Source of the DNA: Streptantibioticus ferralitis
GTDB lineage: Bacteria; Actinomycetota; Actinomycetes; Streptomycetales; Streptomycetaceae
DNA length: 64,000 nucleotides
NCBI RefSeq assembly: GCF_029223525.1
Contig: NZ_JARHTQ010000001.1
Span: 248,001 to 312,000 of the forward strand
Direction: 5' to 3'
Position numbers and translations under genes: made by a program. The notes below the pieces were generated by a model. The model ran no database searches. It saw only the letters and a program-made list of their open reading frames with translations, and had not been told where the DNA came from. Shown in pieces: positions 1 to 64,000 of this stretch (the first letter of the stretch is position 1; each line of letters begins with the position of its first letter).

Positions 1-1223
1 AGCCCTTCCTCGGCTTCCTCGAGCAGCCGCTGAGCTTGGGCAGTGGCGATCTCGCAGTACACCTTGCGTACCCGCACCAGCCAGGCTGCTTCACCGTCGG
101 TGTCGACGAACGGCTTGGTCTGCATGGGGGAAGGTTGCTGACTTGGTCGTCTGTTGGCGACAGCCTGCAACGCGGCCTTGATCCAGTATGCCTCTGCCGC
201 TGGCTGGGGGTCGGGGTGTTCGAGGTGTGACGCAACCGCTTCCTCCGCTGCGAACAGCAGCTTGGCCGGGGCGAAGTGGCGCAGTTTGTCGAAGGCGTCT
301 GCGATGTCCGCGGTCCATCGGTCCAAGCGCACGTCGGTGGATCCGTGTGAGCGGGTGAGCTCGCGAAGGCGGGATCCGGGCGGGTACAGGCTGGTGCCAG
401 GGAAGGCTTCCATCAGGTCCCGCCAGAGTGGGTAAAGCAGGTACAAGGTGCGCCACGTCCTCCAGCGAGCGGCGACCGCGCTGGTGGCGGGGATGCTGGC
501 GCCCACCGCGACGAGCAGGAACAAGACATTCATCCACATAGCCGTGGCTCTGACGACGTCCTGCTCGACGACCGGGTTCAACGGGATGGCCACCGCCACC
601 CAGATAAGGGCGATACGGGCCGCCGTGTAGACCAAGCCCATCCACATCGAGATGGCCATCAGCCCCAACCCGATGCGCATGCTGGAGGTCTCGGCCCGCC
701 GGGCCGCGCTCGACCATTGGTAGCCGCAGACCGCAGTGGTGATGAGCGGAAAGAAGTAGAACACGCTCATATAGATCGCAGCGCCCCACTGGCCGGCGTG
801 GTCGGTAACGAAGTCGGCGCTCGGCGTCTTGCGATCCACCACGGTGAAGAACAAGACGGTCAGCACGATCACGCCCACCACACCGGCCTTGTACGCGACG
901 TGGGCGATCCAGCGGGAAACGGCGACGTGCCGGGGCACCACGCGCGCCGAGGTCTTGCCGTAGCTGGTGGCGACGTAGGTCAAGGCCGCCAGGATGGCCG
1001 CGGTACTGGCGAAGTGTTTGAGCAGGGCATCGAGATCGACGACCGGGACGCGACCCACGGCGCGCATCACCACAGGTGTGCTGAGCCACAAGGCCGCGGC
1101 GAATCCTGCGTAACCGCCCCACAGCGCCCGGCGGTGGGCGTCGCCGTACCGAACAGCCGGAACGCGCCACACGGCTACGACGGTCATCACAGCTGCGGCG
1201 AGGTAGTCGAAGAAAGCAAGCAC
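1..1223 (-). CDS. MAB_1171c-type multispanning membrane protein, 3' end beyond the window
   Basis: The gene enters on the minus strand and runs off the left edge, so the C-terminus is missing. About 407 codons are open. I chose GTG 1223 because AAGGAG lies 10 nt upstream and the upstream ImmA/IrrE gene stops only 23 nt before it. The N-terminal half is a series of hydrophobic segments separated by short loops. The C-terminal half is soluble, with the stretch LYLLYPLWRDLMEAFPGT that I associate with the MAB_1171c putative transporter family. Function is unknown. In actinobacteria this family commonly sits beside ImmA/IrrE peptidases, as here. A 410-residue reading on the same strand in another frame is a shadow. 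Confidence 0.75.
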   Translation of the reverse strand, partial: MLAFFDYLAAAVMTVVAVWRVPAVRYGDAHRRALWGGYAGFAAALWLSTPVVMRAVGRVPVVDLDALLKHFASTAAILAALTYVATSYGKTSARVVPRHVAVSRWIAHVAYKAGVVGVIVLTVLFFTVVDRKTPSADFVTDHAGQWGAAIYMSVFYFFPLITTAVCGYQWSSAARRAETSSMRIGLGLMAISMWMGLVYTAARIALIWVAVAIPLNPVVEQDVVRATAMWMNVLFLLVAVGASIPATSAVAARWRTWRTLYLLYPLWRDLMEAFPGTSLYPPGSRLRELTRSHGSTDVRLDRWTADIADAFDKLRHFAPAKLLFAAEEAVASHLEHPDPQPAAEAYWIKAALQAVANRRPSQQPSPMQTKPFVDTDGEAAWLVRVRKVYCEIATAQAQRLLEEAEEG

Positions 1224-1246
1224 GTAACCGGTGCTCCTTAAGGGCG

Positions 1247-1804
1247 TTACGCCTTGCCGCAACGTAGCGGGGCAACGGGGTGAGACAGCGAGGACTCCAG
1301 GAGGCTGACCATGTCGTCGCCAACGATCGGCTGCCGACGGGCGAACCGTTTAATCAAAGAAGCCGACAACTCCGCCTGCTGTTCCTCGGGGCTGTCGTAG
1401 TTGACTCGCCCCTGGACCAAGGCGGTGGGAAAACGGCGCAGCACTCCCTGCCGGATGTGGTCGGGCACGTACCGCTCGATCTCGGCTCGCGTAAGCGTGG
1501 TTCCGTGGTCCAACCACTCGTGGGCAAGCTCGTGGAGGATGACATGTTCGGTCTGGTTACGGCTCGCCCGCCGCCGGTAGAGCACAAAGGTGGCATCGGG
1601 CCCCTTGACCCGAAGTCCGCACGCCGCGCCCAGTTCCGCATCGCGTTCGTCCAGAGACGCGAGCCGAATCTGGCGGCCCAGCGCGCGCTCCATGTTGTGC
1701 ACCAGCGCCTCGACGCTGAAGGGAACGGGCAGAGGGAGGTCCGCGAGTAGTTTCTCGCATTCCTTCAGAAGAGCGCGGCGTGAGGGATCGCTGCGCCACC
1801 GCAT
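1247..1804 (-). CDS. ImmA/IrrE family metallo-endopeptidase
   Basis: A 185-residue protein with the zinc peptidase signature HVILHELAHEWLDHG in mid-protein (HExxH, with the glutamate as general base). Members cleave a partner regulator, often an XRE repressor, to relieve repression. ATG 1804 is preferred over in-frame codons further upstream because GAGAAGGAG precedes it with 6 nt spacing. It is followed 23 nt later by the membrane protein gene, so the two are probably co-transcribed. No XRE repressor gene lies immediately next to it in this window, so its cleavage target cannot be named. The family call is strong; the substrate is unknown. Confidence 0.85.
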   Translation of the reverse strand: MRWRSDPSRRALLKECEKLLADLPLPVPFSVEALVHNMERALGRQIRLASLDERDAELGAACGLRVKGPDATFVLYRRRASRNQTEHVILHELAHEWLDHGTTLTRAEIERYVPDHIRQGVLRRFPTALVQGRVNYDSPEEQQAELSASLIKRFARRQPIVGDDMVSLLESSLSHPVAPLRCGKA

Positions 1805-2466
1805 GATCGCTCCTTCTCGAGTGACACATTCGACAGGGGCCAGCCATCGGCGCGACTCCCCCTGCGCCATAGCGGGGCACCCTGCCGGTTTCAGAACTGG
1901 ACTGGTTGAGCAGCGACACTACGCGACAGACCGGAGCCCCTGATTCCGGACCTGATCGCCCGCACCACAAGTTCAACCATCAATCATTCCCGTGATCAAG
2001 GTTCCTACCAGCGCATTCTCTGCCCTTGACTGGCGTCGCGACCGATCCGGCCGCGCTAGTGCATGCCTACTGCATGAGGTGCGCTTGAGCGACTCGTTAT
2101 CGAAGCGCAATAGAGCCTTTGGGCGCATTCGATCTTGAAAGCGACGTCAAAACGGGTAGTTCTGCCGGATGCTGGGTGAGCAAGTTGCTTTGCTTTCCCG
2201 GGAGTTGATCCTTCGCGCGCCTCCGGGCTACGTGATGCGCGGCTGCGACCGGTCGCGACCGGCAAATCTATGCATGCCGCATCAAGGGATACGCTCGTGA
2301 ATGTCACTGACCACGACTGTCCGCCCCGCATGCCTCTGCGAGAGATGATCAAGGGCTGGTCGGATGGCGTCACCCGAACAGATCAAGAAGGAATGCCGCC
2401 TTCTGGGGAGTCGAGGGTGATGGCCGTCACACGCGAAACCTGCCCAAGGGATGAGGTGAAGCCGAA
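1805..2466. other. Intergenic region between ImmA/IrrE gene and ScbR-like regulator
   Basis: About 660 bases without a convincing gene on either strand. Short open frames here have poor codon use and no recognisable product. Part of it should hold the divergent promoters for the two flanking genes. I could not identify a clear autoregulatory element for the ScbR-like protein by eye. Confidence 0.5.
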
Positions 2467-3105
2467 ATGGCGCAGCAGGAGAGAGCTGTCAAAACACGTC
2501 GCACGATCATCGAGGCGGCGGCGGCACTCTTCGGGGAGTTCGGCTACAACGGCACCTCCACTACAGACATTCTCGAACGCTGCGGCGTGACGCGTGGTGC
2601 GTTGTATTTCCACTTCCCGAACAAGCTGTCCATCGCCGATGCGGTAGTCGCCCTACAGGACGAAGCCCTCGGACCGCCCGAGCGCGAGGTCAAGGTCCAG
2701 GCCATGATCGCGTTGTCGTATCAGTACGCGTGGGGGTTGATGTACGACCCAATGCTGCGCGGTGTGGTGCGGCTGGCGGTGGAGCAAGCCACGTACAAAA
2801 AGCCGGATGACCTGTCCTACCGGGGGCCGAAGAAGGCTGTCCTTGAACTGCTGCGACAAGCCGAGCGGCGAGGCGAACTCCTGCCTGGCCTTGAGCTGGA
2901 GGCGGTTGCCCAATTCTTCGTGGGGTCCTTCACCGGCGTCCAGGTCTTGTCCGAGGCGTCAACGGGCCGTCAGGATCTGCCAGAGCGCGTCACTGAGATG
3001 TGGCGGATCATCCTGCCTGGCCTGGTCACCCCCGGCATTCTCACCAGACTTCGTATCCCGGATCTGCCTGGCGGAACACGTCCTGACGGTCGGCTGTCAG
3101 CGTAG
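2467..3105 (+). CDS. ScbR/ArpA-like gamma-butyrolactone receptor-type TetR regulator
   Basis: A 212-residue TetR-fold repressor. The N-terminus (MAQQERAVKTRRTIIEAAAA, then the helix-turn-helix ending TRGALYFHFPNK at about residues 42-53) is the typical start of the ScbR/ArpA family, whose members bind autoregulatory elements and release DNA on binding butyrolactone-type signals. The rest is the helical ligand-binding domain. AGGTGA lies 8 nt before the ATG. No butyrolactone synthase gene (afsA/scbA type) is next to it, so it may be a pseudo-receptor or respond to a signal made elsewhere. The last residues run into a P450 scrap that continues in the same frame past the stop, suggesting the 3' end was reshaped by a recombination. 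Confidence 0.85.
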   Translation: MAQQERAVKTRRTIIEAAAALFGEFGYNGTSTTDILERCGVTRGALYFHFPNKLSIADAVVALQDEALGPPEREVKVQAMIALSYQYAWGLMYDPMLRGVVRLAVEQATYKKPDDLSYRGPKKAVLELLRQAERRGELLPGLELEAVAQFFVGSFTGVQVLSEASTGRQDLPERVTEMWRIILPGLVTPGILTRLRIPDLPGGTRPDGRLSA

Positions 3106-3255
3106 GGCGACTGGGCCGACTTCGCCGTTCGGCTGCCCGTGACGGTGATCTGCGAGATGCTCGGTGTCCCAGAGGCCGACGGCGGGCTCGTACGCGGCTG
3201 GTCCAACGACCTGTTCCTGACCGGCCAGCACGAGCGGATCGACGCGGCCTCACAC
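3106..3255 (+). pseudogene. Cytochrome P450 internal fragment
   Basis: Directly after the ScbR-like stop codon and in the same frame, about 50 codons read as a P450 internal segment: VRLPVTVICEMLGVPEADGG followed by LVRGWSND. This matches the F/G-helix region of actinobacterial class I P450s (consensus LPVTVICELLGVPxxD). There is no start, I-helix, ExxR or heme-cysteine region, so this is a relic. Similarity ends by about 3255. Confidence 0.75.
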
Positions 3256-3443
3256 ACGCGATTGAAACAGCCACGAGAGACAAACCACTCAACCTCTCCT
3301 GCCTGGGCTAACACACCACCGGTAACTCCATGTCACGGTTCAGCCAACTGCTGTTCCCACCCTTCACTGCCCCGAGTTGACTCGATCGGACCTGCGACGA
3401 GCAAGTCCGACCTAGCATGCTGTCAACGATCGAGGAGGGGATG

Positions 3444-3914
3444 ATGAGCCGCCTCTTGCGGGCTGCGGAGCAGCAGGTGACCGTTGAACGTGGCCAGTTC
3501 GCTCTATGCGACAGCGAGATTCCCTTTGAGGACGACCCTTGGGCCCTGCCTGGCCTCGGTGGCCATCAACTTGCCGTGAGCCGAGGCGGTGCCATGGTCG
3601 CGAGTACCGTGGCTGCGCACGACACAGTGGTTCGCTTGGAAGTCTGGGATGGCCAGCCGCAGCAACGGGAAGGGGCTGCGCTGGGTGAAGCGAAGTTGGA
3701 AGTGCCCTCGGGCTCCGTGTTCGCCTGGTCGGTGCCGCATGGCCCTGCTGGCGATCCGCTGGAGCTGGATGGGGAGGGCACCTACAACTTTCGTGTTGTC
3801 CGATTCGGGGGCGGCCCTGAAGCGCAAGCGCGTCAGCAAGCTGCCACCCCCCCACTCTTCACTGGCCTGGAGCGGTACGAGATCCAGATGTGGCGGTGCT
3901 CCGCGTCGCAGTAG
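3444..3914 (+). CDS. Hypothetical protein, 156 residues
   Basis: Not recognised. The ATG at 3444 is chosen because GGAGG (3434-3438) lies 5 nt upstream; the ATG at 3441 would leave almost no spacing. The protein is soluble, without signal peptide or membrane segment, and looks rich in beta-strand (for example TVVRLEVWDG and YNFRVVRFGG). It ends with YEIQMWRCSASQ. Codon use is consistent with a genuine gene. It converges on the secreted nuclease gene 26 bases downstream. It may be a small beta-sandwich or immunity-type protein, but nothing in the sequence decides this. Confidence 0.6.
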   Translation: MSRLLRAAEQQVTVERGQFALCDSEIPFEDDPWALPGLGGHQLAVSRGGAMVASTVAAHDTVVRLEVWDGQPQQREGAALGEAKLEVPSGSVFAWSVPHGPAGDPLELDGEGTYNFRVVRFGGGPEAQARQQAATPPLFTGLERYEIQMWRCSASQ

Positions 3915-3940
3915 ACGCGGAGCACCTGGAAATGACGGGA

Positions 3941-5209
3941 TCAGGGGTCGATCTGGACGTAGAACTCGTCGTTGTGCAAGATCCGATCGGCCACGTACCA
4001 GTTGTTCAGGTCCGTTCCTGCGTTGCCGTTCTGGGTTTTGTCGAGGTACTGGACGGAGAAGTTTCCATCGCCCTTGCCGGCGCCTTCCCAAGTGGAGGCG
4101 AAGGGATACTCGTCACATTCCTGGTCTGGCTGATGGGTGAGCGCCGCGCACGTATTGCTGACGACTGCTCGATTCTTGTTGTACCGGGTCGTCGCTGCTC
4201 CGTCCCAGCTCGACATGAGCCGGTGCAGTGGCTTGCCCGAGGCTGGGCTGCCAGGTATGGACTTGGTTCCGCCGCCGGGCAATGGCGGGTAGGTCGCGGC
4301 CGGGTTGGTCTGAGCGAGGTGGATGTGGGCGGCGACGGCACCGTGTCGAGACGACGAGAGGCTGTAATGCATGACTGCCTTCACCCGGTCGAATATTCCC
4401 GCGCCTTTGGAACCGAGGTAGGAGGCGGAGTCGAACCGTACACCGTTTTGCAGGATGTTGTTCCCGACGGTGTTGTCCACGGCTCCCCACTGGCCCACGC
4501 TGCATCGGGACACGAAGTCTCGGCTGTATCCATCGGTCTTCGCAGAGGAGATGGTGAAGATCGCTGTCTTCCCGTTCTCCCACTCGGCTTGGGACTGTGG
4601 GCCGTCCCCGTGGACTGAGCACGGCTTGTTGCTGCCGTCTACACCGCTGTATCCGTTGGTAGCCCAATAGACTCGCAGAGGCGGATCAGCCGGTGGCTTG
4701 CCTATGACTTTGAAGTTGTCGAAGCCTGTCTCGAACCGGATGGCGCGGGAGCCTTTCGTGCCTTGACCAGCCGTGGTGCAACGGTAGGTGACGATGCCCA
4801 CGATCTTTTTGTCTTCGACCCAATAGTATCCGCACTTTCCTGACTGGCAGTAGTTGTAGTGGTTGAGAACGCGCTCGCCCTTCTTACTGCCGAACAGAGA
4901 GCGGCAAGACGCCACACTGACTTGTGCTGCGGAAGCCGACTCATCAGCAGGATCGTTTCCCCTGATGACGCTAACCTGTTGCGCGGTGACATCTCCGTGT
5001 TCGTGTAACTCGGCTGGAACGGGAGTCTCGCCTCCATTGTCAGGAGGTGCGGTGAGCGTCGTACCGATCGGCAAGGTTGGGTGAGTGTCGTCGACCGTAA
5101 AGAACACCCCGGTCGCTTGTTGTGGTTTGAACGGCTGGGCGTTGGCGCCGGACGCGGCGAAGAGGACGACGGCTAAGGTCGCCAGAACAGCAGATAAGCA
5201 GCGGCGCAT
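3941..5209 (-). CDS. Secreted protein with C-terminal NucA/NucB-type nuclease domain
   Basis: A 422-residue protein with a classic signal peptide: MRR, a hydrophobic core LSAVLATLAVVLF, and a likely signal peptidase cut after ASGANA at about residue 24. The middle is a cysteine-containing region with many aromatic residues. The last ~90 residues carry QECDEYPFASTWEGAG, the hallmark of the NucA/NucB deoxyribonuclease family (non-specific secreted DNases), in which the acidic residues are catalytic. Expected role: extracellular DNA degradation or competition. It is monocistronic, converging on the gene at 3444. The long N-terminal region has no function I can name. Confidence 0.8.
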   Translation of the reverse strand: MRRCLSAVLATLAVVLFAASGANAQPFKPQQATGVFFTVDDTHPTLPIGTTLTAPPDNGGETPVPAELHEHGDVTAQQVSVIRGNDPADESASAAQVSVASCRSLFGSKKGERVLNHYNYCQSGKCGYYWVEDKKIVGIVTYRCTTAGQGTKGSRAIRFETGFDNFKVIGKPPADPPLRVYWATNGYSGVDGSNKPCSVHGDGPQSQAEWENGKTAIFTISSAKTDGYSRDFVSRCSVGQWGAVDNTVGNNILQNGVRFDSASYLGSKGAGIFDRVKAVMHYSLSSSRHGAVAAHIHLAQTNPAATYPPLPGGGTKSIPGSPASGKPLHRLMSSWDGAATTRYNKNRAVVSNTCAALTHQPDQECDEYPFASTWEGAGKGDGNFSVQYLDKTQNGNAGTDLNNWYVADRILHNDEFYVQIDP

Positions 5210-5556
5210 ACAAGATCCCCCCGATCGTGAACGCCGGTTGCTGACTGGCTAGTACGTTAGTTCAGGGAGCGCACATCTGGCACATGTATATCGGTAAACT
5301 TCTTTCGCCTCACTTCTCTCCGCTGAGCACTGGCGGAGGGGACTCCGCGACGCCACGAGCGGTTCGCCGCCGACAGTGTTACGGGACAGGAGTCCGTTCC
5401 ACGGACGGGATGGACGTACTTGGCTTGGCCCCTGGCGCCACAGGGCGACCGCAGTTACTTCACCCAAGCCCTGTTTCTGGCCCGCAAGATCAATTGCGCT
5501 CGGTTGATGACCGAATCGACACCCGAGTAGGGCATAGGGTTGCTACGGTCACGCGT
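5210..5556. promoter_or_regulatory. Divergent intergenic region, including leaderless promoter of the phosphotransferase
   Basis: About 350 bases between the divergent nuclease and phosphotransferase genes. TACGGT at 5544-5549 is a plausible -10 element ending 7 nt before ATG 5557, consistent with a leaderless transcript. The open frame can be extended leftwards to 5284, but that part does not look like protein. Nothing else is recognisable. Confidence 0.45.
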
Positions 5557-6414
5557 ATGACGCTGTCGCTTCCTGCCGCTCGCACTGTTGACTTGCGAAA
5601 AGAACCCGTCAGTCACGTACTTGACCGAGTGGAACGGGCTCTCGGGGTGCATCTGGACCGGGAGACGATGGTGCGTAAGCGTCGCTCCGTGGGGGCGCGT
5701 ACGGACCGGGATTCGTGGGTGCGGATCGAGCGGCGCGGGCTGGACAGGATCGGCAAGCAGGGTTGGGATGGCGCCGCGTGCGCGGAAGCCTTGCAGGAGG
5801 TCGCCAAGCCGACCTGGTTCGGCGGCGTGTCTTGGCGGGAGGCCAATGAGGGGGTCATGTGGCGGGCTGATGAGACCGCCCTCCTGCCGGGGGCTCCGGT
5901 CGGGACGAGCATTGTGGCCGTGGACCCAGATGTGTCGGACGAGTGGTGGGCGGCGCTGAATGCCTCCCTCGATGCGCTTGCCACACAGCAGTCGAACCGC
6001 ATCGCCACGCCAGACACTGAGACGATCACGCAGTCGTTGGTGAACGAGACCATTTGGAGCGTCTTTCCCAGGTCGTTGGATACGACTGTCGAGCAGTGGC
6101 GGCTGGCCCATGCGGATCTGAACTGGGCGAACGTGACCGCGCCGCAGTTCTCCCTGTTCGACTGGGAGGACTGGGGTATGGCACCGCGTGGGCTGGATGC
6201 CGCGACGCTGTGGGGGGCCTCTCTTGCCGTCCCGGCTCTGGCTAAGCGAGTCCGCCATGAGCGGAGGGAGGACTTCGCAAGTCGTGACGGCATGCTGATG
6301 ACGCTCTTCGTTGCCGCGAAGATCCTCGGTCCTCATGCGCATCCCGAGGATCCCCGCCTCGAACCCGCCCGCGCCGTCTCGGCGCAGGTGATCAAAGAGC
6401 TTCAGACGGGTTGA
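5557..6414 (+). CDS. Aminoglycoside phosphotransferase-like (APH family) protein
   Basis: A 285-residue kinase-fold protein. Motifs in the C-terminal half are HADLNWANVTAPQ (catalytic loop HxDxxxxN) and LFDWEDWG (metal-binding DxE/D, about 14 residues later), the standard pair of the APH/choline-kinase superfamily. The start at 5557 is chosen because the upstream extension looks non-coding and a -10-like TACGGT sits 7 nt ahead. The substrate cannot be predicted; many Streptomyces paralogs act on small metabolites rather than antibiotics. The gene overlaps the 3' end of the aldo/keto reductase gene by 13 bases, in convergent orientation. Confidence 0.75.
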   Translation: MTLSLPAARTVDLRKEPVSHVLDRVERALGVHLDRETMVRKRRSVGARTDRDSWVRIERRGLDRIGKQGWDGAACAEALQEVAKPTWFGGVSWREANEGVMWRADETALLPGAPVGTSIVAVDPDVSDEWWAALNASLDALATQQSNRIATPDTETITQSLVNETIWSVFPRSLDTTVEQWRLAHADLNWANVTAPQFSLFDWEDWGMAPRGLDAATLWGASLAVPALAKRVRHERREDFASRDGMLMTLFVAAKILGPHAHPEDPRLEPARAVSAQVIKELQTG

Positions 6415-7232
6415 GAGCGCGCCCGTAGCAGCTCTCGGTACTGCTGGATCATGTGGTCGTCGAGCTCCAGGTCCAAGGCGTCGGTCAACTCCCCGAGATG
6501 GCCAGGGTTATCAGTGCCGACGGCTACTGCGCTCACGGACGGAAGTCGGTAGGCGGCTCGGAATGCGGCTTGGATCGGCGTCGACGTCCTGGGTTCTCGC
6601 AGGAAGATCCTCGGGTCGAACCTGTCCCACACGGCGTCGGCAGTGCTTCCACCGAAGGGACTCATGCCCCACGCCTCTCTCGGCCGCAACCGCTCGGCCA
6701 GTCGCTCTGCCGCGTCGAGGATGTCCGCACTCACCAGGAGTCCGGCGCGGGTCATCAGAACATCCGGCCTTGGGAGTTCTCCCTCAGCGGGGATCACCAG
6801 TAGTCGTGGGTCCCAGGAGGAGATGCCCCAGCGATCGCAGAGTCCCTGCGCGCAGGCGTCCGCCAAGGTGGAGCACGCGGCCTCCAACAGGTCATCCCGC
6901 GTTGCTTCGGTAAGGCTGTGCTCGGGGTTGTGCAGGAACACTACGTCCGGCTCCCTGCCCAGGTCGCTGGCCGCGCGCTCCGTTGCCCTCCGCAGACGAT
7001 CTGGCGCGAGAGAGTGCTGCGCGCCTGGGAAGTATCCGACCTTCGTGGAAACCGTAAGCCTCGGCAGCAGGTCACTAGCGACGTTTGCCAGGGTTCTGTG
7101 CGATTGGAAGTCGAGGTAGTTGCTGCCGGTATCGATCGCTTGAACGCCGAGTTCGAGCGCCCGGGTCAGAAGACGGCGCCCGTGACGAGACCGGTGTAGC
7201 CCGAGGACAATTCGGGGGTGAGCGGGGCGCAT
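6402..7232 (-). CDS. Aldo/keto reductase family protein
   Basis: A 276-residue protein of the TIM-barrel aldo/keto reductase superfamily. It contains LELGVQAIDTGSNYLD (catalytic Asp/Tyr region), then STKVGYFPG (catalytic Lys), VVFLHNPEHS (His-Asn), DRWGISSWDP, and near the C-terminus VSAVAVGTDNPGHL of the NADPH-binding part. It should reduce or oxidise a carbonyl/alcohol using NADP(H). It begins inside the 3' end of the JmjC gene (67-base overlap), so the two are translationally linked and probably act on one substrate. It is the last gene of the 14.05-6.4 kb minus-strand run. Confidence 0.8.
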   Translation of the reverse strand: MRPAHPRIVLGLHRSRHGRRLLTRALELGVQAIDTGSNYLDFQSHRTLANVASDLLPRLTVSTKVGYFPGAQHSLAPDRLRRATERAASDLGREPDVVFLHNPEHSLTEATRDDLLEAACSTLADACAQGLCDRWGISSWDPRLLVIPAEGELPRPDVLMTRAGLLVSADILDAAERLAERLRPREAWGMSPFGGSTADAVWDRFDPRIFLREPRTSTPIQAAFRAAYRLPSVSAVAVGTDNPGHLGELTDALDLELDDHMIQQYRELLRARSQPV

Positions 7233-8362
7233 ATCTCCTCCTGAACCAGGATCTCGGCTACCTCAGTCACCTCGGCCCCGGCGACAGCCGTGGCTTGTCG
7301 CAACGGAACCGGCTGGCCGCTCAGCAGCAACCTGAGTGCCGGTCGGGCTTTGACTGCGAGGGTGAGCTTCTTCCCAGACGTCACGACGTCGACCGTCTCC
7401 CCGTGCTCCTCAATTCGGGGCGGAAAGTGGGCGATGCACACCACGACGTCGAGTGGACCGAAGACGTCGAGATAGGGCACGTGTCGTCCGGGGGTGGTCT
7501 GTTGCTCGTACGCGGCGAGGAATTCCTGCGGACCGCGCTCATGGGCCAGCTCGGCGGCGGCTTCGACCAGGGCGTCAGCGCCAGTGCCGTACCAGCGGTC
7601 AAGGTCGAGCCGGAAGGTCTCGCGCTCGCGTGACCAGTCGGCTAGCCATGACAGCCAGCTTGCACCCGTTCGTTTTGTGATACCGAAGGTGACGTGCAGA
7701 CTCTTGCCTGAGCCACTGCGGGTTCGGGTTGCCTGGTGCCAATGCCCTCGGGGGATGTGCATGACGTCGCCCGGCTTGACCACCCCTGCCCAAATGATGC
7801 GGTCGCTGGGGGTGTAGTTGGGGTCGGCGTCCCGATACATCGGCGCGGTGCGGGAAGTAGCGCGCACTTCCCACTCCTTCTCCCCCGCGAGTTGCACGAT
7901 GACCACGTCGTGGTCGTCCCAGTGCAACGGGAACCCGGCAGCATCGTTTGTCGTCAGGTACACGTTCACTTGCACCCGCTCACGCGCCCACCACTGCAAG
8001 GCCCGGCAAGCGACTTCCATCGTTGGGTCGAAGACGTTGACCTGGTCCATGATGAGCGTTGCCCCCTCTCGCAGGAGGTCGCCGAGGCGGTGCATGTTGA
8101 CCATGGGAATGCTCTGCCCACGGGGACTGACGCTGTCAGTCAAATAGACGGCGGGATGTACCTCTTCCCCTTTACGGAAGAGCCGGAACTGCGGGCGGTA
8201 CAGGCTGCGGCGCATGGCGATGTCAAGGAGCCGGTTTGCCGTCAGGACGCGGGTGAGAAGTTCTTCGTCATCCACACGGCCTTGCGCGAACTCCTTACCG
8301 AGGGCTCCGGCCCCGTCCCAACCAAGGGCCGTCTCGATGGCGCTGACTAACCGGTGTTGCAC
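7166..8362 (-). CDS. JmjC/cupin-type Fe(II)/2-oxoglutarate oxygenase
   Basis: A 398-residue protein of the ROXA/MINA53-like JmjC group. FPLHWDDHDVVIVQLAGEKE supplies the HxD iron ligands, and MHIPRGHWHQA supplies the distal histidine. An N-terminal helical region precedes the barrel, and a winged-helix-like C-terminal part follows. Family members hydroxylate protein or peptide side chains. GTG 8362 has AGGAGG 4 nt upstream. Codon 5 is TTA (CGG TTA GTC), so translation should depend on the bldA tRNA in Streptomyces. It lies between a small peptide gene upstream and the aldo/keto reductase downstream, which makes the small peptide a candidate substrate. That last link is inference. Confidence 0.8.
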   Translation of the reverse strand: MQHRLVSAIETALGWDGAGALGKEFAQGRVDDEELLTRVLTANRLLDIAMRRSLYRPQFRLFRKGEEVHPAVYLTDSVSPRGQSIPMVNMHRLGDLLREGATLIMDQVNVFDPTMEVACRALQWWARERVQVNVYLTTNDAAGFPLHWDDHDVVIVQLAGEKEWEVRATSRTAPMYRDADPNYTPSDRIIWAGVVKPGDVMHIPRGHWHQATRTRSGSGKSLHVTFGITKRTGASWLSWLADWSRERETFRLDLDRWYGTGADALVEAAAELAHERGPQEFLAAYEQQTTPGRHVPYLDVFGPLDVVVCIAHFPPRIEEHGETVDVVTSGKKLTLAVKARPALRLLLSGQPVPLRQATAVAGAEVTEVAEILVQEEICAPLTPELSSGYTGLVTGAVF

Positions 8363-8396
8363 ACTGCCTCCTCATGAGTGCCGATCATGGTGACGG

Positions 8397-8433
8397 GGCG
8401 GCGGAGGTCGGCGCAGTGCCGGCCCCCGCCGCC
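8397..8433 (-). terminator. GC hairpin between small peptide and JmjC genes
   Basis: GGCGGCGG (8397-8404) pairs with CCGCCGCC (8426-8433) over a 21-nt loop, in the 78-base gap after the peptide stop. Hairpins in this position often make an abundant precursor transcript outnumber downstream enzyme transcripts. There is no T-run, so it would be an attenuator at most. Confidence 0.35.
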
Positions 8434-8440
8434 TGGTGCG

Positions 8441-8608
8441 CTACTCGACGTCGTTCAGATTGCCGTCGCCACCGGGCCACGGCGCATCGCCGGAGGACCC
8501 TGCGTTGTCGGACCGCAGGCTGTCATAGCGGTCCTGGACGGCTGTCAGTTCTTCCACCGCCACCAGAAGGGTGCTCTTGTCGGCGGGCGGCGTTGCGCTT
8601 TGTGCCAC
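8441..8608 (-). CDS. Small 55-residue peptide, possible RiPP precursor
   Basis: GTG 8608 has AAGGAG 6 nt upstream. Longer readings to 8638 lack a ribosome-binding site. The peptide starts VAQSATPPADKSTLLVAVEE and then LTAVQDRYDSLRSD, an amphipathic helix-like stretch that could be a leader. It ends with a Gly/Asp/Asn-rich tail, NAGSSGDAPWPGGDGNLNDVE without its last residue, that could be a core. There are no cysteines, so it is not a lanthipeptide or sactipeptide precursor. The position fits a RiPP operon: exporter gene upstream, JmjC oxygenase and reductase downstream, all on one strand. It could also be a small regulatory protein. Confidence 0.55.
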   Translation of the reverse strand: MAQSATPPADKSTLLVAVEELTAVQDRYDSLRSDNAGSSGDAPWPGGDGNLNDVE

Positions 8609-8750
8609 CTCGTGCTCCTTCCTCTTCGGTACTTCCACCCACTGCCGGGCGGAAGGTCTGAGTCAACCCGCGCCCCGGCATCGGGCAGAAGCGGGGTTTC
8701 GGACGTGCGCCGCACACCCGGTCGGTGCTGATGGCCGATTAGACCGTGTG

Positions 8751-10667
8751 CTAGACCGTGTGCTTGGTGAGCTCGTCTGTGGTGCGCTCTGCGGGGATGC
8801 TGCGGTCGTTTTGCAGTCGCCACAGCTCGCTGAACAGGCCAGGATTCTCTACGAGTTCGTCGAAGGTTCCCTGCTGAGCAATGCGGCCATGGTCGAGGAC
8901 GATAATGCGGTCGGCGATGGCGACATTGGTCAGGCGGTGGGTTACGAGAACGACGGCGCGGGTGGCGGCTAGGTCACGCAGCCCGGTGAAGATGCGGTGT
9001 TCGGCGCGGGGGTCGAGGGCGGCGGTGGGTTCGTCGAGGACCAGCAGTCCTGCGGGGCGGTGGAAGGCGCGGGCGATGGCGATGCGTTGCCACTGCCCGC
9101 CGGAGAGTTCCTCTCCGCTGAGCCATTCACGGGCCAGGAGGGTGTCCAGCCCTGAGCGCAGTTCCTTGACCACGTCGTCGGCTCCGCTGGCGTCACACGC
9201 GGCCCACACTGCCGCGTCGCCACCAGGTGTGGGCTGGCCGAGGGTGATGTTCTCCCGGGCGGACAGCGGCCAGCGGGCGTATTCCTGTGGCACCACGGCT
9301 ACCCGTTGCCATGCCGCGAGCGGGTCCATCTCCTGGCTGTCGACGCCGTCCCACATGACGCTGCCGGAGGTGGGCACGTACAGTCCTGTCAGTAGCTTGG
9401 AGAGCGTGGTCTTGCCGGAGCCGTTCTCCCCGACCAGCGCCAGCACTTCGCCCCGCCGTACCGTCAGCGTCACGCCGTCCAGGGCGTTGCGCTGTGATCC
9501 CTCGTAGCGGTAGACGAGGTTCTCCGCCCGGATCTCCTCTGGGTCCTTCGGCGTGAGTGTGCCGCGGCACAGGCGGTATCCGCCGGCCTCGTCGACGAAG
9601 GTCGACCAGTCTTCGAGGTACATCCCGATGCGGAACGTCCGGGCGCCACCTGCGACGAGGCTCTGCACGGACGAGGTGACCGTTCTCAGTGCCAGCACCG
9701 CCGTGCCCGCCGATGCCACTGATATCCGACCGGTGGCCAACAGCATCACCAGTGCCGCCCACACCAGCCCGGAGGCCAGGCCACCGCACGCCGCACCCAG
9801 GAGGGCCATCAGCGCGCCCCGGCCCGCGGCCTGCCGTTCTGAGGCGTTGACGCGTTCGGCGATGCGTCGATAGGTGCTCAGAAGGAAGGAGGCCATCGTT
9901 CCGGCGCGGACCTGGTCGGCGGTGTGGGCTTCAGTCATGTGCCAGCGCAGCGCGGACAGCATCCGGCGTTGGCCCCATGTGCGAACGACCGCTAGGTAGG
10001 CGGCCTTGGCGCTTTGTACCTGTGCCGTTCCCTGCGGGAGCGCGGCGAGCACAAGCAGCGGTAGCAGCACCGGGTGTACGGAGGCCAGCACGGCGGCTCC
10101 TGCGGCCAGCGACGCCATCGCTGATATCAGGTCCTGGCATCCCTGGAGCAGGTCCCGGACAAAGTCCGCGCCACGTTCGGCTGCCTGCCTTCGATCACCG
10201 AAGCCGGGGCTGTCGTAGGCTGCCAGCTCGGTGGTCACCGAGGCTTCCAACATCAGCAAATGCGCTTCCTCGGCCATCACAGGAGCCAGCCGCGATGACA
10301 GCCATGTCACCACGATCGTCAGCAGCGCGCGTACGCCAGCCGCTGCGATCATCACAGCGACCGACGGCCAGGCCGACCACAGCCGGTGTGTCACGTCGCC
10401 GGAAGAGATCAGCGCCGTGATCGTGCCTGTGGTTGCCAGCAGGCCCATGCCCTGCGACGCCCCCGAGATCACCTGGCAGCCGAGCAAGCCGATCACAGAC
10501 CGTCGGTCTACCTGCCAAACGAGTTGTAATGACCGTCCCACCAGCCGTGGCAGTGACCGCGCCATCCGCCGCGCCGTGATCGACTTCCCTGCCTCCCAAT
10601 GAGAATCCCCGTCGAGCCGGAATTGCAGCTCCTCGCTGGGTACCTCCGAGACAGCCGCCTCGGTCAT
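8751..10667 (-). CDS. ABC exporter, fused membrane and ATPase domains
   Basis: A 638-residue half-transporter. Hydrophobic segments at roughly residues 55-340 form the exporter membrane domain. The nucleotide-binding domain follows, with Walker A GENGSGKTT, signature LSGGQWQRIAIARA, Walker B LLVLDEPTAALD and the switch histidine in VLVTHRL. ATG 10667 is preceded by GGAGGGAG. There is no N-terminal C39 peptidase, so it would not itself remove a leader peptide. It is followed 142 bases later by the small peptide gene. Such stand-alone exporters are common in peptide and lanthipeptide clusters. The cargo is unproven. Confidence 0.85.
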   Translation of the reverse strand: MTEAAVSEVPSEELQFRLDGDSHWEAGKSITARRMARSLPRLVGRSLQLVWQVDRRSVIGLLGCQVISGASQGMGLLATTGTITALISSGDVTHRLWSAWPSVAVMIAAAGVRALLTIVVTWLSSRLAPVMAEEAHLLMLEASVTTELAAYDSPGFGDRRQAAERGADFVRDLLQGCQDLISAMASLAAGAAVLASVHPVLLPLLVLAALPQGTAQVQSAKAAYLAVVRTWGQRRMLSALRWHMTEAHTADQVRAGTMASFLLSTYRRIAERVNASERQAAGRGALMALLGAACGGLASGLVWAALVMLLATGRISVASAGTAVLALRTVTSSVQSLVAGGARTFRIGMYLEDWSTFVDEAGGYRLCRGTLTPKDPEEIRAENLVYRYEGSQRNALDGVTLTVRRGEVLALVGENGSGKTTLSKLLTGLYVPTSGSVMWDGVDSQEMDPLAAWQRVAVVPQEYARWPLSARENITLGQPTPGGDAAVWAACDASGADDVVKELRSGLDTLLAREWLSGEELSGGQWQRIAIARAFHRPAGLLVLDEPTAALDPRAEHRIFTGLRDLAATRAVVLVTHRLTNVAIADRIIVLDHGRIAQQGTFDELVENPGLFSELWRLQNDRSIPAERTTDELTKHTV

Positions 10668-10796
10668 ACCGCTCCCTCCATATGCTCAGGCAGTTCTCTG
10701 GCCATGCGGGAGCGGTACGGGATTCTTACCGCGCGCGTGGAGTTCCGGCTTTCGTGCCTGAGCTGTCAGATCGTTCGGACATCGTCGTGCTTGTGA

Positions 10797-11285
10797 TCAC
10801 GGCCGCTCGTCCCAACCGACGATCGAGAATGGCTGGCCGTCTTGTACATGGCGCAGGGCGACGGCCGTGTAATCGACCATCGGTGCGGGTAGTGCGTCCA
10901 GCGGCCACCAGCCAAGGTGTGCGCAGCGGTCGGGTTCGGCGTTGGCTGGTTCGCCTTCCCACCGTTGGGCACGGAAGAAGAGTTGGATGCGTGGGTCGTC
11001 TTCGACCGTGGCGTGGTGGACGGTGTGGACCAGTTGCAGGTCCTCTTCGGCGATGCGGATGTTCAGTTCTTCGGCGGCCTCTCGTACCGCGCACTCGGTG
11101 ACCGTCTCACCGGCCTCGAGGTGGCCTGCGGGAACGTGGTAGTGCTGGTCACGCCATCCGGTGCCGGCTCGCAGGCCCAGCAGGACGGTGTGGTCGCGTT
11201 GCAGGATGAGGTGGACGCCGATGACGGTGCGGTAGCGGCCGTCGGGGTACTGCATGGTTGTGCTCGAGAGGTCGGCTTGCGACAC
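10797..11285 (-). CDS. Nudix hydrolase
   Basis: A 162-residue protein with a complete Nudix box, GHLEAGETVTECAVREAAEE followed by LNI (GX5EX7REUXEE). The usual box glycine after EE is asparagine, a tolerated variant. It should hydrolyse a nucleoside diphosphate linked to another moiety. GTG 11285 is chosen for AAGGAG 6 nt upstream; the frame reaches 11321 but without a ribosome-binding site. It is the fifth gene in the run from the radical SAM gene and is separated from the exporter by 129 bases. Confidence 0.85.
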   Translation of the reverse strand: MSQADLSSTTMQYPDGRYRTVIGVHLILQRDHTVLLGLRAGTGWRDQHYHVPAGHLEAGETVTECAVREAAEELNIRIAEEDLQLVHTVHHATVEDDPRIQLFFRAQRWEGEPANAEPDRCAHLGWWPLDALPAPMVDYTAVALRHVQDGQPFSIVGWDERP

Positions 11286-11376
11286 GACAGGCTCCTTGCG
11301 GCGGTCTGCCCGGCCGCACACCTGCGGAGCCGGTGGACCGCTCGTCGCTGCCCGCTACCGCAGCCGGTGTTGACGC

Positions 11377-11934
11377 TTACGGCTGTGGGTCGTTGCCGAA
11401 GAGCAGGGTCGGTTCGGCAAGAATGTCACGGCCGAGCTCACTTTTGTAGATCTCGTCCACGCTACCGAAGCGGGCCTCCCCGTAGTCGAGTTGAAGCAGC
11501 TTGGCAGCCTCTCGCACGGCTGCCTCGTCCGGCCCTTCGATCTCCAGAAACGTGGGCAGGCCCGGCCAGGTGTCGAAGTCGAAGACGACCTCGCCGTACT
11601 GCCATTCCTCCCGGTAGTTCTCCTGGTAGCGCACCCGCCGCAGGCCGACGGCGCCCAGAAGCTCGGTAGTGGCTTGGAGATCGTTGACCTGGATCTCGAT
11701 CTCGGTGGTGCCATTGATGCTGCTTGCGTCGGTGACTTGCTTGAGGGTGAGGGTGATCTTGTCGCCCTCGTCACGCAGGCGCAGCCACTGGTTGCCCTGG
11801 ACGGTGTCGTTCTCGTAGATGACGCGCGTGAGCTTGGTCTGGGACTTGGCCTGCTCGGCGCCGAGCTGGTGGACCTTCTCGCGGAGGGTGTCAACGTCGA
11901 TGTCGAGGAACTTGGCTTCGTATTCGTGCTTCAT
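11377..11934 (-). CDS. CYTH-domain protein (class IV adenylate cyclase / triphosphatase-like)
   Basis: A 185-residue protein beginning MKHEYEAKFL. The EYEAK is the EXEXK signature of the CYTH (CyaB-thiamine triphosphatase) fold, a beta tunnel that binds a triphosphate and metal ions. Alternating charged strands such as WLRLRDEGDKITLTLKQV and TEIEIQV line the tunnel, and FLEIEGP near residue 130 supplies a further acidic pair. Family activities are cAMP synthesis, thiamine triphosphatase or inorganic triphosphatase; the sequence does not decide between them. It starts 12 bases after the methyltransferase stop, so it belongs to the same operon. Confidence 0.85.
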   Translation of the reverse strand: MKHEYEAKFLDIDVDTLREKVHQLGAEQAKSQTKLTRVIYENDTVQGNQWLRLRDEGDKITLTLKQVTDASSINGTTEIEIQVNDLQATTELLGAVGLRRVRYQENYREEWQYGEVVFDFDTWPGLPTFLEIEGPDEAAVREAAKLLQLDYGEARFGSVDEIYKSELGRDILAEPTLLFGNDPQP

Positions 11935-11946
11935 GCCTGATGTCCT

Positions 11947-12597
11947 TCAGACGGTTTCGGGTTGGTGGGTGGCGAGGAGGAACCCCATGCGGTGTTCATG
12001 GTCGTTGGGCTGACCGACGTGGGCTCGTTCCGTGAAGACGCCGGTCCGTAGCGTCAACGCAATGTTCCATGCGTAGAAGTTGTGGCGGATGAGGCGCTCG
12101 GGCGAGGTGTAGTGCTCCAAGACGTTGTGTCGCTGGTCGATGGGCATCATGAACTCCGCACCGAAGAGTCCCCGGGGGCGCAGGCAGTCCTGCATCCGGC
12201 CGACGAAGTCACCCAGTGGTCGCCGATGGTTGACGCTGTAGTGCCACGAGCAACTCGTCCACACAGCGTCGGCCACGCCCTGGAGGGAGTCGATGTTGAG
12301 GAAGTCCTCTTCCATGATGTCCACCCGGTCTTCGAGACCCTCGGCCTTGAGACGGGCCAGCAGGCCGGGCGCGTGCGTCGTGGTGCCGCCGGGAAGCACA
12401 ACGTCTCCGCCATGAATGGCGACCGGGTCTCGTTCGATGGCGATCACGTGGTAGCCGGACGCCACCAGGGGCAGCACGAACTTTCCGTCGGAGGCCCCGA
12501 CCACCACGACGGCGCCCTCGGCTATCTGCTCCTGGAGAACCGTGTGGAACTGAGGGAAGAAGGTCAGGGTGTGCTGCCACAGGCTCTGGGTCTTCAT
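11947..12597 (-). CDS. SAM-dependent class I methyltransferase
   Basis: A 216-residue protein. Motif I is VVVVGASDGKFVLPL, followed by a strand ending in the acidic residue IAIERD. DIMEEDFLN and TSCSWHYSVNHR fill the later cofactor and substrate positions. The start at 12597 overlaps the kinase stop by 4 bases (ATGA), which fixes it; the open frame to 12999 is a shadow of the kinase. The substrate is unknown. Coupling to a kinase and a radical SAM enzyme suggests a tailoring step on a small molecule, nucleotide or peptide. Confidence 0.8.
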   Translation of the reverse strand: MKTQSLWQHTLTFFPQFHTVLQEQIAEGAVVVVGASDGKFVLPLVASGYHVIAIERDPVAIHGGDVVLPGGTTTHAPGLLARLKAEGLEDRVDIMEEDFLNIDSLQGVADAVWTSCSWHYSVNHRRPLGDFVGRMQDCLRPRGLFGAEFMMPIDQRHNVLEHYTSPERLIRHNFYAWNIALTLRTGVFTERAHVGQPNDHEHRMGFLLATHQPETV

Positions 12598-13154
12598 ACC
12601 GGGCTCCTGCTGGGCGTGAGGGCGAGGATGGCCTCGACCACTTCGGGCGGCGTGCGTTCTGTGGTGTCCACCGGCTGCATGGAAAACGCCGCATAGGAGT
12701 CTTCGGTTCTGTCTACGACGGCCTCGGCCAGCAGGTCCCACCGTGTGGGCGGCTTGCGTCGCCGTGCGAGTCGTCTGCGGCGCACGTCCTCGCTGCAGGT
12801 GAGACGGTAGGTGTTCGGCTGTGGCAGATCGTCGGGCAGAGCGACGCCTAGAGTCGCACCCATGGATTGATGAGTGGCCAGGCACCTGGCGAAGTAGCTT
12901 TCCACCACGACGCCGACGCCTTCGGCCAAGTGCCTGCGGATCTGCCGGGTGGCCGCGAACAGGGCCGAAAGGTAGAGGCACATGCGCGTGTCCGGACACT
13001 CCTGCTGATCGACGAGTCGTCGCAACTGGTGGTAGGGCGCCGGGATGGTCGGCACCAAGATCGCCCCTCGCGCTTCGGCGAGAAGTGGCGCTACGGTGCT
13101 CTTCCCAACGCCGCGAAGCCCCTCCAAGCTCTCGAACAGCGGCTGATCAGGCAC
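12594..13154 (-). CDS. P-loop kinase, thymidylate-kinase-like
   Basis: A 186-residue protein starting MPDQPLFESLEGLRGVGKST. The Walker A loop LRGVGKST sits within the FEGxDGxGKST-type context of thymidylate kinases, but the usual Asp is Arg here. VVVESYFARCLA resembles the DR(Y/F) region, and RRRRLARRRKPP supplies a basic lid. It probably phosphorylates a nucleotide or nucleotide-like metabolite. It overlaps the radical SAM stop by 8 bases and the methyltransferase start by 4, so all three are translationally coupled. The altered P-loop context suggests a substrate other than dTMP. Confidence 0.75.
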   Translation of the reverse strand: MPDQPLFESLEGLRGVGKSTVAPLLAEARGAILVPTIPAPYHQLRRLVDQQECPDTRMCLYLSALFAATRQIRRHLAEGVGVVVESYFARCLATHQSMGATLGVALPDDLPQPNTYRLTCSEDVRRRRLARRRKPPTRWDLLAEAVVDRTEDSYAAFSMQPVDTTERTPPEVVEAILALTPSRSPV

Positions 13155-14052
13155 GGGAGTACACCACGTTCGGGACCGGCAGCGCGATCTCGTCGCCGCT
13201 GGTCGGCCGGTGTTCGATGATCCGGCGCTGTTTGTCGTACCAGAAGGCGTGAGCGTCCTTGCCCACGGCCTTGCACGACATGGTCAGCGCGCCCCGCGGG
13301 TCCGCCTCGATCCGATCCAGGACGACGGAGCCTGCCGTCGGGGAAGAGGTCATCGGCGCGGGCTCGGCTGAGAGGTCCTCGTCGATGACCATCTCCATGG
13401 CGAACGTCGTGGATTCGAGTTGTCGCCGCAGTCGTTCGTAGGCGTGTGTGTCGGTGATGGCCAGCTCTGGGTGGTCGGCGGCGAAGCCGACGAGGCGCAG
13501 GCAGTGCAGCTTCAACTGCCTGACCCCGTAAGTCTCCAGCACGCATGCCAGCGGAACGACCTCGCTGATGTTCCGGGAGTTCACGGTCATCGTGACTCCG
13601 GTCGGTACCCCGAGGTCCCGAGCCGCGGCGAGCGTGCGCAGTGCTGCGTCGAAGCTACCTTTCTTCCGCAGCTCATCGTTGGTGTGGCTCAGCCCCTCCA
13701 TGGAGACTCGGAGTAAGTCGATCTGTCCGGCCAGGGCCGGAAGGTGGCGTTCGATGCGGTAGCCGTTCGTGCAGATCTCGACGCGCATCCCCAGCTTCTG
13801 CTTGGCGTGCTCGATGACCTCGGGCAGCGGCCGGTAGAGGAAGGGCTCACCGCCGAGGAGAGTGACGGCCTCGGTGCCGTAGTCGCGGTGCACCAGCTCC
13901 AGCAGGTCGATTGCTTCGGCAGGGCTGTAGGCGTCCTTGTGGCTGAGCCGCTCGCCATGGAAGCAGAAGGTCCCGCACTCGAAGTTGCAGCGGTAGAGCA
14001 ACTGCAGGTACAGCATCCGGATCTTTTCGATTCCGGTCACATCCCTGATCAC
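13147..14052 (-). CDS. Radical SAM protein with CX3CX3C cluster motif
   Basis: A 301-residue protein. The cluster-binding segment is LLYRCNFECGTFCFHGE, with cysteines spaced CX3CX3C rather than the canonical CX3CX2C. Then come the SAM-binding LLGGEPFLY (GGE motif), VEICTNGYR and LLRVSMEG. The C-terminus has one cysteine (MSCKAVGKD) and no clear SPASM or Twitch cluster set. GTG 14052 is preceded by AGGAGGAG. A TTA codon occurs in QIDLLRV, implying bldA control. It is the first gene of the radical SAM-kinase-methyltransferase-CYTH-Nudix series. The reaction is unknown. Confidence 0.85.
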   Translation of the reverse strand: MIRDVTGIEKIRMLYLQLLYRCNFECGTFCFHGERLSHKDAYSPAEAIDLLELVHRDYGTEAVTLLGGEPFLYRPLPEVIEHAKQKLGMRVEICTNGYRIERHLPALAGQIDLLRVSMEGLSHTNDELRKKGSFDAALRTLAAARDLGVPTGVTMTVNSRNISEVVPLACVLETYGVRQLKLHCLRLVGFAADHPELAITDTHAYERLRRQLESTTFAMEMVIDEDLSAEPAPMTSSPTAGSVVLDRIEADPRGALTMSCKAVGKDAHAFWYDKQRRIIEHRPTSGDEIALPVPNVVYSRA

Positions 14053-14093
14053 CGAGGCTCCTCCTGAACAGTCGGGGTCGGCTGTGCTGGGAG

Positions 14094-14164
14094 ACGATGC
14101 TGGCCTGGCGGCAGGGACGGCGGTACCGTCTCGGCGGACGCCTCCGGGACGTCCTGGGACGTTT
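14094..14164. repeat. 71-bp dispersed repeat, copy 1
   Basis: This stretch aligns without gaps over 71 bases with 24608-24678 (55 matches by hand count). It contains several GGGACG/GGACG steps about 10 bases apart, ending GGGACGTCCTGGGACGTTT. It lies just upstream of the minus-strand radical SAM gene, so it may be a shared control site or a small repeated element. Confidence 0.65.
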
Positions 14165-14862
14165 CACGTGCCCGCTGGAAGGGCGCTGCGCAACGCGGCC
14201 ATCAGAGCGGAAGTGTCGCGAAGGTCAGGAAGGACTGTCCCGGCTCCGGCCTGGCGAAGTTCGTCGGCGCTGTGGATGCCGGACGCGACGGCGATGACAC
14301 CGGCGTCGCTGGTCAGAGCTGCATCCACGTCGCGTGGCGTATCGCCGATCAGTACAACGGGCGTGTCCGTTGGCAGCCTGTACGCGGCGTGCACGCGCTT
14401 GCGTGCCACATCGACGAGGGCGGCACGATCGGCGGAGTCCGCCCCGTAAGACCCGACAGAGAGATCCACGAACTGGTCGAGGTCGAACGCCGCGAGCTTC
14501 ATCCGGGCGTTCGCGGCGATGTTGCCGGTCAGCACGGAAGAGACCATGCGGTGATCGGCCCGCACAGCGCGCAGCGCATCGGGTACTCCAGGCAGCACTC
14601 TGCCGCGCAGCCGCAGCTGCCCGCTGTGGGCGGCCCCAGCCGTCTCCAGCGCTGACAGCGCACTTGGCCAGTCTGGAGCCGGCAGTCCATGCTGCCGGAA
14701 CATTTCCGCGAGGATCAGTCGGTCCGTCCGGCCTTCCGTTGGGGCGGGCGCCATCGGCTTCTGCCGGGCAAGCTGGGTGAAGGCGGAGGCATAGATCTCC
14801 TTGCTCACACCGGCATTTTCGATGAGCGTGTGGTCGATATCCCACAAGACGATGACTGGCAC
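14164..14862 (-). CDS. HAD-superfamily hydrolase
   Basis: A 232-residue phosphatase-type protein. Motif I is VLWDIDHTLIE (DxD, nucleophile and acid), motif II is SSVLTGN, and motifs III/IV appear as VVLIGDTPRDVDAA. The cap domain between motifs I and II is helical, as in phosphoglycolate phosphatase-like members. GTG 14862 (VPVIVLWDIDH) is favoured because the nucleophile normally lies within the first ten residues; the frame reaches 14934 without support. It is divergent from the XRE gene, with about 110 bases between them. Confidence 0.8.
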   Translation of the reverse strand: MPVIVLWDIDHTLIENAGVSKEIYASAFTQLARQKPMAPAPTEGRTDRLILAEMFRQHGLPAPDWPSALSALETAGAAHSGQLRLRGRVLPGVPDALRAVRADHRMVSSVLTGNIAANARMKLAAFDLDQFVDLSVGSYGADSADRAALVDVARKRVHAAYRLPTDTPVVLIGDTPRDVDAALTSDAGVIAVASGIHSADELRQAGAGTVLPDLRDTSALMAALRSALPAGT

Positions 14863-14973
14863 CAGACCAGCGTAAACACGCCGAGACGGCCAAGGCGTTG
14901 AGGTCCTGCTGGACGCTTCGGAACGCTGAGACATCCTTGCCCAACACGCACCGTGTCCGCTTGGATGGGCAGT

Positions 14974-15735
14974 GTGAACGAGCGTCCGAATGAGCGCCTT
15001 CGCTTCGTCCTCACCCAGCGGGGCATACCTCCCGAAAAGTTAGCTGAAGTCTGTTCAGTGGATCCCAAGACGGTGGACCGCTGGATCAGCACCGGACGGA
15101 CACCGCACCGACGGCACCGATTTGCCGTCGCCCAGCGCCTTGGCGTGGAGGAGACCTACCTGTGGCCGCCAGCCGGTGCGACTGCGGGTCCAGGCGAAGC
15201 CGCCGCGCGATCAGAACTCATCGACGTCTACCAGAACCGCGCCAGCGTTCACCGCGATGTGTGGATCTCCCTGCTGCTGGGAGCAGTTGAGCAAATAGAC
15301 GTCTTGGTCTTTTCCGGCACCTTCTTCGCCCAGAGCAATCCGCGGGTGGCCGCCATGCTCGCTGAGCGCGCCTCAGACGGCGTACAGGTGCGGCTGTGCT
15401 TCGGGGACCCAGAGGGACGAGCGGTTGCCATCCGCGATGCTGAAGAGGGCCTTGGCGGTACGCTCGCCGCCAAGATCAAAGCCTCCCTGACGTACTACCG
15501 GAAACTCCCTGGCGTACCCGGATGCGAGGTGCGACTGCACGACACGACGCTGTACAACTCGCTGTTCCGCTACGACGACATTCTCATGGTCAACCCTCAC
15601 ATCTGGGGCCAGCCAGCCAGCGCCAACCCACTGCTCCATCTCCAACGCCTCGATGGCAGTGGATGGTTCGACCACTACATGGCCAGCTTCGACGCCGTCT
15701 GGGAGACCGCACGCCCCTGGGCAGCCGAGCGATAG
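14974..15735 (+). CDS. XRE-type regulator with DUF5919/PLD-like C-terminal domain
   Basis: About 253 residues. The N-terminus is a Cro/C1-type helix-turn-helix (RFVLTQRGIPPEKLAEVCSV, then DPKTVDRWISTGRTPHRRH). The rest matches the DUF5919 type found behind such HTH domains in Streptomyces: IDVLVFSGTFFAQSNPRVA, RLCFGDPEG and LMVNPHIWGQ. The start is uncertain; GTG 14974 gives the most family-like N-terminus, and 14953 and 14965 are in-frame alternatives. A TTA codon (EKLAEV) implies bldA dependence. The downstream Nudix gene starts 13 bases after the stop, so the two form an operon. Confidence 0.75.
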   Translation: MNERPNERLRFVLTQRGIPPEKLAEVCSVDPKTVDRWISTGRTPHRRHRFAVAQRLGVEETYLWPPAGATAGPGEAAARSELIDVYQNRASVHRDVWISLLLGAVEQIDVLVFSGTFFAQSNPRVAAMLAERASDGVQVRLCFGDPEGRAVAIRDAEEGLGGTLAAKIKASLTYYRKLPGVPGCEVRLHDTTLYNSLFRYDDILMVNPHIWGQPASANPLLHLQRLDGSGWFDHYMASFDAVWETARPWAAER

Positions 15736-15748
15736 GAGAAACACCACC

Positions 15749-16216
15749 GTGGGCAGGATTGAGTACTACCACGATCCATCGGCCCCGAAGGCCAACACCC
15801 TTATCCCCGCCAGCAATCTCCTGGTGGTCAACGGCGAAGGAGCAATCCTCCTGCAGCGCCGCCGGGATACCGGGCAGTGGGCTCTTCCCGGCGGTGCGCA
15901 GGATATTGGCGAAAGCGCGGCCCAATGCGCGGTTCGCGAATGCCAGGAGGAGACCGGAATCCTCGCCGAGGTCACCGGGCTGCTCGGGGTGTACTCCGAG
16001 CCCAAGCACATCGTCGCCTACACCGATGGGGAAATCCGGCAGCAATTCGAAGTCGCCTACATCGGACGACCGATTGGCGGGGAGCCGACCATCAACGACG
16101 AAGCGGACGGCGTTCGTTGGGTACGGCCGGAAGACCTTGACCGCTACGACATCCACCCGAGCATGCGCCAGCAGATCGGCGACTACCTGAGTGGTAGCTA
16201 TCCCTACCTTGGCTGA
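15749..16216 (+). CDS. Nudix hydrolase
   Basis: A 155-residue protein with an intact Nudix box, GGAQDIGESAAQCAVRECQE followed by ETGI. It is preceded by ILLQRRRDTGQWALPGG, the typical substrate-side strand. GTG 15749 follows AGGAG by about 11 nt and lies 13 bases after the XRE/DUF5919 stop. It should hydrolyse a nucleoside diphosphate derivative. Pairing with a DUF5919 regulator is a recurring Streptomyces arrangement as far as I remember; its role is unknown. Confidence 0.85.
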   Translation: MGRIEYYHDPSAPKANTLIPASNLLVVNGEGAILLQRRRDTGQWALPGGAQDIGESAAQCAVRECQEETGILAEVTGLLGVYSEPKHIVAYTDGEIRQQFEVAYIGRPIGGEPTINDEADGVRWVRPEDLDRYDIHPSMRQQIGDYLSGSYPYLG

Positions 16217-16234
16217 GGCACGCGGCCCGCGAAC

Positions 16235-16786
16235 CTATGCCGCATCCACTCGTGCTTGCACCCTGGTCACACTCGCGTGGATATCGGGTGCGGCGCGGCG
16301 GATGAACCTGCCCACCACGCTGTCGGTGCCGTACCGGTTGACGATCTCCGCGATGCGCTCCTCGGACGAGGTCCGTTTTCCGTCGGGCGTCGTCGTCATG
16401 TCGCAGTAGACCAGGGCGTCCAAAAGGAACGGGTCATCCACCAACGGGAACTCGCGCTCCAGATCCTCGCGCAACCCCCGCTCCTCGGCCTCCAGCAGCG
16501 CATACGAATGGTTGGCCACCAGCCGAACCAGCAGCTCGTGCGACGCGTGAACGTCCCGCAGGTACCGAGCGCCGTCCAGGGGATGGAACCCGGTGACCGC
16601 CAGCGGCGGCGCGTACCCCACGTCGTGCAGCCATGCCGCGGCGACAAGCAAGTCGGCGGACTCCCCCACGACGGGTTCCAGCGAACGGGCGCGGTCCGCG
16701 ACCCCTTGGGTGTGTGCCCAGCGCCGTGGCAGAGCCTCCGCGAGCTGGGACTCCGCGATGTGCGTTGCCCATCCTTCGAGTCCCAC
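16235..16786 (-). CDS. HD-domain phosphohydrolase
   Basis: A 183-residue protein. RWAHTQGVADRA gives the first histidine, and LVAAAWLHDVGYAPP gives the HD pair. Further down are VRLVANHSYAL and LLDALVYCDMTT, which carry the remaining metal-ligand positions of HD hydrolases. The start at 16786 is supported by TACACT (16794-16799) 7 nt upstream, a good leaderless -10 element. Readings further upstream enter the neighbouring broken kinase gene. The likely activity is metal-dependent hydrolysis of a phosphate ester or nucleotide. Confidence 0.8.
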   Translation of the reverse strand: MGLEGWATHIAESQLAEALPRRWAHTQGVADRARSLEPVVGESADLLVAAAWLHDVGYAPPLAVTGFHPLDGARYLRDVHASHELLVRLVANHSYALLEAEERGLREDLEREFPLVDDPFLLDALVYCDMTTTPDGKRTSSEERIAEIVNRYGTDSVVGRFIRRAAPDIHASVTRVQARVDAA

Positions 16787-16793
16787 ACCGGGC

Positions 16794-16799
16794 AGTGTA
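16794..16799 (-). promoter_or_regulatory. -10 element of the HD gene
   Basis: TACACT on the minus strand, 7 nt before GTG 16786, implying a leaderless transcript. Confidence 0.4.
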
Positions 16800-16848
16800 G
16801 GTAACGCCGGGTCGCACGGACAGTGGTCTTGACGGGCGTTGCGCGGGA

Positions 16849-17757
16849 TCATGCGTGACTACTTTCTTCCATGAGGTGGGCGAGTGTGACGCGTGCTCGC
16901 AAGATGGCTTCGGTGTCCAGGGCAGCGTGGCCGGATCGCAGCCTGGTGAGCGCATCCAGAGCTGCGAAAGCCGGAAGCGCGGCGCGCTCGACGTCGGTCA
17001 GATCCTGGCCGTAGCCGTCCAGATATGCCTCGCGAAGGTCATCGCGGTGGATCCACGGCCCGTAGGCGAGTCGGACGGTGTCACGTAGACGCAGGTTCTG
17101 CTCACAGCACTCGAAATTGAGCAGGGCGGCTACTTTCTGGGAGTTGTGCCATGATCAGTTGTGGGGCTGGTTGTCGCCGTGGCAGTAAGCAGTGGGGAGT
17201 TCGCTCATTTCTGGGCCAGCCAGGACGGCAGCATGCTTGCGAATCAGGGCCTCCTCATCGTCGGAAGGGAGCCTTGAGAGGCGCTGCAGAAGGATCTCCA
17301 GCTTGTCCACGGCGTGGTGGATGAAAGTGCTCGCTGGCGCTTTGGGAAGAGCCGCCTTTGGCGTGGCATCGTGCAGCCGACGGATCAGCTGACCGGCTTG
17401 ACGGTGCAGGGAGGACTCATCGGTGTGCGACAAGCTCAGACTTGCGGCCACCGCTCCCGGCAGACCCGCGGTGACCACGGCGCAGAGGCGGGCGTTTGCA
17501 GCGACCAACCGTGGTGCCTGCCCATGCCCGAGGGACGGAACGGCGCGGCGAAGCGCGAAGACCTCACGGTGAAAGAACGCCGGGTTCGGCGGAATCTTGA
17601 CGAAGTAGCTGGTCCCACTTGGGCGCAGAATCCGCCACGCACGGGACGCGTCCTGCTTCGACGAAGAGTCCCAGCATCCCACGTATTCGCCGACCATCCG
17701 GTACACCCACAGCCGCAATTCCGCGGGAAGTTCGGCGGGCTGTGCCCGGCCGCTCAC
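16849..17757 (-). pseudogene. APH-family phosphotransferase broken by an in-frame stop
   Basis: The reading from GTG 17757 gives an APH-type N-lobe (YFVKIPPNPAFFHREV) and a catalytic loop YCHGDNQPHN, then meets TGA at 17155-17157. The same frame continues cleanly for about 100 further codons (SWHNSQKVAALLNFECCEQN, then RLRDTVRLAYGPW) to a stop at 16849-16851. Family members usually have Trp after QPHN or QPRN, so a TGG-to-TGA change is the simplest explanation. The metal-binding Asp of the DFE-type motif is Asn (LLNFE), a second inactivating change. The start overlaps the upstream small ORF stop (GTGA). The protein as translated would lack the metal site. Confidence 0.8.
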
Positions 17758-17966
17758 GAGCCCCACCTCCTGGCGGCGGACGTCTGCCCCGCTCCAATTT
17801 CGCCTGGTGCCGCTTCGGGCTCAGCCGCGGTGATGGCGCCCTGGTGAGGCACAACGCGGGAGAACATCCAAACGCCGCCCTTGCGCTCGTCGCGGCGGAG
17901 GGCACGCACCAACCCGCCTCGTTCGAACGGCAGATGTGCGCCGATGGTGTTCTCGTGAAGTGGCAT
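17754..17966 (-). CDS. Small hypothetical protein, 70 residues
   Basis: Begins MPLHENTIGAHLPFERGGLV and ends SAARRWGS. There is no recognisable domain, signal peptide or membrane segment. Its TGA overlaps the GTG of the broken APH gene in a GTGA junction, where its last codons also form that gene's ribosome-binding site (AGGAGG). This coupling is the main reason to believe it is translated. Its own upstream sequence (GGAAGCAGC) is a weak ribosome-binding site. It lies between a Nudix gene and the APH pseudogene on the same strand. Confidence 0.5.
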   Translation of the reverse strand: MPLHENTIGAHLPFERGGLVRALRRDERKGGVWMFSRVVPHQGAITAAEPEAAPGEIGAGQTSAARRWGS

Positions 17967-18022
17967 GCTGCTTCCGGTTCGCTCGTGTGATCGTGAAGTG
18001 GGCGGTGGTGTGGCGCGAGCGA

Positions 18023-18538
18023 TTACGCAGCTGGCTGGCCCCAGACCAAGTAAGCGGTCCTTCCCGTCCCGGCGGCCGCAGTGGCGGCTCGGATTCGCCG
18101 CTCTTGGCACGGCCTGACGTAGTTGCTGAGCCGTGCGAGTGGGACAAACCCGTAGGCATCCAGCTCCGCTTCCTGCAGTGCGCTCTCTGCCGCGCGTGGG
18201 ATTGTCCAGCCGCGGAAGACGAAGGTGATCCCTTCGACCGCGTCCTGCCTCCGGTTGGTCGGCGTGGAGTCGACTGCCAGAAGTTCGATCCTGGACAGTG
18301 TCAGGCCGGTCTGCTCGCGGATCCCACGGCGTGCCGCTTCGTGCGGTGTCTCGCTCGCGTGTGTTCCGCCGCCCGGCAAGGTCCACCCGTCGTCGCACGT
18401 TTCATGCGGCTTGACCAGCAGCACCTTCCCGGACTCGTTCAGGAAAAGAGCGACGCCGTTCACCCGTCGGCGTGTGACCTTGTACGTGGACCCTCCTTGC
18501 TTGGGAAATCCGGTGAAGGCGAGTAGGTCGGGGCGCAT
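18023..18538 (-). CDS. Nudix-fold protein with degenerate Nudix box
   Basis: A 171-residue protein with the Nudix context DDGWTLPGGGTHASETPHEA and then ARRGIREQTGL. Aligned to GX5EX7REUXEEXGU, the Glu of RE is Gly and the second Glu of EE is Gln. Two of the conserved acidic residues are therefore missing; only the E in IREQ and the E in ASE remain. The protein is probably impaired or has become a binding protein. ATG 18538 has GGAAGG about 8 nt upstream. It is upstream of the 70-residue ORF and the broken APH gene, so the small operon looks to be decaying. Confidence 0.75.
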   Translation of the reverse strand: MRPDLLAFTGFPKQGGSTYKVTRRRVNGVALFLNESGKVLLVKPHETCDDGWTLPGGGTHASETPHEAARRGIREQTGLTLSRIELLAVDSTPTNRRQDAVEGITFVFRGWTIPRAAESALQEAELDAYGFVPLARLSNYVRPCQERRIRAATAAAGTGRTAYLVWGQPAA

Positions 18539-18661
18539 GTGTCGGAGTCCTTCCCGGTGCTGGGCGCCCTCGATGCCTGGGCGATTCGTTCAGGACGATC
18601 TAGGCGTACATCGGCATGAGGCGCCTCGGTGTGCCGCAGCTGACTGTCGGCCGCGGATCGA

Positions 18662-19894
18662 CTACGCCTTGGGCGCCAGGTGGATCGGCAGGGCACGCAG
18701 GCCATGGGCGATGAACGACTCGACCGGCTGGAGCCGTTCGGCGTCGATGGCGAGTTGAAGACCGGGGAAGCGGCCGAAAAGCGCGGGAAGCGCGATATGG
18801 GCCTCCAGACGAGCCAGGGGCGCGCCGAGGCAGTGGTGGACGCCGTGGCCGAATGCCAGGTGGTCAGTGTGGGGGCGGGTGATGTTGAACTGGTCTGCGT
18901 CAGGTGCGTGATGGGCGGGGTCACGTCCGGCGGCGGCGTAAGCAGGCAGGATCGCTTCACCCTTGCGGATCGTGTGGCCGCAGGGGGTGGGGATGTCTTC
19001 GACGGCGAAGCGCAACGGCAGGCTGGCGATGCTGGGTGCCCATCGCAGAGTTTCTTCGATCACGTCGCTCCACGACGCCGTTCCTGTGCGAAGCAGGTGG
19101 AGTTGGTCCGGGTGGGTGAGCAGGGCGTGAACAGCGTTGCCGATGAGGTTGACGGTGGTTTCGTGGCCGGCGCCGATGACCAGTAGCAGGGTGTCGACCA
19201 GCTCGGGGTCGCTCAGGCGCGCGTTGCCGTCTTCGTCGCGGGTGGCGATCAGCACGCTGGTCATGTCGTTACCGGGGTTGGCGCGCTTGAGGGCGATGAG
19301 GTCGGCGAGCAGCTCATGGATCTCACGCCAGGTGGTAGCGGCCTGTTCTGGGGCCGCGGCGGCGGTAACGATGGCTTCGACAAGGCGGGCGGTCTCAGCG
19401 CGTAGGGCGTCGGGGAGACCGAACAGTTCGCAGATGACCTGCATGGGCAGCGGGTGGGCGAAGGCAGTGCGGAGGTCCACAGGTTGTCCCGTGGGGGTGG
19501 TGGACATGGCATCGAGTAACTGGTGAGTGATCTCTTCGATGCGTGGGGCGAGGGCCTCGGTGCGGCGGGCGGTGAACGCCGGGGCGATGAGTTTGCGCAG
19601 GCGCCGGTGGTCGGGGCCGTAGGCGGTGAACATGTTGGTGACGCCGATCCACTGGTGCAGCCACGAGGCGGGAGTGATCTCGCCGCGCTGCCAGACCGGC
19701 CAGTGCTGCCGGGGGTCCTTCGAAACCCGCGGGTCGGCTAGGAGCTGTTTGAGGAAGTGGTGGCTGGTGATCGCCCAGGCGGTGATTCCGCCGGGGAGCT
19801 CTACGAGGGCTGCGGGGCCGAGCTCGCGGAGGCGGGCTGCCTCACCGTGGATGTCGGTGCCTGTGGGGTCGATGGCGACGGGCTGCTGTTCCAT
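18662..19894 (-). CDS. Cytochrome P450, CYP154-like, conservon-associated
   Basis: A 410-residue P450. The I-helix is [11 protein letters not shown] (acid-alcohol pair E-T), the K-helix is EETLRWAP (ExxR), and the heme loop is [20 protein letters not shown] 19894 is preceded by CAGGAG; the longer frame is a shadow of the upstream P450. It is the last gene of the conservon operon. Conservons with a CYP157/CYP154 pair are known from S. coelicolor, so I infer CYP154 type from context and sequence style. The substrate is unknown. It starts inside the 3' end of the preceding P450 gene (94-base overlap). Confidence 0.85.
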
Positions 19895-21162
19895 GGGGTG
19901 GCTCCTGTTTGGTCGGGGCTGATAGGGGAGAAGCGGGCCGGGAGGGCGGAGAGGGCTCGGTGGAAGGGGCCGGGGCGCCACACCAACTGCTCGTAGGGCA
20001 CGGCGAGCTCGATGTTGGACAGCCATCCGGTGAGGCGCTCGATCGCGGTGGTGGCGATCAGGAGCGCGTGCTGCTTGACGGGGCAGGCGTGCGGCCCAGC
20101 GGCCCAGGCGAGGTGTGATCGCTCGCCCGAGCGTGCCTGGCCGGGCGCGGTGTGGGCTGGCTGGGTGCTAGCCGCAGCGTAGGAGACCAGGACGAGTTGC
20201 CCGGCGCGGATCCAGGTGCCGTGGAAGTAGATGTCCCGTAGCGGGTAGTGAGCGGAGTAGTTGGCCATGGGCGGGTCCTGCCACAGGACCTCATTGATGG
20301 CATCCTGTGCGGTCAAGGCGCCGCCGGTCAAGCTGCTGTAGTAGCGGTCGTCCGAGAGCATGCGGCCCAGTGCGTTGCCGATCAGGTTGGTGGTGGGCTC
20401 GTGCCCCGCTCCCATGGTCAGGATGATCTGGTCGACGACTTCCTCTGGGCTGAGCCCTGCGGGGTGGTGCATGAACCAGGAGGTCAGGTCATCTCCGCGC
20501 TGTTGGCGTTTGAGGGCGACGAGTTCCCTTACGTACTGGCCGTAGGCGGTGTTGGCTTCTGCTGCCTCTTCGGGGCTGTTGCCTTCGAGCATCCCGGCCA
20601 GCGCGGCGATGAGGCGCTCGCTGTAGTGGTCGGGCAGTCCGAAGAGGGTGTTGAAGACCAGTAGCGGCAGGCTGCGAGCGTACTGCGCGATCAGGTCGCA
20701 CTGGCCCGCGCCGCCGAACTCGCGGATGAGCCGGTCGGCGCAGTGTTGGACCAGGAGTCGCAGTTCGTGGGGTTCGACGAGGTCGAAGGCATCGACGATG
20801 ACGTGCCGGTAGCGGGCGTGAGCCTCGCCGTCGCTGAAGAGCACGTTGCTACGCCAAGCCAGCATCGGCAGCACGGGCGAGTCCGGTGGGATGGTGACCT
20901 GCCACCGGCGCGGGTCCTTCGACCAGGTACTGGTATCGCGCAGCAGTTCCAGCGCAACCTGGCGGTCGGTGACCAAGAGCGCCTCGACACCGGGGGCGAT
21001 CTCAACCGGCGCGACAGGACCGTGGAGCCGCAGGTGCGCGTAGAAGGCTTGAGGGTTGGCGGCGAACTGAGGGCCATAGAGCTGGACTACACCGGGTGCG
21101 TCAGCATGGGCCGGGCAGTTCGGCGGAGGTCCCGGTGGCTGTGGAGAGTAGGGCGTTGTCAC
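19801..21162 (-). CDS. Cytochrome P450, CYP157-like, lacking ExxR arginine
   Basis: A 453-residue P450. The I-helix is [15 protein letters not shown]. The K-helix reads NEVLWQDPP, so the nearly universal ExxR is ExxW. The heme loop is [14 protein letters not shown]: the cysteine is present, while the usual Phe seven residues before it is replaced. CYP157 enzymes of Streptomyces are the known P450s without ExxR, which supports this assignment. GTG 21162 overlaps the GTPase stop (GTGA). The C-terminus extends about 30 Pro/Ser-rich residues past the normal P450 end ([12 protein letters not shown] onward), reading out of frame through the start of the next gene. Confidence 0.8.
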
Positions 21163-21761
21163 GCGGGCTCCAGGTGCGTGTGGGCGATGACGTGCTCGAC
21201 CAAGGCGATCAGCGCGTCGAGTGATTGGTCGCGGCTGCGGGCGTCGCACAGGACCAGTGGGGTGTCGGGGCGCAGGTCGAGGTGGTCCCGCAGCGTGTCC
21301 AGGTCGTATGTCGGGGCTTGGGGGAAGGCGTTGACGGCCACGGCGTACCGCAGCCCCGCCTCCTCGATGAGGTCCATAACTTCGAAGGACTCGTCCAGGC
21401 GGCGGGTGTCGACCATGACCAAAGCGCCGAGTGCTCCCTGAGCGATGTCCTCCCAAAGCAGGCGGAAGCGTCGCTGTCCCGGAGTTCCGAACAGGTACAG
21501 CACCAGGTTGTTGGGAAGGGTGAGGCGTCCGAAGTCGATGGCCACCGTGGTGGTGGTCTTGTGCTCGGCTTCTGCCAGGTTGTCGACGAACGCACCGGCC
21601 TGCGTCATCACTTCCTCCGTGTGCAAGGGCGCGATCTCGGAGATGGCTCGGATGAGCGTGGTCTTGCCGACGGCGAAGGGTCCGGCGATGAGAAGTTTGA
21701 TCAGTACCGGATCGTTCCCGGTCAGGTACCTGGGGTCAGGACTTGAGCGCGCGGAGTCCAT
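21159..21761 (-). CDS. cvnD: Conservon GTPase CvnD
   Basis: A 200-residue Ras-like/MglA-type small GTPase of the conservon. The P-loop is LIAGPFAVGKTTLIRAIS, the switch/G3 region reads LVLYLFGTPGQRRFR, and the base-recognition region is VAVNAFPQAP, in place of NKxD. ATG 21761 overlaps the DUF742 gene end by 26 bases. It works with CvnA-C in a membrane-associated signalling complex thought to resemble eukaryotic G-protein systems. Its stop overlaps the downstream P450 start, tying the P450 to the same transcript. Confidence 0.9.
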   Translation of the reverse strand: MDSARSSPDPRYLTGNDPVLIKLLIAGPFAVGKTTLIRAISEIAPLHTEEVMTQAGAFVDNLAEAEHKTTTTVAIDFGRLTLPNNLVLYLFGTPGQRRFRLLWEDIAQGALGALVMVDTRRLDESFEVMDLIEEAGLRYAVAVNAFPQAPTYDLDTLRDHLDLRPDTPLVLCDARSRDQSLDALIALVEHVIAHTHLEPA

Positions 21762-22095
21762 CGAGAACCTTTTCCATTGTTTCGATATCGGGCCCGGTGG
21801 CCTGGGGAATGGGAGGGCGGGCGTGCAAGAGCCCGGCGCTGACCAGATCAGCCACCAGGACTTTGACGATGCTGACGGGCAGGCGCAGATACGCTGCGGC
21901 ATCGACCAGCGGCAAAGCCCCCGGCTGGATCAGTTCCAGCACGCCGCGCTGCTCCGGGCCCAAGCCGACTGGTATCTCCTCGCAAGCGGCGTGCAACGTG
22001 GTGAGCCGGTCGAGATGGTTGCGGCTGGGATGAGCGCGCCCGCCGGTTGCCAGGTAGGCGGGCACGAGCCGTCTGCTGTGCCTGCCGCCGGTCAT
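21736..22095 (-). CDS. cvnC: Conservon protein CvnC (DUF742)
   Basis: A 119-residue DUF742 protein. The N-terminus is RRLVPAYLATGGRAHPSRN, then RLTTLHAACE. The winged-helix-like core contains PLVDAAAYLRLPVSIVKVLV and DLVSAGLL. It ends VLDGLRALKS. It overlaps the roadblock gene by 4 bases (ATGA). In conservons CvnC is thought to contact CvnA, CvnB and CvnD. Length and order are typical. Confidence 0.9.
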   Translation of the reverse strand: MTGGRHSRRLVPAYLATGGRAHPSRNHLDRLTTLHAACEEIPVGLGPEQRGVLELIQPGALPLVDAAAYLRLPVSIVKVLVADLVSAGLLHARPPIPQATGPDIETMEKVLDGLRALKS

Positions 22096-22520
22096 CCCTG
22101 CGCATCCCCGGCGGGCTCGCGTGCCGGACTGGTCATGACCTTCTCTCCCAGGGACTTCACCTGGACCTGCATCTGATGCGCCACCACCCCCAAGTTGACT
22201 TCCGGACTGGCGAACACGGCCAGATAAGCGTTCCCTCCGGCGGGGATGACGAAGACGAAGCCGTCGTCGGATTCGATGATGGTCTGGCGCAGCCGGGGCT
22301 TCGGGTTACCGGAGAAGGCCTGTGTGGCGGCGCGGGCGGCCCCTTGAAGAGCTGACATCATCGCAGCCGCACCTTCCGCTTCCTCCTGCGTCAGGTCCGC
22401 AGAGCGGCCTTCGATGAAACCGTCGCCCGACAACACCGCGGCGTGAACCACGTGCGGAAGTTCCAATAGCGGGCCGAGCACCCACGACTTGCCCTCGGTC
22501 GCCTTCCGGAATGCGTTCAT
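22092..22520 (-). CDS. cvnB: Conservon roadblock/LC7 protein CvnB
   Basis: A 142-residue roadblock/LC7 domain protein (VVHAAVLSGDGFIEGRSADL, EEAEGAAAMMSALQGAARAA, DDGFVFVIPAGGNAYLAVFA). It would act as a GTPase partner, with MglB-type activity on CvnD. ATG 22520 overlaps the CvnA stop by 4 bases. The C-terminal tail EKVMTSPAREPAGDAQG is variable in the family. Confidence 0.9.
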   Translation of the reverse strand: MNAFRKATEGKSWVLGPLLELPHVVHAAVLSGDGFIEGRSADLTQEEAEGAAAMMSALQGAARAATQAFSGNPKPRLRQTIIESDDGFVFVIPAGGNAYLAVFASPEVNLGVVAHQMQVQVKSLGEKVMTSPAREPAGDAQG

Positions 22521-23824
22521 GAGGTCGCCTTCCCTTCTGCTTGCTGGGCGCCAGGCTCCACTGCAGCCCGGCCCGATTCAGTGCCGGCTTGGAACGCTGC
22601 CCAGCGCTGACCTGCCTCCTCCGGCGTACGGTCCGGGGCCGCCTCACCGCGCCTCGGTCCGGGCTGGGCTCCGGTGGGCTGACGTCGGCGTCGACGCGGT
22701 AGGACCTCCCCGGTAGCCGCGGGCGCAGCTGCGGGAGCGGTGGCGGAACGATGGCGTGGGGCCATCGCGGACATGGGCTGGGCCTCGGGATCCATGCGCG
22801 TGAGCAGGGCGCCCGGGAGGTACACGATGGCTCGCACGCCCCCGTAGGGGGACGGCTCGACGCGGACCGCAAACCCGTGTTCGTGGGCCAACTGCCCGAT
22901 CGCAGGGAATCCGATCTGAGGCGGGTCACCGAGCTCAGTGAGCAGCACGGGAGCCCGACCGGTCATCAAGCGTTCCGCGCGCTGGAACTCCTCGGGATGC
23001 ATGCCGATCCCGGCATCGTCGATGACCACCGAGGCACCCTGATGGCCCTGCAGCAGCACGACTTGAACCCGCAGGTCCGGGTGCGAATAGTGGAGCGCGT
23101 TCGCCAGCAATTCGGCGATGGTGATGGCGACGGGCTCCACCGCGCGGGCAACCACACCGAACGGCTCACGCAGTTGGTTGCTCGCCTGGACCCGCTCATA
23201 CCCGCGCACCCGCGACCCCGCACCGACCACGATGTCGGCCAGATAGGAGTCTTCACGGATCAGCCCCGTCCAGGACGCTCCACACACCACAGCTGTGGCC
23301 TGCACCCGACGCAGCGTCTGCTCGTTGAGAAAATCAGCAGCAAGCAGATCCTGCGCAATGTACGGGTCGTCGTATCGCTCCTGCATCTGCTGCAGAACGC
23401 TCTGCAACTGGTACAGCATGGCCTGAATCGTGCTGGTGGACCCCCGCATCGCAGCCCGAGCCGCGGAATCGACACGCAGCCGCTCCTTGGTGACAGCCTC
23501 GCGAACCTGCTCCAGCACCAAGCCCAGAGCACGCTCGATATCCGTTCCGGCGAACCGGTCATCCAGCAAGCCCCGGACAGGTACGTGCGGGTGCGCCAGC
23601 GACCTCACCAGATCCGGAATGCGAGCCCCGGCCAAGTGCCCGACCTCAGCCTCCAGGGACTGCCACAGACTTGTCAGGTGAGCGTTCCCCTCCTCCACCG
23701 CCGCGCAACGCTCAACTTGAGCCTTCCTGCCCAGCCAACTGCGGATGAGGAAAGGTGCCATGCCAAGGGCTGCAGCAGTGGCCCCCGTCAGGGACGCCAC
23801 TAGCACCCCCGGTATCTGCATCAT
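22517..23824 (-). CDS. cvnA: Conservon sensor kinase-like protein CvnA
   Basis: A 435-residue protein with one N-terminal membrane segment (residues ~5-27, VLVASLTGATAAALGMAPFL), a long helical middle, and a GHKL ATPase domain: N-box ELLANALHYSHP, G1 VVIDDAGIGMHPEE. The C-terminal ~100 residues are Pro/Arg/Ala-rich and probably disordered. No periplasmic sensor loop is evident, so it is of the short CvnA type. It is the first gene of cvnA-B-C-D-P450-P450, all joined by overlaps. Confidence 0.85.
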   Translation of the reverse strand: MMQIPGVLVASLTGATAAALGMAPFLIRSWLGRKAQVERCAAVEEGNAHLTSLWQSLEAEVGHLAGARIPDLVRSLAHPHVPVRGLLDDRFAGTDIERALGLVLEQVREAVTKERLRVDSAARAAMRGSTSTIQAMLYQLQSVLQQMQERYDDPYIAQDLLAADFLNEQTLRRVQATAVVCGASWTGLIREDSYLADIVVGAGSRVRGYERVQASNQLREPFGVVARAVEPVAITIAELLANALHYSHPDLRVQVVLLQGHQGASVVIDDAGIGMHPEEFQRAERLMTGRAPVLLTELGDPPQIGFPAIGQLAHEHGFAVRVEPSPYGGVRAIVYLPGALLTRMDPEAQPMSAMAPRHRSATAPAAAPAATGEVLPRRRRRQPTGAQPGPRRGEAAPDRTPEEAGQRWAAFQAGTESGRAAVEPGAQQAEGKATS

Positions 23825-23917
23825 TGAAGGTCCTCGCTATAGGGACGACGGATGCTCAAGGCTTCGTCGACTGAACTGGGAGAAAGTAGGAGATCCGGCT
23901 TAGCCTTCGCTGCGGCG

Positions 23918-24112
23918 CTACAGGTGGAGCTGGCCTACCAGGTGTGTCACGTTGGTCGTCAGACCGCGGATCGTGGGAGCGAGCGAGGAGCTGGCGAGAT
24001 AGAAGCCCAACAGGATGCACATCAACGCCTGGCCGGTTTTCAAGCCTCCCTGCTTCACCAGCAGCAGCACCACGATCAGCAGAAAGAGAACCGTGGATAC
24101 GCTAAGGACCAC
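23918..24112 (-). CDS. Small two-helix membrane protein
   Basis: A 64-residue protein. Hydrophobic stretches at about residues 3-19 (LSVSTVLFLLIVVLLLV) and 25-45 (TGQALMCILLGFYLASSSLA) flank KQGGLK. GTG 24112 has GGAGG 7 nt upstream. Very similar small proteins are common in Streptomyces, often near plasmid-derived genes. Function is unknown. It is 93 bases upstream of cvnA on the same strand and 21 bases downstream of the next gene, so it may be co-transcribed with either. Confidence 0.7.
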   Translation of the reverse strand: MVLSVSTVLFLLIVVLLLVKQGGLKTGQALMCILLGFYLASSSLAPTIRGLTTNVTHLVGQLHL

Positions 24113-24133
24113 TGGCTTTCCTCCAGCGACTGT

Positions 24134-24433
24134 TCACGCTGCTCTAGCCCAGGTGGCGCGAACCGCTGCGAGTGAGTGATGCAGTTCAGCGCTGTCGGTG
24201 ACAGGGAACGACGAGCCGTGCGGCAGCAACCAGATGCGGACGCACTCGCGGTGCTGCCATTCGCGACCAGGAACCAGGCAGGAGAAGTCGCCGTAGCGGC
24301 ATGGAGCCTGGGGCGCGTGCCAACGCCACGCGGCGCCACCCTCCACAGGGATGTGAACCAACAGGTCGGTCATGCAGCACAGCACCGGCCCCACCGGACG
24401 ATGTAGTTTACGCAATTCATCTAACGCCTTCAT
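24134..24433 (-). CDS. Hypothetical protein, about 99 residues
   Basis: From ATG 24433 the protein reads MKALDELRKLHRPVGPVLCC and ends with SAELHHSLAAVRATWARAA. It has three cysteines and a tryptophan-rich middle (WRWHAPQAPCRYGDFSCLVP). The frame is open up to 24547, but those codons look non-native. The start is uncertain because no strong ribosome-binding site precedes it. Codon 4 is TTA, implying bldA control. The style resembles a family found near conservons and integrative elements in Streptomyces. I cannot name a function. Confidence 0.5.
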   Translation of the reverse strand: MKALDELRKLHRPVGPVLCCMTDLLVHIPVEGGAAWRWHAPQAPCRYGDFSCLVPGREWQHRECVRIWLLPHGSSFPVTDSAELHHSLAAVRATWARAA

Positions 24434-24910
24434 CCCGACGCAAAGGCCCGCCTGCACTACGTCTGTGCTAGTCGTCACTATTGAATCCAGTTGGGGGCGC
24501 TCCCCAAGACATACATTCCAGGGGAGCTCTGACAGGAGGGACAGCATCGTGACTCCGGTGCGGACAGTGAATGTGATGAGCTAGGGGCGGGCTGTCTGCC
24601 CGGCGGCACGATGCTGACCTGGTCTGCGGGACGGCGAAACCGCTTCGGTGGACGCCTTGAGGACGTCTCGGGACGTTTCTGGGTAGCTGCCGCAGCGACT
24701 CGACGGGGCACCCCCAAGCCCCACTCGGGACTGTGGTCAAGGTTCTACAGGGCAGCCTCACTGCCGAAGCGAACCGGGACTGAAAACCGACACTCATCCG
24801 CCAGTTCGCCGGGGGCAGACAGGACTGCTCCCGAAAGGACTGGTGGATAGCGGCAGGGGCATGCCAACGTGGAGCCCTCCGGAAAAACCCATGTCAGAGA
24901 GGTGCTTACC
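24434..24910. other. Intergenic region holding repeat copy 2
   Basis: About 475 bases with no convincing gene. It contains the 71-bp repeat at 24608-24678 and presumably the promoters for the divergent flanking genes. Confidence 0.5.
24608..24678. repeat. 71-bp dispersed repeat, copy 2
   Basis: Gap-free match to 14094-14164 (55 of 71 bases by hand count), in the same orientation. Ends GAGGACGTCTCGGGACGTTT. Like copy 1 it lies upstream of a minus-strand gene, here at about 175 bases. Confidence 0.65.
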
Positions 24911-25285
24911 GTGGGCGTAGAGGCTGCTCGGCCCGGTTTCTTCACGACTGTCGAGGCCCTTCGGCTGCGCTCTTGGCTACTCGGACCAGGCCAGCCAAAC
25001 ACGGTCATCGATCAGTTCGACGCCGAGGACTTCACCTTGATCGTGGACGACCGAGCGGACGTCCACATCAGTTCCAAGGACTCCCGTTTCTATCTCGGAT
25101 GGTTTCCGCTGGGGCGCCCAGGAACCGAAGGAGAGGGCTGGAAGCTCGCGGTCACCGGCACCAACGCGGTCCCCGGGTACAGCATCTCCTTTGACACCGA
25201 GACCCCCGCAGAGATCGTCACCACCACCGTGGCCAAGGTCCTGGCCACCTCCCACCCCTTGCAATCGAACAGCGCACGTCGCTAA
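24911..25285 (+). CDS. DUF317-like protein, single domain
   Basis: A 124-residue protein. SSKDSRFYLGWFPLGRPGTE, GWKLAVTGT and VPGYSISFDTETPAEIV follow the pattern of DUF317 repeats common in Streptomyces, especially on plasmids and integrative elements. Family members I recall usually have two such repeats, so this looks like a short or trimmed version. GTG 24911 is preceded by GAGAGG about 8 nt upstream; the frame also reaches an ATG at 24869. It lies just upstream of the excisionase and integrase genes, consistent with plasmid-derived content. Confidence 0.65.
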   Translation: MGVEAARPGFFTTVEALRLRSWLLGPGQPNTVIDQFDAEDFTLIVDDRADVHISSKDSRFYLGWFPLGRPGTEGEGWKLAVTGTNAVPGYSISFDTETPAEIVTTTVAKVLATSHPLQSNSARR

Positions 25286-25455
25286 ACGCGTCATCAGCGA
25301 TTCGCAATACCGGGGGGCTAGTCGTAACTTCTCCCACCCCTACGTGCAGTCAATAGCTAACGTCGGGGCCACATACCACATCTCTTCGGCCTGACCAAAC
25401 CCCGGACCATCCAGACCATGGGCTCGAAAGTATCCGCCCCTCTGGAGACCGACCG

Positions 25456-25728
25456 ATGCCCGAAGAGAAGCACACGACCCACCAGACGGCTTTCTTGAAC
25501 CTTCCCAAGGCTGCCGAATATCTCGGGATCTCTCCGAACACTCTCTACGTCTGGCGTCATCGGCGGCAGGGGCCGCCGAGCTTCTGCATGGGGCGCCGCG
25601 TCATGTACCGGATTTCGGCGCTGAACGAGTGGGTCAGGCAACAGGAGCAGGCCGACTCACGCTCGAACCCTGCGCTCGATCCACTCAACACCAAGGCACA
25701 ACCGCGTGCCGGACACACGCAGCGATAG
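25456..25728 (+). CDS. xis: Excisionase / AlpA-type DNA-binding protein
   Basis: A 90-residue protein with a MerR-like winged helix: FLNLPKAAEYLGISPNTLYV, then WRHRRQGPPSFCMGRRVMYR and ISALNEWVRQQE. This is the standard AlpA/Xis fold that directs integrase toward excision. GGAG lies 9 nt before the ATG. The C-terminus is a short polar tail. The integrase gene follows after 53 bases, the usual xis-int order of actinomycete integrative elements. Confidence 0.85.
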   Translation: MPEEKHTTHQTAFLNLPKAAEYLGISPNTLYVWRHRRQGPPSFCMGRRVMYRISALNEWVRQQEQADSRSNPALDPLNTKAQPRAGHTQR

Positions 25729-25781
25729 CCCCGGCTGCTCCCACCTTCACGAATGAACATCAGCTAAAGGATCGTCAAGCT

Positions 25782-27218
25782 TTGTCAGGGTACATAGAGG
25801 ACCGCTGGCTCAAGAAGCGGCCGAACAAGGAGACCGGGAAGCGGGAGCGCACCGATCTCTGGGGAAAGGGAGCGCGATATCGCGTAAAGGGCATACCCGG
25901 TGTCCGTGACCGCTCCTTTCATACCAGTGAGGACGCGAAGCAGTGGCTGGCCACGGCCCAAACTGGCACGATACGCGGCGAGTTCATTGACCCACGCGAT
26001 GGGGCCATCCGCCTCGCCGACTACATCGAGCAGCACTGGTGGCCAGGGCGAACCGACGAGCCCTCCACTGAGGGGCCGATGCGCAGCAGGATCTGGAACC
26101 ACATCATCCCCCTCCTGGGAGCGTTCGCTCTTCGGGACATCGACGCGGCGGTACTGCGCATGTGGAAGGCACAGCTGCTCTCCCGCGTTGAGGAGTCGAC
26201 AGCAGAGGTGATCTGGATTCACCTCGCGACGATTCTCGGGGCGGCCGTCGACGACGGTCGCCTGCTCAAGAACCCGTGCAAGGCTCATCGAACCGTCAAG
26301 CCGCCGAAGCGGACGAAGAAGAAGGCCAAGGCGTGGGCGAGGGCGATCGTTGACTCGGTCCGCGCGAACGTGCAGGAGCGGTACCAGATCGCGGTGGACC
26401 TCGGCGTGGGCCTCGGTCTCCGGCAGGGGGAAGCGTTCGGCCTCGCCGAGGACGACTTCGACTTCGACGCTGGCGTCGTCCACGTTCGGCGGCAGCTGCG
26501 GTGGGACAGCAAGGGGCGGCCGTACTTCTGCTTGCCGAAGGGGGGCAAGACCCGCGACGTACCCATCGCTCCTAACCTCGCTCAGCGCGTCCGCGCACAC
26601 TTCCGGCGGTTCCCGCCGGTCCCCTGCACTCTGCCGTGGCGCAACCCTGAGCCGCCGATGACAGACCTCGAAGCGCGGCAGCGAAAGCCGATCACGGTCC
26701 GGTTGGTACTCAGCACGTCGCAAGGGAACCGTGTCGTCTACAAGACGTGGAACGAGCGGAGCTGGAAGCCCGCACTCGCAGCCGCGGGGGTCCTCAAGGT
26801 CGTCGGTGAGAAGGTCCAAACGTACGGCGGACGCATCCGCAAGTACCCCGTCTTCGAACTCTCGCGCGAGGACATGTTCCATGTCCTGCGGCACACCTAC
26901 GCCAGCGTGCAGCTTGAGGCTGGAGAGTCCATCGTGAGCCTCGCGCAGTGGCTCGGTCACTCCTCCCCGAACATCACCCTGGACCACTACGCTCACTTCA
27001 TGCCCGAAGCGGGTCGGCGGGGGCTCGCGGCCATGGACACGTGGTTCGCGCCAGCCCAGCCGCAGAAAATCCCTGAGAAGTCCCTGGGCGCCCCGTGGAT
27101 CAAGGAACTGAACCTAAACCCGCAGGTCAAGGACATGATCAGGTCTGCTGGGGCCATGAAGGTCAAGTACAAGGAGACCGCCCGCGGCGGGCTGGCGGTG
27201 AACGTCATCGAGTGCTGA
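25782..27218 (+). CDS. int: Tyrosine site-specific integrase
   Basis: About 478 residues from TTG 25782, which has AAAGG about 10 nt upstream; the frame extends upstream but overlaps xis. The N-terminal part carries an arm-binding AP2-like region (GARYRVKGIPGVRDRSFHT) and a SAM-like core-binding domain. Catalytic residues are R214 (LGLRQGEAFG), H367/R370 (FHVLRHTYAS), H393 (WLGHSSPNITL) and nucleophile Y403 (LDHYAHF). All are present, so the enzyme should be active. No tRNA or obvious attachment core was found next to it. The last ~40 residues (PEKSLGAPWIKEL) have a partial twin at 36.4 kb. Confidence 0.9.
   Translation: MSGYIEDRWLKKRPNKETGKRERTDLWGKGARYRVKGIPGVRDRSFHTSEDAKQWLATAQTGTIRGEFIDPRDGAIRLADYIEQHWWPGRTDEPSTEGPMRSRIWNHIIPLLGAFALRDIDAAVLRMWKAQLLSRVEESTAEVIWIHLATILGAAVDDGRLLKNPCKAHRTVKPPKRTKKKAKAWARAIVDSVRANVQERYQIAVDLGVGLGLRQGEAFGLAEDDFDFDAGVVHVRRQLRWDSKGRPYFCLPKGGKTRDVPIAPNLAQRVRAHFRRFPPVPCTLPWRNPEPPMTDLEARQRKPITVRLVLSTSQGNRVVYKTWNERSWKPALAAAGVLKVVGEKVQTYGGRIRKYPVFELSREDMFHVLRHTYASVQLEAGESIVSLAQWLGHSSPNITLDHYAHFMPEAGRRGLAAMDTWFAPAQPQKIPEKSLGAPWIKELNLNPQVKDMIRSAGAMKVKYKETARGGLAVNVIEC
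27063..27110 (+). repeat. Integrase-tail direct repeat, left copy
   Basis: These 48 bases inside the 3' end of the integrase gene match 36410-36457 at 39 positions by hand count, with a 17-base identical core TCCCTGAGAAGTCCCTG. Both are on the same strand, with the Wadjet and toxin-antitoxin genes between them. Confidence 0.65.
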
Positions 27219-27371
27219 GCTGATGGGCCAGTCGTCGGCCCGTCAGCGACGGGAAGCCGTCGGACTGCGCCTACTGGCCGCGGCGCCGGGTCGCGTGATG
27301 CTACAAGAGCGGAAGGAGGTGGATCGGCCGGGCTCGGGAAGCGGACAGAGTGCGCTCGGCCTTCCGGCACA

Positions 27372-28982
27372 ATGGAGGCCATGTCCAGCGTCACCGACCC
27401 GCTTGCGAACTCGCCGACCGGCGACCCGGGCCGGGACGAGGAGCCATATCGGCCGTTCGCCCACCTCACCACCGACAACTGCGCCCTCTACCGCCAGGTG
27501 GTAGGGGTCTTCGTGCGGGCCAAGCAGGAGTTCACCGTCCATCTGCGCCCGGAGGACGTGCACTTGGGGCTGCCGCCGGACGCCCGTCCGCCGCTGGAAT
27601 CGGTGGCAACCGCGCTGGAGCGGCTCGCCAAGTGGGGCAACCTGCGGGCCGATCCGGACACCAGCCGGGTCACCGCACTGGAGGACTTCTACCGCGCCCG
27701 CCACATCTACCAGCTCACCCGTGCCGGTGAGGCCGCCGAGGAGGCGCTGGCGGCGTACGACGAGGCATTGGGCCGGCGCGGTGAGCTGCAGGCGGTCGCG
27801 CTGGCCGACATCACGGTGCAGTTGCGGGCGCTGCTGGCGCTGGCCCAGCGGCCCGAACCCGACCCGGCCGTGGCGCACCTGTCTCTGCTGTCGCTGGTGG
27901 ACCGCTTCTCGGGGCTGGCGGAGAACGCCCGGGCGTTCATGAACTCGCTGCAGCGGACGGTCGATCTGCACGAGGCCGAGGTGGAGGTGTTCCTCGCCTA
28001 CAAACAGCGGCTGATCGAGTACCTGGAGCGGTTCATCGAGGACCTGGTCACCCGGGGTTCGGAGATCGCCGGCCTGCTGGCGGAGCTGGGCGCGCCGCCG
28101 GAGGGTCCGGTCGGACCGCTGCTGCGGCTGGCCGCCGAGCGCGAGGCGTCGGACGCGGCTCCGGATGCCGCCGCCGAGGCGCTGGCTGCCGCCGAGCGGC
28201 GCTGGCATGGGCGCTGGGACGGGCTGCGGGCGTGGTTCCTGAGTGTGCCGGGGCGCAACTCCCAGGCCAAGCTGCTGCGTTCGGCCGCCCGCCAGTCGAT
28301 TCCCCAGCTGCTCGCTGTGGTCCAGGCGTTGAACGAGCGGCGGGCCGGACGGTCGGACCGCTCGGCCGACTTCCGGGAGCTCGCCCGCTGGTTCGCCGAG
28401 GCACCCGATGACGAAGCCCGTCACCGGCTGTGGCGGTCCGCCTTCGGGTTGTACTCGTCCCGGCATCTGACGATCGACCAGGAGTCGCTGGCCGAGCAGG
28501 AGGCCGAGCCGGCACCCGCCGCCGCGTCCTGGTACGACGCGCCGGGCGTGCGGATCAGCCCACAGCTCCGCCGAACCGGTTCGTACGAGCGGCGCGGCCG
28601 GGCCAGGGCGGTGCAGGACCGGACCGAGGCGAAGGCGTACCTGGCGGAGCTGTCCCGCAAGCAGGCCGGGCAGACGGCGGCCGCCCGCGCCCGGCTGGCC
28701 ACCCGGGGAGAGGTGCGCCTGAGCGACCTCGGCGAGTTGGACCGGGATGCCTTCCGGTTGTTCCTGCTGCTGCTCGGCGACGCGCTGTCGGCGTGGCGGC
28801 CGGGCATGGAGTCGGTGTCGGCTACGACCAACGACGGGACGATGGAGATCAAGCTGACCAGGCTGCGCGGCGGCGGGGTCGCCGAGATCCACACTCTCGA
28901 CGGCATCCTGCGGGGTCCGGAGCACGTGGTCGAGATCATCGACCTGGCGGCGCAGCGCGAACCGGTCGGTAGCGGGTGGTGA
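27372..28982 (+). CDS. jetA: Wadjet component JetA (DUF2397/TIGR02677 family)
   Basis: A 536-residue protein. The N-terminal winged-helix region (FAHLTTDNCALYRQVVGVFV, RLAKWGNLRADPDTSRV, YQLTRAGEAAEEAL) is the kleisin-associated start of the DUF2397 family. A long helical middle and a second small domain (ISPQLRRTGSYERRGRA) follow. In Wadjet, JetA acts as a kleisin-like subunit of an SMC complex that senses and cleaves circular plasmid DNA. The start could be 27372 or 27381. It is the first of four overlapping genes and follows the integrase after about 150 bases. Confidence 0.85.
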   Translation: MEAMSSVTDPLANSPTGDPGRDEEPYRPFAHLTTDNCALYRQVVGVFVRAKQEFTVHLRPEDVHLGLPPDARPPLESVATALERLAKWGNLRADPDTSRVTALEDFYRARHIYQLTRAGEAAEEALAAYDEALGRRGELQAVALADITVQLRALLALAQRPEPDPAVAHLSLLSLVDRFSGLAENARAFMNSLQRTVDLHEAEVEVFLAYKQRLIEYLERFIEDLVTRGSEIAGLLAELGAPPEGPVGPLLRLAAEREASDAAPDAAAEALAAAERRWHGRWDGLRAWFLSVPGRNSQAKLLRSAARQSIPQLLAVVQALNERRAGRSDRSADFRELARWFAEAPDDEARHRLWRSAFGLYSSRHLTIDQESLAEQEAEPAPAAASWYDAPGVRISPQLRRTGSYERRGRARAVQDRTEAKAYLAELSRKQAGQTAAARARLATRGEVRLSDLGELDRDAFRLFLLLLGDALSAWRPGMESVSATTNDGTMEIKLTRLRGGGVAEIHTLDGILRGPEHVVEIIDLAAQREPVGSGW

Positions 28983-30244
28983 GTGACGACCGGCTGGGTG
29001 ACGCCCTCGCCGCGCAGCGGGCCGAGGAGGTCCGGCGGGCCGCACGAGCGCTGCTGCGCCGACCGCTGCTGCGTGCGGGCAGTGACGAGTTCCGGCTGGT
29101 TCGGCAGCACGCGGCCGAACTGCGGACGTGGTTCGAGCGCAACACGGGCTGGGCCTTACTGGTGGACTCCGAGGTGGCCCGGCTGCGCCGCATCCCGGGG
29201 CGGGGCACCGATCCGAGCCACCCGGCGCGGGATCAGCGCACCTGGCTTCCGTTCTCCCGGCGGCGCTACGTCCTGGTCTGTCTGTGCCTGGCGGTGCTGG
29301 AGCGCGCCGAGCACCAGATCGCCCTGGGGCGGCTGGCGGAGCAGGCCGTGCTCGCGGCGGCGGACCCGGCACTGGAGGCGGCGGGCATCGACTTCACGCT
29401 GGCCGACCGCGAACAGCGCACCGATCTGGTGGCGGTCGTCCGGCTGCTGCTGCAGTGGGGCGTGCTGGCCAAGGTCGCCGGGGATGAGGATGCGTTCCTC
29501 AAGGCGGCCGGTGACGCCCTGTATGACGTGGACCGCCGCGTGCTGGCGGGGCTCCTGGTGTCCCGGCGCGGCCCGAGCACCGTGCGTGCCGACGGTTTCG
29601 AGGAGCGGCTTGCCGAGCTCAACGCCGAGGTGCTGCCGGACAGCGACGAGCTGCGCAATCGCGCGCTGCGCCACACCCTGACCCGGCGGCTGCTGGATGA
29701 TCCGGTGCTGTACCTGGACGAGTTGTCGGAGGCCGAGAGCGCGTATCTCGCCTCGCAGCGGGGCGCGTTGACCCGGCGGATCGGTGAGCTCACCGGCCTG
29801 GTGCCGGAGGTGAGGGCCGAGGGCGTCGCGATGGTGGACCCGGACGATGACCTGACGGATCTTCGGATGCCGGAACAGGGTACCGACGGACATGTGGCGC
29901 TGTTGGTCGCCGAGTACCTGGCGGGGAGGGGCGGCACCGTCCCGCTGGCGGAGCTCCACCGGCAGGTGACCGCGTGGGCGCTGGACCATGCCGGGTTCTG
30001 GCGGCGCAGCGCGACCGTTCCCGGCGCCGAGACCGAGCTGACCGAGCAGGCCGTGGAGCGGCTGGTCGCGCTCGGGCTGCTGGAGCGGGCGACGGCAGCC
30101 GACGGAGCCCCCGCCGTCCGGGCCCGCCCCGCACTGGACCGCTACCGCGTCGGCGAGGCGATCCTGCTGGAGCCGGGCCAGAGCGCCCCCAGGAAAGGCC
30201 GTCAGAAATCCGCGAAGAGCACGAAGGGCAAGAGGACCCGATGA
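28979..30244 (+). CDS. jetB: Wadjet component JetB (DUF2398/TIGR02678 family)
   Basis: About 421 residues. GTG 28979 overlaps the jetA stop (GTGA); GTG 28976 is an in-frame alternative. The sequence has the conserved block WLPFSRRRYVLVCLCLAVLE and tandem winged-helix features (VRLLLQWGVLAKVAGDEDAF). Family members are KITE-type subunits that hold the kleisin in SMC complexes. The C-terminus is Lys/Arg-rich (RKGRQKSAKSTKGKRTR). The stop overlaps jetC by 4 bases. The gene order and family set match the four-gene neighbourhood described for TIGR02677-02680. Confidence 0.85.
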   Translation: MSDDRLGDALAAQRAEEVRRAARALLRRPLLRAGSDEFRLVRQHAAELRTWFERNTGWALLVDSEVARLRRIPGRGTDPSHPARDQRTWLPFSRRRYVLVCLCLAVLERAEHQIALGRLAEQAVLAAADPALEAAGIDFTLADREQRTDLVAVVRLLLQWGVLAKVAGDEDAFLKAAGDALYDVDRRVLAGLLVSRRGPSTVRADGFEERLAELNAEVLPDSDELRNRALRHTLTRRLLDDPVLYLDELSEAESAYLASQRGALTRRIGELTGLVPEVRAEGVAMVDPDDDLTDLRMPEQGTDGHVALLVAEYLAGRGGTVPLAELHRQVTAWALDHAGFWRRSATVPGAETELTEQAVERLVALGLLERATAADGAPAVRARPALDRYRVGEAILLEPGQSAPRKGRQKSAKSTKGKRTR

Positions 30245-33200
30245 ACACGACTGCCGGGACACTGCTGCCGTCCCCCGGCCGCACCCGCTGGCAGCCGCTG
30301 CGGGTCGGCCTGGTCGACCTGTTCTACTACGACGTCGAGGAGTTCCACTTCCGCGCCGGCCGCCTGCTGTTGCGCGGCAACAACGGCACCGGCAAGTCCA
30401 AGGTGCTCGCCCTGACCCTGCCCTTCCTGCTGGACGGCGACCTATCCGCGCACCGGGTGGAGCCTGACGCCGATCCCAAGAAGCGGATGGAGTGGAACCT
30501 CCTGCTCGGCGGCGAGCACCCGCACCCCGAGCGGCTCGGCTACACCTGGATCGAGTTCGGCCGCCTCGACGAGGACGGCACCACGCACTACACCACCCTG
30601 GGCTGCGGCCTGAAGGCGGTGTCCGGCCGGGGCATCGCCCGGCACTGGTTCTTCGTCACCGACCAGCGGATCGGCCCGGAGCTGAGGCTGCTGGACTCCA
30701 CCGGCGCCGCGATCACCCGGGACCGGCTGGCCGAGGCCCTGGACGGTCGTGGCCTGGTGTACGACTCGGCGCGGGCCTACCGCCGGGCGGTGGACGAGGC
30801 GCTGTTCGGCCTCGGCGAGCAGCGGTACGCGGCCCTGGTCGACCTGCTGATCCAGCTGCGCCAGCCGCAGCTGTCCAAGCGGCCGAGCGAGAAGGCGCTC
30901 TCCCAGGCGCTCACCGAGTCGCTGCCGCCGATGGACCAGGCTGTGATCGCGGACGTCGCCGAGGCGTTCCGGTCTCTGGACGAGGAGAAGGACCAGTTGG
31001 CGGCGATGGTCGCCGCCGAGCGCGCTGCCCATGCCTTTCTCCAGCACTACCGCCGGTACGCGCAGGTCGCCGCCCGGCGCAAGGCCCGAACGCCCCGCAC
31101 ACGGCATTCGCGTTACGAGGCGCTGCGCGCCGACCTGAACACCGCCGAGCAGGAGTTCGAGGCAGCCGGCACGGCGCTCGCTGAGGCCGCGGCCCGGCTG
31201 GTAGAGCTCGACCAGCGGCGGGCGGGCCTGCGCGCCCGGGACGAGGTGCTGCGGGCGGGGCCGGAGATGCGCAGTGCCCGGGAGCTGGAACAGGCCGCCG
31301 AGCTGGCCGAGCGCACCGCCCGGGACGCCGGGCGCGCCGAGACCGACCGCGCAAGGGCCGAGGACGAGCTGGCCAGGTTCGCCGCCCGGCTCGGTGCCGC
31401 GCGCTCCCGGGCGGAGGCGGCCGAGCGTGCCCAGGAGGCCGCACTGGCCCGGGCCGGTGAGGCGGCGGCGGCCGCCCGGCTGGAGCGGGAGCACGCCGAC
31501 CGGGTCGTCCTCCCGCTCGCACAGGAGGAGACCCCCCAAAGCGCCCAGCGCGGCGCCGCCGAGTTCACCGCCCGCCGACTGCGTTCGATCGCCTTGGTCG
31601 AGGAGCACCTGGCAGCCGCCCAAGGCTCGTTGCGCGAACTTGACCGGTCGCGCCGCCAGTTGGAGGACGCGGACGCGGAACTGGCCCACCGCACCGAGCT
31701 GCGGGCCGACGCCGAGGAGAGCGCGGCGCAGGCCGGTCATGACTACCTCGCGGCCGTCCGCGCGCACTTCACCGGGTGCGCCCTGCTCCGCCCAGCCGAC
31801 CCCGAGGGTGTGCTCGACGACCTCGCCCAGTGGGTCGAGACGCTGGTCGGCGCCGACCCGTCCCGGATGGCCGCACAGCAGGCGGCCTCCGCGATCAATG
31901 CCGAACTCGCCCGCCGCCGCGCCGTCTTGGAGGCCGAGCAGCAGGAGGCGCAAGAGCTCCGCGACCGGCTTCAGGCCGAACTGTCCGAGTTGCGCGCCGG
32001 AGGCCAGCGCGCCCCGCGCGCCCCGCACACTCGCTCCCCCGAGGCGCGGCGGGACCGCCCCGGCGCACCGCTGTGGCGCCTGGTCGACTTCGCCGACGAG
32101 AGCCTGGCGGAGGACCAGAAGGCTGCTCTGGAGGCGGCGCTGGAGGCATCCGGACTGCTGGACGCCTGGATCGGCCCGGACGGCACGGTCGTCGCCGCCG
32201 GCACCTGGGACACCCTCGCCACCGTGGGCGCGCCGCTGGACGGCCCCTCGCTGGCGGGCGTCCTGCGCCCGGCGGTGAATCGTGACGACCCGGCCGCGGC
32301 GGCCCTGCCGAACGACCTGGTCGCCCGGCTGCTGGCCGGCATCGGCCTGCTCGGGCCGGACGAGTTGCTCCCCGGCACCGGTAGCTGGATCGGCCTGGAT
32401 GGCCGGTTTCGCCTCGGCGCGCTCACCGGCGCCTGGTCCAAGCCGGCTGCCGAGTACCTCGGCGAGGGCGCCCGCGAGCAGGCGCGGCGCGCCCGGATCA
32501 CCGCCATCGAAGCCGAACTCGCCCAGATTGCGGACCTGTTCGACCGCCTCGCGGCTCGTTTCGAGAGCCTCGACGCGGACGTGCGCACCCTGGCCGCCGA
32601 ACAGGCCCTGCCGGACGACGCCGCCCTGCGGGGTGCGCACGCCGCCGTGGCGGCGGCCCACCGGGAGCACTCCCGCGCCGCCGAGCGCCGAGAGGCGGCC
32701 GAGCACGCAGCCGCCGAGGCCGCCGCAGCCGCCGAGCAGGCCACGGCCGAACTGCGCTGCCTCGCCGAGGAGCTCGGTGTGCCCACTACCGCCACCGGCC
32801 TGCGCGAGATGCGCGAAGCCCTCGGCGGCTACCGCGAAACCCTGGCGGCGCTCTGGCCCGCCGTACGCGAGGCCCGAGCCGCCCGCGCCGCACTCGCCGC
32901 CGAGCAGAGCGACCACACCCGCGCCGCAGAGCACACCGCCGAGCTCGCCGAGCGCTCCCGCATGGCGGCACGCGAGGCCGTCGGCGCCGCGGAGCGCCAC
33001 GAGACGCTCGCCGCCACCGTCGGCGCCGCCGTCGCCGAGCTGCAACGCCAACTCGCCGACGTGGCCGCCGCGCTGCGCGCATGCGAGGAGGCCGAGCGCG
33101 CCGCCCACCGCGAGCAGAACGCCGCCACCGGTCGCCGGGCCGCCGCCGACGCCGTGCGCAGCCGGGTCCGCGCCGAGATCGAGGAGGCCGGCCGGACCCG

Positions 33201-34350
33201 CGCCGAGGCCATCGACGCGCTGCGCCGCTTCGCCGCCACCGGCCTGCTCGCCGTCGCCCTGCCCGGCCTGGAGATCACCTCCGACTCGTGGGCGCCCGAA
33301 CCCGCCGTCCGCCTCGCCCGCGCCGTCGAGCGCGAACTGGAGTCCGTGGACGACTCCGACCCGGCCTGGGAGCGCGTTCAGCGCAAGATCACCGAGGAGC
33401 TCAAGGAGCTATCCGACGCGCTCGCCCGCCATGGCCACACGGCCGCCGCCCGGATGCTGGAGGACGGCCTGGTGGTCGACATCGTCTTCCAGGGCCGCGA
33501 ACGCTCAGTCCCCGAGCTGGCCGCCGCGCTGAGCACCGAGGTCGCCGACCGCCAGCATCTGCTCTCCGCCCGCGAGCAGGAAATCCTCGAGAATCACCTG
33601 ATCACCGAGGTGGCCGGAAACCTTCAGGAACTCGTCGGCGCCGCCGAGCAGCAGGTGCTGCGGATGAACGAGGAGCTCAAGGACCGCCCGACCAGTACCG
33701 GCATGCTGCTCCGTCTGGTCTGGCGCCCCGCCCGCAACGCCCCCGGCGGTCTGACCGCCGCCCGCGACCGGCTGCTGCGCCAGTCCTCCGACGCCTGGAA
33801 CGCCGCCGACCGCGCCGCCCTGGGCGAGTTCCTCCAAGCCCAGATCGGGCGTGCCCGCACCGACAACCCGGCCGGCACCTGGCTGGAACACCTCACCACG
33901 GCCCTGGACTACCGTGCGTGGCACGAGTTCGGTATCGAGCGGCACCAGCACGGCAGGTGGCAGTCGGCCACCGGACCGGCCTCGGGCGGCGAGCGGGTGC
34001 TGTCCGTCTCCTTGCCGCTCTTCGCCGCCGCCTCCTCCCACTACGCCTCGGCTGGCACCCCGCACGCCCCGCGCCTGGTCACCCTGGACGAGGCGTTCGC
34101 CGGTGTGGACGACGACTCCCGTGCCAAGTCCCTCGGTCTGCTCGGAGCCTTCGACCTGGACGTGGTGATGACCTCCGAACGCGAATGGGGCTGCTACCCG
34201 CAGGTCCCGGGCCTGGCCATCGCCCAGCTCTCCCGCGTGGACGAGATCGCAGCCGTCCTGGTCACCCGCTGGGAGTGGGACGGCCGCCGGCGCACCCGCA
34301 TCCCCGACGCCGAAGTGCCGGGCCAGCGCCAGGCGGGCCTGTTCGCCTGA
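30241..34350 (+). CDS. jetC: Wadjet SMC-like ATPase JetC (TIGR02680 family)
   Basis: 1369 residues. Walker A is GNNGTGKSK at residues 46-54. Two long Ala/Glu/Arg-rich coiled-coil arms (about 270-600 and 760-1000) flank a hinge-like region around 610-750 (LWRLVDFADESLAEDQKAAL). The C-terminal ATPase half holds the signature SGGERVLSV at about 1249 and Walker B LVTLDEAFAGVDDD at about 1278. The start is fixed by the ATGA overlap with jetB; the open frame further upstream is a shadow. It powers loop extrusion on plasmid DNA in Wadjet systems. All ATPase motifs are intact. Confidence 0.9.
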   Translation: MNTTAGTLLPSPGRTRWQPLRVGLVDLFYYDVEEFHFRAGRLLLRGNNGTGKSKVLALTLPFLLDGDLSAHRVEPDADPKKRMEWNLLLGGEHPHPERLGYTWIEFGRLDEDGTTHYTTLGCGLKAVSGRGIARHWFFVTDQRIGPELRLLDSTGAAITRDRLAEALDGRGLVYDSARAYRRAVDEALFGLGEQRYAALVDLLIQLRQPQLSKRPSEKALSQALTESLPPMDQAVIADVAEAFRSLDEEKDQLAAMVAAERAAHAFLQHYRRYAQVAARRKARTPRTRHSRYEALRADLNTAEQEFEAAGTALAEAAARLVELDQRRAGLRARDEVLRAGPEMRSARELEQAAELAERTARDAGRAETDRARAEDELARFAARLGAARSRAEAAERAQEAALARAGEAAAAARLEREHADRVVLPLAQEETPQSAQRGAAEFTARRLRSIALVEEHLAAAQGSLRELDRSRRQLEDADAELAHRTELRADAEESAAQAGHDYLAAVRAHFTGCALLRPADPEGVLDDLAQWVETLVGADPSRMAAQQAASAINAELARRRAVLEAEQQEAQELRDRLQAELSELRAGGQRAPRAPHTRSPEARRDRPGAPLWRLVDFADESLAEDQKAALEAALEASGLLDAWIGPDGTVVAAGTWDTLATVGAPLDGPSLAGVLRPAVNRDDPAAAALPNDLVARLLAGIGLLGPDELLPGTGSWIGLDGRFRLGALTGAWSKPAAEYLGEGAREQARRARITAIEAELAQIADLFDRLAARFESLDADVRTLAAEQALPDDAALRGAHAAVAAAHREHSRAAERREAAEHAAAEAAAAAEQATAELRCLAEELGVPTTATGLREMREALGGYRETLAALWPAVREARAARAALAAEQSDHTRAAEHTAELAERSRMAAREAVGAAERHETLAATVGAAVAELQRQLADVAAALRACEEAERAAHREQNAATGRRAAADAVRSRVRAEIEEAGRTRAEAIDALRRFAATGLLAVALPGLEITSDSWAPEPAVRLARAVERELESVDDSDPAWERVQRKITEELKELSDALARHGHTAAARMLEDGLVVDIVFQGRERSVPELAAALSTEVADRQHLLSAREQEILENHLITEVAGNLQELVGAAEQQVLRMNEELKDRPTSTGMLLRLVWRPARNAPGGLTAARDRLLRQSSDAWNAADRAALGEFLQAQIGRARTDNPAGTWLEHLTTALDYRAWHEFGIERHQHGRWQSATGPASGGERVLSVSLPLFAAASSHYASAGTPHAPRLVTLDEAFAGVDDDSRAKSLGLLGAFDLDVVMTSEREWGCYPQVPGLAIAQLSRVDEIAAVLVTRWEWDGRRRTRIPDAEVPGQRQAGLFA

Positions 34351-34352
34351 CC

Positions 34353-35606
34353 ATGGATCTTCCCCGCCTGCGGCGCCTCCTCGGCGGCCCCGAGACCGCC
34401 TGGTTGCTGGAACGCGCCCGCGACCGAATGGCCGCCCTGCGGCCGCTGGACACCCCCGCCACCCTCAAGGCCGCCACCCCTGCACAGCGCCGCGCGGTCG
34501 AGCTGCTGCTCGGCCGCCGCCTGCGGGCGGGCACCTCCCTGACCGTGCCGCTGGCCGAGGTCGACCGCGTCCTGCGCGAGTCGTTGGCCTGCCCGGACGG
34601 CCTCGCGGCTGCCGTGGTCGCCCTCACCGGTCCGGTCACCGACAAACGAGCCCAGGACGCCGCCCTCGCCGCCGCCTGGCAGCAGGCGCTGGCCGAACTC
34701 GACCACCCCGCCGTCACCGACCGGCCCGAACTCGTACCCTGGCGAGCCAAGGTGGAGTCGACCGGCCTGCTCAAGCGCCTCTCGCAAGCCGACCCGACCA
34801 CCGCCCGCCGACTTGCCGCCGACACGGTACGGGTACTCTCCGCGCTTCCGGCCGACGGTCTTACCCTCCCCGTCCTCGCCGCCCGCACCCTCGGCGACGC
34901 CCACGCACTGGACGACGGCCGCCCGCTCGCCGCGGTCGTCCTGTCGGCCGTCCGCGCCCTCGCCGCACTGCCCGCCGAGGCCACCACCGGCGCCGAAGGC
35001 CGCCGAGCGGCCTGGGCCACCGTCGGCGTGGCGTTGGACGAACTCTCCTCGCGGGTCCTCGTCCTCGGCCTGCCCGGTTCACCGCGTACCACGCCCGGCC
35101 GTGTCCTCGCCGCCGCGCACGAAGACGGTGAACCGTGCCTGCTGACACTTCGCCAGCTCACCCGGCAGCCGGCCGATCTCGGGCTGGCCGGGCGCACCGT
35201 GCGGGTCTGCGAGAACCCGGCCGTCCTCGCCGCGGCAGCGGACGAACTCGGCCCCCACTGCCCTCCCCTGGTCTGCGTCGAGGGCAACCTCTCCGCCGCC
35301 GCGCGCACCCTCCTGCGCCACCTCTCCGACCAGGACTGCCCCATCGCCTACCACGGCGACTTCGACTGGGGCGGCTTCCGGATCGCCACCAGTGTGCTGC
35401 GCCTGCCGACCGCCACACCCTGGCGGTACGACACCCCCTCCTACCTGACCGCCGTCGAACGCGGCCTCGGCGCCCCGCTCACCACCGGATCCCCGATCCC
35501 CACGCCCTGGGACCCTGCCCTGAGCACTGCCATGGCCCGCCACGGCATCCGCGTCGAGGAGGAACACCTGATCGACCGACTACTCGCCGACCTCCGCCAG
35601 TCATAG
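34353..35606 (+). CDS. jetD: Wadjet nuclease JetD (TIGR02679, Toprim-type)
   Basis: 417 residues, starting 2 bases after the jetC stop. The N-terminal half resembles the DUF3323 part and the C-terminal half the DUF2399 Toprim part. TVRVCENPAVLAAAADELG (about residue 284, conserved Glu), VCVEGNLSAAARTLL and AYHGDFDWGGFRIA (about 334, DxD) are the metal-binding elements. JetD cuts the extruded plasmid. The open frame that fuses this gene with a jetC shadow upstream is an artefact. With all four genes complete and catalytic residues present, the system looks functional. Confidence 0.85.
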   Translation: MDLPRLRRLLGGPETAWLLERARDRMAALRPLDTPATLKAATPAQRRAVELLLGRRLRAGTSLTVPLAEVDRVLRESLACPDGLAAAVVALTGPVTDKRAQDAALAAAWQQALAELDHPAVTDRPELVPWRAKVESTGLLKRLSQADPTTARRLAADTVRVLSALPADGLTLPVLAARTLGDAHALDDGRPLAAVVLSAVRALAALPAEATTGAEGRRAAWATVGVALDELSSRVLVLGLPGSPRTTPGRVLAAAHEDGEPCLLTLRQLTRQPADLGLAGRTVRVCENPAVLAAAADELGPHCPPLVCVEGNLSAAARTLLRHLSDQDCPIAYHGDFDWGGFRIATSVLRLPTATPWRYDTPSYLTAVERGLGAPLTTGSPIPTPWDPALSTAMARHGIRVEEEHLIDRLLADLRQS

Positions 35607-35720
35607 GGCCGCTCAGCTCCCGGTCGAGCCCGGTCGGTGACTCGGGCAGCCGACGAGGGCCCCCGGGCCAGACCCACCGGCGCCTCACCGTCAAGATGGC
35701 ACATGTATTAGCGTCGGTAC

Positions 35721-35960
35721 ATGTCCATGAAGAGGACCAACGTCTACGCCGACCCCGAAGATCTCGCCCTCATCAAGGAAGCCGCAAGCCGTCGGGGCAT
35801 CCCCGAGGCGGAGATCATCCGCGAAGGCATTCACCTGGCGGCCATGGCAAACCGTGTCTGGGACGAGCCCTTCGACTGGCCCACCTTCGACGGCAGCGGT
35901 GAACCGGTCACCGGCGAAGAGGTCACCGCGGCGGTCGCCAGGGGAGCCTCCAGGCGGTGA
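35721..35960 (+). CDS. VapB-like ribbon-helix-helix antitoxin
   Basis: A 79-residue protein. KRTNVYADPEDLALIKEAAS and RRGIPEAEIIREGIHLAAMA form a CopG/Arc-type ribbon-helix-helix. The C-terminal tail (DWPTFDGSGEPVTGEEVTAA) would bind the toxin. It overlaps the PIN-toxin start by 4 bases (GTGA), the usual vapBC layout. Since the partner toxin is broken, the antitoxin is probably an orphan left by decay. Confidence 0.8.
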   Translation: MSMKRTNVYADPEDLALIKEAASRRGIPEAEIIREGIHLAAMANRVWDEPFDWPTFDGSGEPVTGEEVTAAVARGASRR

Positions 35961-36386
35961 TCGTAATCGCCGACACCTCCGGCATCATCGCCGCCTCCGA
36001 CCGGAATGCCCCCGAGGCCGCTACCTGCCAGGGCGTACTGCGTGATGCCGGTGATCATCTCCCCGCTGGTGCTCGCGGAGGTCGACCACCTGGCCAAGGT
36101 CCGCTTCGGGCCCACCGCCCGGACCACGATCATCGCGTTCATCCTCACGCAGGTGCACAGCCTGCGATTCCAGGTCCCAGAGACCAGCACCGAAATCCTG
36201 GGCGCAGCACAAGCCGTCCAGCGGTGACACGCCGACCTGGACCTAGACCTCGCCGACGCGGTGAACATCGCGCTGGCGGCCGAGTATCGCACCGACGCCG
36301 TACTGACGCTGGACCGCCGCGACTTCCGCGCGGTGCGTCCACTCACCCCGCACAAGGCGTTCCGGCTACTGCCCGACGACCTGTAG
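35957..36386 (+). pseudogene. VapC-like PIN-domain toxin, frameshifted and with a nonsense codon
   Basis: It begins with GTG 35957 as IVIADTSGIIAASDRN, which has the first PIN aspartate. Near 36045 the homology moves to the +1 frame (VIISPLVLAEVDHLAKVRFG, second acidic residue). At 36225-36227 a TGA interrupts. Then the same frame continues LDLDLADAVNIALAAEY and DAVLTLDRRDF (third and fourth acidic residues), to the stop at 36384-36386. All four acidic positions are recognisable, but one frameshift and one nonsense codon separate them. No active toxin can be made. Confidence 0.8.
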
Positions 36387-36389
36387 ACA

Positions 36390-36480
36390 GCGCCCGGCGG
36401 TACGCCGGTGAGAAAGTCCCTGAGAAGTCCCTGACGTTGCCGTGGATCAAGGAATTGCCCCATAAGCCTGGGTCGGCGCG
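36390..36480 (+). pseudogene. Relic of an integrase C-terminus
   Basis: Directly after the PIN relic, a short frame reads RRYAGEKVPEKSLTLPWIKE and then LPHKPG. This parallels the tail of the complete integrase (QKIPEKSLGAPWIKEL). No catalytic motif is present, so only the end of a second, related integrase gene survives. DNA similarity to 27063-27110 is clear. Confidence 0.65.
36410..36457 (+). repeat. Integrase-tail direct repeat, right copy
   Basis: 48 bases matching 27063-27110 at 39 positions in the same orientation. This marks the right boundary of the Wadjet/toxin-antitoxin block. Confidence 0.65.
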
Positions 36481-36607
36481 GCCAAAGGGTCTGACTCGGT
36501 CTCCGTCCACTGTGATCCCGAAGGCGCCCGCGCCGCCGATGCTCGTCCGCTCGGACGCGATCCCGCTCCCGGGGCGGTATTCGCCCGGCCAGGCGGCGAG
36601 TGCGACG

Positions 36608-36660
36608 GATGCCCGATGCCCGATGCCCGATGCCCGATGCCCGATGCCCGATGCCCGATG
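36608..36660. repeat. Heptanucleotide tandem repeat (GATGCCC)7
   Basis: Seven exact consecutive copies of GATGCCC (36608-36656) plus a partial eighth (GATG). It sits in a stretch of about 380 bases (36387-36770) with no intact gene, 3' of the minus-strand P450. Such tracts are prone to slippage. Confidence 0.9.
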
Positions 36661-36770
36661 GGCCAACTCCCTGCGGTGACCGAGGACATGGCCGTCCGCG
36701 AGGGGAGCTACGTCGGACTGGCCCCGGTCGCCGACGAGCCGCCGTTCGGCCCGGCTCCTCAGCCGCGGGG

Positions 36771-38006
36771 TCACCCCCGGGGCTGGACACCGTCCAGGGC
36801 GACGGGCAGATGGCGGGGGCCGCGCAGGATCGGGTTGCGCCGGTAGGGGGGCGGGTCCGCGACCAGTCGGGGGTTGCGCAGTCTGCGCGCGAGTTCGGTG
36901 AGCGCGAACTGTGCCTCCAGCCGGGCGAGCGGTGCTCCGAAGCAGATGTGGATCCCGCTGCCGAAGCCCAGATGCTGGTTGTCCCGGCGATCGGGGTCGA
37001 AGCGGTCGGGCTCGCTGAAGCGCCGCGGGTCCCGGTTGCCGGACGCCAGGGCGAGCCAGACGGACGAGCCTTCGGGGATGACGGTTCCCGCGATGTCGAC
37101 GTCGGCCAACGCGACGCGCTGCGGCAGCAGTTGGACCGGCGGCTCGTAGCGCAGCAGTTCCTCGACGAGGGGGGATGCCAGATCGGGGTCGTCCGCGAGC
37201 CGTTTGAGATGCTCCGGCTGCCGCAGCATGGTCAGCATGCCGTTGGTGATGAGGTTGACGGTGGTCTCATGACCGGCGATGAGGAGCAGTACCGCGGTGG
37301 TGATCTGTTCGATCGGTGACATCCTCCCGTCCGGGCCGTGGTCGGTGGCGAGCACGGAGAGCATGTCGTCGCTGGGGCTGCGGCGGTACTCCTCGATGAG
37401 TCCGCCGAGGTATCCGCCGAGTTCGATCCTGGCCTGCTGGGCGGCGCGCTGCCGGTCCGCTTGGCCCTCGTCCCCCGTGGGGTCCAGACCCGCGACGACG
37501 GCGTCGGCCCAGCCGTGGAAGCGGGATTCGTCCTCGCGCGGAACGCCGAGCAGGCGGCAGATCACCGTGACCGGGAACGGGTAGGCGACCTCGTCGACCA
37601 GGTCCACCTGCTCCTTGCCCTGCAGTTCGTCGATGACGTCGGAGATGATCCGCAGCAGCTCCCCCCGCATGTCGAACACCCTCCTCGGGCTGTGCGGCGG
37701 CCCGAACGCCCGCATCGCGAGCCGCCGCAGCCGGTCGTGCTCGGGCGGATCGAGCCTGATGAAGGAGGGCGGCAGTCCGGACTCCTCCTCCGCGGCCAGC
37801 CCGCCGCCGCGGCCGACGAGGTTGCGGATGTCCGAGCTGAGCCGCGGGTCGTGCAGGAGGCTGATGATCTCGTGGTACGTGCCGACCAGGTAGGTGCCGT
37901 CGTCCTGGCGGGCCACCGGCGTCCTGCGCAGTTCGGCGTAGAGCGGATACGGGTTGGCGCGGTTGGCGTAGTCGGTGATCTGCTGGAGCAAGGTGCCGGA
38001 GGTCAT
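36771..38006 (-). CDS. Cytochrome P450, divergent from the cyclodipeptide synthase
   Basis: A 411-residue class I P450. The I-helix is [13 protein letters not shown] (E-T pair), the K-helix is EELLRYEPPVQ, and the heme loop is [18 protein letters not shown] with Cys about residue 355. ATG 38006 is preceded by CAGGAG. It shares the 225-base divergent promoter region with the cyclodipeptide synthase gene. That makes it a candidate second tailoring oxidase for the cyclodipeptide, though the pairing is inferred from position. It is of the general actinobacterial CYP105/107-like type, not CYP121-like. The substrate is unknown. Confidence 0.85.
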   Translation of the reverse strand: MTSGTLLQQITDYANRANPYPLYAELRRTPVARQDDGTYLVGTYHEIISLLHDPRLSSDIRNLVGRGGGLAAEEESGLPPSFIRLDPPEHDRLRRLAMRAFGPPHSPRRVFDMRGELLRIISDVIDELQGKEQVDLVDEVAYPFPVTVICRLLGVPREDESRFHGWADAVVAGLDPTGDEGQADRQRAAQQARIELGGYLGGLIEEYRRSPSDDMLSVLATDHGPDGRMSPIEQITTAVLLLIAGHETTVNLITNGMLTMLRQPEHLKRLADDPDLASPLVEELLRYEPPVQLLPQRVALADVDIAGTVIPEGSSVWLALASGNRDPRRFSEPDRFDPDRRDNQHLGFGSGIHICFGAPLARLEAQFALTELARRLRNPRLVADPPPYRRNPILRGPRHLPVALDGVQPRG

Positions 38007-38231
38007 GGACGGGTCTCCTGCGGTCTGCGGGGTCGGTCTGGTCGACCGCCGTGGGGGCGTTCATGCTCATAGAGGTGTCGATCGATCAATTCAGGACGCC
38101 CAGCCCATACTTCCAGCCAACGTCGGACGGTGACGGTCACCCTCCGGCGTGGCGAGGTAACTTCGGGTCGCTGCCGCCACACCAGGAGCACGAGGCTCCC
38201 AGGGACATGCGGCACGAGAGGTGAAACTGCC

Positions 38232-38984
38232 TTGCGCACCAGCCAAATCATGCTGGCTGAGACCCGCACGACAGAGCCTGAGGAAGAATTCGAGGTCTTC
38301 CCGTTCACCACCGCCTGCCAGGTCATCTGGGAGGAGGGTGACCATGTCCTCATCGGCGTGAGCCCGGGAAACAGTTACTTCTCCGCACCGCGCATCTGCG
38401 CTCTCGCACAGTGGGCGGCACGCCGTTTCGAGAAGGTGGACTTCGTCCACGCCGATCTCCACGTCGACGCGTTGTTCGCCGCGTTCGGGTACACGCCCGA
38501 GCATGCCGCCCGCCGCGCCATCAAGGAGATCAAGGCGGTACGGCGGAGAATCCTGCGCGGAGTTGAGGTGTCCGGCGCCGCGGATCGCATCCGGGTCAGC
38601 GCGCTGTCGGAATTCACCGGTCATCCGGAGTACCGGCTGCTGCGCCGCCGGGTGGACTTCCTGCTCGACCACGACGCCGAACTGCGCCAGGGCTGCGACG
38701 CGATGATCCAGCAGTTCCTCGCGCCCCGGCTGGTGGACTCCGGCCAGCCCGCCACCGCGGAGCAACTGCGGGCCTGCCGCGACTACATCGCCGCCGAGCT
38801 GCCGTTCTTCATCGACACCCCCAGCATTCTGCGGGTGCCCTCGTCGGTGTGCTGCTATCACGTCGTCCTGCCGCTCACCGAAGTGCTGTACGGGCGCGGT
38901 GGGGGGCTGCGGGCGACCCGTAACCAGGCGTACGCGGTGGTCCGGCCGGAAAGGACGGTGCGCGATGACCGTCGAGCAGCGTGA
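38232..38984 (+). CDS. Cyclodipeptide synthase, NYH type, Rv2275-like
   Basis: 250 residues from TTG 38232, supported by GAGAGGTGA 8 nt upstream; the frame is open further upstream without support. It joins two aminoacyl-tRNAs into a cyclodipeptide. The nucleophile is Ser44 in IGVSPGNSYFS, with Asn47 behind it. Tyr185 and Glu189 lie in RDYIAAELPFF, and Tyr209-His210 in PSSVCCYH. All six sit exactly 7 positions after the AlbC residues S37, N40, Y178, E182, Y202 and H203 as I remember them, placing it in the NYH subfamily. RGGGLRATRNQAYAVV and EFEVFPFTTACQVI resemble the M. tuberculosis cyclo(Tyr-Tyr) synthase Rv2275. It overlaps the P450 gene by 20 bases. Confidence 0.92.
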   Translation: MRTSQIMLAETRTTEPEEEFEVFPFTTACQVIWEEGDHVLIGVSPGNSYFSAPRICALAQWAARRFEKVDFVHADLHVDALFAAFGYTPEHAARRAIKEIKAVRRRILRGVEVSGAADRIRVSALSEFTGHPEYRLLRRRVDFLLDHDAELRQGCDAMIQQFLAPRLVDSGQPATAEQLRACRDYIAAELPFFIDTPSILRVPSSVCCYHVVLPLTEVLYGRGGGLRATRNQAYAVVRPERTVRDDRRAA

Positions 38985-40179
38985 GGGGGGCGCGGACCTG
39001 CCGCTGGAATTCCCGTTCTCCCGGCGGGGGGACGCGGTTCCGGCCGAATGCGCGTGGCTGCGCGAAAAGCGGCCCGTCGCACGGGTCCGCACACTGACCG
39101 GCGACGTGGCCTGGCTGGTGAGCAGTTACGCACTCGCCAAACAGGTGCTGGAGGACGAGCGGTTCAGCCTGCGGCACACGGCGGCCCCGGGAGTCCCCCG
39201 GCAGTACGCGTTGACGATTCCCCCAGAGGTCGTCGACAACATGGGCGAGATACACAGCGCCGGACTGCGCGAAGCCGTGATGAGGTCGCTCGCACCGCGT
39301 TCGGATCCCGGCCTGGCCGACTGGCTGCGCGACCGGGCGCACGACCTGATCGACGCCCTGGTGGCCGAGGGCGCCCCGGTCGATCTGCGGGCCGGCTTCG
39401 CCGATCCGTATTCGGCGGCGCTGCACTGCAAGGTGATCGGGGTGCCGTACGCGGACTGGCGGCGGCTGATGTCAGGACTGGACATCGCGTTCATGACCAG
39501 TGCGCGGCCGTTCGCGGGTGCGACGGCGAGCTGGCGCAAGGACCACGGCTACATGCTGGAGCGGCTGCGCCAGGCCGAACCGAACGGCGGCGGCCTGCTG
39601 GGCCGGTTCGCCGCGCTGCGCGCGCCGGAGGACGGCGGTGGGCCGTCGGACGAGCAGTTGGCGACCGTGGCGGTCTCGCTGTTCGGCGCCGGTGCGGTGA
39701 GTACGTCGGCGTTCCTGGTCCATGCCGTCCTGGCGCTGGTCCGCGAACCGGCGCTGGTGCGGCGGCTCCGGGACGAACCGGAGTCGGTGGGGCGCGCGGT
39801 CGAGGAGCTGCTGCGCTACAACCTGTCCATCGGCGACGGCCTGCCCCGGCTGGCGACGGCGGACGTACGGCTCGGCGATGTGCTGGTCAGGGCGGGAGAA
39901 CTGGTTCTCGTCCTGGTCGAGGGCGCCAACTTCGATCCTGGGGTGTTCGCGGACCCGGAACGGCTCGACCTCGACCGGGCGGACAACCCGCATCTGTCGT
40001 TCGGCGCCGGTTCGCACTTCTGCCCGGCCTCCGCGCTCGGCCGCCTGCACGCGCGGGTCGCGCTGGGGGCGCTGGTGGAGCGGCTGCCGTCACTGCGGCT
40101 CGCCGTGCCTCTGGGGCAGCTGGTCTGGCGTACCGGCTTCATCAAGCGGCTGCCGGAGCGGCTGCCGGTCACCTGGTAG
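38965..40179 (+). CDS. CYP121-like cytochrome P450 (mycocyclosin synthase homolog)
   Basis: A 404-residue P450 that matches remembered CYP121 almost throughout: GDVAWLVSSYALAKQVLEDE, TIPPEVVDNMGE, LHCKVIGVPYADW, LSIGDGLPRLATADVRLGD, VLVLVEGANFDPGVF, SHFCPASALGRLHARVA, QLVWRTGF. The I-helix LFGAGAVSTSAF lacks the usual acid-alcohol pair, as in CYP121. Heme Cys353 corresponds to C345. CYP121 Gln385 and Arg386 are Ile393 and Lys394 here. CYP121 couples the two phenol rings of cyclo(Tyr-Tyr). The gene overlaps the cyclodipeptide synthase gene by 20 bases, so the product is expected to oxidise that cyclodipeptide. The pocket changes leave the exact reaction open. Confidence 0.9.
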   Translation: MTVEQREGGADLPLEFPFSRRGDAVPAECAWLREKRPVARVRTLTGDVAWLVSSYALAKQVLEDERFSLRHTAAPGVPRQYALTIPPEVVDNMGEIHSAGLREAVMRSLAPRSDPGLADWLRDRAHDLIDALVAEGAPVDLRAGFADPYSAALHCKVIGVPYADWRRLMSGLDIAFMTSARPFAGATASWRKDHGYMLERLRQAEPNGGGLLGRFAALRAPEDGGGPSDEQLATVAVSLFGAGAVSTSAFLVHAVLALVREPALVRRLRDEPESVGRAVEELLRYNLSIGDGLPRLATADVRLGDVLVRAGELVLVLVEGANFDPGVFADPERLDLDRADNPHLSFGAGSHFCPASALGRLHARVALGALVERLPSLRLAVPLGQLVWRTGFIKRLPERLPVTW

Positions 40180-40196
40180 AGCGAACCGCATAAAAT

Positions 40197-40235
40197 GCGG
40201 CGTTCCGGGCAGCCCTCCGCCGTCCGGAACGCCGC
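40197..40235 (+). terminator. Terminator after the CYP121-like gene
   Basis: A perfect 12-bp stem GCGGCGTTCCGG / CCGGAACGCCGC with a 15-nt loop, beginning 18 bases after the stop. Confidence 0.75.
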
Positions 40236-40570
40236 TATTCGTTCCTAATGCCGCATACCGATTCACGCCCCCGCAAGGCTATTACCAAGCATTAGCCACC
40301 ACTTTCAAGGGTGGTGGCGCGTATCACCTTCGATTCCACCCGCGCTACGCCGGTTATGCGCCTTACGCCCGAAATGCCCGCTTGTCTCCTCCGCGCCCTC
40401 CGTGCGAGAGTCGTCGACAACGGCCCCCATTGACCCGGGCTCGGTCGTGCCACGTGCGCCGTGGACCACACCCCCCCTTGCTCCTCGGCGTCACGAAGAA
40501 GCCCCCATCGCGTCCGCAACCCGGCGCTGGGGGCTTCTCGTTTGTCAGCGTTCTTTTGTCAGCGTTCTTG
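40236..40570. other. Intergenic region with hairpins
   Basis: About 330 bases without a gene between the P450 and the ATPase. It contains an 8-bp perfect hairpin at 40295-40318 (GCCACCAC/GTGGTGGC), the terminator at 40498-40537, and three near-tandem copies of TTGTCAGCGTTC at 40542-40579 that run into the ATPase stop. Confidence 0.6.
40498..40537 (-). terminator. Bidirectional hairpin terminator
   Basis: GAAGCCCCCA / TGGGGGCTTC, a 10-bp perfect stem with a 20-nt loop. Located downstream of the minus-strand ATPase gene; it could also stop transcription from the left. Confidence 0.7.
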
Positions 40571-41065
40571 TCAGCGTTCGACGACCCGCTTCTCGAACCA
40601 GGTGGTCTTGCCACGGGGCAGCAGATCCACCCCCCACCGGTCGGAGAGCTTGTCGACCAGGAACAGCCCGCGCCCGCTGGTGTCCAACTCCCGCACCGGC
40701 AGCAGACAGGGCAGCGCGCGGGACGGGTCGCGGACCTCGACGCGGATCCAGCCCCGGCGGCGCAGCATCCGCAGACCGAAGGTGCGTGCCCCGGTGTGCC
40801 GGACGGCGTTGCCCACCAACTCCGAGACCAGTAACTCGCAGTCCTCACCGAGCTGCGGCAGCGCCCACAGCCGGAGCACCGCCAGGGTGAGCCGGCGTGC
40901 GGTGGACGCGGACTCCGGGCGCGAGGTGAGCCGCACCTCGTCGAGCGACGGGTTGCCGAGCAGTACGAGAGTGCTGGCGTCGTACCGGTCCGGCGGCATC
41001 GACACCCACGCCGCCGCGGTGATGCTCGCCCGTTGTGCCTGCTCAGATCCTCCCCGACCCACCAT
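40571..41065 (-). CDS. RsbW-like ATP-binding regulatory protein
   Basis: About 164 residues from ATG 41065 (the frame extends to 41197; the start is uncertain). It is a GHKL-type kinase domain of the anti-sigma kind: CELLVSELVGNAVRHTGART (N-box), a short VEVRDPSR (G1 region) and TSGRGLFLVDKLSDRWGVDL (G2). Streptomyces has many such stand-alone RsbW/SpoIIAB-like ATPases, which bind sigma factors or anti-sigma antagonists. There is no adjacent sigma or STAS gene, so the partner is unknown. I associate this gene with the conserved chromosome near glgX, and from here on the content looks core. Confidence 0.75.
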   Translation of the reverse strand: MVGRGGSEQAQRASITAAAWVSMPPDRYDASTLVLLGNPSLDEVRLTSRPESASTARRLTLAVLRLWALPQLGEDCELLVSELVGNAVRHTGARTFGLRMLRRRGWIRVEVRDPSRALPCLLPVRELDTSGRGLFLVDKLSDRWGVDLLPRGKTTWFEKRVVER

Positions 41066-41329
41066 GCGTTCATCATGGCCGCCCAAGCACCGGTTCGGGC
41101 CAGAACCGGGGGAATTGAACCCACCCCAACGATGCTTCCCGGCCACCTCGAAGGCATATGCCGAAGGCAGCAGCACCCCCTCCACAGCCCCGCCCACCTG
41201 CTGTGATCACCAGCGGACCGAGGGTGACGAGCCGTCGCGGACCAGACTCCCTTAAGCCTCTCTTAAGGTGGCCTTAAGCTGATGTCCGCTGCCGCCCGTC
41301 ACCCACACGGCCGCCCAACCGGCCCTGGC

Positions 41330-42097
41330 TCAGCCGAACTTGGCCTTACCCGGCCCCTCCTCGACGAAGCTCCGCATGCCGATCTCGCGGTCCTGGGTCG
41401 CGAACAGCCCGGCGAACAGGCCCCGTTCGATCGCCAGGCCGGTCTCCAGATCCGTCTCCAGGCCGCTGTCGACGGCCTCCTTGGCCGCGCGCAGCGCCAG
41501 CGCCGGGCCCTTGGCGAGCTTCGCCGCCCAGGTGTACGCCTCCTCGTAGACCTTCTCGGCGGGGACCACCCGGTCGACCAGGCCGATGGTCAACGCCTCG
41601 TCGGCGGTCACCATCCGGCCGGTGAAGACGAGGTCCTTGGCCTTGGCCGGGCCGACCAGGCGCGACAGCCGCTGGGTGCCGCCCGCGCCCGGAATCAGGC
41701 CGAGCAGGATCTCCGGCTGGCCGAGCTTGGCGTTCTCCGCCGCGATCCGTACGTCGGCGCACAGCGCCAACTCGCAGCCGCCGCCCAGCGCGTAGCCGGT
41801 CACCGCGGCCACCACCGGCTTGGGGATGCGCGCCACGGCGGTGAAGGAGTCCTGCAGCGCACGGGCCCGCACCGCCATGTCCTCGTACCCCATGGCCTGC
41901 ATTTCCTTGATGTCCGCGCCCGCCGCGAACACCTTCTCGCCGCCCCATACGACGACGGCCCGTACGTCCTCGCGGCGGGTGGCCTCCTCCGCGACCTCGC
42001 GCAGCCGGTCCTGGGTGGCCACGTCCAGCGCGTTCATCGGCGGACGGTCCAGGCGGATGATGCCGACGCCGTCGGCGGCCTCAAGGTGAACAGTCAT
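41330..42097 (-). CDS. Enoyl-CoA hydratase/isomerase
   Basis: A 255-residue crotonase-fold protein. The oxyanion-hole segment is KVFAAGADIKEM. The catalytic glutamates are in GYALGGGCELALCADVRI and LGQPEILLGLIPGAGGTQRL. It hydrates 2-enoyl-CoA to 3-hydroxyacyl-CoA in fatty acid beta-oxidation or related routes. Length is normal and the motifs complete. It is monocistronic, separated from the L,D-transpeptidase gene by a strong terminator. Confidence 0.92.
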   Translation of the reverse strand: MTVHLEAADGVGIIRLDRPPMNALDVATQDRLREVAEEATRREDVRAVVVWGGEKVFAAGADIKEMQAMGYEDMAVRARALQDSFTAVARIPKPVVAAVTGYALGGGCELALCADVRIAAENAKLGQPEILLGLIPGAGGTQRLSRLVGPAKAKDLVFTGRMVTADEALTIGLVDRVVPAEKVYEEAYTWAAKLAKGPALALRAAKEAVDSGLETDLETGLAIERGLFAGLFATQDREIGMRSFVEEGPGKAKFG

Positions 42098-42125
42098 GGC
42101 CCGACGGTAGCGCCCGCCTACGACA

Positions 42126-42149
42126 AACGGCCCGCCGGGGCGGGCCGTT
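42126..42149 (-). terminator. Terminator of the first L,D-transpeptidase gene
   Basis: AACGGCCCGCC / GGCGGGCCGTT, an 11-bp stem around two bases. It lies 27 bases after the L,D-transpeptidase stop. Confidence 0.75.
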
Positions 42150-42175
42150 CACCGTATGTCACCGCTAAGGGTTGA

Positions 42176-43414
42176 TCACTGACCGGCGGTCCACTGCGAC
42201 CACGGCATGTTCCAGCCGTTGAAGCCGTTGTCCGGCGCGACCGTCTTGTCGTTGGAGTTCTTGACCACCACCACGTCGCCGATCATCGAGTGGTCGTAGA
42301 ACCAGGCCGCCGGGCTGCCGTTGTCACCGCCGCCGCGGATGTCGTGCAGGCCGACGCAGCCGTGGCTGGTGTTCTCGCTGCCGAACACCGATGTGTTGCC
42401 CCAGTAGTTGCCGTGGATGAACGTCCCGGACTGGCTGAGCCGCATCGCGTGCGGCACGTCCTTGATGTCGTACTCGCCGCCGAAGCCGACGGTGGAGCCG
42501 TCCATCCGGGTCACCGGGTCCTTCTCGCTGATGACCATCTTCCCGTTGTACGTGGTGTGCTCGGGGGCACCCGCGGAGATCGGGATGGTCTTGATCGTCT
42601 TGCCGTCCTGGGTCACGGTCATCTCGTGCGAGGCGGCGTCAACGTAGCTGACCTGGTTGCGGCCGATGGTGAAGTGCACGTCCTTGGACTGCGAGCCGTA
42701 CACGCCCGGCGAGCTCTGCACGCCGTTCAGCTTCAGGCTCAGGGTGACCTTCGTACCGGGCGCCCAGTAGGACTCCGGGCGGAAGTCGATGCGCTGGTTG
42801 CCGAACCAGTGGCCGACGATCGGGACGGACGGGGAGGCGGTCACCTTGATGCCGTTCTGCACCGCCTTGGTGTCGTCGATCGGCCGGTTGAAGTTGATCG
42901 AGACCTCGGTGCCGACGCCCACGGTGGCGCCGTCATCGGGAGTGAAGAAGCCGATGAAGCTGTCCTTCGGGACGACCGTGGTGAACGTGGCGTGCTTGGC
43001 CGACTCGCGGCCCTGCGAGTCCTTGGCGAGGGCGTCCACCGTGTACTTGGTGGAGGTACTGAGGTTGCTGTCCGGCACCCAGCTGGTGCCGTCCCCGGAG
43101 ATCTTCCCCGCGATCGCGGTGCCCTTGGCGTCCTTGACGGTCACCTGGCTCAACTTGCCCTGGCCGACGGATATCTTCAGCGCACCGCTGGTGGCGACAT
43201 CGGTCGCGCCGTCCTTCGGCGCGACGTTCACCACGGCCTGCGAAGCCTGTTTGTCCGACCCGCCGGAACCCGCCTTGTCCGATCCACCGGAACCGTGTCC
43301 GCCGCACGCGGTCGCCAGCAGCAGTACCGCGCCGATCGCCCCGGCCAGCACAGACCGCTTGGCGCCCGACGCCGCCCGGGTGGACCGCCGCACCGGCGGC
43401 TGATGTGACAGCAA
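42176..43414 (-). CDS. L,D-transpeptidase lipoprotein
   Basis: 412 residues from TTG 43414, which follows GGGGAGAGACGAG. The lipoprotein signal sequence ends VLLLATAC, with Cys acylated. A Gly/Ser-rich spacer follows, then two Ig-like domains (GATDVATSGALKISVGQG; GATVGVGTEVSINFNRP) and the YkuD catalytic domain with HGNYWG and NTSHGCVGLHD (catalytic Cys). It forms 3-3 cross-links in peptidoglycan outside the membrane. The architecture equals that of mycobacterial LdtMt2. A paralog lies immediately upstream. Confidence 0.9.
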   Translation of the reverse strand: MLSHQPPVRRSTRAASGAKRSVLAGAIGAVLLLATACGGHGSGGSDKAGSGGSDKQASQAVVNVAPKDGATDVATSGALKISVGQGKLSQVTVKDAKGTAIAGKISGDGTSWVPDSNLSTSTKYTVDALAKDSQGRESAKHATFTTVVPKDSFIGFFTPDDGATVGVGTEVSINFNRPIDDTKAVQNGIKVTASPSVPIVGHWFGNQRIDFRPESYWAPGTKVTLSLKLNGVQSSPGVYGSQSKDVHFTIGRNQVSYVDAASHEMTVTQDGKTIKTIPISAGAPEHTTYNGKMVISEKDPVTRMDGSTVGFGGEYDIKDVPHAMRLSQSGTFIHGNYWGNTSVFGSENTSHGCVGLHDIRGGGDNGSPAAWFYDHSMIGDVVVVKNSNDKTVAPDNGFNGWNMPWSQWTAGQ

Positions 43415-43694
43415 CTCGTCTCTCCCCTCGCGCGACCGTCCGCTTCCGCCCCCGGGCCCGCCTTGACGGCATGCCCCGGTAGCGATCCTGCCCGGTCGAA
43501 CTCGCACTGATCCCCCGTGTATGCGCCGAGATGCCTTGACCGCACCCGCACAGGCGTCATCCACGCTCGCCGATAGATAACCACACTGATGGTGCGTAGG
43601 AAGCTACGGGATTGTCACCGTTCCGTCCCAGTCCGCTGCGAACCGCCCGCAACTGGGTACAGAAGGGCGGACATTCGGCCTCAGCCGGGTGGGA

Positions 43695-44954
43695 TCAGGG
43701 GGAGCTCACCGCCGACCCCGCGAGCCACTGCTCCCACGTCAGGTTCCAGCCGCTGAGCCCGTTGTCGGGTGCGACGGTCGCGTCATGGGCGTTGACCACC
43801 TCCACCACATCGCCGACCAGCGAACTGCCGAAGAACCAGCCCGCGGGGGTCTGTGCGCCGCCGCCCTTGACGTCGGACAGGCCGACGCAGCCGTGACTGG
43901 TGTTCGCGGCGCCGAAGGTGTCCTTCGGCGACCAGTAGTTGCCGTGCACGAACGTCCCGGACTGGGTGAGCCGCATGGCGTGCGGCACGTCCGGGATGTT
44001 GTACTCGCCGCCGTAGCCGACGGTGTCCCCGTTCATCCGGGTCACCGGGAGCTTCTCCGAGATCACCATCTTCCCGCCGTACGTGGCGTGCTCCGGGCTG
44101 CCGGTACTGACCGGCAGGGTGCGCACCACCTGCCCGTCACGGCGCACGGTCATGGTGTGCGCCTCGGCGTCCACCACACTGGTCTGGCTGCGGCCGATGG
44201 TGAAGACCACGTCCTTCTGCTGGCTGCCGTACACGCCGGGCGCGCCCTGCACGTCGCGCAGCCGCAGCCGCAGGTCGACCTTGGTGCCGGGCGTCCAGAA
44301 GTGCTGCGGACGGAAGTCGAGCCGCTGGGCGCCGAACCAGTGCGGGGCCACCTGGGCGGCGGGCTGGGCGGTGACGGTGATCGCGCGCTCCACCGCGGCG
44401 CGGTCGGCCACCGAGCGGTTGAAGGTGATCGACACGATCATGCCGGCGCCCACCGTCGCCCCCGCTTCCGGGGTGTAGAAGGCGATGAGTCGGTGCTGCG
44501 GCACCAAAGTGGTGAACTCCGCGTGCTTGGCGGCCCGCCGCCCGTCCGAGTCCTCGGCGAGCGCGTCCACCGTGTACTTGGTCTCCAGCGCCAGCTTGCC
44601 CGTCGGATGCCAGGCGTGCCCGCCGGAATCGATCCGGCCCGGCACCTGGGTGCCGGCCGCGTCCGCCACCTTCACCTGGGTGAGCACGCCGCCCTCGGCC
44701 GTCACCGACAGCGTCCCCGTGGCCGGTACGCCGGAGGCGCCGTCCCGCGGGGTGATCCGGATCGTCGTCTGGGAGACCGCCGGGGCGGCCGCGCCGGTGC
44801 CGCGCCCGTCCCCGCCCGCACCGCTGCCGGTGCCGCCGCCGCCAGTGCACCCGGCCAGCACGACCGCACCGGCCAGCACGCATCCGGCCACCGATCCCGT
44901 ACGCGGCAGCCTTCGTACCGCCCCGCGCACCCACGCAACCACTGCACTCGTCAC
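43695..44954 (-). CDS. L,D-transpeptidase lipoprotein, paralog
   Basis: 419 residues from GTG 44954. The signal peptide ends VVLAGC (lipobox), followed by a Gly-rich linker, two Ig-like domains (GASGVPATGTLSVTAEGG; GATVGAGMIVSITFNRS) and YkuD with HGNYWS and NTSHGCVGLSD. It is the same design as the neighbour, with enough sequence difference to suggest an old duplication. The two genes are separated by about 280 bases, so each likely has its own promoter. Divergent from glgX. Confidence 0.9.
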   Translation of the reverse strand: MTSAVVAWVRGAVRRLPRTGSVAGCVLAGAVVLAGCTGGGGTGSGAGGDGRGTGAAAPAVSQTTIRITPRDGASGVPATGTLSVTAEGGVLTQVKVADAAGTQVPGRIDSGGHAWHPTGKLALETKYTVDALAEDSDGRRAAKHAEFTTLVPQHRLIAFYTPEAGATVGAGMIVSITFNRSVADRAAVERAITVTAQPAAQVAPHWFGAQRLDFRPQHFWTPGTKVDLRLRLRDVQGAPGVYGSQQKDVVFTIGRSQTSVVDAEAHTMTVRRDGQVVRTLPVSTGSPEHATYGGKMVISEKLPVTRMNGDTVGYGGEYNIPDVPHAMRLTQSGTFVHGNYWSPKDTFGAANTSHGCVGLSDVKGGGAQTPAGWFFGSSLVGDVVEVVNAHDATVAPDNGLSGWNLTWEQWLAGSAVSSP

Positions 44955-45100
44955 GCCGGGGTCAACGACTTCCAGGACTACGGGTTCCGTGAGGACGGCC
45001 CCTTAACCGGGAATGACACCATGAAGCCATAAGGGAGAACGGAACCGCGCGCGGTACGGGACACCGCCGCCGGTCCCGTAGAGCCGCGGGAGGCCGCCAC

Positions 45101-47425
45101 GTGTCGAGCGCACCCGATCAAGGTCAGGCCACCGCCGCTCCCGGCGGAACCGCGAGCGGCAACGGCGCCGCCGTCCCGACGCTGACCGGCCCGCTCCGCA
45201 TCACCCACCCGGCGCAACCGGCCGCCGACGCCGCCCAGCGGCGCCCTGACGCCCCGCCACGTCCGGTGTGGCCCGGCGCACCCGAACCGCTCGGCGCGCG
45301 CTTCCATATCGGCCCTGACGGCACGCCAGGCAGCAATTTCGCGCTGTGGGCGGGCGGTGCGGAGGCGGTGGAACTGTGCCTGTTCGACGCCGACGGCACC
45401 GAGACCCGGCTGGCGCTGCCCGGGCTGACACACGAGGTGCGGCACGGCTTCGTGCCCGGCGTACGGCCCGGCCAGGCGTACGGCTACCGGGTGCACGGCC
45501 GCTGGGACCCGTGGACCGGCGCCCGCTGGAACCCGGCAAAGCTGCTGCTCGACCCGTACGCCCGGGCGGTGGACGGCGACTTCGGGCTGCCCGCGGAGGT
45601 CTACGGGCACGTACGGGACTGGCCGGACCGCCCGGTCGCCGACACCGTGCGGGACAACCGCGACTCGGCCCCGTTCGTCCCCAAGGGCATCGTGGTGGAC
45701 GACGACGATGACTGGGAGGACGACCACCGGCCCAAGACGCCGTGGTCCGACTCGGTCATCTACGAGCTGCACGTACGCGGTTTCACCATGCGCCACCCGC
45801 AGATACCGCCCGAACTGCGCGGCACCTACGCCGGGTTGGCGCACCCCGCGGCGATCCGGCACCTGACGGAGCTGGGGGTGACCGCCGTCGAGCTGCTGCC
45901 GGTCCACCAGTTCGCGCACGAGGACCATCTGCTCCGCCGGAACCTGCGCAACTACTGGGGCTACAACTCGATCGGCTACTTCGCGCCGCACGCCGCCTAC
46001 TGTGCCTCCGGCACCCGCGGCCAGCAGGTCGGCGAGTTCAAGCGGATGGTGCGTGCGCTGCACGCGGCGGGCATCGAGGTCATCCTCGACGTCGTCTACA
46101 ACCACACCGCCGAGGGCAGCGAGCTGGGGCCGACGCTCTCCCTGCGCGGCATCGACAACCGCGGCTACTACCGGCTGGGCGACGACCCGCGCGGCTACGC
46201 GGACTACACCGGGTGCGGCAACACCCTGCACGTGGTGCAGCCGCAGGTACTGCGGCTGATCACCGACTCACTACGGTACTGGGTGACGCAGATGGGCGTG
46301 GACGGCTTCCGCTTCGACCTCGCGGCGGCGCTGGCCCGAGGCATGCGTGCCGACGAGGATCCGGTCATGCTCTCGCCGTTCCTCGCGGTCATCGCCCAGG
46401 ACCCGGTGCTGCGGCGGGTCAAGTTGATCGCCGAGCCGTGGGACGTCGGCTCGGGCGGCTACCAGGTGGGGGCCTTCCCACCGCTGTGGACCGAGTGGAA
46501 CGACCGCTACCGCGACGCCGTTCGCGACTTCTGGCGGGGCGCCAGCGGGGACCTCGCCGACCTGGGGTACCGGCTGTCCGGCTCCAGCGACCTGTACGCG
46601 TGGAGCGGCCGCCACCCGTACGCCTCGGTCAACTTCATCACCGCACACGACGGTTTCACCCTGCGCGACCTGGTCTCCTACGACCGCAAGCACAACGAGG
46701 CCAACGGCGAGGACAACCGGGACGGATCGAACGACAACCGCTCCTGGAACTGCGGCGCGGAGGGCGAGACGGCGTCGGAGCCGGTACGGGAGCTGCGCCA
46801 GCGGCAGTTGCGCAACCTGCTGAGCACGCTGCTGCTGTCCACCGGTGTGCCCATGCTGGTCGCCGGCGATGAGATGGGCCGCACCCAGGGCGGCAACAAC
46901 AACGCGTACTGCCAGGACAACACGGTCAGTTGGGTGGACTGGTCGCTGCTCGACGTGCCGCGGTGGCGTGAGCTGTTCGACCTGGCGGCACGGCTGATCG
47001 CGCTGCGCCGCGACCATCCGGTGCTGCGCCGCCGGGCCTTCTTCTCCGGGCTGCCACAGGGCCAGGGCGGGCTGCGGGACCTGGCGTGGTTCACACCGCA
47101 GGGCGAGGAGATGACGGAGGCGGACTGGTTCGCACCGGCCGCCACACTTGGCATGTATCTGTCGGGCCAGGACATTCCGCAGCACGGTCCCACCGGCCGC
47201 CGGGTCCACGACGACAGCTTCCTGACCGTGCTGCACGCCGCGGCCACCCCGACACCCTTCACCCTGCCGGGCCCGCCGTGGGCGCGTACCTACGAGGTCC
47301 TGGTCGACACCTCGCGGGGCCCGGACGCCTCGGCGGAGCCGTCCGGGCCGAGGCGGTACCGCGCGGGCACCACGATCACCGTTCCGGAGCGGTGCCTGCT
47401 GCTGCTGCGGGCCGAACCCCGATAA
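45101..47425 (+). CDS. glgX: Glycogen debranching enzyme GlgX
   Basis: 774 residues. A CBM48-like N-terminal domain (FALWAGGAEAVELCLFD) is followed by a GH13 barrel: LDVVYNHTAEG, DGFRFDLAAALARG (nucleophile Asp about residue 405), KLIAEPWDVG (acid), and NFITAHDGFTLRDLVSYD with NEANGEDNRDG. It hydrolyses alpha-1,6 branches left after phosphorylase action. GTG 45101 follows GGGAGG. An Ala/Pro/Gly-rich stretch of about 60 residues precedes the first domain. Confidence 0.93.
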   Translation: MSSAPDQGQATAAPGGTASGNGAAVPTLTGPLRITHPAQPAADAAQRRPDAPPRPVWPGAPEPLGARFHIGPDGTPGSNFALWAGGAEAVELCLFDADGTETRLALPGLTHEVRHGFVPGVRPGQAYGYRVHGRWDPWTGARWNPAKLLLDPYARAVDGDFGLPAEVYGHVRDWPDRPVADTVRDNRDSAPFVPKGIVVDDDDDWEDDHRPKTPWSDSVIYELHVRGFTMRHPQIPPELRGTYAGLAHPAAIRHLTELGVTAVELLPVHQFAHEDHLLRRNLRNYWGYNSIGYFAPHAAYCASGTRGQQVGEFKRMVRALHAAGIEVILDVVYNHTAEGSELGPTLSLRGIDNRGYYRLGDDPRGYADYTGCGNTLHVVQPQVLRLITDSLRYWVTQMGVDGFRFDLAAALARGMRADEDPVMLSPFLAVIAQDPVLRRVKLIAEPWDVGSGGYQVGAFPPLWTEWNDRYRDAVRDFWRGASGDLADLGYRLSGSSDLYAWSGRHPYASVNFITAHDGFTLRDLVSYDRKHNEANGEDNRDGSNDNRSWNCGAEGETASEPVRELRQRQLRNLLSTLLLSTGVPMLVAGDEMGRTQGGNNNAYCQDNTVSWVDWSLLDVPRWRELFDLAARLIALRRDHPVLRRRAFFSGLPQGQGGLRDLAWFTPQGEEMTEADWFAPAATLGMYLSGQDIPQHGPTGRRVHDDSFLTVLHAAATPTPFTLPGPPWARTYEVLVDTSRGPDASAEPSGPRRYRAGTTITVPERCLLLLRAEPR

Positions 47426-47492
47426 AACCCCGTGGGCGTTGTCAGCGGTGACCTCTAGTCTCTCAATCGAGGGAGGGACGGAGAGGGCGGCG

Positions 47493-49334
47493 ATGGCAGG
47501 CGAACAGGGTGGGTCAGAGGACGGCCAGGGCGCGGCGCGGGCCGTGGCGCGACGGTCGGCGGTGCGGTCGCTTGTGCGGTTGTGGCCGTATGTACGGCCG
47601 GTATCCGCGCGGCTGTTCGGGTCGGCTGGGGTGGCGGTGACGGCGTCCTGTCTGGCGCTGCTGATCCCGTTGGTCCTCAAGTGGATGGTGGACGGCCCGG
47701 TGGCGCACCGGGATCCGTCGGGGGTGTGGCTGGGCGGCGGTCTCGTGCTGCTGCTCGGGCTGCTGGAGGCCGGCCTGTTCGGGGTGCGCCGCTGGCTGAT
47801 CGCCCGGCCGATGGCCGGGCTTGAGGCACGGATGCGGGCCGATCTCTACCGGCATCTGCAACGGCTGCCGGTGGCCTTCCACGACCGCTGGGGATCCGGG
47901 CAGTTACTCTCTCGCGGCACCAACGACCTGCAGATCCTGCGGATGTTCCTGTCGTTCCCGATGGTCTTCCTGGTCGTCAACTCCAGTACGGTCCTGGTGG
48001 GTTTCGCGATCCTGCTCGTCCAGCGGTGGTCTCTGGGGCTGATGTTGCTGGTCCCGGTGGTGCCGCTGGTGCTGCTCTGCTCGTACTTCGAGTCGCGGTA
48101 CGCACTGGCCTCGCGCCGCGCCCAGGACCAGACCGGCGATCTGACCACGCTGGTCGAGGAGTCGGTGCTGGGCATCCGGATCATCAAGGCGTTCGGTCGG
48201 CACCGCAGCCAGGCCGAGGCGTTCCGCCGCGAGTCGCACGCACTGCGGGGCACCGAGTTGCGCAAGGCACGGCTGCTGGCCGATCTGTGGGCGCTGATCA
48301 CGGCGGTGCCGGACGTGGCGCTCGGCGTGGCGCTGGTGGTCGGTGCCGTACAGGTGGCCGACGACCGGCTGTCGGCGGGGACCCTGGTCGCCTTCCTTTC
48401 CACGGCGCTCGCGCTGCGCTGGCCCGTCGAGTCACTGGGCTGGCTGCTGTCCATGAGCAACGAGGCGGCCACCGCGGCCGACCGGTACTTCGAGGTGATG
48501 GACACCGGGCTGCCCTCGGAAACCGCGCCCGAGCCCGAACGGCCCGACGCCGACCGGCCCGACGCCGACCGGACCGTACGCGGCCAGGACGGGATCCGCT
48601 TCAGCGGTGTCCGGTTCCGCTATCCGGACGCCCCGGACGGCACCGCGGACCTGCTGACCGGAATCGATCTGCACATACCGACCGGCGAGACGCTGGCGCT
48701 GGTCGGGGCGACGGGTTCGGGCAAGACCTCGCTCACCGCGCTCATCCCCCGGTTGTACGAGGCGACCGCCGGCCGCATCACGCTGGACGGTGCGGACACC
48801 GCGCGGCTGACCCGCGAGCAGCTGCGCGGCATGGTGTCGATCGCCTTCGAGGAGCCGACGCTGTTCTCCGCGAGCGTCCGCGACAACGTCCTGATGGGTG
48901 CGCCCGGGGCGAGCGACGCCGATCTGCGGTGGGCGTTGGAGACCGCGCAGTGCGGTTTCGTGGACGCGCTGCCGCATGGTGTGGACACCCAGGTCGGCGA
49001 GCAGGGACTGAGCCTGTCCGGCGGTCAGCGGCAGCGGCTGGCGCTGGCCCGCGCGGTGGTGGGGCGCCCGCGCTTCCTGGTGCTCGACGATCCGCTGTCC
49101 GCGTTGGACGTGCACACCGAGGCGCTGGTGGAGGGCGCGCTACGCGAGGTGCTGGCGACCACCACCGCGCTGGTGGTCGCCCACCGGCCGTCCACGGTGC
49201 TGCTCGCCGACCGGGTGGCGCTGCTGTCGGGCGGCCGGATCACGGCGGTCGGCACCCACCACCAACTCCTGGCCGACTGCCCTGAGTACCACCACCTGAT
49301 GTCCGGCGACACCGACGAGAGGAGCGCCGCCTGA
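47493..49334 (+). CDS. ABC exporter subunit with degenerate ATP site
   Basis: 613 residues from ATG 47493 (GGAGAGGG upstream; an earlier frame start at 47439 is less likely). Six hydrophobic segments span about residues 40-310. The ATPase domain has Walker A GATGSGKTS, signature LSGGQRQRLALARA, and Walker B FLVLDDPLSALD, where the catalytic Glu after Walker B is Asp. Its partner is the next gene, joined by a TGATG overlap. Together they form a heterodimeric multidrug- or lipid-type exporter with one weak and one consensus ATP site. Function is probably efflux; the substrate is unknown. Confidence 0.88.
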   Translation: MAGEQGGSEDGQGAARAVARRSAVRSLVRLWPYVRPVSARLFGSAGVAVTASCLALLIPLVLKWMVDGPVAHRDPSGVWLGGGLVLLLGLLEAGLFGVRRWLIARPMAGLEARMRADLYRHLQRLPVAFHDRWGSGQLLSRGTNDLQILRMFLSFPMVFLVVNSSTVLVGFAILLVQRWSLGLMLLVPVVPLVLLCSYFESRYALASRRAQDQTGDLTTLVEESVLGIRIIKAFGRHRSQAEAFRRESHALRGTELRKARLLADLWALITAVPDVALGVALVVGAVQVADDRLSAGTLVAFLSTALALRWPVESLGWLLSMSNEAATAADRYFEVMDTGLPSETAPEPERPDADRPDADRTVRGQDGIRFSGVRFRYPDAPDGTADLLTGIDLHIPTGETLALVGATGSGKTSLTALIPRLYEATAGRITLDGADTARLTREQLRGMVSIAFEEPTLFSASVRDNVLMGAPGASDADLRWALETAQCGFVDALPHGVDTQVGEQGLSLSGGQRQRLALARAVVGRPRFLVLDDPLSALDVHTEALVEGALREVLATTTALVVAHRPSTVLLADRVALLSGGRITAVGTHHQLLADCPEYHHLMSGDTDERSAA

Positions 49335-51202
49335 TGACCACCCTCGCCGACCGGCCGGTGGACGGAAGCGACGAGCCCGGAGCGGACCCGCCCGAGCCGG
49401 CGCGACAGAAGAGCGATCCCTACGACCGCGATGTGCTGCCCACGCCCAAGGGCGCCACACGCGCGCTGCTACGCGAGTTGCTGCGGCCGTATCGGGCGCG
49501 CGTCTGGCTGGCGGCCGTCGTACTGGTCGTACAGCAGGCGGCGGTGCAGGTCGGTCCGCTCATCGTGGCGTACGCCATCGACCGGGCGATCCCGGCACTG
49601 CGCGCCCACGACAAGGGGCCGCTGATCGCCACCGCCGTCGGGTACCTCGGCTGCGCGCTGCTGGCCGGGGTGCTGCAGCGGGCGTTCATCAGGCTGTCCG
49701 GCACGGTCAGCCAGGACGTGCTGCTGGACCTGCGCGGCCGGATCTTCCGCCATGCGCAGGCACTCGGCCTGGACTTCCATGAGCGCTACACCTCCGGACG
49801 GATCATCGCCCGCGCGACCTCCGATGTGGAGTCGTTCCGCGAACTGCTCTCCGAGGGCATGCAGGAGCTGTTCGACGTCGCCCTCTCGGTGCTCTACATC
49901 GGCTTGGTGCTGCTGTATCTGGACTGGGCCCTCGGCCTGTTCGCGTTGGCCACCGCGCTGCCGCTCGCCTGGGTCATGCGGTCCTTCCACCGCCGGTCCC
50001 GCCGGGTGTACACCCGGCGGTCCGCCGCGATAGCCAGCGTGATCGTGCGGTTCACCGAGACCATGAACGGGATCCGGCCGGTGCAGGCGTTCCGCCGGGA
50101 GCGGGACAACGACGCGGCGTTCGCGGAGTTGAACCGCACCCACGAGCGGGCGAACGGCGATGCGATCGTGGAGATGGGCCGGTTCAACGTCACGTCCTGG
50201 CTGATCGCCAACACCTCGGTCGCGCTGGTGGTGCTCTGGGGCGGCTACCGGGTCGCCTCCGGCTCGCTGGAGCTCGGTGTGCTCGCCGCCTTCGTGCTCT
50301 ATCTGCGCCGGCTGTACGGGCCGATCGATCCGCTGGGAATGTTCCTCAACTCCTGGCAGTCGGCGGCGGCTTCCCTGGAGAAGATCGCCGGACTGCTGGC
50401 GCAGCGGCCGTCCGTGCCGGAGCCCGCCAGGCCGAGGGCGCTGCCCGTGCAGTCCGGTGACCGCCCCGGCCGGACGGTGGCCTTCGAGGGCGTGCGGTTC
50501 GGGTACCGGACCGGTGGCGAGGTGCTGCCGCGCTTCGATCTGTCCATACCCGCGGGCCAGACCGTGGCGGTGGTCGGCGCGACCGGCGCGGGCAAGTCCA
50601 CACTGGCCAAGCTGCTGTGCCGGTTCTACGACCCGACGGGCGGCCGGGTCACCCTGGACGGCGTCGACCTGCGTGAGCTGACCGTGCCGGAACTGCGGCG
50701 CGGCGTGGTGATGGTCACCCAGGAGTCGTTCCTGTTCTCCGGAACGGTCGCCGAGAACATCTCGCTGGGCAACCCGGACGCCACCGCGGCGGAGATGGAG
50801 ACGGCCGCCAAGGCGATCGGCGCGCATGACTTCATCGCGGCGCTTCCGGACGGCTACGACACGGACGTCCGCAAGCGCGGTGGCCGAATATCCGCCGGGC
50901 AGCGCCAGTTGGTGGCCTTCGCCCGGGCGCTGCTCGCCGATCCGGCGGTACTGGTACTGGACGAGGCGACCTCCTCGCTGGACGTGCCGAGTGAACGTGC
51001 GGTGCAGCAGGCCATGGACACGGTGCTGCACGGCCGGACCGCGGTGATCATCGCGCACCGCCTGTCCACCGTGGAGATCGCCGACCGGGTGCTGGTGATG
51101 GAGTCCGGCCGGGTCGTCGAGGACGGCACTCCGGCAGAACTCATCGACGGCAGCGGCCGCTTCGCCCATCTCCACCAGGCGTGGCGCGACAGCCTGGTGT
51201 GA
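49334..51202 (+). CDS. ABC exporter subunit, canonical ATP site
   Basis: 622 residues. The membrane domain spans about 55-330 and is followed by an ATPase domain with Walker A GATGAGKST, signature ISAGQRQLVAFARA and Walker B VLVLDEATSSLD, with the catalytic Glu present. The signature is SAGQ instead of SGGQ. It completes the heterodimer with the preceding gene, whose stop it overlaps. The consensus Walker B Glu here combines with the partner's signature to form the hydrolysing site. Confidence 0.88.
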   Translation: MTTLADRPVDGSDEPGADPPEPARQKSDPYDRDVLPTPKGATRALLRELLRPYRARVWLAAVVLVVQQAAVQVGPLIVAYAIDRAIPALRAHDKGPLIATAVGYLGCALLAGVLQRAFIRLSGTVSQDVLLDLRGRIFRHAQALGLDFHERYTSGRIIARATSDVESFRELLSEGMQELFDVALSVLYIGLVLLYLDWALGLFALATALPLAWVMRSFHRRSRRVYTRRSAAIASVIVRFTETMNGIRPVQAFRRERDNDAAFAELNRTHERANGDAIVEMGRFNVTSWLIANTSVALVVLWGGYRVASGSLELGVLAAFVLYLRRLYGPIDPLGMFLNSWQSAAASLEKIAGLLAQRPSVPEPARPRALPVQSGDRPGRTVAFEGVRFGYRTGGEVLPRFDLSIPAGQTVAVVGATGAGKSTLAKLLCRFYDPTGGRVTLDGVDLRELTVPELRRGVVMVTQESFLFSGTVAENISLGNPDATAAEMETAAKAIGAHDFIAALPDGYDTDVRKRGGRISAGQRQLVAFARALLADPAVLVLDEATSSLDVPSERAVQQAMDTVLHGRTAVIIAHRLSTVEIADRVLVMESGRVVEDGTPAELIDGSGRFAHLHQAWRDSLV

Positions 51203-51259
51203 ACCGCCCCCCAGGCCGCCGCGGGATGCCGGCGCCGCAGCCCCTGGAGGGCAGCCGCC

Positions 51260-51277
51260 CACCCGCCGAAGCGGGTG
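51260..51277. terminator. Hairpin between convergent ABC and glgP genes
   Basis: CACCCGC-CGAA-GCGGGTG, a 7-bp stem with a tetraloop, in the 130-base gap where both genes end. Confidence 0.55.
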
Positions 51278-51332
51278 AGCGCGAACCTCACCCCCGCCCC
51301 CAGGCCCGCCGCGGGGCCAAGGGACGGCGAGG

Positions 51333-53960
51333 CTACCGCAGAACGCCTGCCGTCATCCCCGCCGCCTCCGCCGGTACCGCGATCAGGCCCAGTTCGGCGG
51401 CGGACGCCAGCAGCGGATGCGCGGGCAGCACCCGCACCGTGTAGCCGAAGGGGCCGCTGCGGTCCAGTGCCAGCGGGCCCTCGAACAGCCAGCGGCCCTC
51501 AAGATCGGGACGGCCCGCCGGTTTGAGGGAGACCGCTGACGCGTCGGCGATCCGGTCGGAGTCGTCCACCCGGCCGGAGACCACCTGCACGTCCACGTCC
51601 TGCGGGTCGAGATCGCCGAGCGCCACCCGCACCCGCAGCGCCAGCGCGGAGCCCAACTCCGCGGTGCCGCCCGCCGATCCGGCCTCGACATGGTCGATGG
51701 CGACCCGCGGCCACTGCTCACGCACCCTGGCCTTCCAGCCGCTGAGGTCGCGCGCCGCCTCGGCGGTCACCGTGCGGTGGGCCAACGCGGCGGGCGCGTA
51801 GAGCTCGTCCACGTACTCGCGGACCATGCGCCCGGCCAGCACCTTGGGCCCCAGGGTGACCAGGGTGTGCCGGACCATCTCGATCCACCGGCGCGGCAGC
51901 CCACCACCGTCGGTGTCGTAGAACCGCGGGGCGACCCGCGACTCGATCAGGTCGTACAGCGCGGCCGCCTCGATGTCGTCGCGGCGCTCCGGGTCCTCAC
52001 CGGAACCGTCGTCGGCGGTCGGGATGGCCCAGCCGTTGTTGCCGTCGAACCACTCGTCCCACCAGCCGTCCAGCACCGACAGGTTGAGGCAGCCGTTGAG
52101 CGCCGCCTTCATCCCCGACGTACCGCACGCCTCCAGCGGGCGCAGCGGATTGTTCAGCCAGACGTCGCACCCCGGGTACAGGTGCTGGGCCATCGCCATG
52201 CCGTAGTCGGGCAGGAAGACGATGCGGTGCCGCACCCGCGGATCGTCGGCGAACCGCACGAGCTCCTGTACGAGGCGCTTGCCGCTGTCGTCCGCCGGGT
52301 GCGCCTTGCCCGCCACCACGATCTGGACCGGGCGCTGCGGGTGCAGCAGCAGTTCGGTGAGCCGGTCCTTGTCACGCAGCATCAGCGTCAGCCGCTTGTA
52401 CGACGGCACCCGGCGGGCGAAGCCGATGGTGAGCACGTCGGGGTCCAGTACCTCGTCGGTCCAGCCGAGTTCCAGCGCTCCGGCGCCGCGCTGCCGCCAT
52501 GAGGCGCGCAGCCTGGCCCGTACCTCCTCGACCAGCTGCTCGCGCAGTCCCCGCCGTACCTCCCAGATCGCCGCGTCGGAGATGTTGGCGACCGACTCCC
52601 AGGTTTCCGAGCCGCCGACCGCCAAAGCGTCCTCGGTGCGCTGCACGCCGACCTGGTGGGCGCCGAGCCGGAACACCTCGGGGGCGACCCAGGTGGGCGC
52701 GTGCACCCCGTTGGTGATTGACCGGATGGGCACCTCTTCCGGGTCGAATCCCGGCCACAGTCCGGCGAACATCTGCCGGCTGACCGCACCGTGCAAGGTG
52801 CTCACCCCGTTGGCCCGCTGGGCCAGCCGCAGGCCCATCACGGCCATGTTGAACACCCCGGGGTCGCCGCCGGGGTAGTTCTCCCGGCCGAGGTCGAGCA
52901 CCCGGTCGACGTCCACCCCCGGCAGTTCCCCGCCCTCACCGAAGTGACGGCCGATCAGTTCGAGGGCGAACCGGTCGATCCCGGCGGGCACCGGGGTGTG
53001 GGTGGTGAAGACGGTCCCGGCGCGCACCGCCTCCAGCGCCGCGTCGAACTCCAACCCGTCCGGCCCGTCATGGAGTTCTCGGATCCGCTCCAGGCCGAGG
53101 AACCCGGCGTGTCCCTCGTTGGTGTGGAACACCTCGGGCTCGGCGTGTCCGGCGAGCTTGCAGTAGGCGCGCACCGCGCGCACCCCGCCGATGCCCAGCA
53201 GCATCTCCTGCAGCAGCCGGTGCTCGCTGCCACCGCCGTAGAGCCGGTCGGTGACCTCGCGTTCGCTCTGGTTGTTCTCCTCGACGTCCGAGTCGAGCAG
53301 CAGCAGTGGCACCCGGCCGACCTGCGCCTTCCAGATGCGGGCGCGCAGCGACCGACCGCCGGGCAGGGCGAGGGTGACCAGCGCGGGACTGCCGTTGGCC
53401 TCGCACAGCGGGGTCAGCGGCAGTTCGTGCGGGTCGAGCACCGGATAGTGCTCCTGCTGCCAGCCCTCACGGGAGAGCGACTGCCGGAAGTACCCGTGCC
53501 GGTACAGCAGTCCTACGCCGATCAGCGGTACGCCGAGGTCGCTGGCGGCCTTGAGGTGGTCTCCGGCCAGGATGCCCAGCCCCCCAGAATACTGCGGCAG
53601 GGCTGCGGTGATCCCGAACTCGGGCGAAAAGTAGGCAATGGCGGACGGCAGTTCATGGCCGTGCGCGCTCTGGTACCAACGCGGATTGGTGAGGTAGTCG
53701 GAGAGGTCCTCGGCCGCGGCGGCGAGCCGCCGTAGGAACCGGCGGTCTTCGGCGAGTGCCGCCAGCCGCTGCGCGGGTACGGCGCCCAGCAGCCGGACCG
53801 GATCGCCGCCCGCGGCCCGCCATCCACCGGGGTCGACGGACTGCAGCAGCTCGCGGGTCTCCTGATGCCAGGACCAGCGCAGGTTCTGGGCCAGCTCGCC
53901 GAGCGGGCGCAGGGGTTCGGGGAGGACCGTACGGACAGTGAATCGACGGATAGCCTTCAC
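51333..53960 (-). CDS. glgP: Alpha-glucan phosphorylase GlgP
   Basis: An 875-residue phosphorylase of the TIGR02094 (short-type) group. It begins MKAIRRFTVRTVLPEPLRPL, then ELAQNLRWSWHQETRELLQ. AYFSPEFGITAALPQYSGGL and ILAGDHLKAASDLGVPLIGV are hallmark blocks. The pyridoxal phosphate lysine is in GTSGMKAALNG at about residue 615. It releases glucose-1-phosphate from glycogen. The gene is divergent from glgE, an arrangement I remember from S. coelicolor (SCO5444/SCO5443). Confidence 0.92.
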   Translation of the reverse strand: MKAIRRFTVRTVLPEPLRPLGELAQNLRWSWHQETRELLQSVDPGGWRAAGGDPVRLLGAVPAQRLAALAEDRRFLRRLAAAAEDLSDYLTNPRWYQSAHGHELPSAIAYFSPEFGITAALPQYSGGLGILAGDHLKAASDLGVPLIGVGLLYRHGYFRQSLSREGWQQEHYPVLDPHELPLTPLCEANGSPALVTLALPGGRSLRARIWKAQVGRVPLLLLDSDVEENNQSEREVTDRLYGGGSEHRLLQEMLLGIGGVRAVRAYCKLAGHAEPEVFHTNEGHAGFLGLERIRELHDGPDGLEFDAALEAVRAGTVFTTHTPVPAGIDRFALELIGRHFGEGGELPGVDVDRVLDLGRENYPGGDPGVFNMAVMGLRLAQRANGVSTLHGAVSRQMFAGLWPGFDPEEVPIRSITNGVHAPTWVAPEVFRLGAHQVGVQRTEDALAVGGSETWESVANISDAAIWEVRRGLREQLVEEVRARLRASWRQRGAGALELGWTDEVLDPDVLTIGFARRVPSYKRLTLMLRDKDRLTELLLHPQRPVQIVVAGKAHPADDSGKRLVQELVRFADDPRVRHRIVFLPDYGMAMAQHLYPGCDVWLNNPLRPLEACGTSGMKAALNGCLNLSVLDGWWDEWFDGNNGWAIPTADDGSGEDPERRDDIEAAALYDLIESRVAPRFYDTDGGGLPRRWIEMVRHTLVTLGPKVLAGRMVREYVDELYAPAALAHRTVTAEAARDLSGWKARVREQWPRVAIDHVEAGSAGGTAELGSALALRVRVALGDLDPQDVDVQVVSGRVDDSDRIADASAVSLKPAGRPDLEGRWLFEGPLALDRSGPFGYTVRVLPAHPLLASAAELGLIAVPAEAAGMTAGVLR

Positions 53961-54363
53961 GGTACGAAGGTAGCGGCGCGGCGGCCGGTTTCACCCGAAG
54001 TCGGCTTTCCTCGGCGAGGATCCCGGAGATCCTTTGCGTTTCGGGCGTGTCCGCGGTTTGGCTGATTCCCTTCCCTCCGGGTCCCTTGTACAGGACGATT
54101 TCCTACGTAAGGCTTCCCCGTGGCGCCCGCGGTGTTCTCGGGGGCGCGAAGCACGGTCCTTCACCCTTACGGCCCTGACTCGTCATCTGCCGGCCGTTCC
54201 ACGGTCGGCGATTCATCACCGCGTCACCCCTTCGTACGAGCGTCCTCGGTCCGAAAGATGGTGTTCGGGAGGAGTCTCCGGGAAGGCTTCCAGGACGCCC
54301 CGCACCCTGTTACTCCGTCATGTCTCGTCCATTCCAACCGAGTGAACGCGCTCAGGAGCGGCC
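53961..54363. promoter_or_regulatory. Divergent glgP/glgE promoter region
   Basis: About 400 bases, no gene. It should contain both divergent promoters; I see no operator I can name. Confidence 0.5.
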
Positions 54364-56447
54364 ATGCAGACGAGTGCACAGTCGAGGGAGCAGATACAAA
54401 AGGCATTGGGGGCACCGAGACCACATAACGACGCAAGCCCAGGTGAGCAAATGATCGGTCGTATCCCCGTACTGGATCTCCGCCCGCTGGTGGACTGCGG
54501 GAGACGTCCCGCGAAAGCCGTGGTAGGCGAAGCCTTCCAGGTCAGCGCCACGGTCTTCCGTGAAGGCCATGACGCGGTCGCCGCCAATGTGGTGCTACGG
54601 GACGCGGCCGGGCGGTCCGGCCCCTGGACCCCGATGCGTGAACTCGCCCCGGGCACCGACCGCTGGGGGGCCGATGTCACCCCGACGGCCGAGGGGCGCT
54701 GGACGTACACCGTGGAGGCGTGGTCCGACCCGGTGAACACCTGGCGGCACACGGCGCGGATCAAGATCCCGGCCGGTATCGACACCGATCTGGTGCTGGC
54801 CGAGGGCGCGGCGCTGCATGAGCGCGCGGCGGCCGGCGTGCCGAAGAAGGACGGCCGCGCGCTGGTGCTGGAGGCGGTGGACGCGCTGCGGGACGACAAG
54901 CGCGGCGCCGATCAGCGGCTGACGGCCGCTCTGTCCGCACAGGTCGTGGAGGTCCTGGAGCGCTTCCCGCTGCGCGAGTTGGTCAGTGCCTCCCGGCCGT
55001 TGGCGCTTCAGGTGGAGCGCAAACGGGCACTGTTCGGCTCCTGGTACGAGTTCTTCCCGCGGTCCGAGGGCGCGGTGCTCAAGGAGGGCGTGCCGCCACG
55101 CTCGGGGACGCTGCGCACCGCGGCCGAGCGGCTGCCCGCGATCGCCGCGATGGGCTTCGACGTGGTGTACCTTCCGCCGATCCATCCGATCGGCACCGCC
55201 TTCCGCAAGGGCCCGAACAACTCGCTGACCGCCGGGCCGTATGACGTCGGCTCACCCTGGGCGATCGGCTCTGCCGCCGGTGGCCATGACGCGGTCCACC
55301 CCGATCTGGGCACCCTCGACGACTTCGACGCCTTCGTGGCGCGGGCGCGGCAGCTGCGGCTGGAAGTGGCACTCGACTTCGCGCTGCAGTGCTCGCCCGA
55401 CCATCCGTGGGTCAAACAACACCCCGAATGGTTCGCACATCGGATCGACGGTTCGATCGCCTATGCGGAGAACCCGCCCAAGAAGTACCAGGACATCTAT
55501 CCGCTGGCTTTCGACACCGATATGCAGGGGCTCACCCGGGAGACCCTGCGGGTACTGCGGCACTGGATGGAGCACGGCGTGCGGATCTTCCGGGTGGACA
55601 ATCCGCACACCAAGCCGGTGGTGTTCTGGGAAAGGGTGATCGCGGAGATCAACCGCACCGACCCGGATGTGATCTTCCTGGCCGAGGCCTTCACCCGTCC
55701 CGCGATGATGCACACGCTGGCCACGATCGGTTTCCAGCAGTCGTACACGTATTTCACCTGGCGCAACACCAGGGACGAACTCACTGGATATCTCACGCAG
55801 TTGAGCGAGGATGCCGCCTCTTATATGCGGCCCAATCTCTTCGTCAACACTCCGGACATCCTCAACGCCTACCTCCGACAAGGCGGGCGCCCGGCCTTCG
55901 AGGTACGAGCCGTGCTGGCCGCCACGCTCTCGCCGACCTGGGGCGTCTACTCCGGTTTCGAACTGTGCGAGAACACCCCGGTCCGCGAGGGCAGCGAGGA
56001 GTACCTGAACTCCGAGAAGTACGAGCTGCGCCCGCGCGACTGGGCGCGCGCCGAGGCCGAGGGCCGCTCCCTCGCCCCGCTGATCACTCGTCTCAATCGG
56101 CTTCGGCGGCGCCATCCGGCCTTGCAGTACCTACGGAACCTGCGGTTCCACGGTTCCGACAATGACGCGATCATCGCGTACTCCAAGCGGGTGCCGACGC
56201 AGGAGGGCGCACACGACACCGTTCTGGTGGTCGTCAACCTCGACCCGCACCACACCCGTGAGGCGACCGTTTCGTTGAACATGCCGGATCTCGGCCTTGA
56301 GTGGCACGAGACCTTCCCGGTGCGCGATGAGCTCACCGGTGAGACCTACCAATGGGGCAGGGACAACTACGTGCGTCTGGAACCGGGGTCCCGCCCCGCG
56401 CACCTGCTGTCCCTGCGACCGTCCTCAACGATCGGAGGGTCACCCAA

Positions 56448-56451
<4 letters not shown>
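54364..56451 (+). CDS. glgE: Maltosyltransferase GlgE
   Basis: 695 residues. It transfers maltose from alpha-maltose-1-phosphate to the non-reducing end of alpha-1,4-glucans. The GH13 subfamily 3 features are [56 protein letters not shown] (nucleophile Asp about 412), [11 protein letters not shown] (acid Glu about 439) and [10 protein letters not shown]. The N-terminal domain begins at [23 protein letters not shown] 54364 has AGGAG 5 nt upstream; the internal ATG 54451 is the alternative. S. coelicolor GlgE also has a short leader before this point. First gene of glgE-treS. Confidence 0.95.
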
Positions 56452-58163
<1,712 letters not shown>

Positions 58164-58628
58164 TGCTTCCCGGGCGCCTTCTGGGTGGGGTTGCGGTGGG
58201 TTCGAGACCGCCGGGCTCCTTCGTCGTGGTTGCTCGCCGTCGCGGCGGAAGACGCTGTTGGGTCAACTCCCCAACCTCCGCTGTCCCGCTGCGGGCGAGC
58301 CCCCGCGCTCCGGGGGTTCGAGGGCCTGCCCCCGAACATGTCCGCCGGGACGGCGTGCAACCCCCATGGCACGGACCGGCGGTGTGCGCGGCCACCGCAA
58401 CCCCACCGGTAGATCCGCCGGAATGGCCCGAGTTTCACAGCGAAGCGTCAGGGCAGGCTCACCGTTACCAAAGCGGCGTCGGACACGACGTCTACGCCAC
58501 TTGCGCCACCTACTCGGATGGTCCTTCGTCCGACACGGTCCCGCCGCCGGACACCCGCCGCCGCGCACCCCTTCACTGATGCCAACCATCGCACTGAACG
58601 GGCGTGCGATGCCCGAGGAAAGGACGCC
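58164..58628. other. treS-pep2 gap with long inverted repeat
   Basis: About 465 bases with no gene, inside a locus that is otherwise tightly packed. It contains the inverted repeat at 58185-58407 and several inner GC hairpins, such as CCCCCG...CGGGGG around 58310-58330. It looks like an inserted structured element. Confidence 0.55.
58185..58407. repeat. 223-bp element bounded by 16-bp perfect inverted repeats
   Basis: GGTGGGGTTGCGGTGG (58185-58200) is the exact reverse complement of CCACCGCAACCCCACC (58392-58407). The interior is GC-rich with further small palindromes and has no protein-coding capacity that I can support. It could be a MITE-like insertion or a dispersed Streptomyces intergenic repeat. 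Confidence 0.65.
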
Positions 58629-60155
58629 ATGTCGGATACCTCGCGGCTCCGCCCTCCGGTCACGGGTCAGGACCCGTGCCAGGAACCGGCATACGACGCC
58701 GACCACCCCGCCCCCGGTACCCGGCCGGGTGCGGCCGGGCGCACCGGCACGGGTTTCGGCGACGGCACCGCCGTACGGGCGCGAACGTCACTCGCGGGCT
58801 CCGGGCTGTTGCAGGCGCTGACACCGCTGCTGCGCGAATGGCTGCCGCGGCAGCGGTGGTTCGCCGGTAAGGGGCGGCCGATCTCCGGCTTCGATCTGGT
58901 CAGCGCGGTGGAGCTGCTGCCGCTCGACGGGCGGGTCGGCGGCGCGGGACTGCTCCATCTGCTGCTCGACGTCAACCAACCCGGCGTCCCCCCGGACTGC
59001 TACCAACTGGTGCTCGGCACCCGTCCGCTGCTGCCACCGCCGTTGGCGCCCGCCCTGATCGGGCACGCCACCGGCGGCCCGTTGGCCGGACTCACGGTGT
59101 ACGAGGCGCTGTACGATCCCCGGCTCGCCACCCTGCTGCTGGAACGACTACGCACGCCCGGCCGCACCGGCCCACTGCGGTTCTCCGCCGAGTCGGGCAT
59201 CTCGATTCCCGCCGGACTCGCCCCCAGGCTGTCCGGCATCGAGCAGTCCAACTCCTCCGTGGTTTACGGAGATACGTTTATCCTCAAGCTATTTCGCCGG
59301 GTCTCCCCCGGCGCCAATCCGGACCTGGAACTCCCGCTCGCCCTGGCCCGCACCGGCTCGACCCGGGTGGCCGCGCCGGTCGCCTGGGTGGAGGCGCTCG
59401 GCCTGCACGGGGAGCCCGCCACGCTCGGCGTCCTGCAACGGTATCTGCCCGGTTCCGTCGACGGCTGGCAGCTGGCACTGGCCGCGGTGGCCGCCCACGA
59501 CGACTTCACCGGGCACGCCCGTTCGCTCGGCGGCGCCACCGCCGAAGTGCACGCCGCGCTGGCCCGCGCACTGCCCGGGGCGACCCTGCGCCGCCAGCAG
59601 ATCCGGCTGCTCGCGACCGCGATGGCCGACCGGCTCGACGCCGCGGCGGCCGCGGTGCCCGCCCTGGGGCGGTACGCCGAGCGGCTTCGCGGCGCCTTCC
59701 ATGACCTCGCCGAACTCTCCCGCTCCGCCGTGGAGTTGCCCGCCCAGCGGATCCACGGCGACCTCCATCTCGGCCAGGCGCTGCACACCTCCGCCCAAGG
59801 GTGGGTGCTGATCGACTTCGAGGGCGAGCCCGCCCGTCCGCTTTCCGAACGCCGTCGGCCGCAGTCACCCGTCCAGGACATCGCGGGCATGCTGCGGTCC
59901 TTCGACTACGCGGCCCGCCACCACGACCCGGCCGCACCGGACGCCGCCGCCTGGGCCGAACGCCACCGCGCGGCCTTCTGCGCCGGTTACGCGGAGCGCT
60001 CCGGGCACGATCCGCGGGACGCACGGGTGCTGCTGCGCGCGTACGAGACCGACAAGGCCGTGTACGAGGTGCTGTACGAGGCCCGCCATCGCCCCGAGTG
60101 GCTGCCCATCCCGATGGCCGCGATCCAGCGGCTGAGCGAGCCCGCTCCCCGCTGA
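58629..60155 (+). CDS. pep2: Maltokinase Pep2 (Mak)
   Basis: About 508 residues from ATG 58629 (AAAGGA upstream). An APH-fold kinase phosphorylating maltose to maltose-1-phosphate with ATP. An N-terminal cap domain ([20 protein letters not shown]) is typical of mycobacterial/Streptomyces Mak. The catalytic loop is [11 protein letters not shown] (about 375), and metal binding is in [14 protein letters not shown] (about 395), ending in the family block [20 protein letters not shown]. It feeds GlgE. The first ~55 residues are low-complexity and not part of the fold. Confidence 0.93.
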
Positions 60156-60186
60156 CCCCAACTCACCGTCCGAGGAGGACCTGACC

Positions 60187-62661
60187 GTGATTCCCCGCGA
60201 TCCCTCGCGCCCGACCCCCGGGGAGACGGCATCCGTTGTACCAGCCACCTTCCTCCCGTTCTCCAACCCCGCGAAACCCGGGATCCCCGCGGCGCCCGGC
60301 ACTCAACCGGAGGCCGCCGCCCGCGGCTACACCCCGGGCAACCGCCCGCCCGCCTCGGGCACCGCCCCGCGCCGCAGGCCGTCGGACGCCGCGAGCCCCA
60401 AGGCACCGGCGTACCCTGCCCCGCCCGCACCCCCCGCCGCCGAACCGCCAGCGGCCCCCGCACCCCCGGCCGCTCCCGAACCGCCGGCCGCCACACCACG
60501 GGTGGTGCGCGCCTCGGGCGGGGCGCGACCGGCCACCGCCATCGATCCCGGCGAGACGGACCGGCTGCTCGCCGGTGCCCACCACGACCCGCACGCACTG
60601 CTGGGCGCGCACCCCGTCGCGGGCGGGATCGCGGTGCGCGCGCTGCGCCCGTACGCGCGGGCGGTGTCCGTGGTCGCTCCTGGTCTACGGGTGGAGTTGC
60701 GCTCGGAGGGCCGGGGGCTGTTCAGCGCGGTGCTGCCGCTGCGGGAGATCCCGGACTACCGGCTGCTGGTGACGTACGACGACGGGGAGCACGAGGTCGA
60801 CGACCCGTACCGGCTGCTGCCGTCGCTGGGCGAGTTGGATCTGCACCTGATCCACGAGGGACGGCACGAGCAGTTGTGGCAGGCCCTCGGCGCGCGAGTG
60901 ATGACCCACCAGGGAGTCCGCGGCACCCGGTTCGCGGTGTGGGCACCGAACGCATGCGGTGTCCAGGTGGTCGGTGACTTCAACTACTGGGACGGCACCG
61001 GCCATCCCCTGCGCTCGCTCGGCTCCTCCGGCATCTGGGAGGTGTTCGTCCCCGAGATCGGCGAGGGCGCGCTCTACAAGTTCCGGATCACCACCGCGGA
61101 CGGCGGGCAGGTGGTCAAGGCCGACCCGATGGCCCGGCGCACCGAGACGCCGCCCGCCACCGCCTCGGTGGTCGAGGACACCCGTCACACCTGGCACGAC
61201 CAGGAGTGGCTGGCTCACCGTGGCACACGGCCGGTGCACCAGTCGCCGTTCTCGGTCTACGAGGTCCATCTGCCGTCCTGGCGGCCGGGCCTGACCTACC
61301 GCGAACTCGCTGAGCAACTCCCGGCCTACGTCAGGGACCTGGGCTTCACGCACGTGGAGCTGATGCCGGTCGCCGAGCATCCGTTCGGCGGTTCATGGGG
61401 TTACCAGGTCACCTCGTACTACGCGCCCACCGCCCGGCTCGGTACGCCGGATGACTTCAGGTACCTGATCGACGCGCTGCATCAGGCCGGGATCGGTGTG
61501 CTGATGGACTGGGTGCCCGCGCACTTCCCGAAGGACGACTGGGCGCTGGCCCGGTTCGACGGCACCCCGCTGTACGAGCCGGACGATCCGCGCCGTGCCG
61601 AGCACCCGGACTGGGGCACCCTGGAGTTCGACTTCGGCCGTACCGAGGTGAAGAACTTCCTGGTGGCCAACGCGGTGTACTGGCTTGAGGAGTTCCACAT
61701 CGACGGGCTGCGGGTCGACGCGGTCGCCTCGATGCTCTACCTCGACTACTCGCGTGAGGACGGCCAGTGGTCGCCCAACGCCTTCGGCGGCCGGGAGAAC
61801 CTGGACGCGGTCTCCTTCCTGCAGGAGATGAACGCCACCGTCTACCGGCGCTGCCCCGGCATCGTCACCGTCGCCGAGGAGTCCACCGCCTGGGACGGCG
61901 TGACCCGGCCGACCGACGCGGGCGGCCTGGGCTTCGGGCTGAAATGGAACATGGGCTGGATGCACGACACCCTGTCGTACCTCTCCCATGAGCCGGTGCA
62001 CCGCAAGCACCACCACGGCGACATGACCTTCGCCATGGTCTACGCCTACTCGGAGAACTACGTGCTGCCGATCTCGCATGACGAGGTGGTCCACGGCAAG
62101 CGCGCCCTGGTCGCCAAGGCGCCGGGCGACTGGTGGCAGCAGCGGGCCACCCATCGCGCCTACCTCGGCTTCATGTGGGCGCACCCGGGCAAGCAACTCC
62201 TCTTCATGGGGCAGGAGTTCGCGCAGGGGGCGGAGTGGTCGCATGACACCGGTCCCGACTGGTGGCTCACCGACCCCGGGTACAGCGCCGCCGGGGACCA
62301 CACCGGCGTCCGCGATCTGGTGCGGGACCTCAACACGTACTACCTGTCCACACCCGCGCTGTGGGAGTTGGACACCGATCCCGCGGGCTTCGCCTGGATC
62401 GACGCGCACGCCGCCGACGACAACGTGCTGTCGTTCGTCCGCTATGGCACCGACGGCCGTCCGCTGGTCTGCGTCAGCAACTTCTCCCCCGTCGTACGCC
62501 ATGACTACAAGGTCAACCCGCCGTCGGGGCACGGCGGCTGGCGCGAGGTGCTGAACACGGACAGCGCGGCGTACGGTGGCGGCGGGGTCGGCAACTCCGG
62601 TGTGGTGTCGAGCGTGTTGACCCTGCCGCCGCTGGCCACCATCTGGCTGCGACCTGGTTGA
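60187..62661 (+). CDS. glgB: 1,4-alpha-glucan branching enzyme GlgB
   Basis: 824 residues from GTG 60187 (AGGAGG upstream). It forms alpha-1,6 branches in glycogen. Residues ~20-115 are a Pro/Ala-rich linker ([20 protein letters not shown]), longer than in E. coli GlgB. Next are an N1 domain ([20 protein letters not shown]), a CBM48 ([20 protein letters not shown]) and a GH13 barrel: [18 protein letters not shown] (nucleophile about 509), [12 protein letters not shown] (acid about 561), [13 protein letters not shown]. It ends the pathway that begins with TreS. Confidence 0.94.
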
Positions 62662-62714
62662 ATCCGATGTTGAATACGGCCTAGTCGAGCACCCCAAGCT
62701 GTACGAAACTCCGA

Positions 62715-62742
62715 AATCGGCGGCGATTTTCAGCCGCCGATT
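62715..62742 (+). terminator. Terminator after glgB
   Basis: AATCGGCGGC / GCCGCCGATT, a 10-bp perfect stem with an 8-nt loop, 53 bases after the glgB stop. Confidence 0.75.
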
Positions 62743-62781
62743 CATCGGTCCGCACGGTGCGTTACGCGGGGTGATCGGCCG

Positions 62782-62787
62782 TACTCT
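62782..62787 (+). promoter_or_regulatory. -10 element of the XRE gene
   Basis: TACTCT ends 6 nt before GTG 62794, giving a leaderless transcript. Confidence 0.45.
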
Positions 62788-62793
62788 GACCGG

Positions 62794-63456
62794 GTGCCGC
62801 CCCCCTTCGATGCTGCCGCCGCAAGGCGCATGCGCCAGCAGCTTGGAATGTCACACGCCCATGTTTCCCATGGAATATGGGCCTCATTTGGGCTGCAGAT
62901 AGGGCCCGACACCGTGCTCTGCTGGGAGCAGGGAGACGCCGTCCCCACCGAACAGGAGCTGACCGCGCTGGCCGGTGCGCTGTGGTGCGCGCCTTCCGAT
63001 CTGCTCGGCGTGCCCACCACGCTGCGCGAGCACCGCTGGGCCCGTGGGCTGGCCGTCGAGGACGTGGCGTTCCGCACCGGCCTGCGCCCCCGGGAGTACC
63101 AGAAGATGGAGGAGCGCAACCGCTGGACCGGTGACGAGCGGCAGACCGCCGCGCTCGGCGCGGCCCTCGGCCTCACCCTGGCGCAGTTGGTCACCGTGAC
63201 CGGCCGGGACCGGAAGCTGGCCGAATACCTACGCTCGGCGGCTGCGGTGCGCTGGCAGGCGTACGTCAAGCCGGTCAACGCGATCGTCCCGCTGCCCAGA
63301 GAGCGGATCGAGCGGGCGCTCGGCCAACTGCACAACGACTACCAGTCGTTGATGACCTCCACCCTGAGCTGGAGCGCGACCGCTTCCGCGGAGGACAAGG
63401 GCGCACCGTACCTGGCGAAGATCCTCGACCACTTCTGGAAGCTCTTGGAGCCGTAG
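62794..63456 (+). CDS. XRE-like DNA-binding protein
   Basis: 220 residues. Two helix-turn-helix-like units are visible: FDAAAARRMRQQLGMSHAHV, with ending TVLCWEQGDAVPTEQEL, and a second around LAVEDVAFRTGLRPREYQKM. The rest is helical (PRERIERALGQLHNDYQSLM). GTG 62794 is supported by the adjacent -10. It lies downstream of glgB but behind a terminator, so it is probably independent. A homolog beside glgB is part of the conserved Streptomyces arrangement as I recall it. The target is unknown. Confidence 0.75.
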   Translation: MPPPFDAAAARRMRQQLGMSHAHVSHGIWASFGLQIGPDTVLCWEQGDAVPTEQELTALAGALWCAPSDLLGVPTTLREHRWARGLAVEDVAFRTGLRPREYQKMEERNRWTGDERQTAALGAALGLTLAQLVTVTGRDRKLAEYLRSAAAVRWQAYVKPVNAIVPLPRERIERALGQLHNDYQSLMTSTLSWSATASAEDKGAPYLAKILDHFWKLLEP

Positions 63457-63473
63457 GCTTGCGGACAGCCCCT

Positions 63474-63568
63474 CCGCCAGCGGGTTGTGGGCAGTCGTTC
63501 CTCCCCCACTGCCTTGAGGGCGTGGGAGGTGCCCCCCCGGCGGAACGGGCGGGCACAACCCTTGGCGG
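63474..63568. repeat. Nested palindromic intergenic element
   Basis: The outer arms CCGCCAGCGGGTTGTG (63474-63489) and CACAACCCTTGGCGG (63554-63568) are complementary apart from one bulge. Inside, CGTTCC pairs with GGAACG, and CCTCCCCCAC with GTGGGAGG. The inner sequence (CAGTCGTTCCTCCCCCACTG) resembles a repeat I have often seen between Streptomyces genes. It probably also terminates the two converging genes. Confidence 0.65.
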
Positions 63569-63584
63569 CGCTGAGCCTCCGGGG

Positions 63585-64000
63585 TTACCCCCGGACGGCT
63601 TCCAACTCCCGCTCCACGGCGGGTTCCGCGACCGCGGCCCGGCGGCGGCGCGGCAGCAGCACCGCGACCAGTACCGTGCCCGCGGCCAGCACAATCGCTC
63701 CGACCAGGCTGGTGTGCGCCACCGCTTCGGAGAACGCGGAGTGCACCGCGTGCACCATGGCGGCGCCCTGCTGCGGCCCGGCCTGCGCCGCGACCTTGCC
63801 CGCGACCGCGAGCCCCGCGCCCACCGAGTCCTGGGCGGTGGACAGTGCGGCGGCCGGAAGCTTGCCGTGCACGGCGTCGGCGAGGTGCGAGGAGTACGAA
63901 CCGGACAGCACCGAGCCGAGGATGGCGATGCCCAGCGAGCCGCCGAGTTCCAGCGAGGTGTCGTTGACCGCACCGCCGACGCCCAGTTCGGACTCCGGGA
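63585..64000 (-). CDS. MFS exporter (DHA2/EmrB type), C-terminal part
   Basis: The last ~138 residues of a 14-helix drug exporter; the start lies beyond the right edge. The sequence GAVNDTSLELGGSLGIAILG is the conserved block of the DHA2 family in the second half. Then come an extracellular loop (SSHLADAVHGKLPAAALSTA) and a last hydrophobic helix, TSLVGAIVLAAGTVLVAVLL, followed by a basic cytoplasmic tail RRRR. Proton-driven efflux is expected. It converges on the XRE gene. Confidence 0.85.
   Translation of the reverse strand, partial: PESELGVGGAVNDTSLELGGSLGIAILGSVLSGSYSSHLADAVHGKLPAAALSTAQDSVGAGLAVAGKVAAQAGPQQGAAMVHAVHSAFSEAVAHTSLVGAIVLAAGTVLVAVLLPRRRRAAVAEPAVERELEAVRG

Follow-up and report, generated by a model that had tools for sequence, protein, structure and literature searches.

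Cyclodipeptide synthases (CDPSs) draw aminoacyl groups from charged tRNAs and hold the first of these on a catalytic serine. In M. tuberculosis, the enzymes Rv2275 and CYP121 lead to mycocyclosin, and the gym loci of Streptomyces are described as giving mycocyclosin and guatyromycines from cyclo(Tyr-Tyr) (cYY) (PMC10092475). The P450s of the gut and ptm loci work on cyclo(L-Trp-L-Trp) (cWW): GutD5737 of S. purpureus is reported to couple cWW with guanine, GutD2774 of S. lavendulae and GutD5414 of S. xanthophaeus to couple it mainly with hypoxanthine (PMC7954767), and PtmB and GutD24283 to use both bases (PMC13122648). The [M+H]+ values reported for gut products are about 522.20 for cWW plus guanine and about 507.19 for cWW plus hypoxanthine (PMC13122648). 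Linkages differ between the characterised P450s of this GutD/PtmB clade. The review in PMC7954767 also mentions CDPS-linked P450s of other kinds, which dimerise Trp cyclodipeptides. It puts GutD5414 and GutD5737 at 57% identity, whereas the single matching P450 of strain NRRL B-5414 (L047) is 74% identical to that of S. purpureus JCM 3172 (L020) in our comparison.

Within the window (the whole 64,000-nt stretch of DNA analysed), a CDPS gene followed by a P450 gene occupies positions 38232-40179 of the plus strand. The CDPS gene (38232..38984) begins with a TTG at 38232, with an ATG at 38250 also possible; the P450 gene (38965..40179) begins with an ATG at 38965 and overlaps the end of the CDPS gene by 20 nt. 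Neither gene was found to contain a TTA codon. Directly 3' of the P450 stop lies a GC-rich hairpin on the same strand (40197..40235), a possible transcription terminator: the fold of 40180-40260 reaches -35.8 kcal/mol (z -4.49), and 0 of 200 shuffles were equally stable. A simple terminator scan, which requires a T-run, found none. Overall, we consider it likely that the locus encodes a two-gene guanitrypmycin-type (gut/ptm) pathway leading to a Trp cyclodipeptide-purine product, based on homology, catalytic residues, the pocket motif, clade membership and a shared gene neighbourhood.

The CDPS is the only PF16715 match in the whole genome, scoring 281.1 bits with the Pfam CDPS model and 272.8 bits with TIGR04539, the general CDPS model (cut-off 45). 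A sequence-only reading of this DNA had placed six key residues at +7 relative to AlbC and had assigned the enzyme to the NYH group through Asn47 and Tyr209-His210. The alignment bore this out: Ser44, Asn47, Tyr185, Glu189, Tyr209 and His210 correspond exactly to AlbC 37, 40, 178, 182, 202 and 203, and the resulting SNYEYH set, together with the Pfam match, identifies a member of the NYH subfamily. Among the seven solved CDPS sequences that were matched, Rv2275 was the best (2x9q, 207 bits), with AlbC at 179. The NCBIfam cyclodityrosine synthase model NF052540 gave 267.9, near the score of the general model and under its own cut-off of 300.

Relatives were collected from species genomes, and the best 80 of the 204 found comprise 52 loci termed GutD-side and 28 termed cYY-side; these names were assigned ahead of the P450 tree, on the basis of P450 identity and the CDPS motif. 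A further 29 loci (L083-L111) stand outside the trees. In the family, 114 of 394 genomes contain a P450 match at E <= 1e-100 (both tree sides pooled), so the wider P450 kind is common.

Amino-acid choice was read from the two substrate pockets as set out by Gondry 2018 (PMC5816076), with P1 formed by AlbC residues 33, 35, 65, 67, 119, 185, 186 and 200 and P2 by residues 152, 155, 156, 159, 204, 206 and 207. According to that source, tyrosyl requires an Asn in the eighth place of P1 (N251 of Rv2275), and Trp enzymes are recognised by V/I-A at positions 3-4; the one exception is the Phe enzyme CDPS 66 (cFY), which carries a VA pair. The window CDPS has P1 LGVALFFC (residues 40, 42, 72, 74, 125, 192, 193 and 207) and P2 MQFPVLP; the corresponding motifs of Rv2275 are VGVTMLFN and LRFTQLP. 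Of its 8 residues, the window P1 shares 7 with the Trp set LGVALFF[AS], including the V-A pair that places it with the cW2X group, and 3 with the cYY motif VGVTMLFN. It falls outside the cYY group, whose P1 reads VG[VI]TMLFN and ends in Asn. Among the best 80 of the 204 relatives, all 49 CDPSs adjacent to a GutD-side P450 read LGVA[LV]F[FL][SA], and all 26 complete cYY-side CDPSs read VGVTMLFN; this count omits the incomplete CDPSs of L068 and L074, and L009, L010 and L027 have no CDPS match nearby. The enzyme is predicted to incorporate Trp (cWW or cWX). Cys207, at P1 position 8, is found only in the window: none of the 49 GutD-side CDPSs among these best 80 relatives has it, their residue being Ser or Ala. 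The P2 motif likewise has no exact match among those 49. P2 is not predictive of the second residue, since the S. lavendulae CDPS is reported to give cWW at 62% beside cWP, cWA and others, and for S. purpureus JCM 3172 the pair LGVALFFS/MTFPQIP is tabulated with Tyr in P2 while Table 1 of the same source gives cWW for S. purpureus (PMC5816076).

The P450 matched solved structures in the order 9o4d (609 bits), PtmB (586), GymB1 (484) and CYP121 (452), and the dimerases NascB and NasF5053 scored about 190 bits, versus the 609 of 9o4d. Its identity is 73.6% to 9o4d, 67.7% to PtmB, 69.0% to the P450 of S. lavendulae L043 (strain CCM 3239, other than the characterised NRRL B-2774), 68.0% to that of S. 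xanthophaeus NRRL B-5414 (L047), and 58.3% to GymB1. As the sequence-only reading had noticed, it also tracks CYP121 almost end to end, at 54.5% identity (213 of 391 aligned positions). The best match, 9o4d, was deposited as "Cytochrome P450 121". Because it is identical to the P450 of S. purpureus JCM 3172 (L020) at 389 of 390 positions, 9o4d appears by sequence to be GutD of S. purpureus, and it is probably the GutD5737 of the literature (strain NRRL B-5737), given the same species and a genome with one hit only at E <= 1e-70. PtmB, whose solved structures are 8yxt, 8yy7, 8yyp, 8yz8 and 8yza, is identical to the P450 of Kitasatospora mediocidica (L025) at all 391 positions.

Signature residues, given in CYP121 numbering and counted among the best 80 of the 204 relatives, separate the two kinds of P450. 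The I-helix sequence GAGAVST of the window occurs in 48 of 52 GutD-side loci and in none of the 28 on the cYY side. Its GFIK at positions 383-386 occurs in 50 of 52 and again in 0 of 28, the two GutD-side exceptions being L010 (GFVK) and L052, which is truncated at this site. Ser229 is present in 52 of 52 GutD-side loci and Gly163 in 49 of 52; all 28 cYY-side loci have Thr229, Ser163, GAGV[IV]ST and Met-Lys at 385-386. The I-helix, the tail and the replacement of Gln385 by Ile and Arg386 by Lys had all been described correctly beforehand, and in our comparison they mark the GutD-side clade, not CYP121. The idea that Ile-Lys at 385-386 signals an unusual outcome was also weighed and rejected, GFIK being present in 50 of 52 GutD-side relatives. 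Nor are Gln385 and Arg386 diagnostic of a mycocyclosin synthase, since the 28 cYY-side loci lack them too.

The P450 tree (85 rows) places the window, 9o4d, PtmB and the 52 GutD-side loci on the 55-row side of a branch with 100/100 support and a length of 1.16, opposite CYP121, GymB1 and the 28 cYY-side loci. Together with GFIK and GAGAVST, defined as GutD/PtmB signatures in the present analysis, this position assigns the enzyme to the GutD/PtmB clade and, with its identities, predicts a cyclodipeptide-purine coupling enzyme. Within that side, the window and PtmB share a 20-row subset (100/98). Among the best 80 relatives, the motif of the adjoining CDPS follows the split of the P450 tree in 75 of 75 loci with a readable motif. 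A tyrosine-derived, mycocyclosin-like product had been proposed from sequence alone, to be refuted on the P450 side by grouping away from CYP121 together with failure to bind the cyclodipeptide. The P450 does group away, and a clade joining the window, CYP121 and the Nocardia relative of CYP121 (L075) was rejected by the AU test (p-AU 6e-7). Placing the window with all cYY-side P450s, as the first branch off the GutD side, was not rejected (p-AU 0.204). In the CDPS tree, which is rooted on the very long AlbC branch (2.26) and omits L068 and L074, the cYY enzymes belong to a 58-row set (99/82) that does not take in the window.

Three P450 residues set the window apart from the best 80 of the 204 relatives: Ser181, where all 80 loci have Asn; Arg183, where 52 have Tyr or Asn and 28 have Asp, Glu or Asn; and Glu88, where 76 of 80 have Asn. 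Residues 181 and 183 are described as contacting ligands in some CYP121 structures (PMC11084333). We picked 30 pocket columns from the CYP121 contacts published there, columns 88 and 181 not being among them, and compared the window with the 52 clade rows. A residue unseen in the clade occupies 1 of 30 pocket columns (Arg183) versus 20 of 402 columns overall, or 2 of 31 when column 181 is added; enrichment of the active site in unusual residues was not found.

The neighbourhood of the pair provides a further line of evidence. Upstream lies a divergent P450 on the minus strand (36771..38006; best solved matches CYP164A2 and PikC). Downstream, also on the minus strand, are a small ATPase-like ORF (40571-41197, named from its reading frame) and an enoyl-CoA hydratase (41330-42097, NCBIfam), and beyond the hydratase are two L,D-transpeptidase-like genes and a GlgX-like gene, all named from their reading frames; the L,D-transpeptidase-like genes have no NCBIfam match. 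In the stretch separating the divergent P450 from position 40571, no further tailoring gene was apparent among the ORFs. Among the best 80 of the 204 relatives, 30 of 52 GutD-side loci (27 with a CDPS, 3 with the P450 alone), including S. purpureus, S. lavendulae and S. xanthophaeus, carry the ATPase-like / enoyl-CoA hydratase / L,D-transpeptidase-like genes close to the P450, as do 0 of 28 cYY-side loci. Neighbours were called at 40% identity and 60% coverage, and flanks were too short in six of the other 22 GutD-side loci (L028, L031, L039, L046, L050 and L052). The window locus has this gut neighbourhood, as we define it here from the 30 loci, with a gap between P450 and ATPase-like ORF of 0.4 kb; in the relatives inspected, this gap spans about 2.4-3.7 kb. 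Its shared neighbours and sequence point to probable orthology with the Streptomyces gut locus.

A blastn comparison with L120 delimited a pair-bearing segment of 2181 bp (38037..40217), in place of which the congener G002 has 61 bp. In G002, the counterpart of the divergent P450 (82%) adjoins the same downstream genes and the pair is missing. Recent insertion of the pair, which this empty site suggested, was set aside: since 30 other loci have the same neighbours, loss is preferred, and the pair was probably lost in G002. The pair's own P450 was not found in congeners G001 and G002 at E <= 1e-100; both retain counterparts of the divergent P450, which is probably not part of the pathway, and it was rejected as a pathway gene on these grounds. 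In G001, the hydratase stands at a contig end. Plasmid carriage was rejected as well, because the plasmid collection held no match to the P450 at E <= 1e-60 and its CDPS matches, in 20 records, were all below 60% identity.

In a guanitrypmycin-type pathway, we infer the substrate, the base, the radical mechanism and the regiochemistry as follows. The CDPS would use charged tRNAs as its aminoacyl donors, with Trp as the first residue, bound in pocket P1 and carried on Ser44; the ring it closes would be a cyclodipeptide containing Trp, with cyclo(L-Trp-L-Trp) the likeliest. The P450 would then oxidise the indole, probably via hydrogen abstraction, and form a C-N or C-C bond from it to guanine and/or hypoxanthine. 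A variant in which the P450 couples the purine to another Trp dipeptide (cWY, cWF, cWL and so on) is rather unlikely: the unmatched P2 motif and the reported products of related CDPSs (cWY, cLW or mixtures; PMC5816076) speak for it, against the use of cWW described for S. purpureus, S. lavendulae, S. xanthophaeus and K. azatica and for PtmB fed with cWW (PMC7954767, PMC13122648). We regard only tentatively, as a possibility with the balance against it, a purine-cyclodipeptide adduct not yet described, in which Cys207 and P2 might alter the amino-acid pair and/or Ser181 and Arg183 the base or the atoms joined. Phe in P1 owing to Cys207, with a Phe-based product (cFX), is very improbable. The motif LGVAIFLC, which also ends in Cys, appears in the source's listing as one that binds Phe in P1 (PMC5816076), but the window motif differs from it at two further positions, and the nearest CDPSs by identity among the best 80 relatives (L050 and L017, 161/247 each) have the Trp pattern.

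The P450 might instead dimerise, hydroxylate or internally ring-close a Trp cyclodipeptide. The reported dimerisation by other CDPS-linked P450s (PMC7954767) and the window-only residues at the ligand-contacting positions 181 and 183 favour such a reaction, which we nevertheless hold improbable, given the pocket columns that otherwise follow the clade and the low scores of NascB and NasF5053. Least credible of all is that the CDPS makes cyclo(Tyr-Tyr) and a CYP121-like P450 converts it into mycocyclosin, possibly with purine adducts as for GymB. Rv2275 as the best solved CDPS match, the closeness of the cyclodityrosine and general model scores, the 54.5% identity to CYP121, the p-AU of 0.204 and the position outside the 58-row set all count for it. 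On the other side stand a P1 with Cys207 in place of Asn, Ala rather than Thr at position 4 and Leu rather than Met at position 5, a score below the cyclodityrosine synthase cut-off, and a P450 with Ser229, Gly163, GAGAVST, GFIK and a GutD-side tree position (100/100); it was on the pocket motif and the phylogeny that we dropped it. What survives of the earlier reading is the homology of the pair to Rv2275/CYP121, the predicted oxidised cyclodipeptide and the warning of a possibly different outcome. As points against a guanitrypmycin-type pathway we counted Cys207 of the CDPS, Glu88, Ser181 and Arg183 of the P450, the non-predictive P2, the CDPS-tree position (99/82) and the AU result of 0.204.

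The pair is best read as a somewhat divergent but otherwise ordinary addition to the known guanitrypmycin family, with no new chemistry implied. This corrects a natural misreading: to the eye the pair resembles Rv2275/CYP121, and the solved structure that its P450 matches best is labelled "Cytochrome P450 121", yet it belongs with the guanitrypmycin family. Simple sequence tests split the two kinds among the relatives examined (best 80 of 204): the P1 motif, in 75 readable CDPSs, and, in the P450, Ile versus Met at CYP121 position 385 and Ser versus Thr at 229. The gut-type locus keeps its neighbours in 30 of these best 80 relatives and is missing at the site in one congener. As a divergent member, the pair is a reasonable candidate for heterologous expression.

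Among known systems, the pair resembles GutA/GutD5737 of S. purpureus (guanitrypmycin C3-1), likewise a two-gene CDPS-P450 operon with the same downstream neighbours and a Trp-type P1; identity to strain JCM 3172 is 74% for the P450 (over the 9o4d stretch) and 60% for the CDPS (150/249). Unlike the window, S. purpureus carries YVTN-propeller-like and polysaccharide-deacetylase-like genes (reading-frame names) between the P450 and the ATPase-like ORF, and it has a P1 Ser and P450 Asn181/Tyr183 where the window has Cys and Ser181/Arg183. PtmA/PtmB of K. mediocidica and GutA/GutD24283 of K. azatica are also similar, with PtmB in the same 20-row P450 subset and 68% identical; the K. mediocidica CDPS, however, is just 52% identical (126/242), and the genes adjoining the pair in the window were not found next to that locus. 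The gym loci are likewise described as a widespread Streptomyces two-gene pair with nucleobase coupling (PMC10092475), but they are cYY-based, and GymB1 (8q6z, 58% identical) lies on the tree side whose 26 readable CDPSs have the cYY motif. Rv2275/CYP121 of M. tuberculosis, the mycocyclosin pair, shares the CDPS subfamily, the P450 kind and the gene order, at 46% (103/224) and 54.5% identity, yet it combines a cYY pocket, versus the Trp pocket of the window, with a P450 on the opposite side of the tree.

Upstream of the pair, the window carries a JetA-JetB-JetC-JetD gene set (27372-35606) that matched the PADLOC Wadjet type 2 models JetA2, JetB2, JetC2, and JetD2, preceded by a tyrosine-recombinase-like gene (25629-27218) whose NCBIfam matches all fell below the cut-off. 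A 58-nt direct repeat, with copies 78% identical, occurs at the 3' end of the recombinase gene (27064-27121) and again past JetD (36411-36468). The island at 25629-36468 is thus arranged as if it were an integrated element. A perfect 7-bp tandem repeat of GATGCCC (7.6 copies, 36608-36660) adjoins the divergent P450 gene. Two further P450-like genes lie in a row with one small-GTPase-like and one sensor-kinase-like gene at 18662-23824, all named from their reading frames; the row resembles a Streptomyces conservon.

Two tandem L,D-transpeptidase-like genes, named from their reading frames, are located at 42176-44954, each at ~59% to the counterpart of the other in G002, a congener genome without the pair at the corresponding place. 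Among the best 80 of 204 relatives, 30 gut-type loci likewise have genes of this type nearby. Three GutD-side P450s (L009, L010, and L027; around 8001-9212 of their own locus sequences) sit in the usual gut neighborhood, and no cyclodipeptide synthase was detected in their 8 kb flanks. The Streptomyces violascens enzyme (L010) has an I-helix altered to STGAVST and His in place of Phe168, suggesting a P450 in decay or with a changed role.

A review (PMC7954767) gives 57% identity between GutD5414 and GutD5737. This does not fit the 74% identity between the single matching P450s of S. xanthophaeus (L047) and S. purpureus (L020). The S. purpureus GutD-type P450 is identical at 389 of 390 positions to PDB 9o4d, a structure bearing the name "Cytochrome P450 121", a label that is likely to lead annotation astray.
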